56,803 nucleotides of DNA from a bacterium (GTDB lineage Bacteria > Eremiobacterota > Eremiobacteria > Baltobacterales > Baltobacteraceae). Shown here in pieces: positions 1 through 56,803 of this stretch; the stretch's first letter is position 1, and the number at the start of each line of letters is the position of its first letter. A program made the position numbers and the translations under genes. Location: contig JAJYHP010000051.1 in assembly GCA_021784715.1 (NCBI GenBank), forward strand, positions 1-56,803. Reading direction: 5' to 3'. The notes beneath the pieces were generated by a model. That model was given only the letters and a program-made list of their open reading frames with translations. It did not search any database and was not told the DNA's origin.

Positions 1-290
1 ATTCCGATCGCGGCGTTCAGTACACCGACGGTCAGACGCGCGCCCTTGCCGATCAGCATGGCATTCAATGCAGCATGAGCAGAAAAGGGAACTGTTGGGA
101 CAACGCGGTGGTCGAGAGTTTCTGGGCTTCGCTGAAGTCCGAACTTTTCGACGATTATATCCCGACAACACGCGAGGAAGCACGCGCCATGATTTTCAAC
201 TGGATCGAAGCCTGGTATAATCGCCAGCGCCTTCACTCGACGCTCGGCTATCTCAGCCCAGCCGCGTTCGAATTGAAGAAAGTATCTTAA
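1..290 (+). CDS. IS3-family transposase OrfB, C-terminal part (cut by window edge)
   Basis: The open frame runs from base 3 without an upstream stop, so the gene starts outside the window. It reads SDRGVQYTD, then MSRKGNCWDNAVVESFWASL, then a C-terminal WYNRQRLHSTLGYLSP block. These are the typical last blocks of the rve/DDE integrase core of IS3 OrfB. The Asp of SDRG is the second catalytic Asp, and the Glu of VVESF is the catalytic Glu. OrfB is normally made by programmed frameshifting from OrfA, which is not visible. The ATG at 75 is internal and should not be taken as the start. Confidence 0.9.
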   Translation, partial: SDRGVQYTDGQTRALADQHGIQCSMSRKGNCWDNAVVESFWASLKSELFDDYIPTTREEARAMIFNWIEAWYNRQRLHSTLGYLSPAAFELKKVS

Positions 291-320
291 CTTCTTGTCC
301 GCGAAACCTAATCAAGTCCA
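1..320 (+). mobile_element. Right end of an IS3-family insertion sequence
   Basis: The window opens inside an IS3-type element. Its transposase stops at 290. About 30 bases later comes a terminal-repeat-like stretch (about 296-320, TGTCCGCGAAACCTAATCAA then GTCCA) ending in CA, as IS3 termini do. In reverse complement it begins TGGACTTGAT, a form I associate with the IS51-like branch of IS3. The left end, OrfA and any target duplication lie outside the window, so the boundary at 320 is an inference from the terminus. Confidence 0.75.
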
Positions 321-335
321 GTATCGAGGCGCGCG

Positions 336-1688
336 CTATTTGCGTACCGGGCTGGGGAAGACGCCGACGCTGCGCAATCCATTCGCGTCGACACTCCGCA
401 CCGCGAAGACGTAATCGTCGTAGCTAATCGGCAACGTCACCGTCGTTATGTCGCCGACCGGGCGCACGTGTTGCCAGGTCGCGGCGTCGGTTTTGCGCCA
501 TAGGACCTCGTACGCCGTCGCGTCGGCCGCGCGACGCCAGCGCAGCGTCGTGGTATAGCCGAGGTGCGCGAGAACGATATGCACGTGCGTCGGTGCCGCC
601 GGCCCGAGGGCGAGCGTCGCCAGTGCCGCGACGTTGGCACGCGTCGATTGCGCGAGATAGCGCGGGTCGATGTACTGCGGCAGGTCGCCGTACTGCACGC
701 CGTGCTCGACGCGGACGTTTTGATGCTGGTGTTCGAGGACTTCGCTCGCCTCGGTGAAGCGAATCGCCGGATAGCCCATAGCTTGGAACGATTCTTGGTC
801 GCCTCCGCGGAGGAAACGATCGGCGCGGAAGATCTCCTGAATGTGGAGCGTCGGGAGATAGAGCTTATCGGTCGAAACGATAAAGCGCGCGAGTTCTCGC
901 GAAGGCGAGTCGTTCTCGGTACCGAGAAGATTGACCAATCGTGGTTTCGCGCCGGCGGGAAGCGCTTCGCTAAAAATGCGTAGCGTATGAAAAACGCTGC
1001 GGCCGTCGTGCGTCTTGGAATTGCCGACGATATCGTTGTTGAGATCCGCGAGGATGGGAGCGTGCTGGGCGGCCATCTCGTGCGCGAAGTGGTTGGAACC
1101 CCAGAGCCCGAGTTCCTCGCCATCGAAACACGCGAAGATAATCGTGCCGCGGAAATGCGTGGCAGCCATCACGCGCGCCGCTTCGAGTACCGCCGAGGTG
1201 CCCGATGCGTTGTCGTCCGCTCCCGGCGCGACTCCAAGGCCGTCGGTGCAATTCCCATTGCAATCGTCGTAATGGCTCGACATGACGTAGATGCGCCCCG
1301 GTTCGGTGCCGCGCAACGTCGCGATCACGCTCGATTCGGTGACCGCGCGCGGAGTGAATTTGAGTTTCGGTTGGACGTAGGTGTCGAGTCGAACCGTCAT
1401 ACGTCCGCCGGTCGTCGCGGCGATTTTCTTGAATTGAGCGACGAGCCAGTCGCGCGCGGCGAAGACGCCTTGCGTCTTCGTCGAATGGATCTCCGAAAAA
1501 TCGTTGCGCGTGCGGAAGCCCACCAATCGCTCGTCGATCGCGCGCAGGTGCGATGCCGAGACGGCGCGCACCATGGCGAGGATGCGAGGATCGGGGGCGG
1601 GCGAAGCGGAGGGCGCGGCGGCGGTTGCGGTGACGGCAACGGCGGCGGCGAAAGCGATCGATCGTGCGAGCATATCGCAGACTTGCAC
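336..1688 (-). CDS. Secreted M28-family zinc peptidase
   Basis: A 450-residue predicted metallo-exopeptidase exported from the cytoplasm. The N-terminus is a hydrophobic Ala-rich signal peptide (about residues 6-26). The di-zinc site of family M28 is visible: His139 in SSHYDD, Asp158 in PGADDNASG, the Glu pair 191-192 in FDGEELGLWGS and Asp219 in NNDIVGN, with a further His in the later EHQHQN segment. The last 90 or so residues look like a fibronectin-III-type beta domain (TLRWRRA, AYEVLWRK, YVFAVRSVDANG), common in secreted M28 enzymes. The start given is GTG. An ATG 15 bases inside (1673) fits the signal peptide equally well. The peptide substrate cannot be told from sequence. Confidence 0.88.
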   Translation of the reverse strand: MQVCDMLARSIAFAAAVAVTATAAAPSASPAPDPRILAMVRAVSASHLRAIDERLVGFRTRNDFSEIHSTKTQGVFAARDWLVAQFKKIAATTGGRMTVRLDTYVQPKLKFTPRAVTESSVIATLRGTEPGRIYVMSSHYDDCNGNCTDGLGVAPGADDNASGTSAVLEAARVMAATHFRGTIIFACFDGEELGLWGSNHFAHEMAAQHAPILADLNNDIVGNSKTHDGRSVFHTLRIFSEALPAGAKPRLVNLLGTENDSPSRELARFIVSTDKLYLPTLHIQEIFRADRFLRGGDQESFQAMGYPAIRFTEASEVLEHQHQNVRVEHGVQYGDLPQYIDPRYLAQSTRANVAALATLALGPAAPTHVHIVLAHLGYTTTLRWRRAADATAYEVLWRKTDAATWQHVRPVGDITTVTLPISYDDYVFAVRSVDANGLRSVGVFPSPVRK

Positions 1689-2511
1689 CTCGCTGCGACA
1701 AATCCCGCAGCGCGGAGACCCGGTCGTTTACGTGCTGGAATGTGCCGACGGCGCACTCTACACGGGCTGGAGCAACGACCTCGCGCGCCGCGTTCGCGCC
1801 CACCTCCGCGGCCGCGGGGCGAAGGCGACGCGTCGGGCCCTGCCCGTGCGCTTGCATGCTTGGTGGCGCGCGGAATCTGCGAGCGGCGCTCGCTCGACCG
1901 AGGCGCGCTTCAAGCGGCTCTCGCGGGCCGAAAAGCTCACGGTGTTGCAAGCGGCGGAGGCCTTTGGGTATCGGGTCATCGAAACGCCCGCTGTATCACG
2001 AGCCGTCCAGGGGGGAATTTCGATGGCCACGCCACCACAGGCCGAGGAGCGCGATGCGCTTCTCGAGACCGCACGTACGCACGTCGTTCGCATTAGCACG
2101 CCGAAGGGCGAGATGCGATTAGCGCTCGACGCCGACGCCGCACCGAACCACGCCGCAGCTTTCGTGAAACTCGTTCAAGCGGGTTTTTACGACGGCCTCA
2201 CGTTCCATCGCGTGGAACCCGGTTTCGTCATTCAGGGCGGATGCCCCGACGGCGACGGCACCGGCGGCCCGGGCTATCGCCTGAAAGCCGAATTCAGTGC
2301 GCTCCCGCACCTCCGCGGCACGCTGGCGATGGCGCGCTCCTCGCATCCTGATTCGGCGGGCTCGCAGTTTTATATCTGTCTCGACGACGCGCGTTTTCTC
2401 GACGGACAGTACACGGTCTTCGGCCAGCTGATTGACGGCTTCGAGACGCTCGATGCGATTCGCCGCGGCGATACGATGACGAGCGTGACGATGGAACCGC
2501 GTACGCCCTAA
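1582..2511 (+). CDS. GIY-YIG nuclease domain read in one frame with cyclophilin
   Basis: One uninterrupted frame carries a GIY-YIG endonuclease-like domain (about 1720-1955) followed directly by a cyclophilin. The first domain has the VVYVLEC...ALYTGWS pair that defines the family, the Arg of DLARRVRAH, a basic KATR segment and the Glu in STEARFKRLS, as in small UPF0213/YhbQ-type proteins. No stop separates it from the PPIase at 2023. No good ATG or GTG lies just before the domain. Candidates are ATG 1582 or GTG 1630, both antisense to the M28 signal peptide, or CTG 1693. Either this is a real fusion or a nuclease gene that lost its stop. The start is uncertain. Confidence 0.55.
   Translation: MRGSGAGEAEGAAAVAVTATAAAKAIDRASISQTCTSLRQIPQRGDPVVYVLECADGALYTGWSNDLARRVRAHLRGRGAKATRRALPVRLHAWWRAESASGARSTEARFKRLSRAEKLTVLQAAEAFGYRVIETPAVSRAVQGGISMATPPQAEERDALLETARTHVVRISTPKGEMRLALDADAAPNHAAAFVKLVQAGFYDGLTFHRVEPGFVIQGGCPDGDGTGGPGYRLKAEFSALPHLRGTLAMARSSHPDSAGSQFYICLDDARFLDGQYTVFGQLIDGFETLDAIRRGDTMTSVTMEPRTP
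2023..2511 (+). CDS. Peptidyl-prolyl cis-trans isomerase, cyclophilin type
   Basis: Read from the ATG at 2023, this is a 162-residue single-domain cyclophilin that speeds cis-trans isomerisation of peptidyl-proline bonds during folding. Visible signature blocks are TFHRVEPGFVIQGGCP (with the catalytic Arg), the GTLAMARS and SAGSQFYI segments and LDGQYTVFGQ. No signal peptide is present in this reading, so it should be cytoplasmic. A strong GGGGGG Shine-Dalgarno stretch sits about seven bases before the ATG, which favours independent initiation even though the frame continues upstream into a GIY-YIG domain. It converges with the ABC-2 permease gene and shares four bases with it. Confidence 0.88.
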   Translation: MATPPQAEERDALLETARTHVVRISTPKGEMRLALDADAAPNHAAAFVKLVQAGFYDGLTFHRVEPGFVIQGGCPDGDGTGGPGYRLKAEFSALPHLRGTLAMARSSHPDSAGSQFYICLDDARFLDGQYTVFGQLIDGFETLDAIRRGDTMTSVTMEPRTP

Positions 2512-3302
2512 GAGCCGGTCCCCTGGTAATGCCGGAGGCCGAGATTCCAGAACGCATACGAGAGCGCGGTCCAGAGAAGCCCGATCAGCGGCGTTAGAAG
2601 CCCGACCTCCGGGGAGAGCCCGAACGCCGCATCGTGCTTCCCGAGAAAATAACTCGCCGGGAAATAATTCATGAAGGCAAAGGGCAGCACGTACGCGAGG
2701 ACGATGCGTACTCCGCGCGTGTAGATGCTGATCGGATAGCGCGTGAAATCTTGCTCCAGCGACATCACGATCCAGCGCAGCGTATCGACGCGGATGAGCC
2801 AAAATGAGAGCGCGGCGACGAAGAGCGAGATGCCGAGGTCGATGCCGGCGCCGCCGCAGAGCACGGCGGCGATCGTAAGAACCGTGAACGGCGTCACGTG
2901 GATGTCGGCGACGTGCGTCGCGATCGCGAGCGTGACGAGCCCGAGGATGAACCCGTCGGGAAAGGTGCGCGACGGGACGGTCAACACCTGAAAGAGCGTG
3001 TCGAACGGACGCACGAAGAAGCGGTCGAATCGCCCTTCGCGAATGTATTCGGGAACGGAGACAACGTTGAAAAACAGTGCGTTGTGCAGCTCGTGCGCCG
3101 TCATCCAGAGCGCGTAGAGGAAAAACATCTCGCGCAGGCTCCAGCCGTTCATCGACGGGAAACGCAACATCGTCACGGCGAGTGCGGCGAGTGCGGTGCC
3201 GTGATAGACGACGGTGAAAGCGAACCACATGAAGAAATCCGCGCGGTATTCCACGATCGTGAGGAGATTGATCTTCCAGTATTGCACGTACGCTGCGAGC
3301 AT
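2508..3302 (-). CDS. ABC-2 type permease, second subunit
   Basis: A 264-residue integral membrane protein with about six hydrophobic segments. It resembles the ABC2_membrane_6 group (PF06182) of exporter permeases, for example in the VEYRADFFMWF opening and the EYIREGRFDRFFVRP loop that normally contacts the ATPase. ATG 3302 is chosen because it lies five bases after the stop of the upstream permease. The longer open frame to 3416 has a non-membrane Arg-rich start that looks spurious. It is the last gene of the four-gene operon 5855-2508 and pairs with the permease at 3308. The exported substrate is unknown. Confidence 0.85.
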   Translation of the reverse strand: MLAAYVQYWKINLLTIVEYRADFFMWFAFTVVYHGTALAALAVTMLRFPSMNGWSLREMFFLYALWMTAHELHNALFFNVVSVPEYIREGRFDRFFVRPFDTLFQVLTVPSRTFPDGFILGLVTLAIATHVADIHVTPFTVLTIAAVLCGGAGIDLGISLFVAALSFWLIRVDTLRWIVMSLEQDFTRYPISIYTRGVRIVLAYVLPFAFMNYFPASYFLGKHDAAFGLSPEVGLLTPLIGLLWTALSYAFWNLGLRHYQGTGS

Positions 3303-3307
3303 CGCCA

Positions 3308-4102
3308 CTACCCTCCCTGCACGACGACGCGCCGCGACGCCGCGCGCCAGAGCAGGTAGGATGCGCCCGCCGTCACCGCGAGCCAGGTCGCTTGCACCGC
3401 GAGTGCGGCGGCCCATTTCGCGGGCGGAATGATTCCGACGTAAACGAGCAGCGGCGTCGAATAGATCGCGGCGAACGGTAACGCGAAGACCGCGCGGCCG
3501 AACCAGCCGGGAAAGAACGAGAGCGGGAGAATTTGACCGCTGAGCAAGTCGGAGATCCAGCGAACGATGAGTTGGAGGCCGAAGGTCTCGAGCGTCCAGA
3601 ATGCAACCCCGTTCATCAAAAAGTTCACGAAGAAATTCACGCCGTATCCGAGCGCGAAAGAGCAGAAGAAGATCGCGAGGACCGGCAACGACGGCACGTC
3701 GATTCGGACCAATAGGAGCGCGAACAGCAGCGATGGGACGATCGCGGCGGCGTGGAGCAGTGTCTGGCCGATGCCGTCGCTAAAATACGCGAACGGGACG
3801 ACGATGGGTTTCATCAGGTCGACCGCGATGCCGCCTTCGCGGAGCTTCTCGCGAATGACGCGCGTCCCATCGACTTCGAGGACGAGCGACATCAAGAGCG
3901 CGACGGTGGTGTAGGTGACCATCGAATGCAGCGGGAGTCCCGTCGGCGCCGCGTTATGAGCGTAGAGCGCGGTCCAGAGCGAGCGCAGCAGATAGACGCG
4001 CAGCACCAACGAGCCGATCTCGGCGATCAGTTCGATGCGATAGGTCGCCTCGCGAGCGAACGCCTTGCGCGCGTACTCGATATAGGGGGCGAACATCGTC
4101 AC
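3308..4102 (-). CDS. ABC-2 type permease, first subunit
   Basis: A 264-residue polytopic protein of the same ABC-2 permease group as its neighbour, giving a likely heterodimeric channel. A hydrophobic N-terminal helix follows the amphipathic YARKAFAREATYRIELIAE stretch, and the cytosolic loop REKLREGGIAVDLMKPI matches the ATPase-contact loop in the partner. The start is GTG at 4102. Its GTG overlaps the TGA of the hexapeptide-repeat gene (GTGA, 4102-4099), so translation is probably coupled. An internal ATG two codons later is the alternative. With the ATPase at 4854-5855 it forms an exporter of unknown cargo, in the drug, lipid or glycan exporter class. Confidence 0.85.
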   Translation of the reverse strand: MTMFAPYIEYARKAFAREATYRIELIAEIGSLVLRVYLLRSLWTALYAHNAAPTGLPLHSMVTYTTVALLMSLVLEVDGTRVIREKLREGGIAVDLMKPIVVPFAYFSDGIGQTLLHAAAIVPSLLFALLLVRIDVPSLPVLAIFFCSFALGYGVNFFVNFLMNGVAFWTLETFGLQLIVRWISDLLSGQILPLSFFPGWFGRAVFALPFAAIYSTPLLVYVGIIPPAKWAAALAVQATWLAVTAGASYLLWRAASRRVVVQGG

Positions 4103-4857
4103 GAAGGCGGGCGTTTTTTTGTCGCTTCCTTGCGGCGGTGCTCCATCTCCTGAAGCTCGAGCATCATCGCATTGACGACGCCGCCGACGTCGGCGACCTG
4201 TTGCCGGGGAGGCTCCTCGCCGGCCCTCCGTGCGACCGGCTTCGTGCTGCGCTCCGTGTCGGTGCGCGCGTCGCTCGCGTGAAATGCGCGTAAGAATTTT
4301 GAATACGCGGCGGCGGCCTTCGCACGCGCGTCGGAGCCCGCTTCGATATTAAAAACATTCTCGAAGAAGTCGAGTCGTTGTGCGACCTCTGCGGCCTTCT
4401 CGGGGGGGAAAATTGCGGCGGGGTTGCCGGCGGCGATGTGCTGCATCGGGACGCTCGCGCCGCGGGCGAGCCGCGCGTTGACGTGCAGGATCGCGCCGAG
4501 TGCCACCCCGCTCCCGCTCTCCATATGGGCGCCGTTAAAAACGCGGGCCCCCGATGCGATAAAGCAGCCGTCGTCGATCCGCGCGCCGACGACGTACGCT
4601 CCGGGGCCGACGATGCAATCCTTGCCGATCCGCGTCGGAAATTGTATGGCTTTCCCGCCGCTGCTTTTCACGACGGCGTTCTCCATAATCACCGAGCGCG
4701 CGCCGATCTCTAACGGAGCGCCTTCCGCAGTGAGGACCGCCCCATGAAGGATCGCGCATTCGGGGCCGACGATTACTTTGCCCGAAATGACCGCGCTCGG
4801 CGCGACGTACGCACTGGAATGAATCTTCGGCTTCGCTCCGCCGCTGCTGAAAATCAT
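4099..4857 (-). CDS. Left-handed beta-helix (hexapeptide repeat) protein, gamma-carbonic-anhydrase-like
   Basis: A 252-residue protein whose first 170 residues show the hexapeptide periodicity of the gamma-CA/acyltransferase fold (SAVISGKVIVG, AILHGAVL, GKDCIVGPGAYVVGARI, GARVFNGAHME, GVALGAILHVNARL). His38, His111 and His125 are present. The usual zinc pair in the VGHxAxLHG block is replaced by Pro and Val (VGPGAYVVG), so carbonic anhydrase activity is doubtful. The last 80 residues are charged and helical (ends KEATKKRPPS). It sits inside an exporter operon, with ATGA overlap to the ATPase upstream and GTGA overlap to the permease downstream. A structural or acyl-transfer role tied to the transporter is possible but unproved. 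Confidence 0.75.
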   Translation of the reverse strand: MIFSSGGAKPKIHSSAYVAPSAVISGKVIVGPECAILHGAVLTAEGAPLEIGARSVIMENAVVKSSGGKAIQFPTRIGKDCIVGPGAYVVGARIDDGCFIASGARVFNGAHMESGSGVALGAILHVNARLARGASVPMQHIAAGNPAAIFPPEKAAEVAQRLDFFENVFNIEAGSDARAKAAAAYSKFLRAFHASDARTDTERSTKPVARRAGEEPPRQQVADVGGVVNAMMLELQEMEHRRKEATKKRPPS

Positions 4858-5855
4858 GCGCTTCGTTCCTCCCCCGCATATCCTTGCGTGTAGATGTGTC
4901 GGATGATCCCTTCGAGCTCCGGTTCTTCGATGGCGATATCTTCCACGCTGTACCGATCGCTGACTTCGCGCACCAAACGGTCGACGCGTTGGGTCGCGCG
5001 GTCGAAAACAAAACGCGCGGTCAGTCCCTCGAGGCTCTCGAGCCGCGCACCGGGAATCGCCGGCGCCGAGGTGGTTTCGGTAAAGCGTACGACGAGCGTG
5101 CGCTCGCGCCCGTATTCATTCTTGATGCGTTCGATCGGCCCGTCGAAGATCGCGCGCCCGTGGTCGATGAGGACGATGCGTCGGCAGAGGCGCTCCACGT
5201 CGGCGAGGTCGTGCGTGGTGAGGACGATCGTCGTTCCCTGTTCGCGATTGACGCGGGAAACGAACGTCCGGATCGCCTCTTTCGCGACGACGTCGAGCCC
5301 GATGGTCGGCTCGTCGAGGTAGAGAATCGGTGGTTCGTGCAGCATCGCCGCGGCGAAGTCGCCGCGCATGCGTTGCCCCAACGAGAGTTGGCGGACCGGG
5401 GTGCGCAGGAAATCGCCCATCTCCAGCAATTCGACGAAGGCGTCGAGCGAACGTCGATAGCGATCCTGCGGGATGCCGTAGATCGCGCGCAGCAATTCGA
5501 ACGAATCGACGAGCGGAAGATCCCAGTAGAGCTGCGTCCGCTGCCCGAAGACGACGCCGATATTGCGCGCGTTCTCCCGGCGCTTGCGGTGGGGAACGAT
5601 CCCGGCGACCTCAACCTCGCCGCCGCTGGGAACCAGGATGCCGGTCAGCATTTTAATGGTGGTCGATTTCCCGGCGCCGTTGGGGCCGATGTAGCCGATA
5701 AACTCGCCGCGCTCGATCTCCATCGAGAGGCCGGTGACGGCGACTCGATCTTCGTAGACGGGTGAGAAGAGGCCCCGAAGCGCGCCGAGCGCCCCCGGAA
5801 AGCGCTTCGCGCTTCGGAAAACTTTGCGGAGATCGCGCGTTACGATGAGCGGCAC
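4854..5855 (-). CDS. ABC transporter ATP-binding protein (exporter type)
   Basis: The 333-residue nucleotide-binding subunit that powers the two permeases downstream. Walker A is GPNGAGKST, the signature is LSLGQRMR, Walker B is ILYLDEPTIGLD, and the switch His is in TTHDLADVERL. About 90 residues follow the ATPase core and form a small C-terminal domain (TLVVRFTET...VEDIAIEEPELE), as in DrrA/CcmA-like exporter ATPases. An insertion near residues 18-35 (SAKRFPGALGALRGLFSP) is typical of the group paired with PF06182 permeases. It is the first gene of the operon. Its TGA overlaps the ATG of the hexapeptide-repeat gene. Confidence 0.9.
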   Translation of the reverse strand: MPLIVTRDLRKVFRSAKRFPGALGALRGLFSPVYEDRVAVTGLSMEIERGEFIGYIGPNGAGKSTTIKMLTGILVPSGGEVEVAGIVPHRKRRENARNIGVVFGQRTQLYWDLPLVDSFELLRAIYGIPQDRYRRSLDAFVELLEMGDFLRTPVRQLSLGQRMRGDFAAAMLHEPPILYLDEPTIGLDVVAKEAIRTFVSRVNREQGTTIVLTTHDLADVERLCRRIVLIDHGRAIFDGPIERIKNEYGRERTLVVRFTETTSAPAIPGARLESLEGLTARFVFDRATQRVDRLVREVSDRYSVEDIAIEEPELEGIIRHIYTQGYAGEERSA

Positions 5856-5909
5856 GCGGGCGTTCTTCGCCGCTCTCGCGCCGGCCGCCCTCGCCGCGAC
5901 GGGGATAAA

Positions 5910-5938
5910 AAAACGAGCCGCGGGGGGCGGCTCGTTTT
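5910..5938 (-). terminator. Intrinsic terminator after the histone H1-like gene
   Basis: A perfect 12-base stem (AAAACGAGCCGC, 5910-5921, with its complement at 5927-5938) closes a five-G loop. The A-run on one side and the T-run on the other make it work in either direction. It lies 22 bases past the H1-like stop codon on the minus strand and about 55 bases before the start of the exporter ATPase gene, so it should insulate the exporter operon from the strongly promoted H1-like gene. Confidence 0.9.
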
Positions 5939-5960
5939 CTCGGCAAACAAAAACGCCGGA

Positions 5961-6305
5961 TTAGGCGGCTGCCTTTTTCCGACGTGCTGTCGCTTTGCGT
6001 GCGCGCGGCTTGCTCACTTTGCGAGCTACCTTACGGGTCGCGCGTTTTGCGGTCTTGCGCTTCGTGGTCTTGCGCTTCGCGGTGCTGCGCTTCGCCGTTT
6101 TGCGCTTCGCAGTCTTGCGTTTTGCCGTCTTGCGAGCCGGGCGCTTCGCTGCCTTGCGGCGGGTGGTCTTCTTGCGCGCGGTGGCCTTTCGGGCGGTCTT
6201 CTTGCGCGTCGCCTTCTTACGGGCGGGCGCTTTACGGGCCGCTTTTTTTGGAGCGGCTTTCTTGGCGGCACGTTTCGGTGCGGCCTTGGTCTTCTTTACA
6301 GCCAT
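5961..6305 (-). CDS. Histone H1-like Lys/Ala/Arg-rich DNA-binding protein
   Basis: A 114-residue, extremely basic, low-complexity protein built of K/R-A-x steps (AAPKKAARKAPARKK) with a run of five-residue AKRKT units near residues 60-85. It resembles the C-terminal tail of eukaryotic H1 and bacterial AlgP/Hc1-like proteins, which bind and compact DNA without sequence specificity. There is no globular domain and no enzymatic motif. A strong sigma-70-like promoter lies upstream and an intrinsic terminator downstream, so it is a single-gene transcription unit with probably high output. The A(A)AGGA stretch before ATG 6305 is its ribosome-binding site. The frame-shadow ORFs on both strands here arise from the repeat composition. 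Confidence 0.88.
   Translation of the reverse strand: MAVKKTKAAPKRAAKKAAPKKAARKAPARKKATRKKTARKATARKKTTRRKAAKRPARKTAKRKTAKRKTAKRSTAKRKTTKRKTAKRATRKVARKVSKPRARKATARRKKAAA
6052..6141. repeat. 15-base tandem repeat inside the H1-like gene
   Basis: Six consecutive units of about 15 bases, consensus GTCTTGCGCTTCGCG on the plus strand, start at 6052, 6067, 6082, 6097, 6112 and 6127. Each unit encodes one AKRKT-like pentapeptide on the minus strand. The first four units differ from each other at only one to three bases, so copy number could change by slippage. Confidence 0.85.
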
Positions 6306-6357
6306 CGTTCTTGTACGATGTCCTTTCTCCGGTCGTGCGACCGGGGTTATTGCCTTC

Positions 6358-6386
6358 CTTATACTCGATGCAGGATTTTAATGCAA
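6358..6386 (-). promoter_or_regulatory. Sigma-70-type promoter of the H1-like gene
   Basis: On the minus strand a -35 box TTGCAT (6386-6381) is followed after exactly 17 bases by a -10 box TATAAG (6363-6358), about 50 bases before ATG 6305. The leader between contains a perfect 7-base inverted repeat, CCGGTCG-TG-CGACCGG (6329-6344), which could be an operator or a leader hairpin. Confidence 0.7.
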
Positions 6387-6472
6387 GTTTTGTCGCATCG
6401 GCGGGCGAAGTGGCCTCGCCGCCGCGTCTCGCTGCGCGGTTCGCACCTCCGTTCCGAAAGGCTCGTACGACC

Positions 6473-7252
6473 ATGCATCTCGCCGTCAACGATATCGAAC
6501 TCTACGCCGAGATCCGAGGCGAGGGCGAAGCCGTCGTACTGCTCCACGGTTTCCCGTTGACGCATAGCATTTGGGAGGCGACGGCGGCTTCGCTCGCGCG
6601 CGAGTATCGCGTCGTCGCTCCCGACCTGCGCGGAATGGGGGAGTCGGGGCTCTCCGCGGGGCCGTATCTCATGGAGCAACTCGCAGGTGATATCGCGGCG
6701 ATGCTCGATGCGCTGGGAATCGAACGCGCAACGTTCGTCGGACACTCGCTCGGCGGCTACGTCGCACTCGCCTTCGCACGGATGTACGATGCGCGCGTCG
6801 CGCGCTTGGCGTTGGTAACGAGCCGGCTCGGATCCGACACGCCCGAGATCGCGCGGTCGCGTCGCGATCTCGCAGCGTGCGTCGAAGCGGAGAACTCCGT
6901 CGATGTCGTGCTCGATGCGATGTTGCCGCGTTTGGTGGCTCCCGCAAAAGCCGACGCGCTCGCCCAGATGCTGCGCGATATCGCTCGAAAGAACAACCCG
7001 GCGGGGCTCGCGGCGATGCTGCGCGGCATGGCGATGCGCGACGACGCACACGACATCGCCGCCGAACTCTCGATGCCGGTGAGCGTTGTTGCCGGTGGCG
7101 AGGATCGCGCGATCTCGCTCGATGAAGCGCGCGATTCCGCGACGAGTTTTCCCGACGCCGACCTCGTCATATTCGAAGGGGTCGGCCACCTACCGATGCT
7201 CGAGGATCCCGCCGGGTTGGAGCGGGCTCTTCGGGCGCTCCTCGCTCGGTAA
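6473..7252 (+). CDS. Alpha/beta-hydrolase fold protein
   Basis: A 259-residue single-domain hydrolase. The oxyanion region is LLHGFPLTHS, the nucleophile Ser is in GHSLGG, the acid Asp is probably in AGGEDRAI and the catalytic His is in GVGHLPMLE. Cap helices lie between residues about 125 and 190. The order and spacing match haloperoxidase, 3-oxoadipate enol-lactonase and esterase-like members, so the substrate cannot be assigned. Given the aromatic catabolism genes further on, a lactonase or ester hydrolase role is conceivable but there is no linkage. ATG 6473 is chosen because the protein begins directly with the first beta-strand; the upstream open frame reads antisense to the H1-like gene. 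Confidence 0.85.
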   Translation: MHLAVNDIELYAEIRGEGEAVVLLHGFPLTHSIWEATAASLAREYRVVAPDLRGMGESGLSAGPYLMEQLAGDIAAMLDALGIERATFVGHSLGGYVALAFARMYDARVARLALVTSRLGSDTPEIARSRRDLAACVEAENSVDVVLDAMLPRLVAPAKADALAQMLRDIARKNNPAGLAAMLRGMAMRDDAHDIAAELSMPVSVVAGGEDRAISLDEARDSATSFPDADLVIFEGVGHLPMLEDPAGLERALRALLAR

Positions 7253-7278
7253 GCGAACGAGGCTTGGGCTCGCTTACC
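7248..7278. terminator. Hairpin between convergent genes
   Basis: A 9-base inverted repeat, GGTAAGCGA (7248-7256) and TCGCTTACC (7270-7278), holds the stop codon of the hydrolase in one arm and that of the convergent small membrane protein in the other. It has no U-run, so intrinsic termination is uncertain. It may protect or separate both transcripts. Confidence 0.35.
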
Positions 7279-7462
7279 GCAGCGTAGGGAGGCGTCCCGA
7301 GCGGATCAGGGTCCGCCAGATCATGAGCGCGCCGAGGACGACGGCGGCAAGGATCGCCGCTACGATCGCCACCTTTAAAAGAGCGAACGCGACGATCACG
7401 GCAATGAAGAGGGCCGCGATGCCGATGGTGAGGCGCAGGTAGAGGGCGAGGGTCGGGTTCAT
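7274..7462 (-). CDS. Small two-helix membrane protein
   Basis: A 62-residue hydrophobic peptide with two predicted membrane helices in hairpin form (about residues 8-27 and 30-48), closed by a basic tail (WRTLIRSGRLPTLR). A clear AAGGAG ribosome-binding site precedes ATG 7462, which supports translation. No family is recognised. It converges on the hydrolase gene and diverges from the YjfB-like gene. Possible roles are a stress peptide or membrane-associated modulator, but nothing in the sequence decides. Confidence 0.65.
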   Translation of the reverse strand: MNPTLALYLRLTIGIAALFIAVIVAFALLKVAIVAAILAAVVLGALMIWRTLIRSGRLPTLR

Positions 7463-7506
7463 AGAGGAGTCTCCTTGACTTAAGAACCGAATTCCCCGGA
7501 AGGGGC

Positions 7507-7535
7507 TTGAAGGTTCACGTCGATTTACCGATACT
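7507..7535 (+). promoter_or_regulatory. Possible promoter of the YjfB-like small gene
   Basis: TTGAAG (7507-7512) lies 17 bases before GATACT (7530-7535), inside an AT-richer patch that also holds overlapping TACTAT and TATACA hexamers. A GGGAGG ribosome-binding site follows just before ATG 7562. The exact -10 hexamer is uncertain. Confidence 0.4.
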
Positions 7536-7561
7536 ATACAGGCAAAGTTTCGGGAGGTCTT

Positions 7562-7717
7562 ATGGATATCGCTGCTCTTTCAAGTGCTGCCTCCGGCTCG
7601 GTCGGGGCGGCCATCAATGTCTCATTGCTCAAAGCGACGCAAAACCTCGACCAAAGCGAGGCCGCGCTTCTTTTCGCTTCGATCGGCCTCGGCCAATCCG
7701 TGAATGCCCTTGCGTAG
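7562..7717 (+). CDS. YjfB-like small protein (putative motility protein family)
   Basis: A 51-residue ORF too short for usual gene calling. It begins MDIAALSSAASGSVGAAINV and continues with a segment SLLKATQNLDQSEAALL. This matches the layout of the YjfB family (PF14070): MDIAALS start, a short turn, then a VSLLK-like amphipathic helix and a hydrophobic tail. YjfB members are short proteins found near flagellar or chemotaxis genes in Firmicutes and others; their biochemical role is unknown. A GGGAGG ribosome-binding site lies seven bases before the ATG. It overlaps the next gene by 14 bases, suggesting co-translation. No other motility gene is in the window. Confidence 0.7.
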   Translation: MDIAALSSAASGSVGAAINVSLLKATQNLDQSEAALLFASIGLGQSVNALA

Positions 7718-8471
7718 GGTACTCGGGGCGCTGGGCGCCGCGCTCTTTGGGCTCGTGCTTCTCGGCGCGACCCCCGCAAACAAGCCGCTTCGGCGGCTCG
7801 TTTTTCGCTTTACCTACGGTGATACGAACGATATGACGATGCAATCCTCGGGTATCGGCGATGCCGGTGACACGAAGGGCGCACCGTCGACGGGGAGCGG
7901 CGGCTCGGGAATCGGCGATTTTGTGGCGCGCGTTGCCGACCACGGAACCATCGATGTCACGGTGAAGGCCGTGCAGCCCGACGGTGGCTTAGTTGTGAGC
8001 GTCGCGGAAAAGGCACGGAACACGCGCACCGCGCTTCCGGCAACCTGTATCGTGTACAGCAACACGACGGTGCTCTGCGACAAAACGAAAAAGGTCAATC
8101 TTGAAGAGATGGAGTTGCTGTCGTATCTCGGGCAAAACTTCGTCAACCCGGTGCAGATCGATGCCAAAGGACATTGGGGATTCAAGGTGAGAGGCGCGCA
8201 TAACTCAATGGTTTCCGGCTACACCATTCACGGACACAAAGGCTCGAAATTTTTCATCGACATGACGCGCACGTATTCGCAGAGCGGCCTCGACGCCTTT
8301 ACGTCGAACACCGTCGGGCACTTTACCTACGATGCGATGCGCACCGTTCCCACGTCGATCGTTGAAAGCGTCGTCACGCGCCGCCAGGGAAGTTTCGGCA
8401 AAAACGTTACGGATCGGACCGAAGTTTCATATAAGCTCATCGATGATTCGATGGCGCCGACGAAACCATAG
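7704..8471 (+). CDS. Secreted protein of unknown function
   Basis: A 255-residue protein with a signal peptide (basic MPLRR, hydrophobic core to about residue 24). The mature part is beta-rich with polar Gly/Ser linkers (TGSGGSGIGD) and one Cys pair (residues about 114 and 124). I recognise no family. It follows the YjfB-like gene with a 14-base overlap. Its stop (TAG, 8469-8471) falls exactly where the conserved N-terminus of the helicase frame begins. It is probably periplasmic or on the cell surface. Confidence 0.7.
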   Translation: MPLRRVLGALGAALFGLVLLGATPANKPLRRLVFRFTYGDTNDMTMQSSGIGDAGDTKGAPSTGSGGSGIGDFVARVADHGTIDVTVKAVQPDGGLVVSVAEKARNTRTALPATCIVYSNTTVLCDKTKKVNLEEMELLSYLGQNFVNPVQIDAKGHWGFKVRGAHNSMVSGYTIHGHKGSKFFIDMTRTYSQSGLDAFTSNTVGHFTYDAMRTVPTSIVESVVTRRQGSFGKNVTDRTEVSYKLIDDSMAPTKP

Positions 8472-11068
8472 AACCCTTCGCCTCTCTGCACGGAGCGGTC
8501 GCCGCTTGGTGCGAGAAAACTCTCGGCGAAGCGACCGCCCCGCAGCGCGAAGGCATCCCGGCTATACTCGAAGGCCGTCACGTTTTGATCTGTTCGCCGA
8601 CCGGCACGGGCAAAACGTTGACGGCCTTTTTGCCGATCTTTTCCGATCTCGCCGAACGTCGCGACCGCGACGAGCTGTTTGCGCGAACGACCGCGCTCTA
8701 CATCTCACCGTTGCGTGCGCTAGGCTACGATGTGGAACATAACGCGCGCCGCCCGCTGCGCGAGATGGGTTTGCTCGAACGCCCCGATTCCGAACGCGAC
8801 CGCGTGCGCCGCGGGAGGGTTCGGAGCCGTTTCGTTCGGACCGGCGTGCGAACCGGGGATACGCCGACGGCCGAACGCAGGCTCATGCTTTCGCGCCCCC
8901 CGCACATTTTGATGTCGACGCCGGAGTCGTTAGCGATCGTGCTCGCGATGGAGCGCTACCGCGCGACGCTGCGCGACGTGCGTTACGTCGTTATCGACGA
9001 AGTGCATGCCCTTGCCGCGAACAAGCGTGGGGCGTACCTCAGCCTACTGCTCGAGTCGCTCGAAGAGATCGTCCGCGCGCCGTTTCAACGGATCGGGCTC
9101 TCTGCAACCATCGCCCCGCTCGAGATCGTCGCCGAGTTTCTTACCGGGGCCGAACGCGATTGCACGATCGTCGATACGAGAGCGTCGCGCGAAATTTCGC
9201 TCGAGATTCGGGCGCCCTTTACCGGGGCGATGGCTCCCTTGGCGGCGATCGCTCGCGCCGCGCATTCCGAGATCGAGCGCGCCCGGACGACGCTCGTGTT
9301 TACGAACGTGCGGAGCCAAACCGAGCGCGTCGCCTACGAACTTCGCTCCCTCGACGGAGCGGGAAGCTGCGTCGAAGCAATCGAGGGGGATGCTGCGGTG
9401 CGGGATTCGGACGCGCGGATCGGCGTTCACCATAGCGCACTGGAGCGAAGCGTTCGCCACCGTACCGAGGCCCGCTTACGTGCGGGAGAATTGCGCGCGG
9501 TGGTCTGCTCCGCGTCGCTCGAACTCGGCGTCGATATCGGCGCGATCGAGCAAGTGCTGCTCGTCGGCGGTGCGCGCGGTGTCGTGACGACATTACAGCG
9601 CGTCGGACGCGCCGGCCACAGCCCGGGCGCTCTCGCGCGCGGCGTCGTGCTCGCCCAGGATCGCGACGATATCATCGAGGCCGCAGCGACGCGTCGTTGC
9701 ATCGCCGATGGCGCGATCGAGCAGATCGTCCTGCCTCGCGCGCCGCTCGACGTTCTCGCGCAATGGATGCTCTCGCTCGTCGTTCCCGAGCGGCGCATCG
9801 AGATCGATAGGGTGTTGGAGATCGCGCTCCGAGCGGCGCCGTTCCGCTCGTTGCTCCGCGAAGATCTGATCGCATGCGCCGCATATCTCGGCGGCGGCGG
9901 CGTCGCCGGCGACCCGGCGCACGTCCGTCGGCTGGGCTTCGACGGCGAAGCGATCTGGGGCTTAGGACGCGATGCGAGCGCCGCATTTTTTGAGAACGTC
10001 GGTACGATTCCCGACGAGCGCAGCGTTCCCGTCCGGATCGCCGGCGAGCGTTCCTTCGGGCGCCTCGAAGAATATTTCGTCGATCGTCTGCGCGTCGGGG
10101 ACGTCTTCGTTCTCGAAGGGCGGACGGTGCGCGTCGAATCGATCGATCGCGCCGGCATTACGACGAAAAACCACCGTGGGCGTCCGACCGTACCGCAATG
10201 GAACTCGCATATCCGGGGGATTGCGGCGCCGCTCGTCGAGGAGATCGACCGATTGCGCGAGGGAGTCGGCCGGCGATTGGAGGCCGGCGAACGAGCCGAA
10301 GCGGCCGCGTGGTTGAAACGACGATACGCGCTCGACGCCCGGCTCGCGGAAATGACGGTTGCGTACCTGGAGCAGCAGCGTGCGGTGAGCGCACTGCCGA
10401 ACCTTCGCCGCCCGGTCTTGGAGATCTACACTCTAGATGGCCTCCAGAGCGCTGTCGCGCTCACCGGCATCGGCAGGTGCGCGAACGAAGCGCTCGCGCG
10501 AGTGGCGGGAACGCGCATAGCGCGTTTGGTTACCGGAGCATCGAGCATTCTCACCGACGACCTTGGGTTTTTTCTGCAACTTCCGCCGCGCGCTCGGCTC
10601 GCCGACGCGCAATGGGAGAGGCTCTTGGAAGAAGGGGGGTTCGAACGCGACCTCCGCGAGGGGCTGCTCGGATCGGCGCTGCTTCGAACGCATTTTCGCT
10701 ACGTCGCGAACACCGGACTCCTGGTATTGCGGCGCGCAAATGGCCGCTCGCTTCGTGCCGCGTCGTTGCGCTGGAATAGTGGGCGCATTCTCGACCGACT
10801 GTTGCGCGAGGACGAGCGCTTCCCGCTCGTGCGCGAAACGTTTCGCAGCGTTTGCGATGACGTGCTCGACGTCGAGCGCGCGCGCGATTACTGCGCATCG
10901 CTGGTCGGTCCGCCGCGCGTCGTTCATCCACCGGTGGCGTCGCCGATGAGCTTCGGCATTCTCACGTCCTCCTTCGGCGACAGCGTCGTCGTTGCCGATC
11001 GCAGCGAGTTAGTCGAGGCCCTACACGATCGCGTTCTCGCCTATCTTGCGGGGGCGATCGCTCCGTGA
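8468..11068 (+). CDS. lhr: Lhr-core-type DEAD/DEAH helicase (ligase-associated repair helicase)
   Basis: About 866 residues, an SF2 helicase of the Lhr core family, a 3'-5' DNA translocase used in DNA repair. The Q-like N-terminus is clear (LHGAVAAWCEKTLGEATAPQ then REGIPAIL). Motif I is SPTGTGKT (about 43-50), motif II is DEVH (177-180), motif III is GLSATIAPL, motif V is ASLELGVDIG and motif VI is QRVGRAGHS, followed by the winged-helix and DEAD/H-associated domains. The conserved N-terminus has no ATG, GTG or TTG. The frame is closed by TGA at 8444, leaving ATA 8468 (overlapping the previous TAG) or CTG 8486 as the start. TTG 8585 would cut into the ATPase core. It is coupled to pdeM downstream. 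Confidence 0.88.
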   Translation: MEPFASLHGAVAAWCEKTLGEATAPQREGIPAILEGRHVLICSPTGTGKTLTAFLPIFSDLAERRDRDELFARTTALYISPLRALGYDVEHNARRPLREMGLLERPDSERDRVRRGRVRSRFVRTGVRTGDTPTAERRLMLSRPPHILMSTPESLAIVLAMERYRATLRDVRYVVIDEVHALAANKRGAYLSLLLESLEEIVRAPFQRIGLSATIAPLEIVAEFLTGAERDCTIVDTRASREISLEIRAPFTGAMAPLAAIARAAHSEIERARTTLVFTNVRSQTERVAYELRSLDGAGSCVEAIEGDAAVRDSDARIGVHHSALERSVRHRTEARLRAGELRAVVCSASLELGVDIGAIEQVLLVGGARGVVTTLQRVGRAGHSPGALARGVVLAQDRDDIIEAAATRRCIADGAIEQIVLPRAPLDVLAQWMLSLVVPERRIEIDRVLEIALRAAPFRSLLREDLIACAAYLGGGGVAGDPAHVRRLGFDGEAIWGLGRDASAAFFENVGTIPDERSVPVRIAGERSFGRLEEYFVDRLRVGDVFVLEGRTVRVESIDRAGITTKNHRGRPTVPQWNSHIRGIAAPLVEEIDRLREGVGRRLEAGERAEAAAWLKRRYALDARLAEMTVAYLEQQRAVSALPNLRRPVLEIYTLDGLQSAVALTGIGRCANEALARVAGTRIARLVTGASSILTDDLGFFLQLPPRARLADAQWERLLEEGGFERDLREGLLGSALLRTHFRYVANTGLLVLRRANGRSLRAASLRWNSGRILDRLLREDERFPLVRETFRSVCDDVLDVERARDYCASLVGPPRVVHPPVASPMSFGILTSSFGDSVVVADRSELVEALHDRVLAYLAGAIAP

Positions 11069-11787
11069 ATGCCGCTCCGCGCGCGCTCTCCGTATCGCTC
11101 GGCGGCGGCGCGCACGCGCTTCCCGGCGGATTGCTCTGGCTCGAAGCAACCGCGTCGCTCGTGGTCGCCGATCTCCACCTTGCCTACGAAGACGCGATCG
11201 GCGGCGCCTTGCCGATGTGGAGCCTCGACGAAAGCCGCGCCGCGCTCGAACGCGCGTGCTCCACGTACGGCGCGCGCGAACTGATCTTGCTCGGCGACGT
11301 GGTCCACGGCACGCAGCTCAGCGAGGGCGCGGCCGCGCGCGTGGTGACGATGATGCACGCTCTTCGAGCGTGCTGCACGTTGACGATCGTCGCCGGCAAT
11401 CATGAAGGGCGTTCGCGCGGAGCGGCCCTGCTCGGAGAATGCGTCGAGGAGATCGAGCGGGGCGGAATGCTGCTCCATCACGGCGATCGCCCGCGACTCG
11501 CGTTAGTCCGCCACGTGATCGGCCACCTGCATCCGAGTATCGCGCTCGGAGGGGATCGAAGCGTCCCGGCATTTCTCTCCGCCCCCGAAGCGATCGTCCT
11601 TCCTGCCGCGAATCCCTATTCGCGCGGTCTCAACGTTCTCGCTCGCGATTGTCGCACGGCGATCGCCGCCTACGGTGCTCGCGTCGCTTCGACGGACGTG
11701 ATCGCCGCAACGGCGACGCACTGCTATCCATTCGGAAGCATCGCCTCGCTCGCGCGCGCCGCGCGCGCCCTGCGTTTCGCTCGCTAG
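11065..11787 (+). CDS. pdeM: Ligase-associated metallophosphoesterase PdeM
   Basis: A 240-residue calcineurin-like phosphoesterase, predicted endonuclease or phosphodiesterase of the ligase-associated repair set. All metal-binding blocks are present in order: VVADLHLAYE (DxH), LLGDVVHG (GDxxH variant), VAGNHEGR (GNHE), LHHGD and IGHLHPSI (GHxH). The start is GTG 11065, whose GTG overlaps the helicase TGA, so the two are translated together. The family is characteristically found next to an Lhr-like helicase, an MBL-fold exonuclease and an ATP-dependent DNA ligase. Here only the helicase is adjacent, and the exonuclease is 11 kb away. Confidence 0.87.
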   Translation: MNAAPRALSVSLGGGAHALPGGLLWLEATASLVVADLHLAYEDAIGGALPMWSLDESRAALERACSTYGARELILLGDVVHGTQLSEGAAARVVTMMHALRACCTLTIVAGNHEGRSRGAALLGECVEEIERGGMLLHHGDRPRLALVRHVIGHLHPSIALGGDRSVPAFLSAPEAIVLPAANPYSRGLNVLARDCRTAIAAYGARVASTDVIAATATHCYPFGSIASLARAARALRFAR

Positions 11788-12329
11788 AAAATCCCGTGCG
11801 CCATGCCGATTGCAAATGCTGCGAGTGAAGGCCCCGCATGCATGCGCCGTTCGCGAACCGCGGCGAGCAATTCCTCGATCGTCAATTCCGTCGCTTCGAT
11901 CTGTTCGGTCGGTTCGAGCGCGGGCTCGCCTGCACGAAAGGCTCCGTCAGCAAAAAAGAGATGAGCCGTCGAAGTCGATCGCACCGGATCGGGGCGAAAC
12001 TCTCCAAGCAGCCGCCAATCGGGAGCCTCGTATCCGGTCTCCTCGCGCAATTCACGTCGCGCGCAATGGAGTGGATCTTCGGCACCTTCGAGCGATCCGG
12101 CGACGAATTCGAGGCCGACATCGTCGGATGCATAACGATACTGCTCGATGGCGAGAAATCGCCCCGTCGCCGTGCGCGCGATCACGATCGCAAAGCCGCG
12201 CGCCTCACGAATGTAGTAATCGGGAAGCACGGTGCCGTCGGGAAGTTCGATCTCATCGCGACGAATTTTGAGGTACGTCGAGTCGATGAGGTAGGTGCTC
12301 CTGAGACGTTTCCAAAACGGTCGCTTCAT
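11784..12329 (-). CDS. NUDIX hydrolase (ADP-ribose pyrophosphatase-like)
   Basis: A 181-residue NUDIX enzyme that should cleave a nucleoside-diphosphate linked to another moiety, ADP-ribose or similar, with Mg2+. The Nudix box is complete: GSLEGAEDPLHCARRELREE followed by TG, fitting GX5EX7REUXEEXGU. The preceding IEQYRYAS and following GEFRPDPVRSTSTAHLFFA are typical of the ADPRase/NudF branch. ATG 12329 is used because the frame upstream reads antisense into the divergent dehydrogenase. Its stop shares the CTAG palindrome with the convergent pdeM stop (three-base overlap). Confidence 0.88.
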   Translation of the reverse strand: MKRPFWKRLRSTYLIDSTYLKIRRDEIELPDGTVLPDYYIREARGFAIVIARTATGRFLAIEQYRYASDDVGLEFVAGSLEGAEDPLHCARRELREETGYEAPDWRLLGEFRPDPVRSTSTAHLFFADGAFRAGEPALEPTEQIEATELTIEELLAAVRERRMHAGPSLAAFAIGMAHGIF

Positions 12330-12381
12330 CTTCGCTAGGTGCGACGGGGCTTTACGAAGCCCTTGCGCGAAGGGGAGCGAT

Positions 12382-13968
12382 ATGGAGAGTACGTTTCTTG
12401 TCGTCGGCGCCGGAACGATGGGGCTTGGAATCGCCCTGCTCGCCGCCGAGCATGGCGAACGGGTAGAACTCGTCGAGAGCGATCCGGCCGCTCGCGCCCG
12501 GGCCGCCCAACGCATCGTCGGAACGACGATTCAACTACTCGAGGCGATTCCGGCGCAAAGCCTCGCGAGCGTTGCATTGGAGGCGGTTCCGGAGCGCTTT
12601 GCGCTCAAGCGCGATGCTCTGATCGCGATGGAGGCGGCAGTGGCGCCGACCGCGGTGCTCGCGAGCAACACCTCCTCGCTCGAACTCGGAGAGCTCGGAA
12701 AGGCGCTTCGGCGGCCGGAGCGTTTCGTCGGATTTCACTTTTTTAATCCCCCGCAGCAGATGCCCCTGGTGGAGATCGTCGTTACCGAGGTAGCCGATGA
12801 CGACGCGGTCGAGAGCGTACGAGCGCTCGCCGTGCGATTGGGGAAGAACGCGGTAGAAGCGACCGATACGCCGGGGTTTATCGTCAATCGCGTCGCGCGT
12901 CCGTTCTACTTGCAGGCATTGCGCGCGGAGCACGACGCGGTTGCTTCGATCGAGGAGATCGACGAACTCGCATTAGGGATCGGTTTCCCGATGGGACCGT
13001 TCGCGCTCATGGATTTCATCGGTCTCGACGTGAACTTGGCGACGAGCCGTTCGCTCTTCGAACGGACCGGCGCGCCGCGCTTCGAGCCGGTCGAAACCCA
13101 GATCGCACTCGTCGAGGGCGGAGCGCTCGGCCGGAAAAGCGGCAAGGGTTTTTACGATTACGAGGGCGGCGAACGCCCGCCGCGAGCGGTCGATCCGCCT
13201 ACGGAATTCGAAGAAGGAACGTTCGACGAGCGTCTCTGCATCCTCGGGTTCGGTGCGCTCGCCGACGACATTTCTACCGAGGCTGAAGCTGCGATCGGCG
13301 CGATCGATCGCATCGAGAACGACGAGTTTCTCGCCGATATCGATCCGTCGATCACGATCGCCTTCGACGCGGGCGATGGGACGACCGATCGTACCGAAGC
13401 GTTGCTGGAGATCGAAGGACTTCTCGACCCGACCTGCGCGATGTTTTTCGATGCGTACTGCACCGATATCAAGGCGCTGCTCAAGCGAGCCCGACATCCC
13501 GAACGATTTATCGCCTACGGCATACTTGGGTTACTCGCCTCGCAGCGCGTCGTGGAGATCGTCGATCACGATGCGCTCGACGACGAGATGCTGGCGCTCG
13601 CGCAAGAATTCTTCGAGCGGCTCCATAAGCGCGTGGTATTGGTGGCTCCGTCCCCGGGGCTCGTCCTGGGGAGGATCGTCGGTTCCATCGTGAACGAAGC
13701 GGTGATCGCGGTCCACGAAGGAGTTGCGAGTGCAGAAGACGTCGATCTCGCGATGCGCTTGGGGACGAACTATCCGCTCGGCCCGATCGCATGGGGACGC
13801 GAGATTGGCGGAGCGCGCATCGCTCGGATTCTGCGCGCACTTGCGGCGGAGGACGGACCGGATTTCGGCCCGCACCGCGCGCTGTGGTTGCTCGATCTCG
13901 ACGAGAATGCCGCGCCGGGCGAAGGCGCGCCGCTCGGTGAGGATGGCAGCGAGGAAGAAGCGGAATGA
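12382..13968 (+). CDS. 3-hydroxyacyl-CoA dehydrogenase (PaaH/FadB-type)
   Basis: A 528-residue NAD-dependent enzyme that oxidises 3-hydroxyacyl-CoA to 3-oxoacyl-CoA. The Rossmann motif is VGAGTMGLGIALLAAEHG (residues about 8-25). ASNTSSLELGEL and RFVGFHFFNPPQQMPLVEIV carry the active-site Ser, His and Asn. The first C-terminal helical domain starts at DTPGFIVNRVARPF. After about residue 290 comes a degenerate second domain with an echo of the first (RFIAYGILGLLASQRVVEIV) and a second 3HCDH C-terminal domain (APSPGLVLGRIVGSIVNEAV). PaaH of E. coli has the same two-part design at 475 residues. ATG 12382 has an AGGGGAG site. Its TGA overlaps the thiolase ATG. Confidence 0.87.
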   Translation: MESTFLVVGAGTMGLGIALLAAEHGERVELVESDPAARARAAQRIVGTTIQLLEAIPAQSLASVALEAVPERFALKRDALIAMEAAVAPTAVLASNTSSLELGELGKALRRPERFVGFHFFNPPQQMPLVEIVVTEVADDDAVESVRALAVRLGKNAVEATDTPGFIVNRVARPFYLQALRAEHDAVASIEEIDELALGIGFPMGPFALMDFIGLDVNLATSRSLFERTGAPRFEPVETQIALVEGGALGRKSGKGFYDYEGGERPPRAVDPPTEFEEGTFDERLCILGFGALADDISTEAEAAIGAIDRIENDEFLADIDPSITIAFDAGDGTTDRTEALLEIEGLLDPTCAMFFDAYCTDIKALLKRARHPERFIAYGILGLLASQRVVEIVDHDALDDEMLALAQEFFERLHKRVVLVAPSPGLVLGRIVGSIVNEAVIAVHEGVASAEDVDLAMRLGTNYPLGPIAWGREIGGARIARILRALAAEDGPDFGPHRALWLLDLDENAAPGEGAPLGEDGSEEEAE

Positions 13969-15170
13969 GCGCTCGCGAGGTCTGGGCGGTCGATGCCGTG
14001 CGAACGCCGATCGGTCGGCTCGGTGGCGCCCTCGCCGGGGTGCGCCCCGACGATCTCGCAGCGACGGTCGTGCGCGCGGTGCTCGAACGCACCGGCTTCG
14101 ATCCCTCGGAACTCGGCGACGTGTACTTCGGGGCTGCGAACCAGAGCGGTGAAGATAATCGAAACGTCGCGCGGATGGCCGCGTTATTGGCGGGGCTCCC
14201 CGTCGAGGTTCCCGGAACGACGTTTAATCGGCTCTGCGGTTCGAGTTTGCAGGCGATCAACAGTGCCGCGCATGCAATCGCATGGGGTGAGTGCGACGCG
14301 ATCCTCGCCGGCGGCGTGGAATCGATGACGCGAGCGCCCTACGTCATGCCGAAGAACGCGCAGCCCTTCGCCCGCGACGCGCGACTTTACGACACCACAA
14401 TTGGCTGGCGCATGGTGAATCCGAAGATGCCGGAGCGTTGGACGATCTCGCTCGGCGAGACTGCCGAGCGCGTCGCCGAGATCGACGGTATCGCGCGCGA
14501 GGCACAAGATCGTTTCGCCGTGGCATCGCAGGAAAAATGCGCGGCGGCGCTCGCGCGTGGTGCTTTTGCCGACGAACTCGTAGCGGTGAAGATCCCCCAT
14601 CGCGACGGCGAGCGCGCGGTCGAGCGCGACGAACATCCACGCCCGGATACGAGCTACGAACGGCTCGCCGCGCTCGCCGCGGCCTTCCGCGAAAACGGAA
14701 CGGTTACCGCGGGAAATTCCTCGGGACTCAACGATGGTGCCGCCGCACTATTGCTCGTCGAAGCGCAATGCGCGCGCCGACACGGGCTGCAACCGATGGC
14801 GCGCGTCATCGCCACCGGCGTCGCCGGCGTCGCCCCCGAGATCATGGGCATCGGTCCGGTTCCCGCGATGCACGCGGCGTTACGCTTCGCCGGGCTGCGC
14901 CTCGACGAGATCGATCTCGTCGAGCTCAACGAGGCGTTCGCCGCGCAGTCTTTGGCCTGTATCGAGCGGCTCGGGCTCGATCCGGCGCGCGTCAACGTCA
15001 ACGGCGGTGCGATCGCGCTCGGTCACCCGCTCGGAGCGAGCGGCGCGCGCATCGCGACCACGCTGCTGCACGAGATGCGCCGACGCGGCACGAAATATGG
15101 CGCTGCGACGATGTGTGTCGGCGTCGGACAGGGGATCGCTACGATCTTCGAAGGAATGAACTCCCGATGA
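13965..15170 (+). CDS. Thiolase (acetyl-CoA acyltransferase / 3-oxoadipyl-CoA thiolase-like)
   Basis: A 401-residue type II thiolase that splits 3-oxoacyl-CoA with CoA. The nucleophilic Cys91 is in [10 protein letters not shown]. The [23 protein letters not shown] (catalytic His) and CVGVGQG (second Cys) blocks are intact. Length matches PaaJ/PcaF and AtoB, which sequence alone does not separate. Position between a hydroxyacyl-CoA dehydrogenase and an aldehyde dehydrogenase in a region with PaaX and a BoxB-like oxygenase favours a 3-oxoadipyl-CoA role, by inference. It overlaps both neighbours by ATGA, so the three genes are translationally coupled. Confidence 0.9.
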
Positions 15171-16648
15171 GCGTGACGCAGCAAGCGACGAAATTATTGA
15201 TCGGTGGAAAGTGGGTCGACGCCGAGAGGAGCTATATCGACTATAACCCGGCGACGGGAGAAGAGCTCGCCCGCGTCGGCGACGCCTCGAAAAGCGAATG
15301 CGATGCGGCGGTCGCGGCGGCGAGGGCGGCGTTCGATGCGGGAAAATGGTCGGGGATGCCGGCTTCGCGGCGCGCGAAAATTCTCAACAAAATAGCCGCG
15401 CGCATCGGCGAGATGGCGAGTTCGATTACGGACTCGGAGATTCGCGATAACGGCAAGGCATTGGCGACGGCAAAGGGCGAGATCGGCGCGATCGTCGATT
15501 GCTTCGAGTTCTACGCTGGAGCGATTCTCACGTTCGGCGGGCAAACGCTCTCGGGGCCGTTGCCGAGTTATTTTTCGTACACGTTGCGCGAACCGATCGG
15601 CGTCGTCGGGGCGATCGTGCCGTGGAATTTCCCGCTCTTGCTGGCGAGTTGGAAGGTCGCTCCGGCGCTCGCTGCGGGTTGCACCGTGGTCTTAAAACCG
15701 GCGCCCGCGACCCCGCTCACGGCGCTCGCGCTCGGCGAAATCGCACTGGAGTGCGGGCTTCCCGAGGGCGTTCTCAACATCGTCACCGGAGCGGGGCGTG
15801 AGTTGGGACAGTGGCTCGTCGAACATCCGAGCGTCGATAAAATTGCCTTTACCGGAAGCACGCAGACGGGGCGAAGCGTCGCGGCCGCTGCGGCGCAGTC
15901 GTTGAAACGCGTAACGTTGGAGCTCGGCGGAAAATCGCCGACGCTGGTCTTCGAGGATGCCGATATCGACGCTGCGGTTGCGGCATCGATTTATGCGATC
16001 TATTACAACAGCGGGCAGGCCTGCGAAGCGCGTTCGCGCGTGTTGATTCACGAGTCGGTCTACGATCGTTTCGTCGAAGCGTTTACGAAGCGTAGCGCCG
16101 GGTTGCGTCAAGGCGATCCGCTCGATCCACAAACGCAGATCGGCGCGATTACCATGCGCGAGCAATTCGAGAAAATCGAACGCTACTGCGCGCTCGGGAT
16201 CGCCGAGGGTGCTCGTTTGCTCTTCGGCGGCAAAGCTGCCGAGATCGGCGGTCCCTTCGCCGCTGGAACGTTTTGGCAACCGACGGCCTTCGAGGCCGAA
16301 CCGAGCCATCGCATCGCCCGCGAGGAGATCTTTGGTCCGGTCGTCGTCTTTTCGCGCTTTCATGACGAACGCGAGGCGATTGCCATGGCGAACGACTCCG
16401 AATACGGGCTTGCGGCGAGCGTTTGGACGCGCGATATCGGGCGCGCGCACCGCATCGTTCGTGCCCTGAGAAGCGGCACGGTTGCGGTCAATGCGCCGTA
16501 CAGCGTCTTCCCCGGGGTGCCGTTCGGCGGCTATAAATCGTCGGGGTACGGTCGCGAACTCTCCGCCGATACGCTCGCGCTCTACAGCGAAACGAAGAGC
16601 GCGCTCGTCCAAATCGGCGAGCGCGCGATGAATCCGTTCGGCGTGTAG
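15167..16648 (+). CDS. NAD(P)-dependent aldehyde dehydrogenase
   Basis: A 493-residue class I/II-like aldehyde dehydrogenase. [20 protein letters not shown] binds the cofactor, FTGSTQTGR is the Rossmann loop, Glu252 is in LELGGKSP and nucleophilic Cys286 is in [23 protein letters not shown] and [13 protein letters not shown] end the fold. Most relatives have GQxCxAGSR; the Glu and Ala residues after the Cys here are slightly unusual. In box or paa pathways an aldehyde dehydrogenase (BoxD, PaaZ) oxidises a ring-opened CoA semialdehyde, which is a reasonable guess from the neighbours. The true start is ATG 15167, overlapping the thiolase TGA; the frame is open far upstream only as a shadow. Confidence 0.9.
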
Positions 16649-16665
16649 CGGCGTCGGCCGCAGGG

Positions 16666-17082
16666 CTACGTCCCGAGCGTTAAGGGATTTGAGGTCGAGG
16701 TACTCTGCCAGTTCGACGTGCACTGCTGGTAGGTCGTCGTCGTCCCGGATGCGGTCGTCTGCGTGAAGAAGCAGTAGACGGTCCCCGGGGTCATCGCCGT
16801 GAACTCGACCTCGCCGGATGCATTCGTCGTCAACTGCTGGAGGACGTTGGCGGGAACCGCACAGCCGTTGCTCGTGCAGAGGGAGACCGCAACGTTGGGA
16901 ACCGGAGTCGCCGAGGCGGTGACCTTGACGTACGCGGTGGTGATCGATGGATTCGCCGTCGGAGGAGTCGTTGGCGCCGAAGTCGGCGTGGTATATGCGA
17001 GCAGCCCATTGTTGGAATTACAGGCGACAGCGGAGAGCGCGAGCGCGAGCAGCGCGCCGGCGATGATAAACGGTCGTGGCAT
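16666..17082 (-). CDS. Small lipoprotein of unknown function
   Basis: A 138-residue exported protein. The signal peptide (MPRPFIIAGALLALALSAVA) ends in a lipobox-like AVAC, so the mature protein would be anchored by its Cys21. A Thr/Pro-rich linker (TPTSAPTTPPTANPS) leads to a small beta domain with four Cys residues (LCTSNGC, VYCFF, QQCTS), of Ig/carboxypeptidase-regulatory-like appearance (NASGEVEFTAMTPGTVY). No binding partner is suggested. ATG 17082 is chosen because it starts the signal peptide; the longer frame reads antiporter antisense sequence. It is probably cotranscribed with or just after the antiporter gene, 16 bases away. Confidence 0.65.
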   Translation of the reverse strand: MPRPFIIAGALLALALSAVACNSNNGLLAYTTPTSAPTTPPTANPSITTAYVKVTASATPVPNVAVSLCTSNGCAVPANVLQQLTTNASGEVEFTAMTPGTVYCFFTQTTASGTTTTYQQCTSNWQSTSTSNPLTLGT

Positions 17083-17098
17083 AGCCGTGCAGAGTGCG

Positions 17099-18613
17099 CT
17101 ATCCGGGCTGCGCGTTCCTCTCGCGAGGCTCGGCGAGCGGTAGGGAGCGGGCGATATGGGCGGGCAGGAAGCCCTTGCCGAGTCGGTTCCATCGAGGGCT
17201 TCCGTCGTCGAGCAGCACCGAGGCGCCGCGCTCGCGCACGAGTTCGCCGATGCGCACTTCCGACTCGATGAACGCCGCATCGCAATCCTGCGAGCGCGCG
17301 AAAGCGACGCTCGCCTCGTCGGTATCGGCGAGGACGACGACGTAGCCCTCCTCTTCCAAGGCGCGTGCGCGCTCGGTGCTCGCCGGATCGATGCCGGCGA
17401 GTACTACCACGGGCTGGCGAAGTCGTAGGATCCGCGACGCCACGATGGAGAGTACCGTCGAAATCGAGACGGTCAAGACGATGACGACAAAGAGCACCTC
17501 GGAGAAGCGATTCCCGCCGCGAAAGCCCCATGCGGTTAATTGCGTCGCATAATAGGTTGCAAGAGAGACGGCGACGATGCCGCGCGGAAAGACGGTGCAG
17601 GCGAAAATGCGCTCGCGCATGTTGAGCGCCGATCGCGCCGTGGCTATGGCGACGACGACTATGCGCAAGAGCACCAACGTGCCGGCGATCGCCGCGCCGA
17701 CGCCGACGAGCGGCAGAACCGAGGCGATGCGAATCTGCGACGCGAGCAAGACGAAGACGGTCGAGAGCGCGAGGATCGAGAGATCTTCTTTGTACGAGCG
17801 GAGCAATCGTTCGCTGGGCAGACCGCGAAAATCGACGACGAGCGCGCAGGCGATAACTGCGGTGAGCCCGCTCTCCTGCGCGACGAACTCGCCGAGCGCG
17901 TACGCTCCGAAGGCCAATGCGAGCAGCAGCAGTTTTGTGACGTCGCTCGACCACGCGCGGGCGTAGCGCCGCAGCAAAAACAGGCCGATCGCGCCGACGA
18001 GGAGCCCGACGATCGCGCCCGAGCCGAGCCGTTCGACCGTTGCCAGCGCGGTGAGGAACGGGCCGCGCTCGCGCGTGGTAAACGAGGTAAAGGTTGCCGC
18101 AGCGACGATGACGCCCATCGCGTCGAGCAAGATTCCCTCGGACTCGAGAAGATGTCGCAGTTCCGGGCGGAGGCGGAGACGAGCGAGGAGCGGCCCGGTG
18201 ACGGTCGGGCCAGTGACGATGCAGGCCGATGCCAGCATCGCCGCGACGATGGTGGAGAGCCCGAACGCACGCGCGAGATGAGGGATGACGATCAGGGTCA
18301 GGCCCGCACCGAAAATGACGAGCAAGAAGAGCGGACGCTTCGGTAAGCGGCCGATGTCGATACGCAGCGTCGCCTCGAACAGCACGATGACGACGCAGAG
18401 GGAGAGCAGCGCACGCGTCGCCGGAGCGGCGAGATCGAGGTGGAGAAAGTCGAGTCCGCTCGGGCCGAGTGCGAGGCCGATGGTCAGGAGCGTGATGATC
18501 GAGGGAATGCCGAAGCGCCGGGAGAGCGCGCGCGCGAGCAACGCCGCGACGAGCACGGCGGCGGCGCCGAATTCCACCACGAGCGCGGGGTAACGCGCGA
18601 AGATCGAACTCAC
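17099..18613 (-). CDS. CPA-type cation:proton antiporter with C-terminal nucleotide-binding-like domain
   Basis: A 504-residue membrane antiporter with about 12 hydrophobic segments (residues 8-395) and a cytosolic tail resembling a truncated TrkA-N/RCK domain (VVVLAGIDPASTERARALEE, YVVVLADTDEASVAFA). In the core, the helix that in Na+/H+ exchangers carries the TDP or ND pair reads CIVTGPTVTGPLL, so the usual Asp is absent, as in a known subset of CPA proteins. The start is GTG 18613, which overlaps the PaaX TGA (GTGA). It is thus the second gene of a paaX-antiporter operon. The ion transported is unknown; pH or cation balance during acid-releasing aromatic degradation is a possible role. Confidence 0.85.
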   Translation of the reverse strand: MSSIFARYPALVVEFGAAAVLVAALLARALSRRFGIPSIITLLTIGLALGPSGLDFLHLDLAAPATRALLSLCVVIVLFEATLRIDIGRLPKRPLFLLVIFGAGLTLIVIPHLARAFGLSTIVAAMLASACIVTGPTVTGPLLARLRLRPELRHLLESEGILLDAMGVIVAAATFTSFTTRERGPFLTALATVERLGSGAIVGLLVGAIGLFLLRRYARAWSSDVTKLLLLALAFGAYALGEFVAQESGLTAVIACALVVDFRGLPSERLLRSYKEDLSILALSTVFVLLASQIRIASVLPLVGVGAAIAGTLVLLRIVVVAIATARSALNMRERIFACTVFPRGIVAVSLATYYATQLTAWGFRGGNRFSEVLFVVIVLTVSISTVLSIVASRILRLRQPVVVLAGIDPASTERARALEEEGYVVVLADTDEASVAFARSQDCDAAFIESEVRIGELVRERGASVLLDDGSPRWNRLGKGFLPAHIARSLPLAEPRERNAQPG

Positions 18614-19428
18614 GGCCCTGCGTTCCGATCGAAGAATCGATTCGAGCGATCGTGGAGCAATGCGTAATATTCGCGGAAAACGGCCGCGGCGGTGCTGCCC
18701 GGCCAGTGTGCTGGCAAGAGGACACTGGGAAGTGCCGGGTCGACGTAGGTGAATTTGCGATAGTCGTGTACGAGCCAGAGCCGTTCGACGAAAGCATCGC
18801 GCTCGCCGAAGGCCCGCGCGCTCCGTTCGGCGTTCAGACGCGGCCGATAGAGTTCGGTGAAGCGTTCGTAGGCTGCAGCGATCGCCGGAAGATTCCAACA
18901 GCGCGCAACCAAAGCCGCATCGCTCCCAGGGCCGCGATGCGAGCTTTCAAAGATCGCGATATCGCCACTCGCCTCGGCCTCCGCCGCCGCCGCCGCGACC
19001 GCAGCGAGATCGCCGTTCGGGGATATCCAGGTCGCGGTCGCCAGCGGCGCCCATCCAAGGACCGCGAGCTCCTTTCGCAAGCGGTCGCGCCGGTCGCGGC
19101 GGCGCTCGTCGATCGAATAGACGAGCATCCGCCAGTGTCCGTCCCAGTCCACGAGCGGGCCGTAGATACGTGGGCTGAGCTCCTCGATCCGCCGCCGACC
19201 GCGATCCGTCACGGCGTAATAGGCACGATTTCCGCTGCGCTCGGCACGGAGCCATCCCTGGCGCGCGAGCCGGGAGACCGACTGGCGGACCGCGGCCTCT
19301 GAGACACCGAAGGGGTCCATCAAGCGCACCAGCCCGGCGAGGGCGACCCGTTGCTCCCCAGGGCGACGGGTCACGATGTCGCCATAAATGTTAAAAATGA
19401 AGGAATTTGGGCGCGAAACCTCTCTCAT
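18610..19428 (-). CDS. paaX: PaaX-family transcriptional repressor
   Basis: A 272-residue GntR-like winged-helix regulator. The N-terminal part (NSFIFNIYGDIVTRR, VSEAAVRQSVSRLARQGWLR, YYAVTDRGRRRIEE) matches PaaX, the repressor of phenylacetate genes that is released by an aryl-CoA ligand. The middle (WDGHWRMLVYSIDERRRDRR) is the ferredoxin-like PaaX domain, and the tail is the PaaX C-terminal domain. ATG 19428 is preferred since the family starts shortly before NSFIF; the frame extends to 19599 but overlaps the divergent oxygenase gene. It is divergent from the BoxB-like gene across a 73-base, AT-rich gap, the expected place for its operator. Confidence 0.9.
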   Translation of the reverse strand: MREVSRPNSFIFNIYGDIVTRRPGEQRVALAGLVRLMDPFGVSEAAVRQSVSRLARQGWLRAERSGNRAYYAVTDRGRRRIEELSPRIYGPLVDWDGHWRMLVYSIDERRRDRRDRLRKELAVLGWAPLATATWISPNGDLAAVAAAAAEAEASGDIAIFESSHRGPGSDAALVARCWNLPAIAAAYERFTELYRPRLNAERSARAFGERDAFVERLWLVHDYRKFTYVDPALPSVLLPAHWPGSTAAAVFREYYALLHDRSNRFFDRNAGP

Positions 19429-19501
19429 TAGACTTTTGTCGTATATCATTTCTTGCACGGTATGCGATTCTTTTGTCACAATAGTCCTTGCCGGAGGGTG
19501 T
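19429..19501 (+). promoter_or_regulatory. Divergent paaX / boxB-like control region
   Basis: This 73-base gap is markedly AT-richer than its surroundings. Toward the oxygenase a -35 box TTGCAC (19453-19458) and a -10 box CACAAT (19477-19482, spacer 18) are seen, then a GGAGGG ribosome-binding site before ATG 19502. CTTTTGTC occurs twice, at 19433-19440 and 19470-19477, the second overlapping the -10. ATGCGATTC (19462-19470) resembles half of a PaaX box as I recall it. Repression by PaaX is an inference. Confidence 0.5.
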
Positions 19502-20629
19502 ATGGCTGCGCGAATCTCGACTTTTGACGACTGGATCGACCTGTTGCAATCCTGGCAGAACGATATCGGTCTGGACCGCGAGCTGATCGAACGTTTCATG
19601 CCCGGATACCGCTTCGAGGCGAAATACGGCGAGCTGCCGACCTCGGAGATCTATTTCGGTGATTTTAAGGGTGAGCGCCGCTGGGAACGGGTCACCGAAA
19701 TTCCCGACCAGCGTATGCGCGATGCAGCGTTGAACATGATCGTCTATCAGGGCGACACCGAGTTTGCTTCGAACGAGCAGCAGCGTTTCCTGGTGAATAA
19801 CGCACCGACGGAGTACGATCTCGCCGCGCTCGTTCGCATTATGGTTGAAGAGACGCGACACGGTTACCAGATGTGTCACCTCTTGGTCGAGCAGTTTGGT
19901 AGCGAGGGACGCATCGAAGCGCAGAAAATGCTCGAACGGCGAGCGTTCGGCAAGAAAAACCGTCTCTTGAATGCGTTCAACGAAGACGTAACGCATTGGC
20001 TCGATTTCTTTGCGTACACGAACTTCATGGATAGAGACGGCAAGTTCCAGCTAACGATGCTCTCGCATTCGGCGTTCGCTCCGCTCGCCGCTTCGATGGG
20101 ACCGATGTTGCGCGAAGAGAGCTTCCACATGGGCACGGGAATCTCGGGGCTGCGCCGGATCGCCAAGGCCGGAGTCATTCCGGTGGAGATCCAGCAGAAG
20201 TATTACAACAAATGGATCTCGGGTTCGCTCGATCTTTTCGGAACCGATCATTCCGGTTCGGCACAATGGGCCTATACGTGGGGAATCAAAGGCCGGGTCG
20301 ACGAGGATAAGCTCTCGGAAGAGGTCGATAAAGAGGTGCTCAACGAACGCGCGCGCGAGCAGTTCTACGACGAGGTCGTCCAGACGGTGCAGCGCGTCAA
20401 CGATGTAAATGCGAGCGAGAAGAAGCTCTACGTTCCCGATATGAAGTTTAACCGAAAGATCGGCCAGTATTCCGATCGGCATTTCGCAGTCGACGGGCGC
20501 CCGCTCTCCGATGAAGAATGGACGACATACGAAGCGAGCGTGCTCCCCTCACCTGCAGACGACGTACTCCTGAAAGAGTACTTCAAAGACTCGTCGTGGA
20601 TCGCCGCGAAGGGCGATCTCCGCGCGTAA
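19502..20629 (+). CDS. BoxB-like di-iron epoxygenase (benzoyl-CoA epoxidase family)
   Basis: A 375-residue ferritin-like oxygenase predicted to epoxidise an aryl-CoA ring with O2. Candidate iron ligands are Glu87, Glu117, His120 (ETRH), Asp177 (in MDRDGKFQL), Glu206 and His209 (ESFH). The intervals 30-3-57-29-3 almost equal those I recall for Azoarcus BoxB (30-3-58-29-3). The Asp in RDGK points to BoxB and not PaaA. It is about 100 residues shorter than BoxB, and no PaaB/C/D/E or BoxA reductase is nearby. The start at ATG 19502 has a GGAGGG site; the frame from 19388 is a shadow of the regulator promoter. Divergent PaaX supports control by an aryl-CoA. Confidence 0.8.
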   Translation: MAARISTFDDWIDLLQSWQNDIGLDRELIERFMPGYRFEAKYGELPTSEIYFGDFKGERRWERVTEIPDQRMRDAALNMIVYQGDTEFASNEQQRFLVNNAPTEYDLAALVRIMVEETRHGYQMCHLLVEQFGSEGRIEAQKMLERRAFGKKNRLLNAFNEDVTHWLDFFAYTNFMDRDGKFQLTMLSHSAFAPLAASMGPMLREESFHMGTGISGLRRIAKAGVIPVEIQQKYYNKWISGSLDLFGTDHSGSAQWAYTWGIKGRVDEDKLSEEVDKEVLNERAREQFYDEVVQTVQRVNDVNASEKKLYVPDMKFNRKIGQYSDRHFAVDGRPLSDEEWTTYEASVLPSPADDVLLKEYFKDSSWIAAKGDLRA

Positions 20630-20668
20630 ATTCTTACGATATCACCGAAGAAAGAAAAGAGAACGAAC

Positions 20669-21523
20669 ATGAGCGGCAACGGAAGCACGACGCAGAGCAC
20701 TCCCTTCGGGCGCGAGGAACGCGCCTTCGAAGGAAAACGCGTCATCAACTATCACGTGGACGGGCACGTCGGCGTCGTCGAGATGGACGATCCCCCGGCA
20801 AATACCTATACCCACGAGATGATGCGACAGCTCGACGAAGCGATCGTCGACGCGCGCTTCGATTCAAACGTCGAAGTGATTTTGCTCATCGGCAAGGGCG
20901 AGAAATTTTTCTCCGCGGGCGCGAATATCGCCATGCTCAATTCGGTGACTCCGGAATTCAAATACATGTTCTGCTTGCACGCCAACGAGACGCTCTCGCG
21001 TTTGGAACAGACGCCGAAACTCGTCATCGCCGCGCTCAACGGCCACTGCGTCGGCGGCGGGATGGAAATCGCGATGGCCGCCGACATTCGCATCGCCCGC
21101 AAGGATGCGGGAAAGATCGGGCTGCCCGAAGTCGCGCTCGGCGTGCTCCCGGGAACGGGCGGGACGCAGCGTCTCGCGCGCCTCGTCGGGAAATCGCGCG
21201 CGATCGAGTTGATGGTGACCGGCAAGACGTTTAGCTTCGAACAAGCCGCCGACTGGGGCATCGTCAACGACGTCCTCGAAGGCGATGCGGCGAGCTTTCG
21301 CGAGCAGATGCTCGCATACGCCCGCCAGTTCTGCACGCCGAACAAGGCGCCGATGGCGGTCGGACATATCAAGCGCGCGGTCCAGAGCGGCGCGGAGATG
21401 CCGCTGGAGGCGGGGTTGACGCTCGAACGCGAACTGCAGTCGTTGCTATTTAAGAGCGGCGATGCGAAAGAAGGCATCGCCGCCTACAACGAAAAACGCG
21501 TGGCGCGCTTCAAAAACGGGTGA
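20669..21523 (+). CDS. Enoyl-CoA hydratase/isomerase (crotonase family)
   Basis: A 284-residue crotonase-fold enzyme. The oxyanion-hole segments are FSAGANIAML and GHCVGGGMEIAMAADI. Both catalytic Glu residues of true hydratases are kept: one in GGGMEIAM, one in GLPEVALGVLPGTGGTQRL. It therefore probably hydrates a 2,3-enoyl-CoA, as PaaF does, or acts in isomerisation like PaaG. About 30 extra N-terminal residues precede the fold (STTQSTPFGREERAFEGKRV). It lies 39 bases after the BoxB-like gene, so both share a transcript. It is far too short to be BoxC (about 550 residues), so ring cleavage by a BoxC-type lyase is not shown here. Confidence 0.88.
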   Translation: MSGNGSTTQSTPFGREERAFEGKRVINYHVDGHVGVVEMDDPPANTYTHEMMRQLDEAIVDARFDSNVEVILLIGKGEKFFSAGANIAMLNSVTPEFKYMFCLHANETLSRLEQTPKLVIAALNGHCVGGGMEIAMAADIRIARKDAGKIGLPEVALGVLPGTGGTQRLARLVGKSRAIELMVTGKTFSFEQAADWGIVNDVLEGDAASFREQMLAYARQFCTPNKAPMAVGHIKRAVQSGAEMPLEAGLTLERELQSLLFKSGDAKEGIAAYNEKRVARFKNG

Positions 21524-21759
21524 AACGCTGGGAGACGCGCCTCGCCTTGCTCGCGGTCATCCTCGCGAGCCTCTCGGCGCTGAATATCCCGGGGCGTCTC
21601 TTGCTCGCGCTCACCGCGATGCTGTTGCTCTCGATCATCGCGAGCGCGCGGCTGCGCGCGGCGCTCTACGGTAAAAAAGAGCGTTCCACCGGATTCGATC
21701 CCGCCGCCGCGGCGGAACGAATCCGCGAGGAGCGCTCTCACCGTTTCACGCGCCGCTAG
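21520..21759 (+). CDS. Small membrane protein of unknown function
   Basis: A 79-residue protein with two closely spaced hydrophobic stretches (about residues 7-20 and 25-42) and a charged C-terminal half (YGKKERSTGFDPAAAAERIR). No family is recognised. It starts at GTG 21520, overlapping the TGA of the hydratase (GTGA), so translation is likely coupled. Being third in the BoxB-like operon, it might anchor or modulate something there, but nothing in the sequence says what. Confidence 0.6.
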   Translation: MKRWETRLALLAVILASLSALNIPGRLLLALTAMLLLSIIASARLRAALYGKKERSTGFDPAAAAERIREERSHRFTRR

Positions 21760-21816
21760 CGCCGCGCCGCGGGGCTCTCGCCGGGGCTTCGCGGGCGCGC
21801 GTCGAAGCGTTCGTCT

Positions 21817-22092
21817 ATGGTTACCGCATTTATCCTTATGAACGTCGAGCGCCCGCGCTTGAAATCGATCGCCGACGATCTGTTGGCGATCGACGGGATC
21901 GCCGAAGTCTATTCGGTCGCCGGGCCGTTCGATCTCGTCGCCATCGCGCGCGTGCGCGAGCACGAACAGCTCAACGATCTCGTTACCGAGCGCGTCGGAG
22001 CGCTCGAGGGCATCGAATCGACAGAGACGTTGATCGCGTTCCGCTCCTTTGCGAAGAAAGATCTCGGTTTGCTCTGGGATATCGGGGAGTAG
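21817..22092 (+). CDS. Stand-alone Lrp/AsnC ligand-binding (RAM) domain protein
   Basis: A 91-residue protein consisting only of the alpha/beta RAM domain of Lrp/AsnC regulators: TAFILMNVERPR, then IAEVYSVAGPFDLVAIARV, LNDLVTERVGALEGIESTET. In full-length Lrp proteins this fold binds amino acids and drives oligomer assembly. The helix-turn-helix is missing. Solo RAM proteins exist in archaea and actinobacteria and may sense amino acids or modulate partner regulators. It sits alone between the catabolic operon and a convergent secreted-protein gene. Confidence 0.85.
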   Translation: MVTAFILMNVERPRLKSIADDLLAIDGIAEVYSVAGPFDLVAIARVREHEQLNDLVTERVGALEGIESTETLIAFRSFAKKDLGLLWDIGE

Positions 22093-22123
22093 GCAGCGGG
22101 CTCGCGACCGCAATACGCATCGG

Positions 22124-23029
22124 CTAGATTGAAGTTGGGAAGCTGCTCGGCGCGAGCGTAGCCGGGAATCGGTAGTTGGAGTATCGTATCCGCACCGATA
22201 AGCGGCGTGCCTGCAGGCCAAATGCGTGGACGGCTTCGTGTATGTCGGCTTCGTTCGCGACCAAATACTTGCCCTGCATGCCGAAATGAATCTCGACATC
22301 TCCGCTCAGTGCGAATGGAAATTTTGCGAAGTTCAGAGAGAAGCGCATCATACAAAAGGTGCCCGTTCTTAAATCGACGGTCGCATCGGTGAGTGGATGG
22401 TGTAATGGGTCTCCCCGTGCGACCAAATGCAGCATGTGTCCGGGATCCCCGTTATCACACATCGTGGCGCCCTCGTCGTGGACGGTATAAAATCCCGCTC
22501 CAACCGCACTCACTATGGCGATGGTTTTCAGCGGTTTTCCGTTCAACGTCATCGATGGAACTGCCGGTTTCGGATGATCCGTCGACGCGCCGGATTCTCC
22601 AAATAAACCGAAGGGGTTGCCGTGGGCGGACCAATATCGCACGGCGTTCCATGTTGGATCGAAGAGGATCAGGCGTGCCGGGCCCGCAGTGGGTCGATTA
22701 TTATGCCACCGATCGTGATCGATTCGAATAAATTCGCGCCGATCGCTTTCACGATAGGAAACCTGGTATCGCTCTTCGGGGCGGCTGTTGGATTCCATAT
22801 CCTCGGATATGGTGACGTTCTTCGACTGAGCGTTGTAGGAAAGGTCGTAGTGTCCGCCCTTGGCAAGAATCCCCGCGGAGTACGTTACGAAGGCGGGCAT
22901 AGCCGACACTTGGGTTTTCTCGAGAGCGTTGATGTAAAATTGCGAAGCGGAGGGAGGTGCCGCCGAGGCGGCCGCTATCGGAAGAACGCTGAGGGCAATA
23001 GCGATACAAATTGCGGAGGGGAATTTCAT
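22124..23029 (-). CDS. Secreted protein of unknown function
   Basis: A 301-residue protein with a clear signal peptide (MKFPSAICIAIALSVLPIAA then ASA). The mature chain is beta-rich with many Tyr, Asp and His, and one possible Cys pair (TMCDNGDPGHM, GTFCMMRF). I do not recognise a domain. ATG 23029 is preferred over 23050 because the signal peptide starts there and an AAGG lies at suitable distance. By eye its GC content is lower than that of the neighbours, which hints at a different history. It is convergent with the RAM-domain gene. Confidence 0.65.
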   Translation of the reverse strand: MKFPSAICIAIALSVLPIAAASAAPPSASQFYINALEKTQVSAMPAFVTYSAGILAKGGHYDLSYNAQSKNVTISEDMESNSRPEERYQVSYRESDRREFIRIDHDRWHNNRPTAGPARLILFDPTWNAVRYWSAHGNPFGLFGESGASTDHPKPAVPSMTLNGKPLKTIAIVSAVGAGFYTVHDEGATMCDNGDPGHMLHLVARGDPLHHPLTDATVDLRTGTFCMMRFSLNFAKFPFALSGDVEIHFGMQGKYLVANEADIHEAVHAFGLQARRLSVRIRYSNYRFPATLAPSSFPTSI

Positions 23030-23134
23030 GACGGCTTGCCTTCGCCCCATGAATAGTCGCGCCCTCGCATTTCCGCAGCCGATCGAGAGCGTCGGAAAAT
23101 CCGAACCTACGTCGTCACCGTTGTCGGTCGTTGC

Positions 23135-24094
23135 CTAAAACAACGAGAGCTGCGCGTGCTCTTCGAGATATTCGGCGTCGATGCCGAGGCGCCGCAAGCG
23201 ATGCGTGAAATCGTCGCGACCGTGAACGAGCAGCACTTTGCGCGGTCGTACGAGTTCGATCGTTCGCAGCAGCGCGGGGTAATCGGCATGGTCGGAGAGG
23301 GCGAACGTCCGATCGACCCCAAAACGATAGCGCGCGCTCCGATCGATCGCCCATCCGGTGAGCATCGCGGTGCGCGTTGGGCGCTGCGTCGTCGGCGCGT
23401 TCGTTCGCCCCGGCGGGCGAATCTCGGCGTAGCCTCCCTCGGCTTCGCCCTGCTCTTCCAACGGCAACGCAACGCCGCAGGCGCGATAGACTTCCGCGAT
23501 CTCCGCAACCGCCGAATGAACGCGTATCGGTATTCCCGCCGATCCGAGGATCGCCATCGCCTCCTGCGCCTTCCCTAACGAGTACGCGTAGAAAACCGGA
23601 ATCGCTCCATCCTCGATTGCGGCCTGCGCGAAGCCGAGGATCTCCGCTTCGATCTGCTCTCGCGGGGGAAAGACATACTGCGGCGAGCCGAAGGTACATT
23701 CCATCACGAGGACGTCGGCGGGTTTGCATTCGGTCGATTCGGCGGTGCGCGATGCAGCGAGTTTGAAATCGCCGGTATAGATGTGGCGCCCGCTCGCGCC
23801 TTCAACGAGAAGTTGAGCGCTCCCGAGCACGTGTCCGGCGGGAAAGAGTGTCAGGCGATACTCGCCGATCTCCCACGGTTCGTTAAAACGATGGGTCTCG
23901 AACCTGCTGCGCTTCCGCGACCGAAAGCGAACCGCACAGAGCGCGGCGGTCTCCGGCGTCGAGAGGACGATGTCGTGTTCGCGAGCGTGGTCGGCATGGG
24001 CGTGCGAAACGTAGCCGCGTTCGCGGCGCCGCGACGCATCGACCCAGAGGTCGATAGCGGGCAGGTAGAGGCTTGCGTCGCGCTTGGCGAACAT
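23135..24094 (-). CDS. Ligase-associated MBL-fold exonuclease with C-terminal clamp-binding-like motif
   Basis: A 319-residue metallo-beta-lactamase/beta-CASP nuclease of the ligase-associated repair group. The HxHxDH motif is [20 protein letters not shown] and IYTGDFKLA carry further His and Asp ligands. [14 protein letters not shown] starts the beta-CASP part, and [10 protein letters not shown] and LVHGRDDF give the late ligands. The protein ends AQLSLF, a perfect copy of the bacterial beta-clamp-binding motif QL[SD]LF, at the very C-terminus. ATG 24094 is used; the longer frame overlaps divergent cysK. Its usual partners Lhr and PdeM are at 8468-11787. Confidence 0.87.
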
Positions 24095-24149
24095 ACCCGA
24101 GGCGCTTCGGTGCAACGCTCGTGCGCTCTTGCGCGTTGAAGAAGGAACT

Positions 24150-25124
24150 ATGGCACGCATCTATGACTCGATCGCCGACACGTTCGGCAACACGCCGCTC
24201 GTGCGGATTCCGCGGCTCAACGCCGGCCTTCCCGGGCAGGTACTCGTCAAGGTCGAGTCGTTTAATCCAGCGGGCTCGGTGAAAGATCGCATCGGGATCG
24301 CGATGATCGAGGCCGCCGAGGCCGATGGTCGTCTGCGCCCCGGGATGGCGATTGTCGAACCGACGAGCGGAAATACCGGCATCGCGCTCGCTTTTGTCGC
24401 AGCGGCGAAGGGCTATCCCATCGTGCTCGTCATGCCCGAGACGATGACGATCGAACGGCGCAATCTGCTCAAGGCGTATGGAGCACAACTCGTGTTGACG
24501 CCGGGAAGTGCGGGAATCAAAGGGTCGATCGCTCGCGCGACGGCGATACGCGATGCGGCGCCGGAACGCTACTTCATGCCGCAGCAGTTTGAGAACCCGG
24601 CGAACCCGGAGATTCATCGGCGTACCACCGGCGAGGAGATTTGGCGCGATACCGACGGTAGCATCGACGCATTCGTCGCCGCCGTCGGCACCGGCGGTAC
24701 GCTGACCGGCGTCGGGCGACTGCTCAAAGAGCGGAAGCCGGGGGTGCGCATCGTTGCCGTCGAGCCCGATGCATCGCCGGTGCTCTCCGGCGGCGAACCC
24801 GGTCCGCACAAGATTCAAGGTGCCGGTACCGGCTTTATTCCGTCGATTCTCGATACCGGAATCTTCGACGAGGTGCTGCGCGTGACCGACGGCGAGGCGA
24901 TCGCGATGGCGCGGCGAGCGGCGCGCGAGGAAGGGTTGCTCGTCGGCATTTCGGCGGGCGCGAATATTCACGCGGCGCTCGAAGTTGCGGCGCGCCCCGA
25001 GATGCGCGGGAAGCGTATCGTCACGATCGGTTGCGATACCGGCGAGCGCTATCTCAGCAATCCCGTCTTCTCCGAATTTGAATCGGTCGTCGTCGACGAA
25101 CGCATCGCTGCGGAGTCGGTATAA
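24150..25124 (+). CDS. cysK: Cysteine synthase A
   Basis: A 324-residue PLP enzyme (fold type II) that makes L-cysteine from O-acetylserine and sulfide. The PLP Lys45 is in AGSVKDRIG. The substrate loop is [10 protein letters not shown], the phosphate-binding loop is [12 protein letters not shown], and GISAGAN lies near the C-terminus. Length is standard for CysK/CysM. ATG 24150 has a GAAGGA site. It heads a tight series with asparaginase II and methionine synthase, which start at the stop codon or one base after it, so the three are very likely one operon of sulfur and amino-acid metabolism. Confidence 0.93.
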
Positions 25125-26162
25125 TTGAACGATAGAGAGCTCGGCGGCGTCGCGGCGATCGAAATACGCCGTGGAGAAAACGTCGAATCGTGGCATCGCA
25201 TCGCGGCGTGCGCGAGCGATGCATCGGGGAGCGTGCTCCTTGCGATGGGCGAGATCGATCGCCCGGTCTTCCTTCGCTCCGCAGCAAAGCCGTTTATCGC
25301 TGCTGCGGCGATCGCCGCCGGCGTGCGCGAGGCCTTTGGCCTCTCGATGGAAGAGATTGCGGTAATGGCGGCTTCGCATAGCGGCGAGCCGTATCACGTG
25401 GCGGCGGTCCGCTCGATTCTCCAGAAAGTCGACCTCGATGAATCCGCCCTGCAGTGCGGTACGCATCTCCCGCTCGACGAACGCAGCGCGCACGAAGTGA
25501 TCCGTGCGGGCGTGCAGCCGAGTTCGGTGCACGATAATTGCTCCGGAAAGCACGCCGGTATTCTCGCGTTAACGCGCGTGCTCGGCGCCGATCCCGCGAG
25601 CTATCGCGAACCCGATCACCCGGCGCAGCGCGCGATCCTCGATCTCTGCGCGCGTGCCTGCAACGATGACGCCGACCGTTGGCCGGTCGCGGTTGACGGT
25701 TGCGGCATTCCCGTCTTCGCAACTCCGCTGCGCAACGCCGCGCTCGCATTCGCGCGTTTTGCGAGCCTGCAAGGGCTTCCCGACCGAGAGTTACAGGCGT
25801 TCGTGGTCGTCCGCGATGCGATGCTCTCGCACCCGGAGTACGTCGCGGGTACGGGGCAGTTCGACACCCGGCTTATGGCGGCGGCGGGCGGTGCCGTCGC
25901 CTCGAAGGTCGGAGCGGAGGGCGTCTCGGGGGTCGCTTCGATGACTGCGGGGCTCGGCTTCGCACTCAAAGTCGTCGACGGTGCCTCGCGCGCGCGTCCA
26001 CCGGCGGTGCTCGCGGGCTTGCGGGTGCTCGGCGCGTTGCCTGAGAGCGCTCAGGCAGAACTCACAGACTTTTCCGAACCGATCATCTATACTCGGAAAG
26101 GAGCGCGGGCCGGCGAGATCCGCGCGCGTACGGGAGCATTTTCGGAGGCACTGACGGGCTGA
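25125..26162 (+). CDS. L-asparaginase II (rhizobial type)
   Basis: A 345-residue protein of the PF06089 asparaginase family (Rhizobium etli type), which hydrolyses L-asparagine to aspartate and ammonia. RSAAKP holds the Ser and Lys of the active site. NCSGKHAG (Cys and Lys three apart) and DGCGIP (Cys) match the zinc-site residues reported for the rhizobial enzyme, as I recall. No signal peptide is present, so it is cytoplasmic. It begins with TTG directly after the cysK TAA, with no spacer. TATAAT spans that junction (25120-25125), but no -35 box goes with it. Confidence 0.9.
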   Translation: MNDRELGGVAAIEIRRGENVESWHRIAACASDASGSVLLAMGEIDRPVFLRSAAKPFIAAAAIAAGVREAFGLSMEEIAVMAASHSGEPYHVAAVRSILQKVDLDESALQCGTHLPLDERSAHEVIRAGVQPSSVHDNCSGKHAGILALTRVLGADPASYREPDHPAQRAILDLCARACNDDADRWPVAVDGCGIPVFATPLRNAALAFARFASLQGLPDRELQAFVVVRDAMLSHPEYVAGTGQFDTRLMAAAGGAVASKVGAEGVSGVASMTAGLGFALKVVDGASRARPPAVLAGLRVLGALPESAQAELTDFSEPIIYTRKGARAGEIRARTGAFSEALTG

Positions 26163-26163
26163 A

Positions 26164-29100
26164 TTGACGAGTTATCTTGAGGCTCTACGCGAGCGCGTTC
26201 TGTTGTTCGACGGCGCCATGGGCACGCAGCTCATGGCGTTGGAATTAACGGCGGAAGATTTCGGCGGCGAACGCCAACTCGGCTGTAACGAAGCACTCGT
26301 CCTTTCGCGCCCGGATTTGATTCGTTCGATTCACGAACGCTATCTCGAGGCGGGTGCCGACGTCGTCGAGACCGATTCGTTCACCGCGTCGCGGTTGAAA
26401 CTCGAAGAGTTCGGTATCGGCGAGCATACCTATGCCGTCAATCACGATGCTGCTCGGCTCGCGCGCGCGGCCGCCGATGCCTATAGCACGCCGGCGCGTC
26501 CGCGTTTCGTCGCCGGTTCGATGGGCCCGACGGGCATGCTCGTTTCGTCGAGCGATCCTTCGCTTTCAAAAATCACCTTCGCGGAGCTCGCCTCCCTCTA
26601 CGGCGAGCAGGCACGCGCCCTCGTCGATGGCGGCGTGGACCTGCTCTTGCTCGAAACGATGCAAGACTTGCTCGAACTCAAAGCGGCGATCGTGGGAATC
26701 GGGCGTGCTGTTCGCGAGGGTCTTCGCCGCGTGCCGATTCAGGCGCAGCCGACGCTCATCACCGAGGGACGCATGCTGTTGGGGACGGATATCGCTGCGG
26801 TCTGCGCCGTGCTCGATGCGCTTCCGGTCGATGTCATCGGCTTAAACTGCTCGACCGGGCCGGCGCAGATGCGCGACTCGGTTCGCTATCTCGGCGAGAC
26901 CTCGCGCTGCTACGTCAGCGTCATTCCGAACGCCGGGTTGCCGCTGATGGGCCCGAAAGGTGAGACGATCTATCCCGAGACGCCGGCCGAACTGACGAAC
27001 GAACTGATGGAATTCGTGCGCTCGTTCGGCGTTCGTGCGATCGGCGGCTGTTGCGGCACCACCCCCGAACACATTGCGTCGTTGCGCGCCGCCCTCGATG
27101 CGAGCCCGGAGAGCCGCGCGCCGCACCGGCCGGCGCCGCCGCGCCCTGAATTCGTTGCCAGCGCGATGACGGCGGTCTCGTTAGAACAAGAACCGCGCCC
27201 GCTCATCGTCGGAGAACGCATCAACAGCCAAGGCTCTCGCCGTGTGAAGCGCCTGTTGTTGGAGGACGATTACGAGGCGATCGGACAGCTCGCGCGCGAC
27301 CAGATCGACGGCGGAGCGCACGTCCTCGACGTCTGCACGGCGCTCACCGAACGCACCGACGAACCCGAGCAAATGCGCGCGGTGGTACGTCGGCTCGCAC
27401 AATCGGTTGAAGCCCCGCTGATGATCGACTCGACCGAAGTCGCCGTGCTCCGCAGCGCGCTGGAGAATTATCCCGGGCGCGCGATCGTGAACTCGGTTCA
27501 TCTCGAGAGCGGGCGCGCGAAGATCGATGCCGTTCTACCGATGGCGATCGAGCATGGCGCCGCGGTCGTCGCGCTGACCATCGACGAGGCGGGCATGGCG
27601 AAGAGCGCGCAACGAAAAGTAGAGGTAGCGCAGCGCATTTACGATATCGTCGTCGGCGAATATGGATTGAAACCCGGGGCGTTGATCTTCGACGACCTTA
27701 CCTTTACGCTCGCGACCGGCGATGCCGAGTATATCGATTCGGCGCGCGAAACCATCGAAGGCATTCGTGCGATCAAGGCGGCGCTGCCCGGCGTGCTCAC
27801 CTCGTTGGGCGTCAGCAACGTATCGTTCGGCCTGAAGCCGGCCGCCAGAGCGGCGCTGAATTCCGTTTTTCTCCATCATTGCGTCGAAGCGGGTCTCGAC
27901 CTCGCGCTCGTGCATCCCAAAGAGATCACGCCGTATGCGGAACTCGATGCCGAAGAACGCGAGGCTTGCGACGATCTCGTGTTCGATCGACGCCCCGACG
28001 CGCTCGCGCGTTTTATCGAACGCTACGAACATGCCGTCGTTCGTACCGACGGCGATGCGGCGAGCGACGACGACGATTCGCCCGCCGAGGCGCGAATCCA
28101 TCAGGCGATTCTCCGTCGCAAAAAAGACGGTATCGAAGCGATGCTCGACGAGGTGCTGCAGCGCCGAACCCCCGTCGAAGTGCTCAACGAGGTGCTGCTG
28201 CCGGCGATGAAAGAGGTCGGCGACCGCTTCGGGGCCGGCGAACTCATTCTTCCGTTCGTACTTCAATCCGCAGAGGTGATGAAGCGCGCGGTCGCCCACG
28301 TCGAACAATTTCTCGAACGTCGCGACGGCAGTACGAAGGGGACGGTCGTGCTCGCGACGGTCTTCGGCGACGTTCACGACATCGGGAAGAATCTCGTCAA
28401 TACGATCCTGTCGAATAACGGATATACCGTCCACGATCTCGGCAAACAGGTGCCGATGAACGTCATCCTCGAGAAGGCGACCGAGGTGAACGCCGACGCG
28501 ATCGGCCTCTCCGCGCTTTTAGTATCGACGAGCAAACAGATGCCGATCTGCGTGCAAGAACAAGACGCCCGCGCATTGGAGTTTCCGGTCATCGTCGGGG
28601 GCGCCGCGATCAACCGCGATTTCGGGCGACGAATCGCCTTGCTCGACGACGGCCGTCGCCCCTTCGACCCAGGCGTGTTCTACGCGAAGGATGCGTTCGA
28701 GGGGCTCGATATCATGGACGTGCTGACCGGGGAGCCGGAGCGGCGGCGCGATTTTGTCGAGCGAATCAAAAGCGAGGCGCTCAAGGCGCAAGCGAAGGTG
28801 CGCGAGCTCTCGCAGCCCTCCGACGAACTTCGCATATCGAGCGTCAAAAGCGTGCTCGTCGAACCACCGCAAGCGCCTTTTCTCGGCGCGCGGAGCATCG
28901 CTTCGATCGACGTACGCGAACTATGGGAATGCTTCGATCTGAAATCGCTCTATCGTCTTTCGTGGGGCGCGAGCAATCAGAAGGGCGAGGCGTTCGAAAA
29001 GACGGTGCGCGAAGAATTCGAACCGCGGCTCGCTCGCTTTCGAGCCGAGGCCGAGCGCGGCGGAATTCTCCACCCACGCGTCGTCTACGGATATTTTCCA

Positions 29101-29637
29101 GCCGCCGGCATCGGGAACGAGATCCTGTTCTTCGATCCTAACGATCCGACGCGCGAGATCGCGCGCATGTCGTTCGCGCGCCAGGTGGGCGGGGAGCATC
29201 TATCGCTCGCCGACTATCTCCGCGAGCCGGTTGCCGGCGGCGCTGCCGATATCGTCGCCCTCCAGGTGGTGACGGTCGGGGCCGAGGTCGGCGCGGAAAT
29301 CGAAGCGCTTCACGCACGCGGTGACTTTAGCGAATCGTATTTCTTGCATGGCTTTTCCGTTCAGTCGGCGGAGGCGCTCGCGGAATGGAGCCACCGCCGC
29401 ATTCGCCGCGAACTCGGCTTGGCGCCCGAACGAGGAAAACGCTACTCGTGGGGCTACGGCGCCTGTCCGGATCTCTCGCAGCACGAGATAGCCTTCGCCC
29501 TGTTGGGTGCCCAGGAAGCGATTGGGGTTCGCCTCACCGAGAGCTTTCAAATCGTTCCCGAGCAGTCGACGGCGGCGCTCGTGATCCATCACCCCAACGC
29601 GAGTTATTTCAACGCGGCAGCGACGATCGAGCGCTGA
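26164..29637 (+). CDS. metH: Cobalamin-dependent methionine synthase
   Basis: A 1157-residue four-module enzyme that moves a methyl group from methyltetrahydrofolate via cobalamin to homocysteine. Homocysteine module (1-300): zinc Cys229 (LNCSTGP), Cys296 and Cys297 (GGCCGTTPEH). Pterin module (about 345-610): ERINSQGSRRVKRLL. Cobalamin cap and Rossmann module (about 640-880): DVHDIGKNL, with His738 as the lower cobalt ligand. Reactivation module: VVYGYFPAAG and RYSWGYGACPDL. All parts are intact compared with E. coli MetH (1227). It starts with TTG one base after the asparaginase stop. It depends on the cobalamin that the btu genes at 50580-55298 would import. Confidence 0.94.
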   Translation: MTSYLEALRERVLLFDGAMGTQLMALELTAEDFGGERQLGCNEALVLSRPDLIRSIHERYLEAGADVVETDSFTASRLKLEEFGIGEHTYAVNHDAARLARAAADAYSTPARPRFVAGSMGPTGMLVSSSDPSLSKITFAELASLYGEQARALVDGGVDLLLLETMQDLLELKAAIVGIGRAVREGLRRVPIQAQPTLITEGRMLLGTDIAAVCAVLDALPVDVIGLNCSTGPAQMRDSVRYLGETSRCYVSVIPNAGLPLMGPKGETIYPETPAELTNELMEFVRSFGVRAIGGCCGTTPEHIASLRAALDASPESRAPHRPAPPRPEFVASAMTAVSLEQEPRPLIVGERINSQGSRRVKRLLLEDDYEAIGQLARDQIDGGAHVLDVCTALTERTDEPEQMRAVVRRLAQSVEAPLMIDSTEVAVLRSALENYPGRAIVNSVHLESGRAKIDAVLPMAIEHGAAVVALTIDEAGMAKSAQRKVEVAQRIYDIVVGEYGLKPGALIFDDLTFTLATGDAEYIDSARETIEGIRAIKAALPGVLTSLGVSNVSFGLKPAARAALNSVFLHHCVEAGLDLALVHPKEITPYAELDAEEREACDDLVFDRRPDALARFIERYEHAVVRTDGDAASDDDDSPAEARIHQAILRRKKDGIEAMLDEVLQRRTPVEVLNEVLLPAMKEVGDRFGAGELILPFVLQSAEVMKRAVAHVEQFLERRDGSTKGTVVLATVFGDVHDIGKNLVNTILSNNGYTVHDLGKQVPMNVILEKATEVNADAIGLSALLVSTSKQMPICVQEQDARALEFPVIVGGAAINRDFGRRIALLDDGRRPFDPGVFYAKDAFEGLDIMDVLTGEPERRRDFVERIKSEALKAQAKVRELSQPSDELRISSVKSVLVEPPQAPFLGARSIASIDVRELWECFDLKSLYRLSWGASNQKGEAFEKTVREEFEPRLARFRAEAERGGILHPRVVYGYFPAAGIGNEILFFDPNDPTREIARMSFARQVGGEHLSLADYLREPVAGGAADIVALQVVTVGAEVGAEIEALHARGDFSESYFLHGFSVQSAEALAEWSHRRIRRELGLAPERGKRYSWGYGACPDLSQHEIAFALLGAQEAIGVRLTESFQIVPEQSTAALVIHHPNASYFNAAATIER

Positions 29638-29705
29638 AGCAAGAACGGCAGGGTTTCCTCCTCGAGTCAACTAAGGACTGGCAAACTTAGTCGATAGGAG
29701 AACCT

Positions 29706-31163
29706 ATGGGTCAGCCCTCCGCCGGTCTCTCTGTATCGAGGCCGCTTTCAATACACGTTGATGAGCTCGTTCGGCGTCTCTCGACGAGGACGGCGACGAT
29801 CGGGGTTATCGGGCTCGGCTACGTCGGCCTGCCGCTCGGGGTCGAATTTGCTGCGGCCTTTCCCAAGGTGCTCGGGTTCGACATCAATCCCGAGCGCGTC
29901 GTCCTGCTGAACTCCGGGCGCTCGCATATTCGCGACGTTTCCGACGAACGGGTTGCCGAGCTCGTAGTGAACGAGCGTTTGAAATGTAGTAGCGATTTCT
30001 CTCGGCTCGCCGAGTGTGACGCAATCATTATCTGCGTTCCAACGCCGTTAGGGGTGGGGAATCTTCCCGATCTTACCTGCATCTTCGATGCGGCGGAGCA
30101 GGTCGCCGGGGCGCTCCGCTCGGGGCAGCTCGTTGTTTTAGAATCGACGACCTATCCGGGCACGACCGAAGAGGCGTTGGTTCCTATTTTCGAACGATCG
30201 AACCTTAGCTTGGACCGTGATTTTCTCGCTGCGTTCTCTCCGGAGCGCATCGATCCGGGGCGCGACCTTCCGCTGCGTCGAATCCCCAAGGTCATCGGCG
30301 GTTGTAGTCCGCGCTCCACCGATGCCGCACGCATTTTATACGATGCAATATTCGAAGAGACGCATGTCGTGTCGTCGGCCCGCGCGGCCGAGACGGTGAA
30401 ACTCCTGGAAAACACCTTTCGTCTCGTCAATATCGGATTTATTAACGAATTCGCTCGGCTCTGCCGGCAGCTCAACATCGACTCCGGCGAAGTGATCGCC
30501 GCCGCCTCGACCAAGCCTTTTGGATTCATGCCGTTTCAACCCGGCCCCGGCGTCGGCGGCCATTGTATTCCGCTCGATCCGCATTACCTCGCCTGGGAGT
30601 CGAAGCGGCAGGGCTTTACCTCGCGCTTTATCGAGCTCGCCGAAGATATCAACTCGCAGATGCCGGGGTATGTGGTCGATCTCGTTGCCGCCGCCTTAAA
30701 CGAGTCGCGAAAATCGCTGCGGGATGCTCGGATTTTCGTCGTCGGCGTTGCCTATAAGAAGAATGTCGACGATACGCGGCGCAGCCCGGCCGTCGCGGTC
30801 ATCGACCGCTTGCGCATGCGCGGCGCGGTGGTTTCCTATCACGATCCATTCGTTGCCGAGCTTCACGGCAGGCACAACGATTGGCCCGAATGGCGCCCCC
30901 GCGTGATCGTACCCTACGAGCGTCGCTCGAACGAGCGAGCGAACGGTGCGGATTCGCCGCGGAGGCGACGGGTCGATACGCTCGAGAGCGTGCCGCTCGA
31001 CCCATCAAACGTCGCGCGGGCTGATTGCGTCGTGATACTCACCGACCACGACTCCATCGATTACCAAACGATTCTCGAGAACGCTTCGATAATCGTCGAT
31101 ACGCGCCAGGTCATCACGCCCGAACGGGCGGCTGCAAGCCCGGCGACGGTGTTCGCACTATGA
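29706..31163 (+). CDS. UDP-sugar (N-acetylhexosamine-type) 6-dehydrogenase
   Basis: A 485-residue NAD-dependent four-electron dehydrogenase that turns a UDP-sugar into its uronic acid. GLGYVGLPLGVEFA is the Rossmann motif. ESTTYPGTTEE, NTFRLVNIGFINEFARLC and PGVGGHCIPLDPHYL (catalytic Cys287) build the active site. GVAYKKNVDDTRRSPA opens the UDP-binding domain. The block layout is closer to WbpA/WecC (UDP-GlcNAc/ManNAc dehydrogenases) than to Ugd. An Arg/Asn-rich insertion (about residues 398-425, ERRSNERANGADSPRRRR) is unusual. A TAGGAG site precedes ATG 29706. It heads the polysaccharide operon; its TGA overlaps the epimerase ATG. Confidence 0.88.
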   Translation: MGQPSAGLSVSRPLSIHVDELVRRLSTRTATIGVIGLGYVGLPLGVEFAAAFPKVLGFDINPERVVLLNSGRSHIRDVSDERVAELVVNERLKCSSDFSRLAECDAIIICVPTPLGVGNLPDLTCIFDAAEQVAGALRSGQLVVLESTTYPGTTEEALVPIFERSNLSLDRDFLAAFSPERIDPGRDLPLRRIPKVIGGCSPRSTDAARILYDAIFEETHVVSSARAAETVKLLENTFRLVNIGFINEFARLCRQLNIDSGEVIAAASTKPFGFMPFQPGPGVGGHCIPLDPHYLAWESKRQGFTSRFIELAEDINSQMPGYVVDLVAAALNESRKSLRDARIFVVGVAYKKNVDDTRRSPAVAVIDRLRMRGAVVSYHDPFVAELHGRHNDWPEWRPRVIVPYERRSNERANGADSPRRRRVDTLESVPLDPSNVARADCVVILTDHDSIDYQTILENASIIVDTRQVITPERAAASPATVFAL

Positions 31164-32134
31164 AGGTGCTCGTAACCGGTGGAGCGGGGTTTATCGGTTC
31201 GCATCTCTGCGACGCTCTGCTCGACGCCGGTCACGAAATCGTGGCGTTCGACGATCTCTCGACCGGGAACCTTGCGAATCTCACGGGGGCGCTCGCTCGT
31301 CGCGGCAGTCGATTCGTCCGCGGAGATATTCGCGATGCGCTGCTCGTGGAGCGCTCGATGGAGGGTTGCGACGCCGTCGTGCACCTCGCCGCGCGGATCG
31401 GCCTGCGAATTATCGTGGAGAGCCCCTTCGACACGCTCGATGTCAATGCGCGCGGCACCGAGAGCGTCGTTCAGGCCGCGCTGAAACGAAAGACGCCGAT
31501 CCTCATCGCATCGACCTCCGAGGTGTACGGGCATTCGACCAAGATCCCGTCGAACGAAGGGGACCCAATCTGCTTCGGATCGCCGACCGTCGGGCGGTGG
31601 AGCTACGCCTGTGCGAAAGCCTACGACGAATTTTATTCGCTCGCCTTACAGCGGGAGCGCGCGCTTCCGGTCGTGGTGGTGCGGCTCTTTAATACCGTCG
31701 GAGCGAGGCAGAGCGGGCGCTATGGAATGGTGGTGCCCCGACTCACCGCACAGGCGCTCGCCGGCGAGCCGTTGACCGTCTATGGCGACGGCACGCAGAC
31801 TCGCTGCTTCTGTTCGGTCCGCGACGTCACCGATGCGTTGATGTCGATCTTGCTTGCGATCCGCTCGCTCGCCGGTGAAGTGTTGAATATCGGCAACCCG
31901 CTCGAAATGACGATCCTTGACCTTGCCAAGCGTATCGTCGAACGAACCGGTTCGAAATCGATCGTCGGCTTCGTTCCATTCGAGCGCGCATATCCGCAGG
32001 GTTTCGAAGAGATCATGCGCCGAGTTCCGGATATCGCCAAGGCGCGGCGTGCGATCGCGTTCGAGCCGAAGGTGGGGCTCGATGAGATTCTCGACGATGT
32101 CATCGCGGGGATTCGCGCCCCGGTTCACCGATGA
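31160..32134 (+). CDS. NAD-dependent nucleotide-sugar epimerase/dehydratase
   Basis: A 324-residue extended short-chain dehydrogenase. GGAGFIGSHL binds NAD, STSEVYG supplies the catalytic Ser/Thr, YACAKAYDE has the YxxxK pair, and RLFNTVGARQSGRYGMVVPR reaches the sugar site. Members with this layout include UDP-glucose/GlcNAc 4-epimerases and UDP-xylose synthase. Coming right after a UDP-sugar dehydrogenase, it may act on the resulting uronic acid (4-epimerisation or decarboxylation); this is inference. ATG 31160 overlaps the previous stop, and its own TGA overlaps the ATG of the YaiO-like gene. Confidence 0.88.
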   Translation: MKVLVTGGAGFIGSHLCDALLDAGHEIVAFDDLSTGNLANLTGALARRGSRFVRGDIRDALLVERSMEGCDAVVHLAARIGLRIIVESPFDTLDVNARGTESVVQAALKRKTPILIASTSEVYGHSTKIPSNEGDPICFGSPTVGRWSYACAKAYDEFYSLALQRERALPVVVVRLFNTVGARQSGRYGMVVPRLTAQALAGEPLTVYGDGTQTRCFCSVRDVTDALMSILLAIRSLAGEVLNIGNPLEMTILDLAKRIVERTGSKSIVGFVPFERAYPQGFEEIMRRVPDIAKARRAIAFEPKVGLDEILDDVIAGIRAPVHR

Positions 32135-32916
32135 AGCGCTGGCTGGAGATTGGAACGGTCGCGCTTGCCGTGGCGATTCCCGGGCGCGCCGCCGCACTCT
32201 GCGCTCTTCCACCGCCTCCGACGCAGAGAGTCGTGCTCCAGGAGGGAGCATCGGCTGGATCGTTGACCAAGGGGCGCGGAGCCTGGAGCGGCGCTTCTCT
32301 GCTCGTTGTCGCCCGCGATGGGAATAAACGATCGGCGTACGTTCGCGCCGCCGATGACGTGCGATTCGGAGAGAACGATAATGAATACGAGGCGGGAACC
32401 TATCTTGCGGTGACACCGCATGTCATCGCCGATTTGATCGGCTCGTTTAGCCCGCAACACAACGTGCTGCCCGCGTCGAGCGCTCAAGGCGACATCGATC
32501 TGCGGGCTGGAGGCGGATTCGGCTACCAGGCGGGTTACGCTATCCGGCACTACACATCGGTCGGGGCTTCGATCGAGCACCTCGGCATGGACCGCTATTT
32601 TCGCGATCTGCGCCTCGCGGGCACCATCACGTTCGCCCGGCTGAGCGACGTGCCCGGGATCGCTCTCTCGGAGGGAGTTTCGATGGCGCGATATCTTCCA
32701 TGCGACGCTGAAAATTTTTTGCTCTCGACCGGACGCGATGTCGAGAACGTCGGGTTTGGATCTCCACCTGCGGTCTATCACAGCCTCTCCTTCTTTTTGG
32801 GCGACACGCATCGGCTATCGTCGCGCATAGGGTTGGCAATCGGTATGGGCTGGTATGGTTTGACCGGCGCATACGACCGCCTCGAGGTACGCGTTGCACT
32901 TCGCGAGCGCCTCTGA
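32131..32916 (+). CDS. YaiO-like outer-membrane beta-barrel protein
   Basis: A 261-residue exported protein with signal peptide MKRWLEIGTVALAVAIPGRA. The rest alternates polar and hydrophobic residues in strands rich in aromatic and Gly residues (GGGFGYQAGYAIRHYTSVGA, SLSFFLGDTHRLSSRIGLAI), as in small outer-membrane barrels. It fits the YaiO family (TIGR04390), whose members often neighbour PgaC-like polysaccharide synthases. I am fairly but not fully sure of that family name. It could be the exit pore or a scaffold for the polymer made by the GT2 synthase three genes on. It is joined by ATGA overlap upstream and overlaps the HEAT gene by 23 bases. Confidence 0.65.
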   Translation: MKRWLEIGTVALAVAIPGRAAALCALPPPPTQRVVLQEGASAGSLTKGRGAWSGASLLVVARDGNKRSAYVRAADDVRFGENDNEYEAGTYLAVTPHVIADLIGSFSPQHNVLPASSAQGDIDLRAGGGFGYQAGYAIRHYTSVGASIEHLGMDRYFRDLRLAGTITFARLSDVPGIALSEGVSMARYLPCDAENFLLSTGRDVENVGFGSPPAVYHSLSFFLGDTHRLSSRIGLAIGMGWYGLTGAYDRLEVRVALRERL

Positions 32917-34039
32917 ACCGATATTATGGCTCATCGAGGTAAGCGTTCTCTTTTCCTCGATCATGACCGCCGCTCTGATCGTGGCGTTCATCGTTCTGCG
33001 GACGCGCAACTCGTTTGCGCGGCGGCGGCAGAGTATCCTCACGGATCGATGGCGCTCGGTCTTTAAGACGGCCTACACGGGAGATGCGCTCCCCGAGGTG
33101 ATGCCGCGCGTCGGCCGTCGCGACTGGTTCACCGTGATCGCGCTCTTTTCGCAATTCCATCAGCTTCGCGATAAAGATCGCGACCGCGCGCGCGAAGTGC
33201 TGCCGAAACTCGACGCGATTGCCTACGATATCGGGCTCGATCGGCACGCGCTCTACTGGCTCAGTCGTGGCGACGACGCGGAAAAAATCCTGGCCTTAAC
33301 GGCGCTCGGGCAACTGCGCGAGCGCGCAGCGCTCGACGATGCGGTTCGCCTCTCTGCCGACGAGGGCGCGGAGCTCTCTCGCGCCGCCGCACAATGTGCG
33401 CTACGCATCGATCCACGATATAGCGACGGCGTTCTGGAATTAGTGCGCGACCGCGACGATTGGGTCCGTTCGCGCGTCGAGGCCATGTTGAAGGAGATCG
33501 ATCGCATCGATCTCGACGAAGCCTTGCGCGCGGCGATTGATGCCGCCGATGAAGCGGGGCGGCGCAGGTTGCTCGATTTCGTTCGTTTCTGCTCTCCGTC
33601 ACCCGCGCGTGCGGTCTGCAAGCGGGTCCTCGAAGAATCCGAGGAGAGCGAAACGATTGCGGCGGCGCTTCGGTCGCTCGCTCCGTTGGCGTCGGAGGAA
33701 GACCGTCCGCTCGCTCTACGATACTGCGCTCGCGAATCGCCGATCGTGCTGCTCTCGGCGCTGCGCGTGTTGAGGAAGTGCGTCCGGTACGACGATCGCG
33801 AAACGCTCCTTCGCTTGGCATCGCACCGAGATTACTGGGTGCGCCTGCGTGCCGCCGAGGCGATCGTGGAACTGTATGGCGAGAGCGGATTGCTCGAAGA
33901 TTTTCTCGTCGAGGTGGAAGACCGCTACGCGCGAGACGCGATAACGCAGGCGATCGCCGAGCGAAAAATGATGGCGCGGCGTTCGCCGACGCGCGACCGT
34001 CGCGCGGCATTGCAGGGAGCGCCGGAGGCGCGGTTATGA
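32894..34039 (+). CDS. Membrane-anchored HEAT-repeat protein
   Basis: A 381-residue protein with one N-terminal membrane helix (IEVSVLFSSIMTAALIVAFI, about residues 13-34) followed by a basic segment and helical repeats. HEAT-like units are visible as EKILALTALGQLRERAALDD, ELSRAAAQCALRIDPRY, DDWVRSRVEAMLKEI and RDYWVRLRAAEAIVELYG. Such alpha-solenoids bind proteins. It starts at TTG 32894 inside the YaiO-like gene and its TGA overlaps the ATG of the GT2 gene, so the three should be made in fixed ratio. A role as a cytosolic or periplasmic scaffold linking the synthase with the barrel is a reasonable guess; topology is undecided. Confidence 0.75.
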   Translation: MHFASASEPILWLIEVSVLFSSIMTAALIVAFIVLRTRNSFARRRQSILTDRWRSVFKTAYTGDALPEVMPRVGRRDWFTVIALFSQFHQLRDKDRDRAREVLPKLDAIAYDIGLDRHALYWLSRGDDAEKILALTALGQLRERAALDDAVRLSADEGAELSRAAAQCALRIDPRYSDGVLELVRDRDDWVRSRVEAMLKEIDRIDLDEALRAAIDAADEAGRRRLLDFVRFCSPSPARAVCKRVLEESEESETIAAALRSLAPLASEEDRPLALRYCARESPIVLLSALRVLRKCVRYDDRETLLRLASHRDYWVRLRAAEAIVELYGESGLLEDFLVEVEDRYARDAITQAIAERKMMARRSPTRDRRAALQGAPEARL

Positions 34040-35472
34040 GCTTCAACGGGCACCAAGCGATCGACGGGGCGGTGGTCATCATTGAAACCGTGCTGTTTTT
34101 CTACTTTTTAATCATCAACGGCTACTATGCATTTACCGGCGGTGTGGCGCTGCTGCGTCTCCCGGGTTTCGTGAAGATGCATCTCGCCGACCCGGTACGT
34201 CGTTCCAACTCGACGCTCGATCGCCCGGTGACCATGCTCGTCCCCGCATTCAACGAGCGAGAGATTATCGTCACCTCCGTACGATCGATGCTGGCGCTCG
34301 AGTATGTCAATTTCGAAATCGTCGTCATTAACGACGGCTCGACCGACGACACGCTCGAACGACTGCACGAGGCCTTCGATCTCGAGCCCTACGAGGGGAT
34401 ATACCGCGTCGAACTCCCCACCGAGCAGGTTCGGGAAGTCTATCAATCCCGTCTCCATCCCGAATTACGCGTGATCGACAAGGCAAACGGCGGCAAAGGT
34501 GACGCGCTCAACGCCGGCATCAACCTCTCGCGCTATCCGCTGCTCTTTACCGCCGACGCGGACTCCTACTATCACCGGCAGACGCTCCAATGGATGGTCG
34601 AGCCGTTCCAACGCGATCCGCGAACGGTCGTCGTCGGTGGGGCGGTCGCCGTTGGGAATGCCTCGACCCCGGTCGACGATAAGCCCTTCGAACCTTCGCT
34701 CCCAAAGAATTTAATGCAGCTCTTCCAGGTGCTCGAGTATTTACGCGCCTTCTTGGCGACGCGGATGGGGTTCGCGCCGTTCAACGCTCTCGGCATCGTT
34801 TCGGGGGCCTGCGGGCTGTGGCGGCGCGATATTCTTATCGCGTGTGAAGGTTTTCGCACCGATACGATTTGGGAAGATATGGAGATGACGTTGCGCGTCC
34901 ATAATTATTGCATCAATACGGGGCGCCCATATCGCATCGCGTTTTCGCCGTTCCCGGTCTGTTGGACCGACGTGCCGGCATCCCCGAAGGTCCTCTACAA
35001 CCAACGCAAGGGTTGGCACCGCCACCTCTCCGAGTGCGTCGTCATTCATCGGAAGCTGCTCTTCGGCAACGGCGGAATCTTTAGTTGGGTAACGATGCCG
35101 TACCTCGTGTTTTTCGAATGGCTCGCCCCGGTGGTGGTGATCGGCGGCGTCGTGTTTTCGCTCGTCATGGCGGCATTAGGGTATCTGGATTGGCGGACGC
35201 AATGGTGGTTGCTCGCCCTCGTTTTCGTGCTTGCGATGTTCGGCTCGATTATCAGTATTTTGCTCGATGAGATATCGTTTACCGCGTATCGCTTAAGCCA
35301 GGTGTGGGTGCTTTTCGCGGCGGCGTTTCTCGAAAATTTCGGCTATCGGCAGTTCGTCATGGTTGCGAACCTCTCGGGGCTCCTGGCGTGGCTCTTCCGT
35401 CGGCCGATACGAGGAAACACCAAATACCCCGGACTCTTCGTCGCGCCTTGGGTTCCCAAGAATCGCGGCTGA
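34036..35472 (+). CDS. Processive family 2 glycosyltransferase (PgaC/IcaA-like)
   Basis: A 478-residue membrane glycosyltransferase that should polymerise and help export a beta-linked polysaccharide. One membrane helix precedes the catalytic domain (ETVLFFYFLIINGYYAF). The GT2 motifs are VINDGSTDDT, DKANGGKGDALN, TADADSYY (DxD), WEDMEMTLR (catalytic Asp region) and QRKGWHRH (QxxRW-like). Three to four helices follow (about 345-445). IcaA/PgaC, which make poly-N-acetylglucosamine, share this plan. Substrate could be the N-acetyl sugar or uronic acid made by the first genes of the operon. ATG 34036 overlaps the HEAT stop; the longer frame upstream is a shadow. Confidence 0.88.
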   Translation: MSFNGHQAIDGAVVIIETVLFFYFLIINGYYAFTGGVALLRLPGFVKMHLADPVRRSNSTLDRPVTMLVPAFNEREIIVTSVRSMLALEYVNFEIVVINDGSTDDTLERLHEAFDLEPYEGIYRVELPTEQVREVYQSRLHPELRVIDKANGGKGDALNAGINLSRYPLLFTADADSYYHRQTLQWMVEPFQRDPRTVVVGGAVAVGNASTPVDDKPFEPSLPKNLMQLFQVLEYLRAFLATRMGFAPFNALGIVSGACGLWRRDILIACEGFRTDTIWEDMEMTLRVHNYCINTGRPYRIAFSPFPVCWTDVPASPKVLYNQRKGWHRHLSECVVIHRKLLFGNGGIFSWVTMPYLVFFEWLAPVVVIGGVVFSLVMAALGYLDWRTQWWLLALVFVLAMFGSIISILLDEISFTAYRLSQVWVLFAAAFLENFGYRQFVMVANLSGLLAWLFRRPIRGNTKYPGLFVAPWVPKNRG

Positions 35473-35547
35473 GCGAGCAAAAGCAGGAAGGCGCGGCTCG
35501 TTAGGAGGACCTTACAACCTGTCTCCCGTGGATTGGAGGTTTGGAGC

Positions 35548-36582
35548 GTGTCCCTTACTCCTCGTGGATTACTGACTGCACTTATCGCCGTGCTGCGCTT
35601 TGCGTTGGGGCTGGTCGTTTGGGTCGCTTCGGTGACGCTGCTCGGCCTCTTCGCACTGGAGTTCCTCCACGCGCCGGGGCTCGAGGCGACCGCGCTCGTG
35701 CGGCTCGCGCATCGCCTCGCCGATGCCGACATTCGCTTGGTCTCGCGCTGGTTCGGGCTTTCGTGGCCGAGCGCCGGCCGCATCAACTATGCGCCGCTGG
35801 GAATCGCCGTCGCGATATGGATCGCGAAGGGCATTCTCGACTCGGTTTTGCAGAGGCTCGATTATATCGTTCGGCGCACCTTCAAGTCGTCTTCCCGGAG
35901 CGGGCTCGGCGCGCTGCGCGCCGATGGTGCCGATGGCGCCTTCTCGATGCGGAAACTCGACGCGGAATCCGAGCATCACCGCGGCATTCTGCTCAAGCGC
36001 TATCGCGAGATCGAAGGCGCGCTGAAATCCTCGTCGCGCAAACCCTGCACCTTTCTTTCGATCGATATCGTGGGATCGACGAAGATGAAGGTCGGCGAGC
36101 GGCCGACCGCCGTCGCCGCGACCTTTCAGGCCTACGAAGAGATGGTTCGCAATACGTTCGATTCCTATAGCGTTTGGAAGCAGACCTGGACTCCGGACGG
36201 AGTCATGGCGTGCTTTCTCGATCGCGAACTCGGCGTCTCCGCGGGGCAGCGCGTTCTGGCGGAGCTCGAACGTTTCAACCGCGACGAAAATCAGTTACGC
36301 ACGCCGATCGAGGTGCGCTGCGGGCTCAATGACGGCGACGTCGTGATTTTCGAAGATAGCCAACTCGAGAAGGTCGCAGATCATGCCATCGACGTCGCCG
36401 GACACATGCAAAAACATGCGAATATCAACGCGCTGTGGCTGAGCACCGAGGTCTTCGAACGGCTCGAAAATAAGGCCGGCTTCGTGCCCGTCGAGGCCGA
36501 GGTCGATGGTTTTTCGGTCGTCGAATGGACGCCGATGCCCGAAGCAGTGGGAGCGCCAGGGGAGAGCGACCGTCCGGGCTAA
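35548..36582 (+). CDS. Membrane protein with a class III nucleotidyl-cyclase-like domain
   Basis: A 344-residue protein with an N-terminal membrane pair (about residues 7-35 and 75-95) and a cytosolic domain of adenylate/guanylate cyclase fold (about 165-320). TFLSIDIVGSTKMK carries the first metal Asp, and TPDGVMACF sits where cyclases have GDGVMAxF, keeping the second Asp. The transition-state segment is HAIDVAGHMQKHA in place of a typical NxAAR. The catalytic set is therefore only partly typical, and it may be a weak cyclase or a nucleotide sensor. GTG 35548 has a GGAG site nearby. It follows the GT2 gene by 75 bases on the same strand, so it may regulate polymer synthesis. Confidence 0.75.
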   Translation: MSLTPRGLLTALIAVLRFALGLVVWVASVTLLGLFALEFLHAPGLEATALVRLAHRLADADIRLVSRWFGLSWPSAGRINYAPLGIAVAIWIAKGILDSVLQRLDYIVRRTFKSSSRSGLGALRADGADGAFSMRKLDAESEHHRGILLKRYREIEGALKSSSRKPCTFLSIDIVGSTKMKVGERPTAVAATFQAYEEMVRNTFDSYSVWKQTWTPDGVMACFLDRELGVSAGQRVLAELERFNRDENQLRTPIEVRCGLNDGDVVIFEDSQLEKVADHAIDVAGHMQKHANINALWLSTEVFERLENKAGFVPVEAEVDGFSVVEWTPMPEAVGAPGESDRPG

Positions 36583-36592
36583 TCCGTGGGGC

Positions 36593-37813
36593 ATGAGATC
36601 GCCTCGTACCGCCGCTCTTGCGGCCATTCTTTTGCTCGCCTCGCCTTTGGCTGCTTGCTCGAGCGGCCCGGCGCCCGCTTCCACCACGATCGGGATCGGC
36701 GTCGACCTGCCGCTCTCGGGGGCCGACGCTTCGGTCGGTACGAGCACGCTCGACGGCATCAAACTTGCCGTCGCGCACGCGAACGCCAAGGGCGTTCCCG
36801 GCGGCTTCACCTTTGCCGTGCAGGCGCTCGACGACACGCAGCAGGGCGTCCACAACCCGCAGCAGGGAGCGAGTAACGTGCGCACCCTCATCGCCGACGA
36901 TAGCGTGCTGGCGATTATCGGCCCGTATAATTCGAACGTCGCCGCGGCGGAGATTCCGATTACCAACCAGGCGGGGATCGTTCAGATCAGCCCCTCGGCG
37001 GTGAGCGATGGGCTGACGTTAGGGAAAGACGCGGCGATGTTGCGCCGCGCGAACCCCACCGTCAATACCTTTTTCCGCGTCTGCACGACCGATTCGCGGC
37101 AGGGCTCGGCGGCGGCGCGTTTCGCGCTCGATCTCAAACTCAAGCGAGCGTATATCGTCGACGATAACGAGACCTATGGCCTCGATCTCGCCAACGTGTT
37201 CGCGCGCGACTTTACCAAACTCGGCGGCACCGTCCTCGGACGCGACCACATCGCTCCCGACACGCAAGATTTCAAAGCGTTGCTCCTGAAAATCAAGGGC
37301 TACAAACCCGATTTCATTTTCTTCGGCGGCACGACGAGTACAGGCGGAGGCTTGCTGCGGCGACAGATGTTCGACGTCGGAATGGGGAAACTCGCGTTCA
37401 TGGGCGGTGACGGCATACCCGATATCGCCGAAGTTGCGAAAAAGCGCGCCGACGGAACCTATTACACCGTCGCCGCGCCGAACGCCGATCTGCTGCCTGC
37501 TGCCAAGCGCTTCGTTGCCGCCTATAAAGCCAAATTCGGCAGCGACGTCGGTCCCTACAGCGCGAACGCGTATGCGGCGACGGAGGTCGCGATCTCGGCG
37601 ATCGAACGAGCGATCGAGGCGAACGGGAACAAAATGCCGACCCGAGCGGAGGTGCTGGCGAAAATTCCGCGCAACGCCAAGAACGAAGTCCACACGCCGA
37701 TCGGGCCGATCTCCTTCAATAAGAACGGCGACGTCCGCAAGCCGGTGATTTCGCTCTACGCAATTCGTAACGGCCATTCGTCGTTCATCGAGCAACTCAA
37801 CCTAAGCGAATAG
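36593..37813 (+). CDS. livJ: Branched-chain amino acid-type ABC substrate-binding lipoprotein
   Basis: A 406-residue periplasmic-binding protein of type I fold. The signal peptide ends in lipobox LAAC, so Cys22 is probably lipidated and membrane-tethered. IGIGVDLPLSGADASVG, AIIGPYNSNVAAAEIPI and AYIVDDNETYGLDLANVFA are standard LivJ/LivK blocks. The ligand cannot be fixed from sequence: relatives bind Leu/Ile/Val, other amino acids, amides or aromatic acids. It opens the livJHMGF operon, whose genes follow in the canonical order with overlaps. No strong promoter was seen in the ten bases after the cyclase-like gene. Confidence 0.9.
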   Translation: MRSPRTAALAAILLLASPLAACSSGPAPASTTIGIGVDLPLSGADASVGTSTLDGIKLAVAHANAKGVPGGFTFAVQALDDTQQGVHNPQQGASNVRTLIADDSVLAIIGPYNSNVAAAEIPITNQAGIVQISPSAVSDGLTLGKDAAMLRRANPTVNTFFRVCTTDSRQGSAAARFALDLKLKRAYIVDDNETYGLDLANVFARDFTKLGGTVLGRDHIAPDTQDFKALLLKIKGYKPDFIFFGGTTSTGGGLLRRQMFDVGMGKLAFMGGDGIPDIAEVAKKRADGTYYTVAAPNADLLPAAKRFVAAYKAKFGSDVGPYSANAYAATEVAISAIERAIEANGNKMPTRAEVLAKIPRNAKNEVHTPIGPISFNKNGDVRKPVISLYAIRNGHSSFIEQLNLSE

Positions 37814-37817
37814 CCGC

Positions 37818-38729
37818 TTGCACGAGTTTCTCGCTCAACTTGCCAACGGCGTCGAGCTCGGCGCGATCTATGCCTTGATCGCGCTCGGCTATACGCTGGT
37901 TTATGGCATTCTCGAGCTCATCAACTTCGCCCACGGCGACGTCTATACGTTCGGCTCCTTCGTCGCACTCGGCATCTTCGTGGGGCTGCGCGCGGCGGGA
38001 GTCTTGCACGGAGCGGGCTTGATTCTTGGGATCGCCGCGGCGCTAATCGCTGCGATTATTGCGAGCGCGCTTCTGAACGCCGGGATCGAACGGCTCGCCT
38101 ACCGCCGTTTGCGGAAGGCGCCGCGGCTCGCACCGCTGATAACCGCTATCGGCGTCTCGTTTATGCTCGAGAACCTGATCGAACTCTGGCAGGGCTCCGC
38201 ACCGGTTCCGTTTCCTAACGTCATTCCGAACCCACAGTTGCATATCGGCGCGCTCGAAGTCGGCGTCCAACAGATCGTCGTCGTCGCGCTGGCCATCGTA
38301 ACGATGGTCACGCTTCATTTTTTCGTCCAACGCAGCAAGCTCGGGAAGGCGATGCGCGCGGTCGCCCAGGATCGCGATGCGGCATCGTTAGTCGGGATTA
38401 ACGTCGATCGCACGATCGCGATAACCTTCCTCATCGCCGGTGCGCTTGCGGGCGTTGCAGGCTTCGTCGGCGGCGTCTCGTTCGGTTCGGCATGGTTCCT
38501 GAACGGTTTCGGCGCGGGATTGCGCGCGTTTACCGCCGCCGTTCTCGGAGGCATCGGCAACATCGCCGGAGCGATGCTCGGCGGCTTCCTCATCGGTATG
38601 CTCGAATCGTTTTCTACCTGGTTGATCGGCGGGCAGTGGAGTAACGTCGCCGTCTTCTCCGTGCTGATCCTCGTGCTGGTCTTTCGCCCGAGCGGTTTGC
38701 TCGGAGAGACGTTGCCGGAGAAAGTGTGA
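37818..38729 (+). CDS. livH: LIV-type ABC transporter permease LivH
   Basis: A 303-residue inner-membrane permease with about eight hydrophobic helices. The opening GAIYALIALGYTLVYGILEL INFAHG region (positions 37860-37930) and the EAA-like cytosolic loop SKLGKAMRAVAQDRDAASLV are hallmarks of LivH. GIGNIAGAMLGGFLIGMLES near the end is also conserved. It starts at TTG 37818, four bases after the livJ stop. Its TGA overlaps the GTG of livM. It forms the heterodimeric channel with LivM. Confidence 0.92.
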   Translation: MHEFLAQLANGVELGAIYALIALGYTLVYGILELINFAHGDVYTFGSFVALGIFVGLRAAGVLHGAGLILGIAAALIAAIIASALLNAGIERLAYRRLRKAPRLAPLITAIGVSFMLENLIELWQGSAPVPFPNVIPNPQLHIGALEVGVQQIVVVALAIVTMVTLHFFVQRSKLGKAMRAVAQDRDAASLVGINVDRTIAITFLIAGALAGVAGFVGGVSFGSAWFLNGFGAGLRAFTAAVLGGIGNIAGAMLGGFLIGMLESFSTWLIGGQWSNVAVFSVLILVLVFRPSGLLGETLPEKV

Positions 38730-39802
38730 TCTACACCTACGCGTTCGTCGCCATTGCGGCGTGCGTCGCAATCGAACGTTTCCACAATCGGCGCGCAAAG
38801 GCGACGATCGTCCTGATACTCGCCGCCTTCCTCGCCATCGCTCCTCGCTTCTATGGAAACGATGCCGTTTTCAGCGTGCTCGCCGATGCGGCCGTCTACG
38901 TCATGCTCGCCCTCGGTCTCAATATCGTCGTGGGCTTCGCCGGCCTTCTCGACCTCGGCTATGCGGCGTTTTTCGCGATCGGCGCCTACACCTACGGCAT
39001 GCTCGCCAGCCCGCAGTTCGGGTTGCATTTACCATTCTGGGTGCTGCTTTTTCTCGCCGCCGCCCTCGCCGCACTGTTCGGAGCGCTTTTGGGCGCGCCG
39101 ACGCTCCGACTTCACGGAGATTATCTCGCGATCGTAACGCTCGGCTTCGGTGAAATCGTACCGCAGATATTTCAGAACCTCACGAAATATACCGGCGGTC
39201 CGAACGGCATTGCGGCACTCGACGTGCCGACGTTCTTCGGCCATTCCTTCGGCGCATCGGTGATGCCTTATTACTATATCGCGCTCGTTGGAATCGCCGC
39301 CGCGCTGTGGATCTCGCGGAACCTTCGCGAGAGCCGCCTGGGGCGCGCGTGGATGGCGATACGCGAGGACGAACTCGCGGCGAAGCACGCCGGAATCGAC
39401 GTTCTTCGTTCGAAGCTCGCGGCGTTTGCCATCGGTGCCTCGTTTTCGGGTATCGGCGGCGTGCTCTTCGCAGCGAAACTCGCGCTCGTCTCACCCGATC
39501 TCTTCGGCTTTCAGGTGAGCGTGCTCATCGTTTCGATGTTGGTGCTTGGCGGAATGGGCAACATCGTCGGCGTTGTGGTCGGAAGTTTGCTGTTGACGAT
39601 CGTGAACTCGGCGTTGCTTCCGCAGATCAATTCCTTGGTCGATGCAACGTTTCATACCACGGTCGATCTTTCGAATCTCCACTTCCTGATTTACGGTGCG
39701 ATTCTCGTGGGAATCATGCTCTTTCGGCCGGAAGGATTGCTTCCCAATCGCGAGCGGCGGGCCGAGCTGCACCACGCGGGCGAAGCGGCGGGCGACGCAT
39801 GA
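38726..39802 (+). CDS. livM: LIV-type ABC transporter permease LivM
   Basis: A 358-residue polytopic permease. The LivM-specific blocks ALGLNIVVGFAGLLDLGYAA and GAPTLRLHGDYLAIVTLGFG are present, followed by LTGGPNGI-like TKYTGGPNGIAAL and the cytosolic loop SRLGRAWMAIREDELAAKHA that docks the ATPases. It has more N-terminal helices than LivH, as usual. It begins at GTG 38726 within the livH stop and ends by overlapping the ATG of livG. It pairs with LivH. Confidence 0.92.
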   Translation: MIYTYAFVAIAACVAIERFHNRRAKATIVLILAAFLAIAPRFYGNDAVFSVLADAAVYVMLALGLNIVVGFAGLLDLGYAAFFAIGAYTYGMLASPQFGLHLPFWVLLFLAAALAALFGALLGAPTLRLHGDYLAIVTLGFGEIVPQIFQNLTKYTGGPNGIAALDVPTFFGHSFGASVMPYYYIALVGIAAALWISRNLRESRLGRAWMAIREDELAAKHAGIDVLRSKLAAFAIGASFSGIGGVLFAAKLALVSPDLFGFQVSVLIVSMLVLGGMGNIVGVVVGSLLLTIVNSALLPQINSLVDATFHTTVDLSNLHFLIYGAILVGIMLFRPEGLLPNRERRAELHHAGEAAGDA

Positions 39803-40560
39803 AAGTGCTCGAACTCGCGGGAGTCGGCAAACGCTTCGGAGCGCTGACGGCACTCTCCAACGTAACGCTCGATGTCGAAGAAGGGGCGATCTTCGGGATC
39901 ATCGGTCCCAACGGTGCCGGGAAATCGACGTTGTTCAATCTCTTGACGGCGATCTATCGCTGGGACGAAGGTTCGATCTCGATCGGCGGCCTCTCGATCG
40001 CCGGGCTGAGCACGCAGCGCATCGCGCGCCTCGGCGTCTCCCGAACCTTTCAGAACCTTCGACTCTTCGGGAACGCATCGGCGCTCGCCAACGTAATGGT
40101 CGGCGAACATGTGCTGCTCGAAGCAAACGTGTTGGACTCGTTATTGAATACCGGCAGAGAGCGGCGCGAGCGAACGGAGGCGGAGAAGCGCGCGCGCGAG
40201 TTATTGCGCTTCGTTGGCGTATCGGGCGTCGAAGAACAATTCGCCCGGAATCTATCCTACGGGACGCAGCGCCGCCTCGAGATCGCGCGAGCGCTCGCCG
40301 CTCGCCCGCGCTTGCTGTTGCTCGACGAGCCTGCAGCGGGGCTCAATTCCTCGGAAAAACACGAACTGGTATCCCTAATCCGTGCGATTCGCGACGGCGG
40401 AACGACGGTGCTGTTGATCGAGCACGATATGGGACTCGTGATGAATCTTTGCGAACGGATCGCCGTACTCGATTACGGCGAAAAGATCGCCGAGGGAGAA
40501 CCCCGAGAGATCCGAGAGCATCCTCGCGTGATTGAAGCGTACCTGGGCGCGCCGGCATGA
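39799..40560 (+). CDS. livG: LIV-type ABC transporter ATPase LivG
   Basis: A 253-residue nucleotide-binding subunit. Walker A is GPNGAGKST. RTFQNLRLF is the LivG-type Q-loop. The signature is NLSYGTQRRLEIARAL, Walker B is LLLLDEPAAGLN, and the switch is IEHDMGLVMNLCERIAVLDY. The C-terminal REHPRVIEAYLGA block is typical of LivG. ATG 39799 overlaps the livM stop and its TGA overlaps the livF ATG. It works as a heterodimer with LivF to energise uptake. Confidence 0.93.
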   Translation: MKVLELAGVGKRFGALTALSNVTLDVEEGAIFGIIGPNGAGKSTLFNLLTAIYRWDEGSISIGGLSIAGLSTQRIARLGVSRTFQNLRLFGNASALANVMVGEHVLLEANVLDSLLNTGRERRERTEAEKRARELLRFVGVSGVEEQFARNLSYGTQRRLEIARALAARPRLLLLDEPAAGLNSSEKHELVSLIRAIRDGGTTVLLIEHDMGLVMNLCERIAVLDYGEKIAEGEPREIREHPRVIEAYLGAPA

Positions 40561-41270
40561 GCGCGCTACTCGAAGTTCGTGCGCTCGACGTGCGGTACGG
40601 GGGAATCGTGGCGTTGCGCGGCATCGATCTCCGCGTAGAAGAGGGAGAGATCGTCGCACTGCTCGGCGCCAACGGAGCCGGAAAGACGACGACGCTGCGA
40701 GCGATTTCAGGGTTGTTGCCGATCCGTTCGGGCGAGGTGGATTTCGATGGAGCGAACCTTCGAAAATGTTCTTCCGACGCCATCGCGCGGCGAGGCATCG
40801 GGCACGTGCCCGAGGGGCGACGGATCTTCACGCGGATGACGGTTCGCGAAAATCTCGAAATGGGGGGATTTGCGATTGCCTCGCACCGCGAGACGGCGAT
40901 GCGTATCGACGACGCGCTCGCGATCTTTCCCCGCCTGCGCGACCGCATCGAGCAGCGCGCGGGGACGCTTTCGGGAGGCGAACAGCAGATGCTCGCGATC
41001 GCGCGCGCTTTGATCGCTCGTCCGCGCCTGCTGCTCCTCGACGAGCCCTCGCTCGGGCTCGCGCCGCTCGTCGTCAAACAAATCTTCGAAGTGCTCCGCG
41101 ATATTCATAGCCGTGGGACGACGATCGTCCTCGTCGAACAGAACGCGCGTGCTGCACTCGCCCTGGCGGACCGGGGATACGTTCTCCGAAATGGGGAGAT
41201 CGCGCGCAGCGACACGGCGGCCGCCTTGTCGGAAGACCCGGCCGTGGTAGCCGCGTATTTGGGAGGCTAG
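40557..41270 (+). CDS. livF: LIV-type ABC transporter ATPase LivF
   Basis: A 237-residue nucleotide-binding subunit. Walker A is GANGAGKTT. GIGHVPEGRRIFTRMTVREN is the LivF-specific Q-loop stretch. The signature is LSGGEQQMLAIARAL and Walker B is LLLLDEPSLGLAP. The end reads LSEDPAVVAAYLGG. It is complete. A broken second copy of its last third is found at 42640-42800, beyond the DUF2079 gene. Its TAG is followed immediately by the GTG of the DUF2079 gene. Confidence 0.93.
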   Translation: MSALLEVRALDVRYGGIVALRGIDLRVEEGEIVALLGANGAGKTTTLRAISGLLPIRSGEVDFDGANLRKCSSDAIARRGIGHVPEGRRIFTRMTVRENLEMGGFAIASHRETAMRIDDALAIFPRLRDRIEQRAGTLSGGEQQMLAIARALIARPRLLLLDEPSLGLAPLVVKQIFEVLRDIHSRGTTIVLVEQNARAALALADRGYVLRNGEIARSDTAAALSEDPAVVAAYLGG

Positions 41271-42680
41271 GTGGCGAATTCTATTGCTGGTGGGAAATCA
41301 CCAAAAGCGATAGTGTGGATCGGCGCCGCGCTCTTCGTCGTAGGTTATTTTGCGCTGAATTTCAACAGTTGGTGGACCTACGATAGTCTCGCCGATTTCG
41401 GCCTCTTCATGCAGTCCATGAACGATCCGTCGGGGATGCTCAGGAACTCCGTTGAAGGGAGCCATTTCTTCGTTCATTTTTCGCCGATCTACGATCTCTT
41501 CGCGCCATTCGTGCAGCTCACTCATTCCGTCATTCCGGTGCTCGCGCTTCAATCCGTGGCGGGAGCGCTCGTCGGAATCGGCGCCTACGAGCTCGCGAAA
41601 GGGCGACTCCCCGAAAAATATGCAGTTGCCCTCGCATGCATTGCGTTCCTCTACCCGCCGTTGGGCGGGCTCATCTATAACGCTCCGTACGAAACGTGCT
41701 TCGCTCCCGCCGCAACGGTATGGTTGTTCGTTTTTGCTATGCGGAGAAATTGGACGGCGACGATTCTCGTCGCGCTTTTCACGCTGGGTATAAAAGAAGA
41801 TCAGGGAGTATTTCTTGCCTGGGACGCTCTCGTCGCCGGAGTTTTTGCTTGGAGAACGGGCGATCGACCCCTCCTCAAAGTATCCGGATCGCTGTTCTTG
41901 GCGGCGATCGTCGTACCGGCCGCTTGGCTGATTTGGCGAAACGACGTGCATGCCCACTGGGTAGCGTTGACCCCGATATTTTCGCCGGTCGCAAGCGGTG
42001 TAACGCCGCCGCTGACGAGCGCGTTGCGGCGGATCGGCTTCATGGGCGAAGTTCTCATTCCTCTCGGCTTGTTGCCGCTTTTTAGCGGCCGTTGGATGCT
42101 CTTTGCCATCCCGCCGTTTCTCGAGGTGTTGATTCCGCCGTACGACTCTCTGCGCGACGTACAGGCGCACTATAGCGGCGTGTGGATCGGCTATACGATA
42201 ATCGCGTTTGTAATGGGTGCATGCCGCCTACATGCCGCACGTCCGCGTCGCCTTCGGCCGTTCGTTCTGTTTAGCTCGATCGCCGCTCCTGCGATTCTTA
42301 TTTTTGCAAGCCCGCTGCATTGGCGCGCGACCGTGCACGCCCGCACTCCGCAGGATGCGGTTCTCGACAAAATTCTTGCCGAAGATTTGCCGCCGGTGGG
42401 GACGATAGGAGTCAGCAACGGCATGTTCGGGCACCTTTGGGAGAGCAGGCGGTTCGAATTGGGGCTCGCGCATCGGCCGTGTTACGCACTGGTCGACCCA
42501 ACTTTATTGCCGAATACACAAACGCCGATGGCGGCGTTGGTACGGCAACGAAAATGGGGAACGTACGTGCGGCTCTGGGAGAAGAGCGGCGTGTCGTTGT
42601 ATCGCCGGAGGTCCTGCGAGGCGAGCGGGCGTGGGGCTTTGCGATCGTCGTCAGCGACCGCTTCGAAGTATCCCGCGTAA
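41271..42680 (+). CDS. DUF2079-family multi-helix membrane protein
   Basis: A 469-residue integral membrane protein with about nine hydrophobic segments. DLGLFMQ-like LADFGLFMQSM, GSHFFVHFSPIYDLFAP and a KEDQGVFLAWDAL segment resemble DUF2079 (PF09852), a GT-C-like glycosyltransferase-related family of unknown function. The last 22 residues or so (after VSLYRRR) look unrelated to the family and are read from the degenerate livF remnant in another frame. GTG 41271 abuts the livF stop with no gap. By eye its base composition is less GC-rich than livF, which suits a later insertion. It is not expected to belong to the transporter. Confidence 0.75.
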   Translation: MANSIAGGKSPKAIVWIGAALFVVGYFALNFNSWWTYDSLADFGLFMQSMNDPSGMLRNSVEGSHFFVHFSPIYDLFAPFVQLTHSVIPVLALQSVAGALVGIGAYELAKGRLPEKYAVALACIAFLYPPLGGLIYNAPYETCFAPAATVWLFVFAMRRNWTATILVALFTLGIKEDQGVFLAWDALVAGVFAWRTGDRPLLKVSGSLFLAAIVVPAAWLIWRNDVHAHWVALTPIFSPVASGVTPPLTSALRRIGFMGEVLIPLGLLPLFSGRWMLFAIPPFLEVLIPPYDSLRDVQAHYSGVWIGYTIIAFVMGACRLHAARPRRLRPFVLFSSIAAPAILIFASPLHWRATVHARTPQDAVLDKILAEDLPPVGTIGVSNGMFGHLWESRRFELGLAHRPCYALVDPTLLPNTQTPMAALVRQRKWGTYVRLWEKSGVSLYRRRSCEASGRGALRSSSATASKYPA

Positions 42681-42800
42681 TTCAGCGGCGTGGGACAACG
42701 ATCGTTCTCGTCGAACGGGAGGCGCGTGCGGCTCCCGCGCGCATCGAAGCGGCGGCCGCTTTAGCAGAAGATCCCAGCGTGGTAGCCGCGTGTTTGGGGA
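42640..42800 (+). pseudogene. Degenerate duplicate of the livF 3' end
   Basis: One frame here reads FEVSRVIQRRGTTIVLVERE, then ARAAPARIEAAAALAEDPSV and VAACLG. Intact LivF has FEVLRDIHSRGTTIVLVEQN, then ARAALALADR..., ending DTAAALSEDPAVVAAYLGG. At DNA level 42689-42725 matches 41112-41148 closely, and 42751-42800 matches the last 50 bases of livF. About 40 bases between are deleted. The segment lies after the DUF2079 gene and just before the DUF2721 gene, and its first part overlaps the DUF2079 tail. It has no start of its own and is a remnant. Confidence 0.8.
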
Positions 42801-42809
42801 GGGAAAAGT

Positions 42810-43298
42810 ATGCAGGCCGGATCGCTTCCGTTTTCAATAGGGATGGCTCAGGGAACTCCGATTACCGCGATCATCGCGCAAATGATCGCTCCCGCCGTCT
42901 TTATTTTGGCATGCGGAAATTTGCTCAACGTGACGATGACGCGCGTCGTGCGCGCCGTGGACCGGGCGCGCGCGCTCTTCGTCGAGATTCATTCCCTGCC
43001 GTCGGACGGTAATAATCAGCGCGACGCGATTTTGGCCGAGCTTCGGCTCTACCAGGCACGGATTAATTATTTACAGCGAGCGCTTTCGGCATACCATCTC
43101 GCAATCGGACTTTTCGTTTTGGCGAGTCTTGCGGTAGCTCTCAATGCATTGACGCGCGATGCGCTACCGTGGTTGCCGACGGCGCTGACCGTGGGCGGAA
43201 CGCTGACGGTTCTCGTCGGTGCCGTCGGCGTGTTTTTGGAGACGCGCGTTTCGACCGATGCTATGAAAGCGGAGATCGCGCGCGAACTCGGATCGTAG
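42810..43298 (+). CDS. DUF2721-family membrane protein
   Basis: A 162-residue protein with a hydrophobic N-terminal helix (ITAIIAQMIAPAVFILACGN), a charged cytosolic helical stretch (RARALFVEIHSLPSDGN, RLYQARINYLQRALSAYHL) and two further membrane helices. This is the DUF2721 pattern (PF11026); function unknown. A GGGAGGG site precedes ATG 42810; ATG 42843 is an alternative. It converges on nagA with a seven-base gap between the two stop codons. Confidence 0.8.
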   Translation: MQAGSLPFSIGMAQGTPITAIIAQMIAPAVFILACGNLLNVTMTRVVRAVDRARALFVEIHSLPSDGNNQRDAILAELRLYQARINYLQRALSAYHLAIGLFVLASLAVALNALTRDALPWLPTALTVGGTLTVLVGAVGVFLETRVSTDAMKAEIARELGS

Positions 43299-43305
43299 CG
43301 CTCGC

Positions 43306-44451
43306 TTAGGTAAGGACGAGCGTCTCTTCGCGCCGGTAAACGATCTCGCCGCCGACCATCGTCGCCAACACCTCGTATCGGTCGTCCCAGAAGGAAAGGT
43401 CGGCTCGCATCCCCACCGCAATCCGTCCCACTTCGTTTTGAGCGCCGATCGTTCGCGCGGGTGCGTGCGATGCCGCGACGATCGCTTGTGCGAACGGCAA
43501 ACCGGTAAATGCCATATAATTGCGTAACGCCAGATCCATCGTCAGCGCGCTTCCGGCAATCGTGCCGTCGTCGGCGCGCATGACCCCGCCTTCGACGCGA
43601 TAGCCCGGCCCGGCCGGCGGCATGAAATCGGTGGTGAGAACGACGCGGTCGCCGAGCATGCGATAGAGGACGTCGACCATCGGCGGCGCGACGTGATGTC
43701 CGTCGCAAATAAGTTGAACGGTCGTGCGGCGATCTTGCATGAATGCGGCGAGCAAGGATGGATCGCGGTGGTCGAGCGGCCCCATGCCGTTAAATGCATG
43801 CGTGAGGCTGCGATAGCCGGTGCCGATCGCCAACAATCCCTCCGCATAGCGCGCCGCCGTATGCCCTGCGGCGCAAGCGACACCGTGTTCGAGCATCGTT
43901 CGCACGAACTCGCTCGCGCCGTCGACCTCGGGTGCGAGCGTGACCATGACCAGGGCTCCACGGCAGGCGTCGACCATCTCTTGCGCGCGCACGCTGGAAG
44001 CCGGAAGCAAACAATCGCCGCGATGGACGCGGCGAAATTTCGGGTTCAGGAATGGCCCCTCGAAGTGAATGCCGAGGCAGCGCGCTCCCTGTGGTTGGTT
44101 CTCTTCGAGCTCGTGTGCGGCTTCGACGATCTCCGAAGCTGCGTGGAGCATCGATTCCCACGGCGCCGTCATCACCGAGGCGACGAATCCGGTCGCACCG
44201 GTCGCCGCGTATGCGCGCGAGGCGACCGGGACGGCATAGCCCTGGTCGCGATTGAAGAGCATGTCGTCGGCGCCGTTCGTGTGGAGATCGATCAGGCCGG
44301 GTGCGACCGAACAGCCATCGGGGCAGTGATAATCGCTGGTGCCTTCGGCGGGAAGGATCGCTGCGATGCGGCCGCGATCGATCGCGAGCCGCGCGTAGGC
44401 CGAGCTGCCGTCGCCCAAGGCGAGGAAGGCCGGGCCGATGATGGTAGGCAT
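43306..44451 (-). CDS. nagA: N-acetylglucosamine-6-phosphate deacetylase
   Basis: A 381-residue amidohydrolase that removes acetate from GlcNAc-6-phosphate in amino-sugar recycling. PGLIDLHTNGADD is the first metal block. HFEGPFLNP supplies the metal Glu, AGHTAA and THAFNGMGPL supply His ligands, CDGHHVAP the substrate His, and TTDFMPP the catalytic Asp. The last block, GRIAVGMRADLSFWD, returns to the beta-sandwich. ATG 44451 is the true start; the frame upstream is a shadow of the dynamin gene. It is last in the minus-strand series phosphomannomutase, dps, dynamin, nagA. Confidence 0.9.
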   Translation of the reverse strand: MPTIIGPAFLALGDGSSAYARLAIDRGRIAAILPAEGTSDYHCPDGCSVAPGLIDLHTNGADDMLFNRDQGYAVPVASRAYAATGATGFVASVMTAPWESMLHAASEIVEAAHELEENQPQGARCLGIHFEGPFLNPKFRRVHRGDCLLPASSVRAQEMVDACRGALVMVTLAPEVDGASEFVRTMLEHGVACAAGHTAARYAEGLLAIGTGYRSLTHAFNGMGPLDHRDPSLLAAFMQDRRTTVQLICDGHHVAPPMVDVLYRMLGDRVVLTTDFMPPAGPGYRVEGGVMRADDGTIAGSALTMDLALRNYMAFTGLPFAQAIVAASHAPARTIGAQNEVGRIAVGMRADLSFWDDRYEVLATMVGGEIVYRREETLVLT

Positions 44452-44486
44452 ACCTAAACGCTGCTTCGACGGGCCGGGAAGAGCCC

Positions 44487-47264
44487 CTAGCGTCCGAAGA
44501 GGCGGCGAAGAAAGGCCGGGGCGGCTCCGCTCTGCCGCGTCGGCTCCGCCGCGGCGCGCGTAAGGTCGCGGCCGATCTCGGCGCTCGAACGCTCGAGGCG
44601 AGCGAGGCGCTCCATGTGCGAGCCAGCGTGCCCGTCGAGGGTTTCGCGGAGCGCTCCGAGTTCGTTCCACCCTGCAGGCGCTCGCCGCTCCGCAATCGCC
44701 GTTGCGTACTCTTGCGCCGAGACGGTAAAAATGCGTGCCGTGGGAATCTTCCGTTCGGCGAGATATCGTCCGGCGAGCTCGACGACGTTTCGGCGTTCTC
44801 CCGCGCTCTCGTTGTCGGCCATCGTGTGCGCGAAGAGCATGGGTTTGCCGAAGTCGGCGATACGTTCGTAGAGGCTCAACTCGCGTTCGGAGAGTTGGCG
44901 CGAGAAAAGGCAGAGCACCTCGCTCGCACTCCGCGCCGCCATCAGCGCGATATCCTCGGCGTCGATATCGCCGGAGTCGAATGCGGGAGCGTGCACGAGC
45001 ACCAACTCGCGCGGAAACTTCCACGGCGTGAGGACGAGCACCGGAGAACGCTGCGCGGCTTCGCCCACGGATGCGGTCTCGAGCGCGCTCCACGCACCTT
45101 CGGCGTCGAGTGCGAAAGCCTCGTGCCGTTCGCCGTACCGGACGTGAATTGGGAAACGCGCCATTCCCGGGACCTCGTCGCCGAGAATCGCTTGGCCGGC
45201 GAAGGCGTCGATAAGTGCGGATTTCCCGCGGCGCAGCGCTCCCACAACTGCGACGCGCCAACGCTGCGGGCGCAGCCCGCGAGCGTACGCGGCCGCGTCG
45301 AGGCTCGGATCGCTATGCGCGCGGCGCAGCATCTCGGTGGCGGGATCGGCGGGGGCGATCTCCGGCGCTTCGGCGAGAAACGCGTCGGCGATGCGTTCGA
45401 TCTCGACGAGCTCGCGCTCGATCGTCGAGCGGCGCGAGCGCATGGATGCAGCGCGCGCGGAGACGTCGTCGGCGGAGACTGCGGCGAGCGCGCGTTCGAC
45501 GCTGCCGATGTCGGCATCGCGCGCCATTCTGCCGGCCTCCAATAAGGCCGCATCGAGCGCGCCGTCGATCCCTTCGATATTCGTCGCGACCCGTTCGCCT
45601 AACGCGGCAACGTCGTTGCGAAGTGCTGGGAAAATCGTCGATCGCAGATCGGCGATAAGCTCGCGCTTCATATACGTCTCTGCGGCTGCGGCGGCGAAAC
45701 GCATCGAGATCGCGTGAACGAGTGCGATTGCAGGCCCGCCGATCGCGTCGAGCACGATCGTCGCCGCAATGGCGTCGGCGGGATCTCCGCTCCACAGGCT
45801 CGTTCCAAGTTGCCCGCCGAAGGCGACCGCCGCCGCTTCAACGAGCGAAAAACGGAGTGGGATATCGGTGCCGCTCGCATGCTCGATCGCCTCGAGCGGT
45901 TCTACGGCGAGCAGCGCGGCGCGCTTGGCGTAGGCTTCGACGGCGTGGGCGGTCACTCGGTCCACGAGAACGTGAAGGCGCGCACGGTCGCGTAATTTTG
46001 CAATATCGGTGGTATCGAACGCCTGCGCGAGTGCGAGTTCGAGCTCCTCGCCGAGCGCCGCGGTCTCTCGAAGGAGCTGCGAACGGCGAGCGGCGCTCTC
46101 GTCGTGCAGTTGCGCGCGTTGTATATCGATTCGCGCATCGAGTTCGACGAGCTTCGGCGTTCGCGCGAGCAACTCGGCACGTAGGGTCTCCGCGGGAAGC
46201 GCGAGCATAGCGAGGTCGCCGTCGATCTGCACGATCGCATCGCCGCCGATGCGTCGCGCCGCATCGCGAGCGCGACGGAGCCGCGAGCGCCCGGTACGGG
46301 CGATGAGCGATGCATCGAGCGCTTCGAGAAATGGGAAGAAGCGACTCGCGGTAACGCGATCCGAATCGCCGTCGAAGGTTCCTTCGACGTAGTCGCGCGC
46401 GGAAAGTGGATAGACGAACGTTCCCGGTGCGTGAATCGCGGCCAGGCGTTCGATGCGTTCGGTCGCATTTTGCCAAGCGGGGCGCCCGTCGGCGCTGAGG
46501 CGATTCCACAGATCGATTTTGGTCTGGACGATAAAAATGCTATCGATGTGGCGGCGAACGATTCCTAAAAACGAGGCGTCGCCTTCGCTGAAAGGTTGCT
46601 GCGTGTCGATGAGATAGAGCACCGCGTCGGCACCCGGCAAGAAGCCCAGCGTCGCTCGGCGATGGGCGGGATTCGCCGAAGCGAGCCCGGGCGTATCGGC
46701 GACGAGAAAGCCGCGCGCGAGAAACTCCGAAGGGGTGGTTACGCGGACCCGCGTCGGCGCGTCGCTTTCATCGGTCGTTTCCGCGTGCAGCGTGCCGACA
46801 TCACCCGAGCCGACGGCGATAAATCGATTGAGGCGGTCGAGCGGGATACGTTCGGTGCGTCCGCTTTCGTAATACGCGGCCGCCTCGTCGCGCTCGCCGT
46901 TCTCCAATTCCGTAATCGTGGCGGTCGAAGGGTTGATATCGACGGCGAGCAACCCGACGAGCCGCTGCGTCTCGCCTTGCGATTCGCGGCGAAACTTTCC
47001 TAAAAGCGCGTTGAGGAGGTAGGATTTTCCGCTGGAAAATTCACCGACGACCGCAAGGACGAATTTTCCGCGGGCGAGCATTTCGCGCGCCGATCGGACG
47101 GGCGCGCTCGAACGTTCGTCGAGCGCGCCTTCAAGAACGAGGAGACGCGCGACGAGATCGTCGCGCGTCCGGTCGTACCGACGCATCGCGTCGGCGTTTG
47201 CGGTGCTCAAGGCGCTCAAATATGCAGTCGCTAGGCGGTTCGGAGATGCGCTTCCAGCATCCAC
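44487..47264 (-). CDS. Tandem dynamin-like GTPase
   Basis: A 925-residue large GTPase of the bacterial dynamin-like type, with two GTPase modules in one chain. Module 1: P-loop GEFSSGKS (74-81), switch Thr in NPSTATITE, G3 DTPGLAS and G4 QTKIDLW, complete. Module 2: P-loop GALRRGKS (675-682) is intact, but G3 reads HAPAFDSG and G4 reads HTMADN, so GTP use is doubtful. Between them lie long Ala-rich helices and a hydrophobic stretch (AIAATIVLDAIGGPAIALVH) that could be the membrane-binding paddle. B. subtilis DynA is a similar fusion. Start GTG 47264 overlaps dps by 34 bases; TTG 47216 or ATG 47186 are alternatives. Likely role: membrane fusion, repair or stress response. Confidence 0.8.
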   Translation of the reverse strand: MDAGSASPNRLATAYLSALSTANADAMRRYDRTRDDLVARLLVLEGALDERSSAPVRSAREMLARGKFVLAVVGEFSSGKSYLLNALLGKFRRESQGETQRLVGLLAVDINPSTATITELENGERDEAAAYYESGRTERIPLDRLNRFIAVGSGDVGTLHAETTDESDAPTRVRVTTPSEFLARGFLVADTPGLASANPAHRRATLGFLPGADAVLYLIDTQQPFSEGDASFLGIVRRHIDSIFIVQTKIDLWNRLSADGRPAWQNATERIERLAAIHAPGTFVYPLSARDYVEGTFDGDSDRVTASRFFPFLEALDASLIARTGRSRLRRARDAARRIGGDAIVQIDGDLAMLALPAETLRAELLARTPKLVELDARIDIQRAQLHDESAARRSQLLRETAALGEELELALAQAFDTTDIAKLRDRARLHVLVDRVTAHAVEAYAKRAALLAVEPLEAIEHASGTDIPLRFSLVEAAAVAFGGQLGTSLWSGDPADAIAATIVLDAIGGPAIALVHAISMRFAAAAAETYMKRELIADLRSTIFPALRNDVAALGERVATNIEGIDGALDAALLEAGRMARDADIGSVERALAAVSADDVSARAASMRSRRSTIERELVEIERIADAFLAEAPEIAPADPATEMLRRAHSDPSLDAAAYARGLRPQRWRVAVVGALRRGKSALIDAFAGQAILGDEVPGMARFPIHVRYGERHEAFALDAEGAWSALETASVGEAAQRSPVLVLTPWKFPRELVLVHAPAFDSGDIDAEDIALMAARSASEVLCLFSRQLSERELSLYERIADFGKPMLFAHTMADNESAGERRNVVELAGRYLAERKIPTARIFTVSAQEYATAIAERRAPAGWNELGALRETLDGHAGSHMERLARLERSSAEIGRDLTRAAAEPTRQSGAAPAFLRRLFGR

Positions 47265-47731
47265 AAGCTCTTATCGGAGGCGCGACAGAGCTCGGTATAG
47301 ATATCCGCCGTCGCTTGATCGCCGAGTTTCGCGCTTTCGTCGATCTGCGCGCGTAGGTGATTGGCGAATATCGCCATGCGCTCGGCGAGCGCTTCGAGGT
47401 GCTGCTTGCCGTCAACGGCATGGTGGGGGTACTCACCGAGAATGGAGCGCTCGGCGGCGATTTTTGCGGTGCCCAGGGCGGTTCCGCCGAGTTGGAGGAC
47501 GCGTTCGGCGACCAGGTCGACCGCGGCTTCGGCTTCATCGGCGAGCGTGTCGAAGAATTCGTGCAGCGCGATAAAGTGCGGCCCGGCGACGTTCCAGTGG
47601 GCTTGCTTGATCTGCGTCTTGAAGTCGAGCGCCGTCGCCAGCGTCGCATTCAGGAGCGAGATCAGCCGTTCGCGGCTCTGCAGGGGCAGCTCGACGCGGG
47701 TACGGTGGAGCAAGGAATTTGTTGCGGTCAT
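47231..47731 (-). CDS. dps: Dps-family ferritin-like protein
   Basis: A 166-residue mini-ferritin that oxidises and stores iron and shields DNA from peroxide. The intersubunit ferroxidase site is visible in QAHWNVAGPHFIALHEFFDT and LADEAEAAVDLVAERVLQLG. The C-terminal SLWMLEAHLR block is also typical. No Lys-rich N-terminal tail is seen, so direct DNA binding is uncertain. It overlaps the dynamin-like gene downstream, which ties that gene to a stress or membrane-protection setting. About 80 bases with no clear promoter separate it from the phosphomannomutase gene. Confidence 0.92.
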   Translation of the reverse strand: MTATNSLLHRTRVELPLQSRERLISLLNATLATALDFKTQIKQAHWNVAGPHFIALHEFFDTLADEAEAAVDLVAERVLQLGGTALGTAKIAAERSILGEYPHHAVDGKQHLEALAERMAIFANHLRAQIDESAKLGDQATADIYTELCRASDKSLWMLEAHLRTA

Positions 47732-47811
47732 TCTACGGTCATCCTTTACGATTCGGTTGAGGTGCGTAACTCCGCATCAACCACGGTAGCGCGCCCGAGG
47801 TTTCGCCGCCG

Positions 47812-49164
47812 CTACTTTCCTCGAATGAGCGCTAGAGCGGCATCTCGTTCGCGTTCCATGGTCGCGAGATCGTCCCCCTCCACGTTGAGGCGCAGGAGCG
47901 GCTCGGTGTTGGAGGGGCGGATATTCATCCACCAATGAGGATAGGAGATGGTGAGCCCGTCGAGGTGGTCGATCTTGGCGTCGGGATGCGCCGCCGCGAG
48001 GCGCTGAAGGGTCGCCTGGGTGTCCTCGACGTGCGAGTTGATCTCGCCGGAGCGCGCGCGGGTATCGATCGGCGCGATCGTCGCGCTCGCGGGGAGCGGG
48101 CTCTCGCTGAAGAGTTCGAGACAGGACATGAGCGCGATCATTCCGGAGTCCGCATACCAGTTGTCGCGGAAATAGAAATGCCCGCTATGCTCGCCGCCGA
48201 AAACGACATCGTCGTCGCGCATGATCTTTTTAATAATCGAATGGCCGACCTGCGAACGGATCGGGATACCACCGTGCGCGAGAATTTGTTCGGGAACGCT
48301 GCGGCTGCAGATGAGGTTGTAGAGAATCTTTGCGCCGGGATAGCGTTTGAGCGTGCTTATCGCCACGAGAGCCGTCACGGTGCTTCCGTCGATCAGCTCG
48401 CCGCGCTCGTCGACGAGAAACATGCGGTCGGCATCGCCGTCGAAGGCGACGCCGAGATCGCAGCCGTGCTTCCGAACCGCCGCCTGAAGATCGACCATAT
48501 TCTCGGGCTCGATCGGGCTGGCGGGGTGATTGGGAAAATTGCCGTCGAGTTCGAAAAACAGCGGCACGACCGTACACGGAAGGTGTTTGAAAACGTGAGG
48601 GACCGTCGCCCCGGCCATTCCATTGCCGGCATCGATGGCTATTTTGAACGGCTTCACCTTCGTGCGGTCGATAAAGCTCAATGCGTGCTCGGCGAAATCG
48701 TCGAGAACGAAACGTTCGGAGATGCTGCCCGGCTTCTCCGCCTTGGGCGGCAGATCGTCGGCGAGAATGCGGTCGCGAATTTCGCGCAGCCCGCCGTCGA
48801 ATGAAATTGCCTGCGCTTCGGAGCGCGTAAATTTCATTCCGTTATATTTCGCGGGGTTGTGCGATGCGGTGATCATCACGCCGCCGTCGAAGCCGTACTT
48901 TCCGACCGCAAAATAGAGGGCGTCGGTGGAGACGAGACCGATCGATACGACGTCGGCCCCGGCCTCGGTCGCCCCGCGTGCGAGAGCGGCAAAGAGCTCT
49001 TCGCCGCTCGGCCGCATATCGCGCCCGACGACGATGCGCTTCGCTCCAAGGAGCGGGACGAAGCAGCGGCCGATTTTGTAGGCTAAGTCGACGTTAATCT
49101 CGGATGGAAAGACGCCCCGGACGTCGTAGGACTTGAAAACGCTCTCGATCGCTGATTTTTCCAT
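47812..49164 (-). CDS. Phosphomannomutase/phosphoglucomutase
   Basis: A 450-residue alpha-D-phosphohexomutase that interconverts sugar 6- and 1-phosphates for nucleotide-sugar supply. The start SYDVRGVFP matches ManB/AlgC. The phospho-Ser101 is in TASHNPAKYNG, the Mg loop is DGDADR (242-247), the sugar loop is GGEHSGH and the phosphate-binding loop is RPSNTEP. Length suits the bifunctional PMM/PGM group and not GlmM. ATG 49164 is chosen because SYDVRG lies directly after; the longer frame runs into the divergent phosphatase gene. It could feed the polysaccharide operon at 29706-36582. Confidence 0.92.
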   Translation of the reverse strand: MEKSAIESVFKSYDVRGVFPSEINVDLAYKIGRCFVPLLGAKRIVVGRDMRPSGEELFAALARGATEAGADVVSIGLVSTDALYFAVGKYGFDGGVMITASHNPAKYNGMKFTRSEAQAISFDGGLREIRDRILADDLPPKAEKPGSISERFVLDDFAEHALSFIDRTKVKPFKIAIDAGNGMAGATVPHVFKHLPCTVVPLFFELDGNFPNHPASPIEPENMVDLQAAVRKHGCDLGVAFDGDADRMFLVDERGELIDGSTVTALVAISTLKRYPGAKILYNLICSRSVPEQILAHGGIPIRSQVGHSIIKKIMRDDDVVFGGEHSGHFYFRDNWYADSGMIALMSCLELFSESPLPASATIAPIDTRARSGEINSHVEDTQATLQRLAAAHPDAKIDHLDGLTISYPHWWMNIRPSNTEPLLRLNVEGDDLATMERERDAALALIRGK

Positions 49165-49167
49165 GGC

Positions 49168-50559
49168 TTGCGACGCTCTTCGGAGGGGCTCTCTACGAAA
49201 CCTACCATCCGATTCGTGGGAACGATTGCTTCGTCGCTCTTCATCGCGGCGGCAATCTTTTTCTCGCTGCGCGTCGCCACGGTAACGAGAGCGCGCATCG
49301 CCGACCTCCTCGCTCGGGAGCATGTGGTGACGAATGCCGCTCTACTTGTCAGCCGCATCGCATTGGCGCGCGTCGATATCGTCGGGGCGCTCCAAGTAGA
49401 AGGAGGGCTTCCGAGCGCCGCCGCGCGCTCGAGCTACCGGCATGCCGTGACGCTGCGCCGAAAGCAACTGGCACAGATACGCTCGATCGTCGCTAGGGAG
49501 CGCCTGGCAAACGCTGCGATAGCCTTACATTTGTACGGCGGCGTCGACCGCGTCCTACGGCGGGAGATCGCCGAGCCGATCTTCGCCGGCAAACTCATCC
49601 CGAGCGACGAGATCGAGGAATCCATTCGCATATTATCGTCGGTCGAAGGGAATTACGAACGAAGCATCGCGCTGGATTTGGCCCACCGAAGCGACGAACT
49701 CGACGCTCGTTTGAATTCGACGATCGACTCGGCGATTTATTTGCGTTCGTTGTGGTTATTGGCGTTCGGCGTCTTCGCGCTCGCAATCAATATCTACAGC
49801 GCTCGCCTCTATCGGCAGCTCGCCGACGAACGCTCCGTTACGGCGATATTGCAGCGAGCCTTTATCAGCCGTCACATTCCGCTCCCGAACTGCGAATTGG
49901 GAAGCGCGTACGAATCGGCCGACTCGCACGCCGCAGTGGGAGGAGATCTCTTCGACGTCTATCGTTTATCGAACGACCTCGCACTCGTGCTCATCGCCGA
50001 CGTGAGCGGGAAGGGGATCGACGCGGCGGTGATAACGGCATTCGTGAAATTCACGGTTCGCGGAATCGCCTTGCGTCGTCGGGACCCCGCGCAGATTTTA
50101 AGCGAATTCAATATCGCATTCGGGCAGACCGTAGAGAACCCGTACCTCTTCGTGTCGATGTTCGTCGGAATCCTCGATACGGTGAAGGGCGAACTCACGT
50201 ATGCGAGCGCCGGGCACGATTCGGCGTTCGTTCGGCACGGCCACGAGGTGCGGCAATTGAGCGTTACCGGCCCGGTCCTCGGAGTGATGGTGGAACCCTA
50301 CGATACCAAATCGGTCATTTTCGACGACGGAGATTCCTTGGTGCTATCGACCGATGGGCTGACCGAGGCGCGCAATACCGCCGGAGAGCTGCTCGGCGAG
50401 AACGGCGCGATGGAGATCATCGCGGAGGCTCCCGAGGCACCGCAGCAACTCGCCGATCACATTATCGCCGCCATCCGCGAGCGCTCCGGCGGGCGGCTTC
50501 GGGACGACGTGGCGATCCTTGCGGTGCGCGTTCGCGTTCACGAGGTTCATCTCGCGTAA
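49168..50559 (+). CDS. Membrane-bound SpoIIE/PP2C-type protein phosphatase
   Basis: A 463-residue signalling phosphatase. Two membrane helices (about 16-34 and 190-210) frame an extracytoplasmic helical sensor. The C-terminal PP2C domain (about 240-460) has AVGGDLFDVY and IADVSGKGIDAA metal blocks, ASAGHDSAF, STDGLTEARN and RDDVAILAVR, so it is probably active on a Ser/Thr-phosphorylated anti-sigma-factor antagonist or similar. No such partner is in the window. The start is uncertain: TTG 49168 lies three bases from the divergent phosphomannomutase ATG, and GTG 49216 is another choice. Confidence 0.87.
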   Translation: MRRSSEGLSTKPTIRFVGTIASSLFIAAAIFFSLRVATVTRARIADLLAREHVVTNAALLVSRIALARVDIVGALQVEGGLPSAAARSSYRHAVTLRRKQLAQIRSIVARERLANAAIALHLYGGVDRVLRREIAEPIFAGKLIPSDEIEESIRILSSVEGNYERSIALDLAHRSDELDARLNSTIDSAIYLRSLWLLAFGVFALAINIYSARLYRQLADERSVTAILQRAFISRHIPLPNCELGSAYESADSHAAVGGDLFDVYRLSNDLALVLIADVSGKGIDAAVITAFVKFTVRGIALRRRDPAQILSEFNIAFGQTVENPYLFVSMFVGILDTVKGELTYASAGHDSAFVRHGHEVRQLSVTGPVLGVMVEPYDTKSVIFDDGDSLVLSTDGLTEARNTAGELLGENGAMEIIAEAPEAPQQLADHIIAAIRERSGGRLRDDVAILAVRVRVHEVHLA

Positions 50560-50579
50560 GCGGGGTTTCTCGCTCCCCT

Positions 50580-51347
50580 CTAATGCGCCGGGACGACGAT
50601 GGTGCGCCCGTCGTCGGTGCGCGCGCGGTGCATCTTGATGCCGTAGGCTTCATCGAGGAGCGAACTCGCGAGAACTTCCTCGGGAGGGGCGAGTGCGAGC
50701 ATGCGGCCGCACCCCAAGAGCATCACGCGGTCGGCCACCGAAGCCGCCTCGTTAATATCGTGGAGTACGCAGAGCACGCTCGTGCCCGTCTTCGTCCGTC
50801 CGCGGAGAAGTTCGAGCACGTTGTGAGCGACGCGAACGTCGAGGTGCGTCGTCGGCTCGTCGAGCAACAAGAGCGGCGCTCCCTGAGCGAGCGCCATCGC
50901 AATCCAGACGCGTTGCTGCTCGCCGCTGCTCAGGCGAGTAAAAACGCGATCGACGTACTCCTCGATATGGGTCGCCGCAATCGCCGCGGCGATCGCGCGC
51001 TCGTCCTCTTCGTCGGCTGAGAATTTCCACCACGGTCGGTAAGGAAACCGACCGATAGCAACGACATCTCGTACCCGAAGTTCGTCGGCGAGCAGTTCGT
51101 CGGAGGCGAGCATGGCAATATTGCGCGCGCGTCGCGCGACCGGCAGGCGATAGACCGGCTTTCCGTCGAGTTCGATCGCTCCTACGGCGGGAAGTTCGAA
51201 GCCCGCGCAGGCGCGGAGCAACGTCGTTTTCCCAACGCCGTTCGGGCCGAGTACCGCGACGAATTCTCCGGGACGGAGTTCGAAATCGATATCTTCGAGA
51301 ACGCGTCGGCCTCCGCGTTCCAGGGCGAGCCCTCGCGCGCGAATCAT
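50580..51347 (-). CDS. btuD: Cobalamin/iron-complex ABC importer ATPase
   Basis: A 255-residue nucleotide-binding subunit of the FecE/BtuD group. Walker A is GPNGVGKTT, the signature is LSSGEQQRVWIAMAL, Walker B is LLLLDEPTTHLD and the switch is VLHDINEAASVADRV. The C-terminal EEVLASSLLDEAYGIKMHRA resembles BtuD/FecE ends. The group imports either B12 or ferric siderophores. The cobalamin riboswitch before the neighbouring receptor gene decides for B12. The start overlaps the permease stop (ATGA). Confidence 0.9.
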   Translation of the reverse strand: MIRARGLALERGGRRVLEDIDFELRPGEFVAVLGPNGVGKTTLLRACAGFELPAVGAIELDGKPVYRLPVARRARNIAMLASDELLADELRVRDVVAIGRFPYRPWWKFSADEEDERAIAAAIAATHIEEYVDRVFTRLSSGEQQRVWIAMALAQGAPLLLLDEPTTHLDVRVAHNVLELLRGRTKTGTSVLCVLHDINEAASVADRVMLLGCGRMLALAPPEEVLASSLLDEAYGIKMHRARTDDGRTIVVPAH

Positions 51348-52324
51348 CGACGGTGCTCGCGTCGGAGATAGATGATAATGAAGATGGGAATCCCCGCGAA
51401 TGCCAGCACGATTCCTAAAGGAAGTTCGCGCGGTGCGATGACCGAACGCGCGATTGCGTCGGCCGCAATCGCCATCGCCGCGCCGAGGAAGGCGCTCGCC
51501 GGCAAGAGCGCCCGCGCATCGCTACCGACGATGCGGCGTGCGAGATGCGGCACGATCAGCCCGACGAATCCGACCATGCCCGCTAGCGAAACCGCTGCCG
51601 CGGTGAGCAGCGTCGCCGAACCGAGAATCGACCATTGCGCGCGTTCGATATCGAGCCCGATCCCACGCGCGCGAAGATCGCCGATGCGCAGCGCATCGAG
51701 CGAGCGAACGTTGCCGATGGCGACGATCCCCCCGACGACGGCATACGGGAGCGCGAAACGCAGGTCGTTCCATCCGCGCCCGGCGAGGCTGCCGACGAGC
51801 CAGGCTTGCAGCGTGAGTTGGAAGGAGATGCTGCGCGCGAGAACGCTGAGGAGTGCGACCGAGGCGGCGAGCAGTGCGGAGATTGCGACGCCGGCGAGAA
51901 TGAGCCGCGTGGCATCGATCCCGCTGCCGCGACGCGCGAGTGCGGCAACGAGCAACGAGGCGGCGAGCCCACCGGCGAAACCGAGTGCGGGAAGCACGGA
52001 GAGCGCGACTCCGAACGCCAGCGCGGCCGCGATCGCCGCTGCTGCGCCGGCGCTCGTGCCGATGAGATAGGGATCGACGAGGGGGTTGCGCAGCATTCCC
52101 TGCAGTTGTGCGCCCGCGAGTGCGAGCGCCGCACCGACGAGGGCCGCGCAGAGAACGCGCGGCATGCGCAGTTGCCAGAGAATCGTATGCGCGATATCGC
52201 GCGCGTGCGGATGGACGAGCGCGTGAAGAACCTGAGCGAGAGGGAGTGCGTCCCCGCCGACGGCAAGCCCCACACCCGCAGCGAGAATCGCGGCGAGCGG
52301 TGGGAGAAGCCGTCGGAGGATCAC
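51344..52324 (-). CDS. btuC: Cobalamin ABC importer permease (FecCD/BtuC family)
   Basis: A 326-residue permease with about ten helices. VLCAALVGAALALAGAQLQG and MLRNPLVDPYLIGTSAGAA are the conserved opening blocks. GMVGFVGLIVPHLARRIVGS and the final REHRR match BtuC/FecD. The RNPL..P...G segment is the family signature. It lies nine bases after the btuB stop on the same strand, and its TGA overlaps the btuD ATG, so btuB, btuC and btuD form one transcript under the riboswitch. Confidence 0.92.
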   Translation of the reverse strand: MILRRLLPPLAAILAAGVGLAVGGDALPLAQVLHALVHPHARDIAHTILWQLRMPRVLCAALVGAALALAGAQLQGMLRNPLVDPYLIGTSAGAAAAIAAALAFGVALSVLPALGFAGGLAASLLVAALARRGSGIDATRLILAGVAISALLAASVALLSVLARSISFQLTLQAWLVGSLAGRGWNDLRFALPYAVVGGIVAIGNVRSLDALRIGDLRARGIGLDIERAQWSILGSATLLTAAAVSLAGMVGFVGLIVPHLARRIVGSDARALLPASAFLGAAMAIAADAIARSVIAPRELPLGIVLAFAGIPIFIIIYLRREHRR

Positions 52325-52333
52325 GTTCGGCCG

Positions 52334-54235
52334 CTACCTGGTCGAGAATTCAACCGAGAAGCTGCGCCCCGGCATCGGATACCCCGAAACCTGCGCGTAG
52401 CGTTCGTTGCCGAGATTCTCACCACGTAGGATGATGGAGGCATGGCGAGCGACGCGGAATTGCAGGTACGCCGAGAGATTCGTGTAGCCGATCGCTTGGG
52501 CGAAGATGGGATTGGGCTGCGGATTCCCGTACGCATCGTAGTAAATCTCGTTTGCGGGATCGTTCCGAAGCCCGGCCGTACTCGCCGTGATTCCCCAGCC
52601 GGTAAGCCCCGGTGCCGAAGATCGCGAGGCGAGATAGTCGAGCGTTATGCGCGATGCGAGCACCGGCCCGCGCCCGTAGATGCGAGAGTTGGTCGTTAGA
52701 TCGAGCGCGCGGTAGAGATCGGTGATCGATGCATTGACGCCGATACCGTGGAGCCGTCGCGTCTTCGCCGTGAACGTGAGGCCCTGGAGTGAAGCCTGGT
52801 CCACGTTTTCGGGGATGAAGAGCGGCGGTGCGTACACGATTAAGTTCGTGGCGCGGGTATCGAAGAACGTGAGTGCCGTTCCACCGAGTACCCGATCGTT
52901 CGAAAGGGTGAGGTCGGCGACGCGTGCGCGCTCCGGTTGGAGATTTGGGTTCGAACACGGATAAGCGGGCGGACAGGGATAGTAGAGCTCGAAGATGGTG
53001 GGAGCGCGGAACGCCGTGGCCAAATTGGCGCGCAGCATCGTGCCGCCGCCGAGCGCGAAGCGCCCGCCGATTGCAGGCGAGAGCGAATTACCGGCGCTAC
53101 CGTCGCGCTCTCCGCGAAGCCCGACGTAGTACGAGTCGCTCTTGCCGGAGAACCAGTGTTCTTGGGCGTAGAGCGCGCTCTGCGAGACGCTCGGCGCGGC
53201 GACGCCGCTCGGGCTATTATCGATGAGCGAGGTGCCGCGCGAGAGATCGATACCGTAGAGCAGCTCGGAATTTGCGGCGTGAACGATGTTGCGCAGGTTG
53301 AAGATCGTCGAAGCGTAGCGCGAGACCGTTTGGCAACCGGCTCCGATGCACGACGTATAGGCGAGGGTGTCGGCCGAGCTCGCGATCTGCGCGATGCTCT
53401 CGCTCTGCGCGCGCCGATAGGCGAAGCGGCCATGGAGGTAGCTATCGACGGTATCTTGCCGCGAGGTCGGCGTATAGTTGCCGTAGCTCCCGGGAACGCC
53501 GAGATGCTGCGAGGTGATGCCGAGATTGAAGCGGGCGTGGATGGCGCCGAACCGATGCGTGAAATCGCTACGGAACGTCGATCGTTCGACATCGGCGTTG
53601 GCGCGCGTCGTCCCATCGGGGAGCGCGTAGGCGTTCGTCGCCACATAACGCTCGAAGCTCAGATACGGTACGTCGATGCGAAGATCGTTGGTTCCAAAGG
53701 AGCCCGTGCGAAGATCGACGCGCGTACGGCGACGCGGCGCGGTGATGATGTTGATGACGCCGCCGATCGCGCCCGATCCAAAGAGCGTCGAGCCGCCGCC
53801 TTCGACGACTTCGATGCGTTCGACGCCCGAGGTGGAGACGGTCGAGAGATCGGGCGCGCCTAATTGCATGCCACGCAACGGCGTTCCGTCGAGCAGGACG
53901 AGCGTTTCGTCGGCGGTCGCTCCGCGCATCGAAATTGAGGCGCTGGCACCGGGGCCGTAACGGGTGACGAACGCACCGGGAATCGAGGAGAGCGCCTGCG
54001 CGATGCTCGTCCAGCCGTGTTTCGCGATCTGTGCGCGCGTGATGACGTAGGTCGATCGCACGGCGTCGGCGAGCGGCTCGTTCGAACGATCGGCGGTGAC
54101 GACGCGCACGATCGTGCGCAGCGGCTTCGCCGTGGGTTTGGGAGAGGGAGCCGCCGCAAGAGCGACCGCAGCGGAGGATGAGAGAAGGAACGCGCACAGC
54201 GTGGCGCGCGAAACAGCACGAAAAGAAGCGTGCAT
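52334..54235 (-). CDS. btuB: TonB-dependent outer-membrane receptor (BtuB-like)
   Basis: A 633-residue outer-membrane receptor. After a signal peptide (MHASFRAVSRATLCAFLLSS) the plug domain shows VITRAQIAKHGWTSIAQALS, ISMRGATADETLVLLDGTPL and VERIEVVEGGGSTLFGSGAI. A 22-strand barrel then ends in FSVEFSTR, a terminal aromatic-strand signal, though with Arg as the last residue. No clear TonB box was picked out; DAVRSTYVI precedes the plug. The ligand is inferred to be a corrinoid from the riboswitch and the btuCDF genes. The longer frame beyond 54235 runs through the riboswitch and is not coding. Confidence 0.9.
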   Translation of the reverse strand: MHASFRAVSRATLCAFLLSSSAAVALAAAPSPKPTAKPLRTIVRVVTADRSNEPLADAVRSTYVITRAQIAKHGWTSIAQALSSIPGAFVTRYGPGASASISMRGATADETLVLLDGTPLRGMQLGAPDLSTVSTSGVERIEVVEGGGSTLFGSGAIGGVINIITAPRRRTRVDLRTGSFGTNDLRIDVPYLSFERYVATNAYALPDGTTRANADVERSTFRSDFTHRFGAIHARFNLGITSQHLGVPGSYGNYTPTSRQDTVDSYLHGRFAYRRAQSESIAQIASSADTLAYTSCIGAGCQTVSRYASTIFNLRNIVHAANSELLYGIDLSRGTSLIDNSPSGVAAPSVSQSALYAQEHWFSGKSDSYYVGLRGERDGSAGNSLSPAIGGRFALGGGTMLRANLATAFRAPTIFELYYPCPPAYPCSNPNLQPERARVADLTLSNDRVLGGTALTFFDTRATNLIVYAPPLFIPENVDQASLQGLTFTAKTRRLHGIGVNASITDLYRALDLTTNSRIYGRGPVLASRITLDYLASRSSAPGLTGWGITASTAGLRNDPANEIYYDAYGNPQPNPIFAQAIGYTNLSAYLQFRVARHASIILRGENLGNERYAQVSGYPMPGRSFSVEFSTR

Positions 54236-54269
54236 ACCCGGTCCTTTCAACGCGAGGTGGTGATGCAAA

Positions 54270-54432
54270 ACGCTCCGGGACCGGTATCCTGACTCCGCGG
54301 ATCCTCGCCGTTTTGCCGTTCGTCTTCCCGTCGCCGAGGCGATAGTGACGAATGGCGGCTCCCCGCTAACAGTGGCGCGACCGTGCCGGATTCTCACCGG
54401 CTTCCCGCGCCCGGGCGTGACGGGGCTCATTG
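54270..54432 (-). ncRNA. Cobalamin riboswitch upstream of btuB
   Basis: On the minus strand, about 35 bases before the btuB start codon, the leader holds the conserved core of the adenosylcobalamin riboswitch. GCGGGAAGCCGGTGAGAATC with the following CGGC lies near 54406-54383. The B12 box GCCACTG is at 54376-54370, followed by TTAGC. The distal AGTCAGGATACCGG block is near 54294-54281 and pairs with the region downstream. The element should lower btuBCD expression when cobalamin is plentiful, probably by hiding the ribosome-binding site, since no intrinsic terminator is seen after it. Ends are approximate. Confidence 0.93.
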
Positions 54433-54476
54433 GACCACGCAGGCGAGGGTTCCTGGTACTGCGAAGGTCGCACGTT

Positions 54477-55298
54477 GTGTTTCACGCTCTTCGCGCCGCG
54501 ACGATCGTCGCGAGCTTGCTCGCGCCTCACCGGATCGTCTCGCTGCTCCCGTCGTTGACCGAAGATATCTGCGCGCTCGGTCTCCAAAGCCAACTCGTCG
54601 CGGTCTCGTCGTATTCGAGCGATATTCCGTGTGCCAAGGGCTTACCGCGGGTCGGCGATTATCAGAGTGTCGATAACGAACGCATCGTTGCGTTGCACGC
54701 CGATCTCGTTTTCGGGCTGCCCTCGCAAGCGCAACTCGTCGACCCGCTGCGCGCGCTGGGGATGCACGTCGTTTTGGTTCCCGACGAGAGTTACGAGGAT
54801 ATCTACCTCGACATCGCGCGCATCGGTGCGGCCGCAGGCGTCGCGCCGCGCGCCGCCCGATTGACGGAGCGGTTGAAGGCGAAGGTCGCCGCACTTCACG
54901 CGCGGACGCGATCCTTTCGCACGCATCCACGCGTCTTCGTCGCGCTGAGCGTCGAACCGATTTGGACGGTGGGGCCGCAGAGTTATATCGCGCGGATGAT
55001 CGAGCTCGCCGGCGGGCGCCTCGCGGTGACGCAACTTCCGCAGCCCTACGCGATGTACAGCCCGGAGCGATTGCTCGCGCTTCGCCCCGATGCGATCGTC
55101 GCGACGCGCGATAGCGAGATCGATACGGTGCTCGCGAAGGATCCGTGGAGAGATTTGCGCGCCGTACGGCGAGATCGCATCCTCATCCCTCCGAACGACG
55201 ATATACTCGTTCATCCCAGCCCGCGTTTTATTGAAGGACTCCGGTGGCTCATTCAACGACTGCAACCGATAGCAAACCGCAGCGCGCGCTCGTCGTAG
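54477..55298 (+). CDS. btuF: Periplasmic cobalamin-binding protein BtuF-like
   Basis: A 273-residue helical-backbone (cluster A-II) binding protein. RIVSLLPSLTEDICALG, LVAVSSYSSDIP, PRVGDYQSVDNERIVALHAD and DLVFGLPSQ are typical BtuF blocks, and the C-lobe has VFVALSVEPIWTVGPQSYIA. GTG 54477 is chosen: it gives a short hydrophobic signal (FHALRAATIVASLLA) right before the mature fold and a GAAGG at fitting distance. The longer frame from 54345 reads antisense to the riboswitch and cannot be protein. It is divergent from btuBCD and overlaps hflX by 55 bases. Confidence 0.87.
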   Translation: MFHALRAATIVASLLAPHRIVSLLPSLTEDICALGLQSQLVAVSSYSSDIPCAKGLPRVGDYQSVDNERIVALHADLVFGLPSQAQLVDPLRALGMHVVLVPDESYEDIYLDIARIGAAAGVAPRAARLTERLKAKVAALHARTRSFRTHPRVFVALSVEPIWTVGPQSYIARMIELAGGRLAVTQLPQPYAMYSPERLLALRPDAIVATRDSEIDTVLAKDPWRDLRAVRRDRILIPPNDDILVHPSPRFIEGLRWLIQRLQPIANRSARSS

Positions 55299-56365
55299 CC
55301 GTCGATCTTCGCGACCCGCGGCGCCCGCTCGAACCGGAGTTGGCGGAATTCGAGGCGCTCGCGCGGGCCGTCGGCGTGACGATCTGCGAGCGCGTCGTAC
55401 AGAAACGCGATGCGCCGGATCCGGCGACGCTGATCGGTTCGGGCTTGCTCGCGGAGTTACCGGGGCGAGCCGCCGCGCTCGACTGCAACCTGCTCTTGGT
55501 GTTCAACGAACTTCGCCCGCGGCAACGCAAGAACATCGAGAAGGCGCTCTCGCTGCCGATCGTCGACCGCACCATGTTGATCCTCGACGTGTTCGCGCAA
55601 CGCGCGCGTTCGCACGAAGGGAAGCTCCAGGTGGAGTTGGCGCAACTACGCTATCGCTCGACGAAGCTCGCCGGCGGCGGTGCCGATCTCTCGCGCCTGG
55701 GCGGCGGGGTTGGCACCCGCGGCCCCGGTGAAACGAAGCTGGAGGTCGACCGTCGCCGCATCGCCGCGCGCATTCTCTTGCTGGAGAAGCGCATGGGTGA
55801 GGTGCGCCGCGGGCGGGCGACGCGCCGCCGCGAGCCCGGAACCGAACTCCGCGTCGCGCTGGTCGGCTACACGAACGTCGGCAAATCCTCGCTGCTCAAT
55901 GCGATGGCGCGCAGCGATATCTTCGTTGCCGACCAACCCTTCGCCACGCTCGATCCCACCACGCGCCGCGTCTACCTCGCACCGGGGATCTTCGCGCGCG
56001 TCAGCGATACCGTCGGATTCATCACCGATCTTCCGAGCGAACTCGTCGAAGCGTTTCGCGCGACGCTCGAGGAGCTCGACGAAGCCGACGTCTTGGTGGA
56101 AGTGCTCGATGCCTCGAATCCAGATACGCCGCGACAACGCGCCGCCGTCGAAGCGATCCTTCACGATCTCCATCTCGACGAGACTCCGCGGCTGGTCGCG
56201 TTCAACAAAGGCGACGCCGCACGCGATGACGTCGGCATCACCCCCGATGCGTTCGTTCTCAGCGCGCGCACCGGCGAGGGGATCGATGCGCTGCGGGCGG
56301 CGCTTACCGAACGTGCATCGGATGTGCGAGGTCGTTCGCCGATCGCTCCGCAAGCCACACCGTAA
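55244..56365 (+). CDS. hflX: GTPase HflX
   Basis: A 373-residue ribosome-associated GTPase that splits stalled 70S ribosomes under stress. The HflX N-terminal domain includes DPATLIGSGLLAELPGRA and VDRTMLILDVFAQRARSHEG. The family-specific Gly-rich segment is GGGVGTRGPGETKLE. G1 is GYTNVGKS, G2 is in FATLDPTTRR, G3 is DTVGFI and G4 is NKGD. GTG 55244 starts inside btuF, so the two overlap by 55 bases; conserved sequence (RALVVAVDLRDP) begins about 14 codons in, so the start cannot be much later. It converges with the channel gene and overlaps it by 62 bases. Confidence 0.93.
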   Translation: MAHSTTATDSKPQRALVVAVDLRDPRRPLEPELAEFEALARAVGVTICERVVQKRDAPDPATLIGSGLLAELPGRAAALDCNLLLVFNELRPRQRKNIEKALSLPIVDRTMLILDVFAQRARSHEGKLQVELAQLRYRSTKLAGGGADLSRLGGGVGTRGPGETKLEVDRRRIAARILLLEKRMGEVRRGRATRRREPGTELRVALVGYTNVGKSSLLNAMARSDIFVADQPFATLDPTTRRVYLAPGIFARVSDTVGFITDLPSELVEAFRATLEELDEADVLVEVLDASNPDTPRQRAAVEAILHDLHLDETPRLVAFNKGDAARDDVGITPDAFVLSARTGEGIDALRAALTERASDVRGRSPIAPQATP

Positions 56366-56803
56366 CGTCGGAGGCGAGCCAGCGAGCCATCTGTTCGAGG
56401 TGCCCGCTATAAAAATGACGGATGCGCGAAAACGCGGCGTACGCTTCGTGCCGGTCGCGCACGGTATATCCCGCAGATTCGAGGCGATCGCAGGCGAGGC
56501 CGAACTGCGTCTCGTCGATGCGCTCTCCAGGCGCGTGCGGCAGCATGTAATAATTCGCGAGATCGCTGAGGAGGTGGCGCGCCGCCCCGAGGAGCGCGCG
56601 CGCCTCCGCCTGCGCGTAGGGGGCGTCGACGGTGGTCACGGTGATCGCGGCGGCGTCGAGCACCGCCCCGAGCGAGCTCATCCACGAGTGGTTGTCGTGC
56701 GCGGAACGGAAGAGCGCGATCTGCGGATAGGCGAGCGTTTGATCGAGGGTGCTGACGCACCACGATTCCGCTTCGCGCAGGAAAGCCGCGAGTTCTTGCG
56801 GCG
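56304..56803 (-). CDS. Probable potassium-channel family protein, C-terminal part (cut by window edge)
   Basis: The minus-strand frame is open from the window end to the stop at 56304, so the 5' part is missing. The visible 166 residues are cytosolic and helical: AAFLREAESWCVSTLDQTLA, YPQIALFRSAHDNHSWMSSL, GAVLDAAAITVTTVD, LESAGYTVRDRHEAYAAFSR. This resembles the C-terminal region of bacterial two-transmembrane-pore potassium-channel-like proteins (SxHDNxSW...LGAVLD) as I remember them. The pore itself is outside the window, so the call is moderate. The ATG at 56681 is internal. It overlaps the end of hflX. Confidence 0.55.
   Translation of the reverse strand, partial: PQELAAFLREAESWCVSTLDQTLAYPQIALFRSAHDNHSWMSSLGAVLDAAAITVTTVDAPYAQAEARALLGAARHLLSDLANYYMLPHAPGERIDETQFGLACDRLESAGYTVRDRHEAYAAFSRIRHFYSGHLEQMARWLASDVTVWLAERSANDLAHPMHVR

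Follow-up and report, generated by a model that had tools for sequence, protein, structure and literature searches.

The closest described counterpart of the locus presented here is the aerobic Box pathway, in which the di-iron centre of the benzoyl-CoA epoxidase BoxB is held by E120, E150, H153, D211, E240 and H243 (PMC5489048) and BoxC is described as a two-domain enzyme. The second relevant system is the PaaABCE phenylacetyl-CoA epoxidase; the E. coli regulator PaaX is reported to respond to phenylacetyl-CoA (PMC4498308). The DNA analysed here, hereafter the window, is a stretch of 56,803 nucleotides from a member of the Baltobacteraceae (Eremiobacterota), and the features of interest are listed in Table 1.

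Table 1. Genes of the putative compact Box-type locus (positions in the window).
Feature	Position	Strand	Remarks
3-Hydroxyacyl-CoA dehydrogenase, PaaH type (predicted 3-hydroxyadipyl-CoA dehydrogenase)	12376..13968	+	PF02737, PF00725; start uncertain
3-Oxoadipyl-CoA-type thiolase (PaaJ/PcaF-like)	13965..15170	+	PRK09050, TIGR02430, below both cut-offs
Aldehyde dehydrogenase	15173..16648	+	PF00171, 560 bits; predicted oxidiser of ring-opened CoA semialdehyde
PaaX-family regulator	18610..19428	-	Divergent from oxygenase; PF07848, PF20803, PF08223
Compact BoxB-type di-iron oxygenase	19502..20629	+	375 aa; predicted benzoyl-CoA 2,3-epoxidase
Single-domain crotonase	20669..21523	+	284 aa; predicted ring-opening dihydrolase (BoxC substitute); PF00378, 180 bits
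Small hydrophobic protein	21520..21759	+	79 aa; overlaps crotonase stop by 4 bases; membership uncertain

The oxygenase ORF corresponds to a genuine, conserved gene: a search retrieved 4094 homologues at E<=1e-3, with 77-100% identity among the 120 matches listed. Current labels vary in this and a second top-120 list ("benzoyl-CoA 2,3-epoxidase subunit B", "Phenylacetic acid catabolic protein", "phenylacetate-CoA oxygenase subunit"). Plasmid relatives, 30 in all, lie below 60% identity, and those annotated are BoxB or PaaA. The protein scores 44.4 bits with PF05138 (PaaA_PaaC), above the gathering score of 28.5, and stays below the cut-offs of both TIGR03225 (BoxB, 233.3 vs 499.1 bits) and TIGR02156 (PaaA, 38.8 vs 280 bits). 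An earlier note, made from the sequence, had proposed a compact, BoxB-like oxygenase with BoxB-type ligand spacing; the alignments, trees and predicted fold agree with this and place it closer to BoxB than to PaaA. Canonical BoxB rows span 474-476 residues when one fragmentary row of 380 is set aside. Residues E87, E117, H120, D177, E206 and H209 align with the six BoxB ligands, each being invariant in all 61 aligned BoxB-side sequences; the benzoyl-CoA contacts Gln116, Thr119, Ser123 and Phe193 are present as well, and all ten positions are identical in the 61 rows. The pocket residues are BoxB-type and not PaaA-type. Two second-shell positions differ: of 56 compact rows, 55 have Y172 where BoxB has F206, and all have M, V or I176 where it has T210; valine at the equivalent of position 176 is also found in 9 of 11 PaaA rows. 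The predicted fold matches BoxB over 366 residues and PaaA over 243, a comparison that bears on the families listed and on no others. In the trees the oxygenase groups on the BoxB side and not inside PaaA, while canonical BoxB forms its own clade (100/100) with the window oxygenase outside. Tree, pocket residues and fold together led us to reject membership in PaaA or PaaC. A single clade of all compact oxygenases is neither shown nor rejected (p-AU 0.127) by the second tree, from which L144, L135, L136 and the PaaC rows were omitted because of their long branches; the first tree, which includes them, carries a warning that long branches meet.

The crotonase residues Cys102, Glu133 and Glu154 align with the active-site residues Cys111, Glu146 and Glu168 of BoxC, and this triad is invariant in all 71 linked crotonases. 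A home-made profile built from four BoxC N-domains gave 82.6 bits, higher than 19 of 20 comparison crotonases (own_C30fadJ was dropped from this test). Only one ECH_1 stretch was found in the protein, one domain fewer than in BoxC, and by NCBIfam it resembles generic enoyl-CoA hydratases; its overall identity is closer to 2ppy, Thermus and other sequences than to BoxC. The grouping with BoxC is weak in the trees, at 94/88 in the first, where the BoxCn_L112 row was wrongly cut, and 83/62 in the second, where that row was replaced and own_C30fadJ left out. In the first tree own_C30fadJ stands at the base of a set of ECH1, BoxC, Thermus and Haladaptatus sequences (99/96); the 24 positions listed with that tree were picked after looking. 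Among all 130 ECH1-invariant columns, only N86 and M89 are shared exclusively by ECH1 and the four BoxC rows; setting 2ppy aside adds K98 and C102. Both hydratase glutamates occur in the crotonase together with the BoxC-type cysteine, while three PaaG rows have neither glutamate.

The dehydrogenase, thiolase and aldehyde dehydrogenase genes lie 3-7 kb upstream of the oxygenase and recur beside it in relatives; the aldehyde dehydrogenase also adjoins the oxygenase in Acidobacteriota loci. Against the respective cut-offs, the dehydrogenase scores 302.9/669.4 bits with TIGR02279 (PaaH) and 359.5/508 with PRK08268, the thiolase 550/605 with PRK09050 and 541.1/597 with TIGR02430, and the aldehyde dehydrogenase at best 500/669 with BADH and 480/638 with HpaE, BoxD being absent from its 25 best NCBIfam matches. 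All three regulator domains exceed their Pfam gathering scores, whereas TIGR02277 (PaaX) gives 229.9 bits, under the cut-off of 264.55; the listed ORF extends to 19599, and the start near 19428 was read from the sequence. The regulator's cluster is present in 38 of 51 Eremiobacterota loci and in none of 27 Acidobacteriota loci; these neighbourhoods were read with a home-made gene caller, which in GC-rich DNA overlooks some genes and misplaces the starts of others. A comparison of 52 sequences upstream of the oxygenase turned up no conserved PaaX palindrome. The small hydrophobic ORF has no Pfam or NCBIfam match; in some Eremiobacterota loci the crotonase has a similar ORF nearby, at 91-98% among close relatives and 37-59% in more distant ones.

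Genome-wide absences refer to an assembly of 2.2 Mb that is 90% complete. PF05138 matched only the oxygenase gene, so no PaaA, PaaC or canonical BoxB was found in this genome. PaaE (TIGR02160) gave nothing, and the one BoxA match reached 30.6 bits against a cut-off of 459. In a search for a dedicated reductase, the sole NAD_binding_1 match (27.4 bits) has a pyrF-like gene as its neighbour and looks PyrK-like by our own reading. Three AMP-binding ligases were found, all on other contigs; the two scored against the benzoate-CoA ligase cut-off of 375 reached 360 and 304. Salicylyl/2-aminobenzoyl-CoA and HCR-like genes occur elsewhere in the genome. We also considered in-place replacement by a paa operon; when six paa loci from other genomes (L124-L129) were screened with the genes flanking the oxygenase in the window, all matches were weak or paralogous. 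The earlier note had described a PaaX-type regulator, a short crotonase in place of BoxC, a tiny membrane protein after it, and no BoxA, Paa multicomponent subunits or CoA ligase nearby. The genes are there, and the absences hold genome-wide for BoxA, PaaA, PaaC, PaaE and canonical BoxB. No complete box or paa operon with its own canonical oxygenase turned up in the genome, nor did the tree place the oxygenase firmly inside PaaA or a non-oxygenase ferritin group. Its descriptions "without its usual partners" and "minimal" are not supported, because the note missed the three lower-pathway genes at 12376-16648; an orphan oxygenase is rejected on the same grounds. It had also seen a mix of two pathways. 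We read the locus less as a mixture than as a Box-type pathway whose regulator belongs to the PaaX family and whose lower enzymes are of Paa type.

On balance we judge that this locus probably encodes a compact version of the Box route for aerobic benzoyl-CoA breakdown. The evidence on substrate points to benzoyl-CoA, and we infer substrate, products, step order, electron donor and regulation as follows. The compact oxygenase would convert benzoyl-CoA to 2,3-epoxybenzoyl-CoA by adding one oxygen atom from O2 to its ring, and the one-domain crotonase with its BoxC-like Cys/Glu/Glu site may open this product hydrolytically to a C6 CoA semialdehyde (and formate). The aldehyde dehydrogenase would oxidise the semialdehyde to dehydroadipyl-CoA, from which another hydratase, followed by the PaaH-type dehydrogenase and PaaJ-type thiolase, would lead to succinyl-CoA and acetyl-CoA. 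The electron donor would be of ferredoxin or flavodoxin type instead of BoxA, and the PaaX-family repressor may sense an aryl-CoA and control the divergent promoter.

We surveyed 118 genomes. The compact oxygenase is present in 66 (the 80 that matched, less 6 holding a third, distant type and 8 in which canonical BoxB stands alone), and 63 of these hold the linked crotonase type; the Fisher values for co-occurrence ignore shared descent. BoxA exceeds its cut-off in none of the 118. Four of the 12 canonical-BoxB genomes also carry the compact gene (one a fragment), and therefore the compact form is not simply a replacement. Genomes with PaaA over its cut-off (11/118) are avoided more clearly, only one of them also having the compact oxygenase. 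Counted against the Box reading are this pattern of sharing and avoidance, the oxygenase score below the BoxB cut-off, the changes at 172 and 176, the effector of E. coli PaaX, the two ligase scores, the weak crotonase-BoxC grouping and the overall identity of the crotonase, which is higher with 2ppy, Thermus and others than with BoxC.

In family f2, three relatives belonging to a single genus carry canonical BoxB beside the compact oxygenase and crotonase, and the box locus read there (L110, genome G032) also holds a ligase and BoxC. This leaves room for a different substrate: the compact enzyme might epoxidise another aryl-CoA, such as a benzoyl-CoA bearing a hydroxy or amino group or a different ring CoA ester, with benzoyl-CoA left to canonical BoxB or benzoyl-CoA reductase. 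The changes at the two ring-facing positions 172 and 176 and the salicylyl/2-aminobenzoyl-CoA and HCR-like genes of the window's genome fit such a role. We nevertheless regard it as unlikely, as the remaining contact residues are those of BoxB, and as benzoyl-CoA is indicated both by a benzoyl-CoA-forming reductase (HCR) in an Acidobacteriota operon with the compact oxygenase (L059) and by a gene of the benzoate-CoA ligase family in L047. Redundancy alone proves little, because paralogous benzoate-CoA ligases are described in Box-type contexts in Betaproteobacteria (PMC10803450).

Still less likely, in our view, is a single-component phenylacetyl-CoA 1,2-epoxidase replacing PaaABCE under PaaX control, with a PaaG-like crotonase and an aldehyde dehydrogenase resembling part of PaaZ. 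The PaaX-family regulator, the PaaH/PaaJ-type enzymes and the near-exclusion from PaaA genomes would suit it; however, 7 of the 11 PaaA genomes belong to one genus, so that the exclusion may reflect descent, and G084 combines a paaZABCDEGIJK run with the compact oxygenase. The BoxB-type pocket, fold and tree position, the crotonase glutamates and cysteine set against PaaG, and the L059 reductase also argue against it. That the oxygenase is a ferritin-like relative unable to act as an oxygenase, and that the crotonase works in ordinary beta-oxidation, is very improbable given the ten identical residues in 61 rows and the tight linkage and co-occurrence of the two genes across phyla, even though the crotonase resembles generic hydratases and we know of no assay of this oxygenase group.

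The pairing of oxygenase and crotonase recurs in other bacterial phyla and, judged from sequence, looks like a compact version of a known pathway. We tentatively suggest that the pair may represent a widespread Box lineage of its own, possibly an earlier form that later gave rise to the 475-residue BoxB and two-domain BoxC, fed by a general low-potential ferredoxin or flavodoxin with no need for BoxA. It would act on a benzoyl-CoA hub to which 4-hydroxybenzoyl-CoA reductase and benzoyl-CoA reductase also connect, which would let a single lineage attack this ring both in the presence and in the absence of oxygen. If the Box reading holds, variously labelled proteins would become a single enzyme group open to testing, and the aerobic breakdown of benzoyl-CoA would reach little-known phyla, namely Eremiobacterota and Acidobacteriota (Gemmatimonadota and others by name only). 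It would further provide a small single-chain model of aromatic-ring epoxidation and a one-domain model of BoxC chemistry, and raise a clean question, namely how BoxB is supplied with electrons where BoxA does not exist.

Compared with known systems, the regulator shares with PaaX its three domains and a position divergent from the oxygenase, but falls under the TIGR02277 cut-off, neighbours a BoxB-type gene and has no conserved palindrome upstream of that gene. PaaA of PaaABCE has the Pfam family and iron ligands in common with the oxygenase; its pocket residues differ, its fold matches over 243 rather than 366 residues, and no PaaC or PaaE partner was found. The crotonase's best PDB sequence match is 2ppy (labelled "enoyl-CoA hydratase" and presumably from Geobacillus), which shares the FC..NE segment and reaches 96 bits against the profile of BoxC N-domains, but has Asp in place of Asn86. 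Reference BoxC, with 556 aa against one crotonase domain of 284 aa, is only 25-28% identical, yet has Cys/Glu/Glu at matching places and the SAGANI.ML and FC..NE segments. BoxB of Azoarcus evansii (PDB 3per/3pm5/3q1g) differs in its ~475 residues, the extra ones lying after residues 1, 23, 32, 222, 274 and 361 of the window oxygenase and at the C-terminus, in F206 and T210 (Tyr and Met/Val/Ile in the compact form), in the compact form's score far under the BoxB cut-off, and in BoxA, not found in the window's genome; the two share all six iron ligands, the Gln/Thr/Ser/Phe set around benzoyl-CoA and the fold over 366 residues.

The earlier note had described a PaaX-type regulator, a compact oxygenase, a short crotonase and a tiny membrane protein as one gene set. 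We found this set to be present. It lies on contig C39 of a genome of 2.2 Mb in 45 contigs (about 90% complete) and comprises a PaaX-family regulator, an oxygenase of family PF05138 (375 aa), a crotonase of 284 aa and a hydrophobic ORF of 79 aa. The nearest named relatives are metagenome genomes, mostly Candidatus Eremiobacterota, with 69-99% identity in the oxygenase (loci L002-L052), and relatives keep the order dehydrogenase-thiolase-aldehyde dehydrogenase-(PaaX)-oxygenase-crotonase (blastp table). With our own gene caller the dehydrogenase cluster was found in 38, the thiolase in 33 and the aldehyde dehydrogenase in 38 of 51 Eremiobacterota loci, many of which are interrupted by contig ends. 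The locus is a real, conserved and compact Box-type locus; its three upstream genes encode enzymes that would be expected in the lower part of a Box or Paa pathway, and PaaX control is inferred only from the family and position of the regulator. No description of the compact group was found in the literature searched, which included PMC5489048, PMC4498308 and PMC10803450 and had most subscription papers outside its coverage.

Further features of the window and of the genomes are collected in the table. In many relatives a domain 81-100% identical to the stand-alone Lrp/AsnC domain likewise follows the cluster. ABC transporters of the branched-chain-amino-acid type often import aromatic acids.

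Coordinates of features in the window, elsewhere in the same genome and in locus L110
Feature	Location	Strand	Remarks
3-Hydroxyacyl-CoA dehydrogenase, PaaJ/PcaF-type thiolase, aldehyde dehydrogenase	window 12376-16648		upstream, beyond the Na+/H+ exchanger
Na+/H+ exchanger	window 17099-18595	opposite	between upstream gene set and PaaX-family regulator
PaaX-family regulator, oxygenase, crotonase, hydrophobic ORF	window 18610-21759	regulator minus
Stand-alone Lrp/AsnC ligand-binding domain	window 21817-22092		91 aa
Periplasmic-binding-protein gene, then branched-chain-amino-acid-type ABC permease and ATPase genes	window 36506-40560		permease and ATPase by reading
Protein with two dynamin-type stretches	window 44487-47264	minus	925 aa
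4-Hydroxybenzoyl-CoA-reductase-like set	L150 (contig C43:10000-29900), 7709-11561		alpha 855 of 994.55 bits
Benzoyl-CoA-reductase-like cluster	L097 (contig C40:38000-55900), 6778-13466		BcrA/D-type activases, BcrB, BcrC, Had-like, Oah/BadI/MenB-like
Salicylyl-CoA 5-hydroxylase/2-aminobenzoyl-CoA monooxygenase-type gene with accompanying genes	L098 (contig C31:48000-67900), 5268-12371		monooxygenase-type gene: NF006101 1201 of 1078 bits
Flavodoxin gene of a canonical box cluster	L110:5547-6113		97.7 bits

Regarding other ring epoxidases, canonical BoxB was identified in 12 of the 118 genomes of the phylum, four of which also hold the compact gene, in one case as a fragment at a contig end. By locus, genome G032 (family f2) has ligase, BoxC and BoxB, plus dehydrogenase, thiolase, aldehyde dehydrogenase, compact oxygenase and crotonase. 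BoxA exceeded its cut-off in none of the 118 genomes (84 of them at least 90% complete), the 12 with canonical BoxB included; three weak matches of 77-81 bits were obtained at E<=1e-20. In one canonical box cluster the flavodoxin gene adjoins the benzoate-CoA ligase. PaaA is present in 11 genomes and all six paa loci examined contain paaABCDE, with paaZ adjacent in L124-L126 and L128 and partial in L127. The compact gene occurs in a single PaaA genome, G084 (Fisher 0.001, shared descent ignored), and such avoidance would be consistent with a compact enzyme that could do PaaA's job, but its pocket residues and the linked crotonase both speak against this role. Two further families, f9 and f13, have a PF05138 protein of a third type (L133, L134, L142), 413-436 aa long. 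Its identity to the window oxygenase is about 30%, the three sequences examined carry the iron ligands of BoxB, and all six genomes with this type also hold the crotonase.

The neighbors of the compact oxygenase bear on its substrate. Acidobacteriota loci show the order TetR regulator-crotonase-aldehyde dehydrogenase-oxygenase-(CoA transferase)-second crotonase, followed by (CoA transferase)-rhodanese-molybdenum hydroxylase-amidohydrolase, and 16 of 27 contain the cluster of the large molybdenum subunit. In L059, the one locus scored for 4-hydroxybenzoyl-CoA reductase (HCR), the large subunit lies over the cut-off (1025 of 994.55 bits), while the other two subunits lie below theirs (beta 310 of 404.55, gamma 185 of 257.8); the beta subunit carries the additional Cys-rich loop that marks HCR. 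In Eremiobacterota locus L047 the downstream genes are a member of the benzoate-CoA ligase family (583.6 of 375.25 bits) and an ORF that, by reading only, resembles a CoA transferase. Taken with the HCR-like, benzoyl-CoA-reductase-like and monooxygenase-type genes of the own genome, these indirect clues point to benzoyl-CoA as the most probable substrate, and a benzoyl-CoA role of the locus is likely. In the C40 cluster the Bcr, Had and Oah models all stay under their curated cut-offs and only the generic activase domain TIGR00241 exceeds its own; at E<=1e-60 the BcrC model matches 19 of the 118 genomes, and the compact oxygenase is present in 18 of these. By reading, this cluster also has a Dch-like crotonase. 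In L150 the beta subunit, with an additional Cys-rich loop, and a small gamma subunit with two clusters were likewise identified by reading, as was a nearby XdhC-like gene. The L098 gene is accompanied by genes for an acyl-CoA dehydrogenase and a member of the benzoate-CoA ligase family, and by an ORF that reads as RidA-like.

A counterpart of the window crotonase, with 65% identity or more over more than 230 residues, was found in 70 of 80 relative loci. Nine of the other ten (L024, L027, L037, L051, L052, L055, L056, L078, L080) either are cut off by a contig end close to the oxygenase or contain a fragment of the crotonase, and Zixibacteria locus L054 has no crotonase in 4.7 kb (blastp table). 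Among the 118 genomes of the phylum, 63 of the 66 with the compact oxygenase hold the crotonase, and seven have it without the compact enzyme, six of these with the third oxygenase type. It is also the better conserved of the two, since it shares 68-74% identity with Acidobacteriota and Planctomycetota crotonases and the corresponding oxygenases 53-56%. More distant crotonases (about 40%) on a Thermus (L152) and a Haladaptatus plasmid (L153) have an aldehyde dehydrogenase and genes labelled 'Phenylacetic acid catabolic protein' within a few kb, which suggests that further small clusters for aryl-CoA epoxidation exist.

Scored with a profile made from four N-domains of BoxC, the 71 linked crotonases reach 75-101 bits (window 82.6); in a comparison set that left out own_C30fadJ, 2ppy reached 96, Haladaptatus 71 and the other 18 at most 58. 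Grouping with BoxC is weak in trees (94/88 in one, 83/62 in another). We predict from the sequence that the window crotonase is a one-domain substitute for BoxC: Cys102, Glu133 and Glu154 are invariant in all 71 linked crotonases and align with BoxC reference residues 111, 146 and 168, presumably the catalytic ones.
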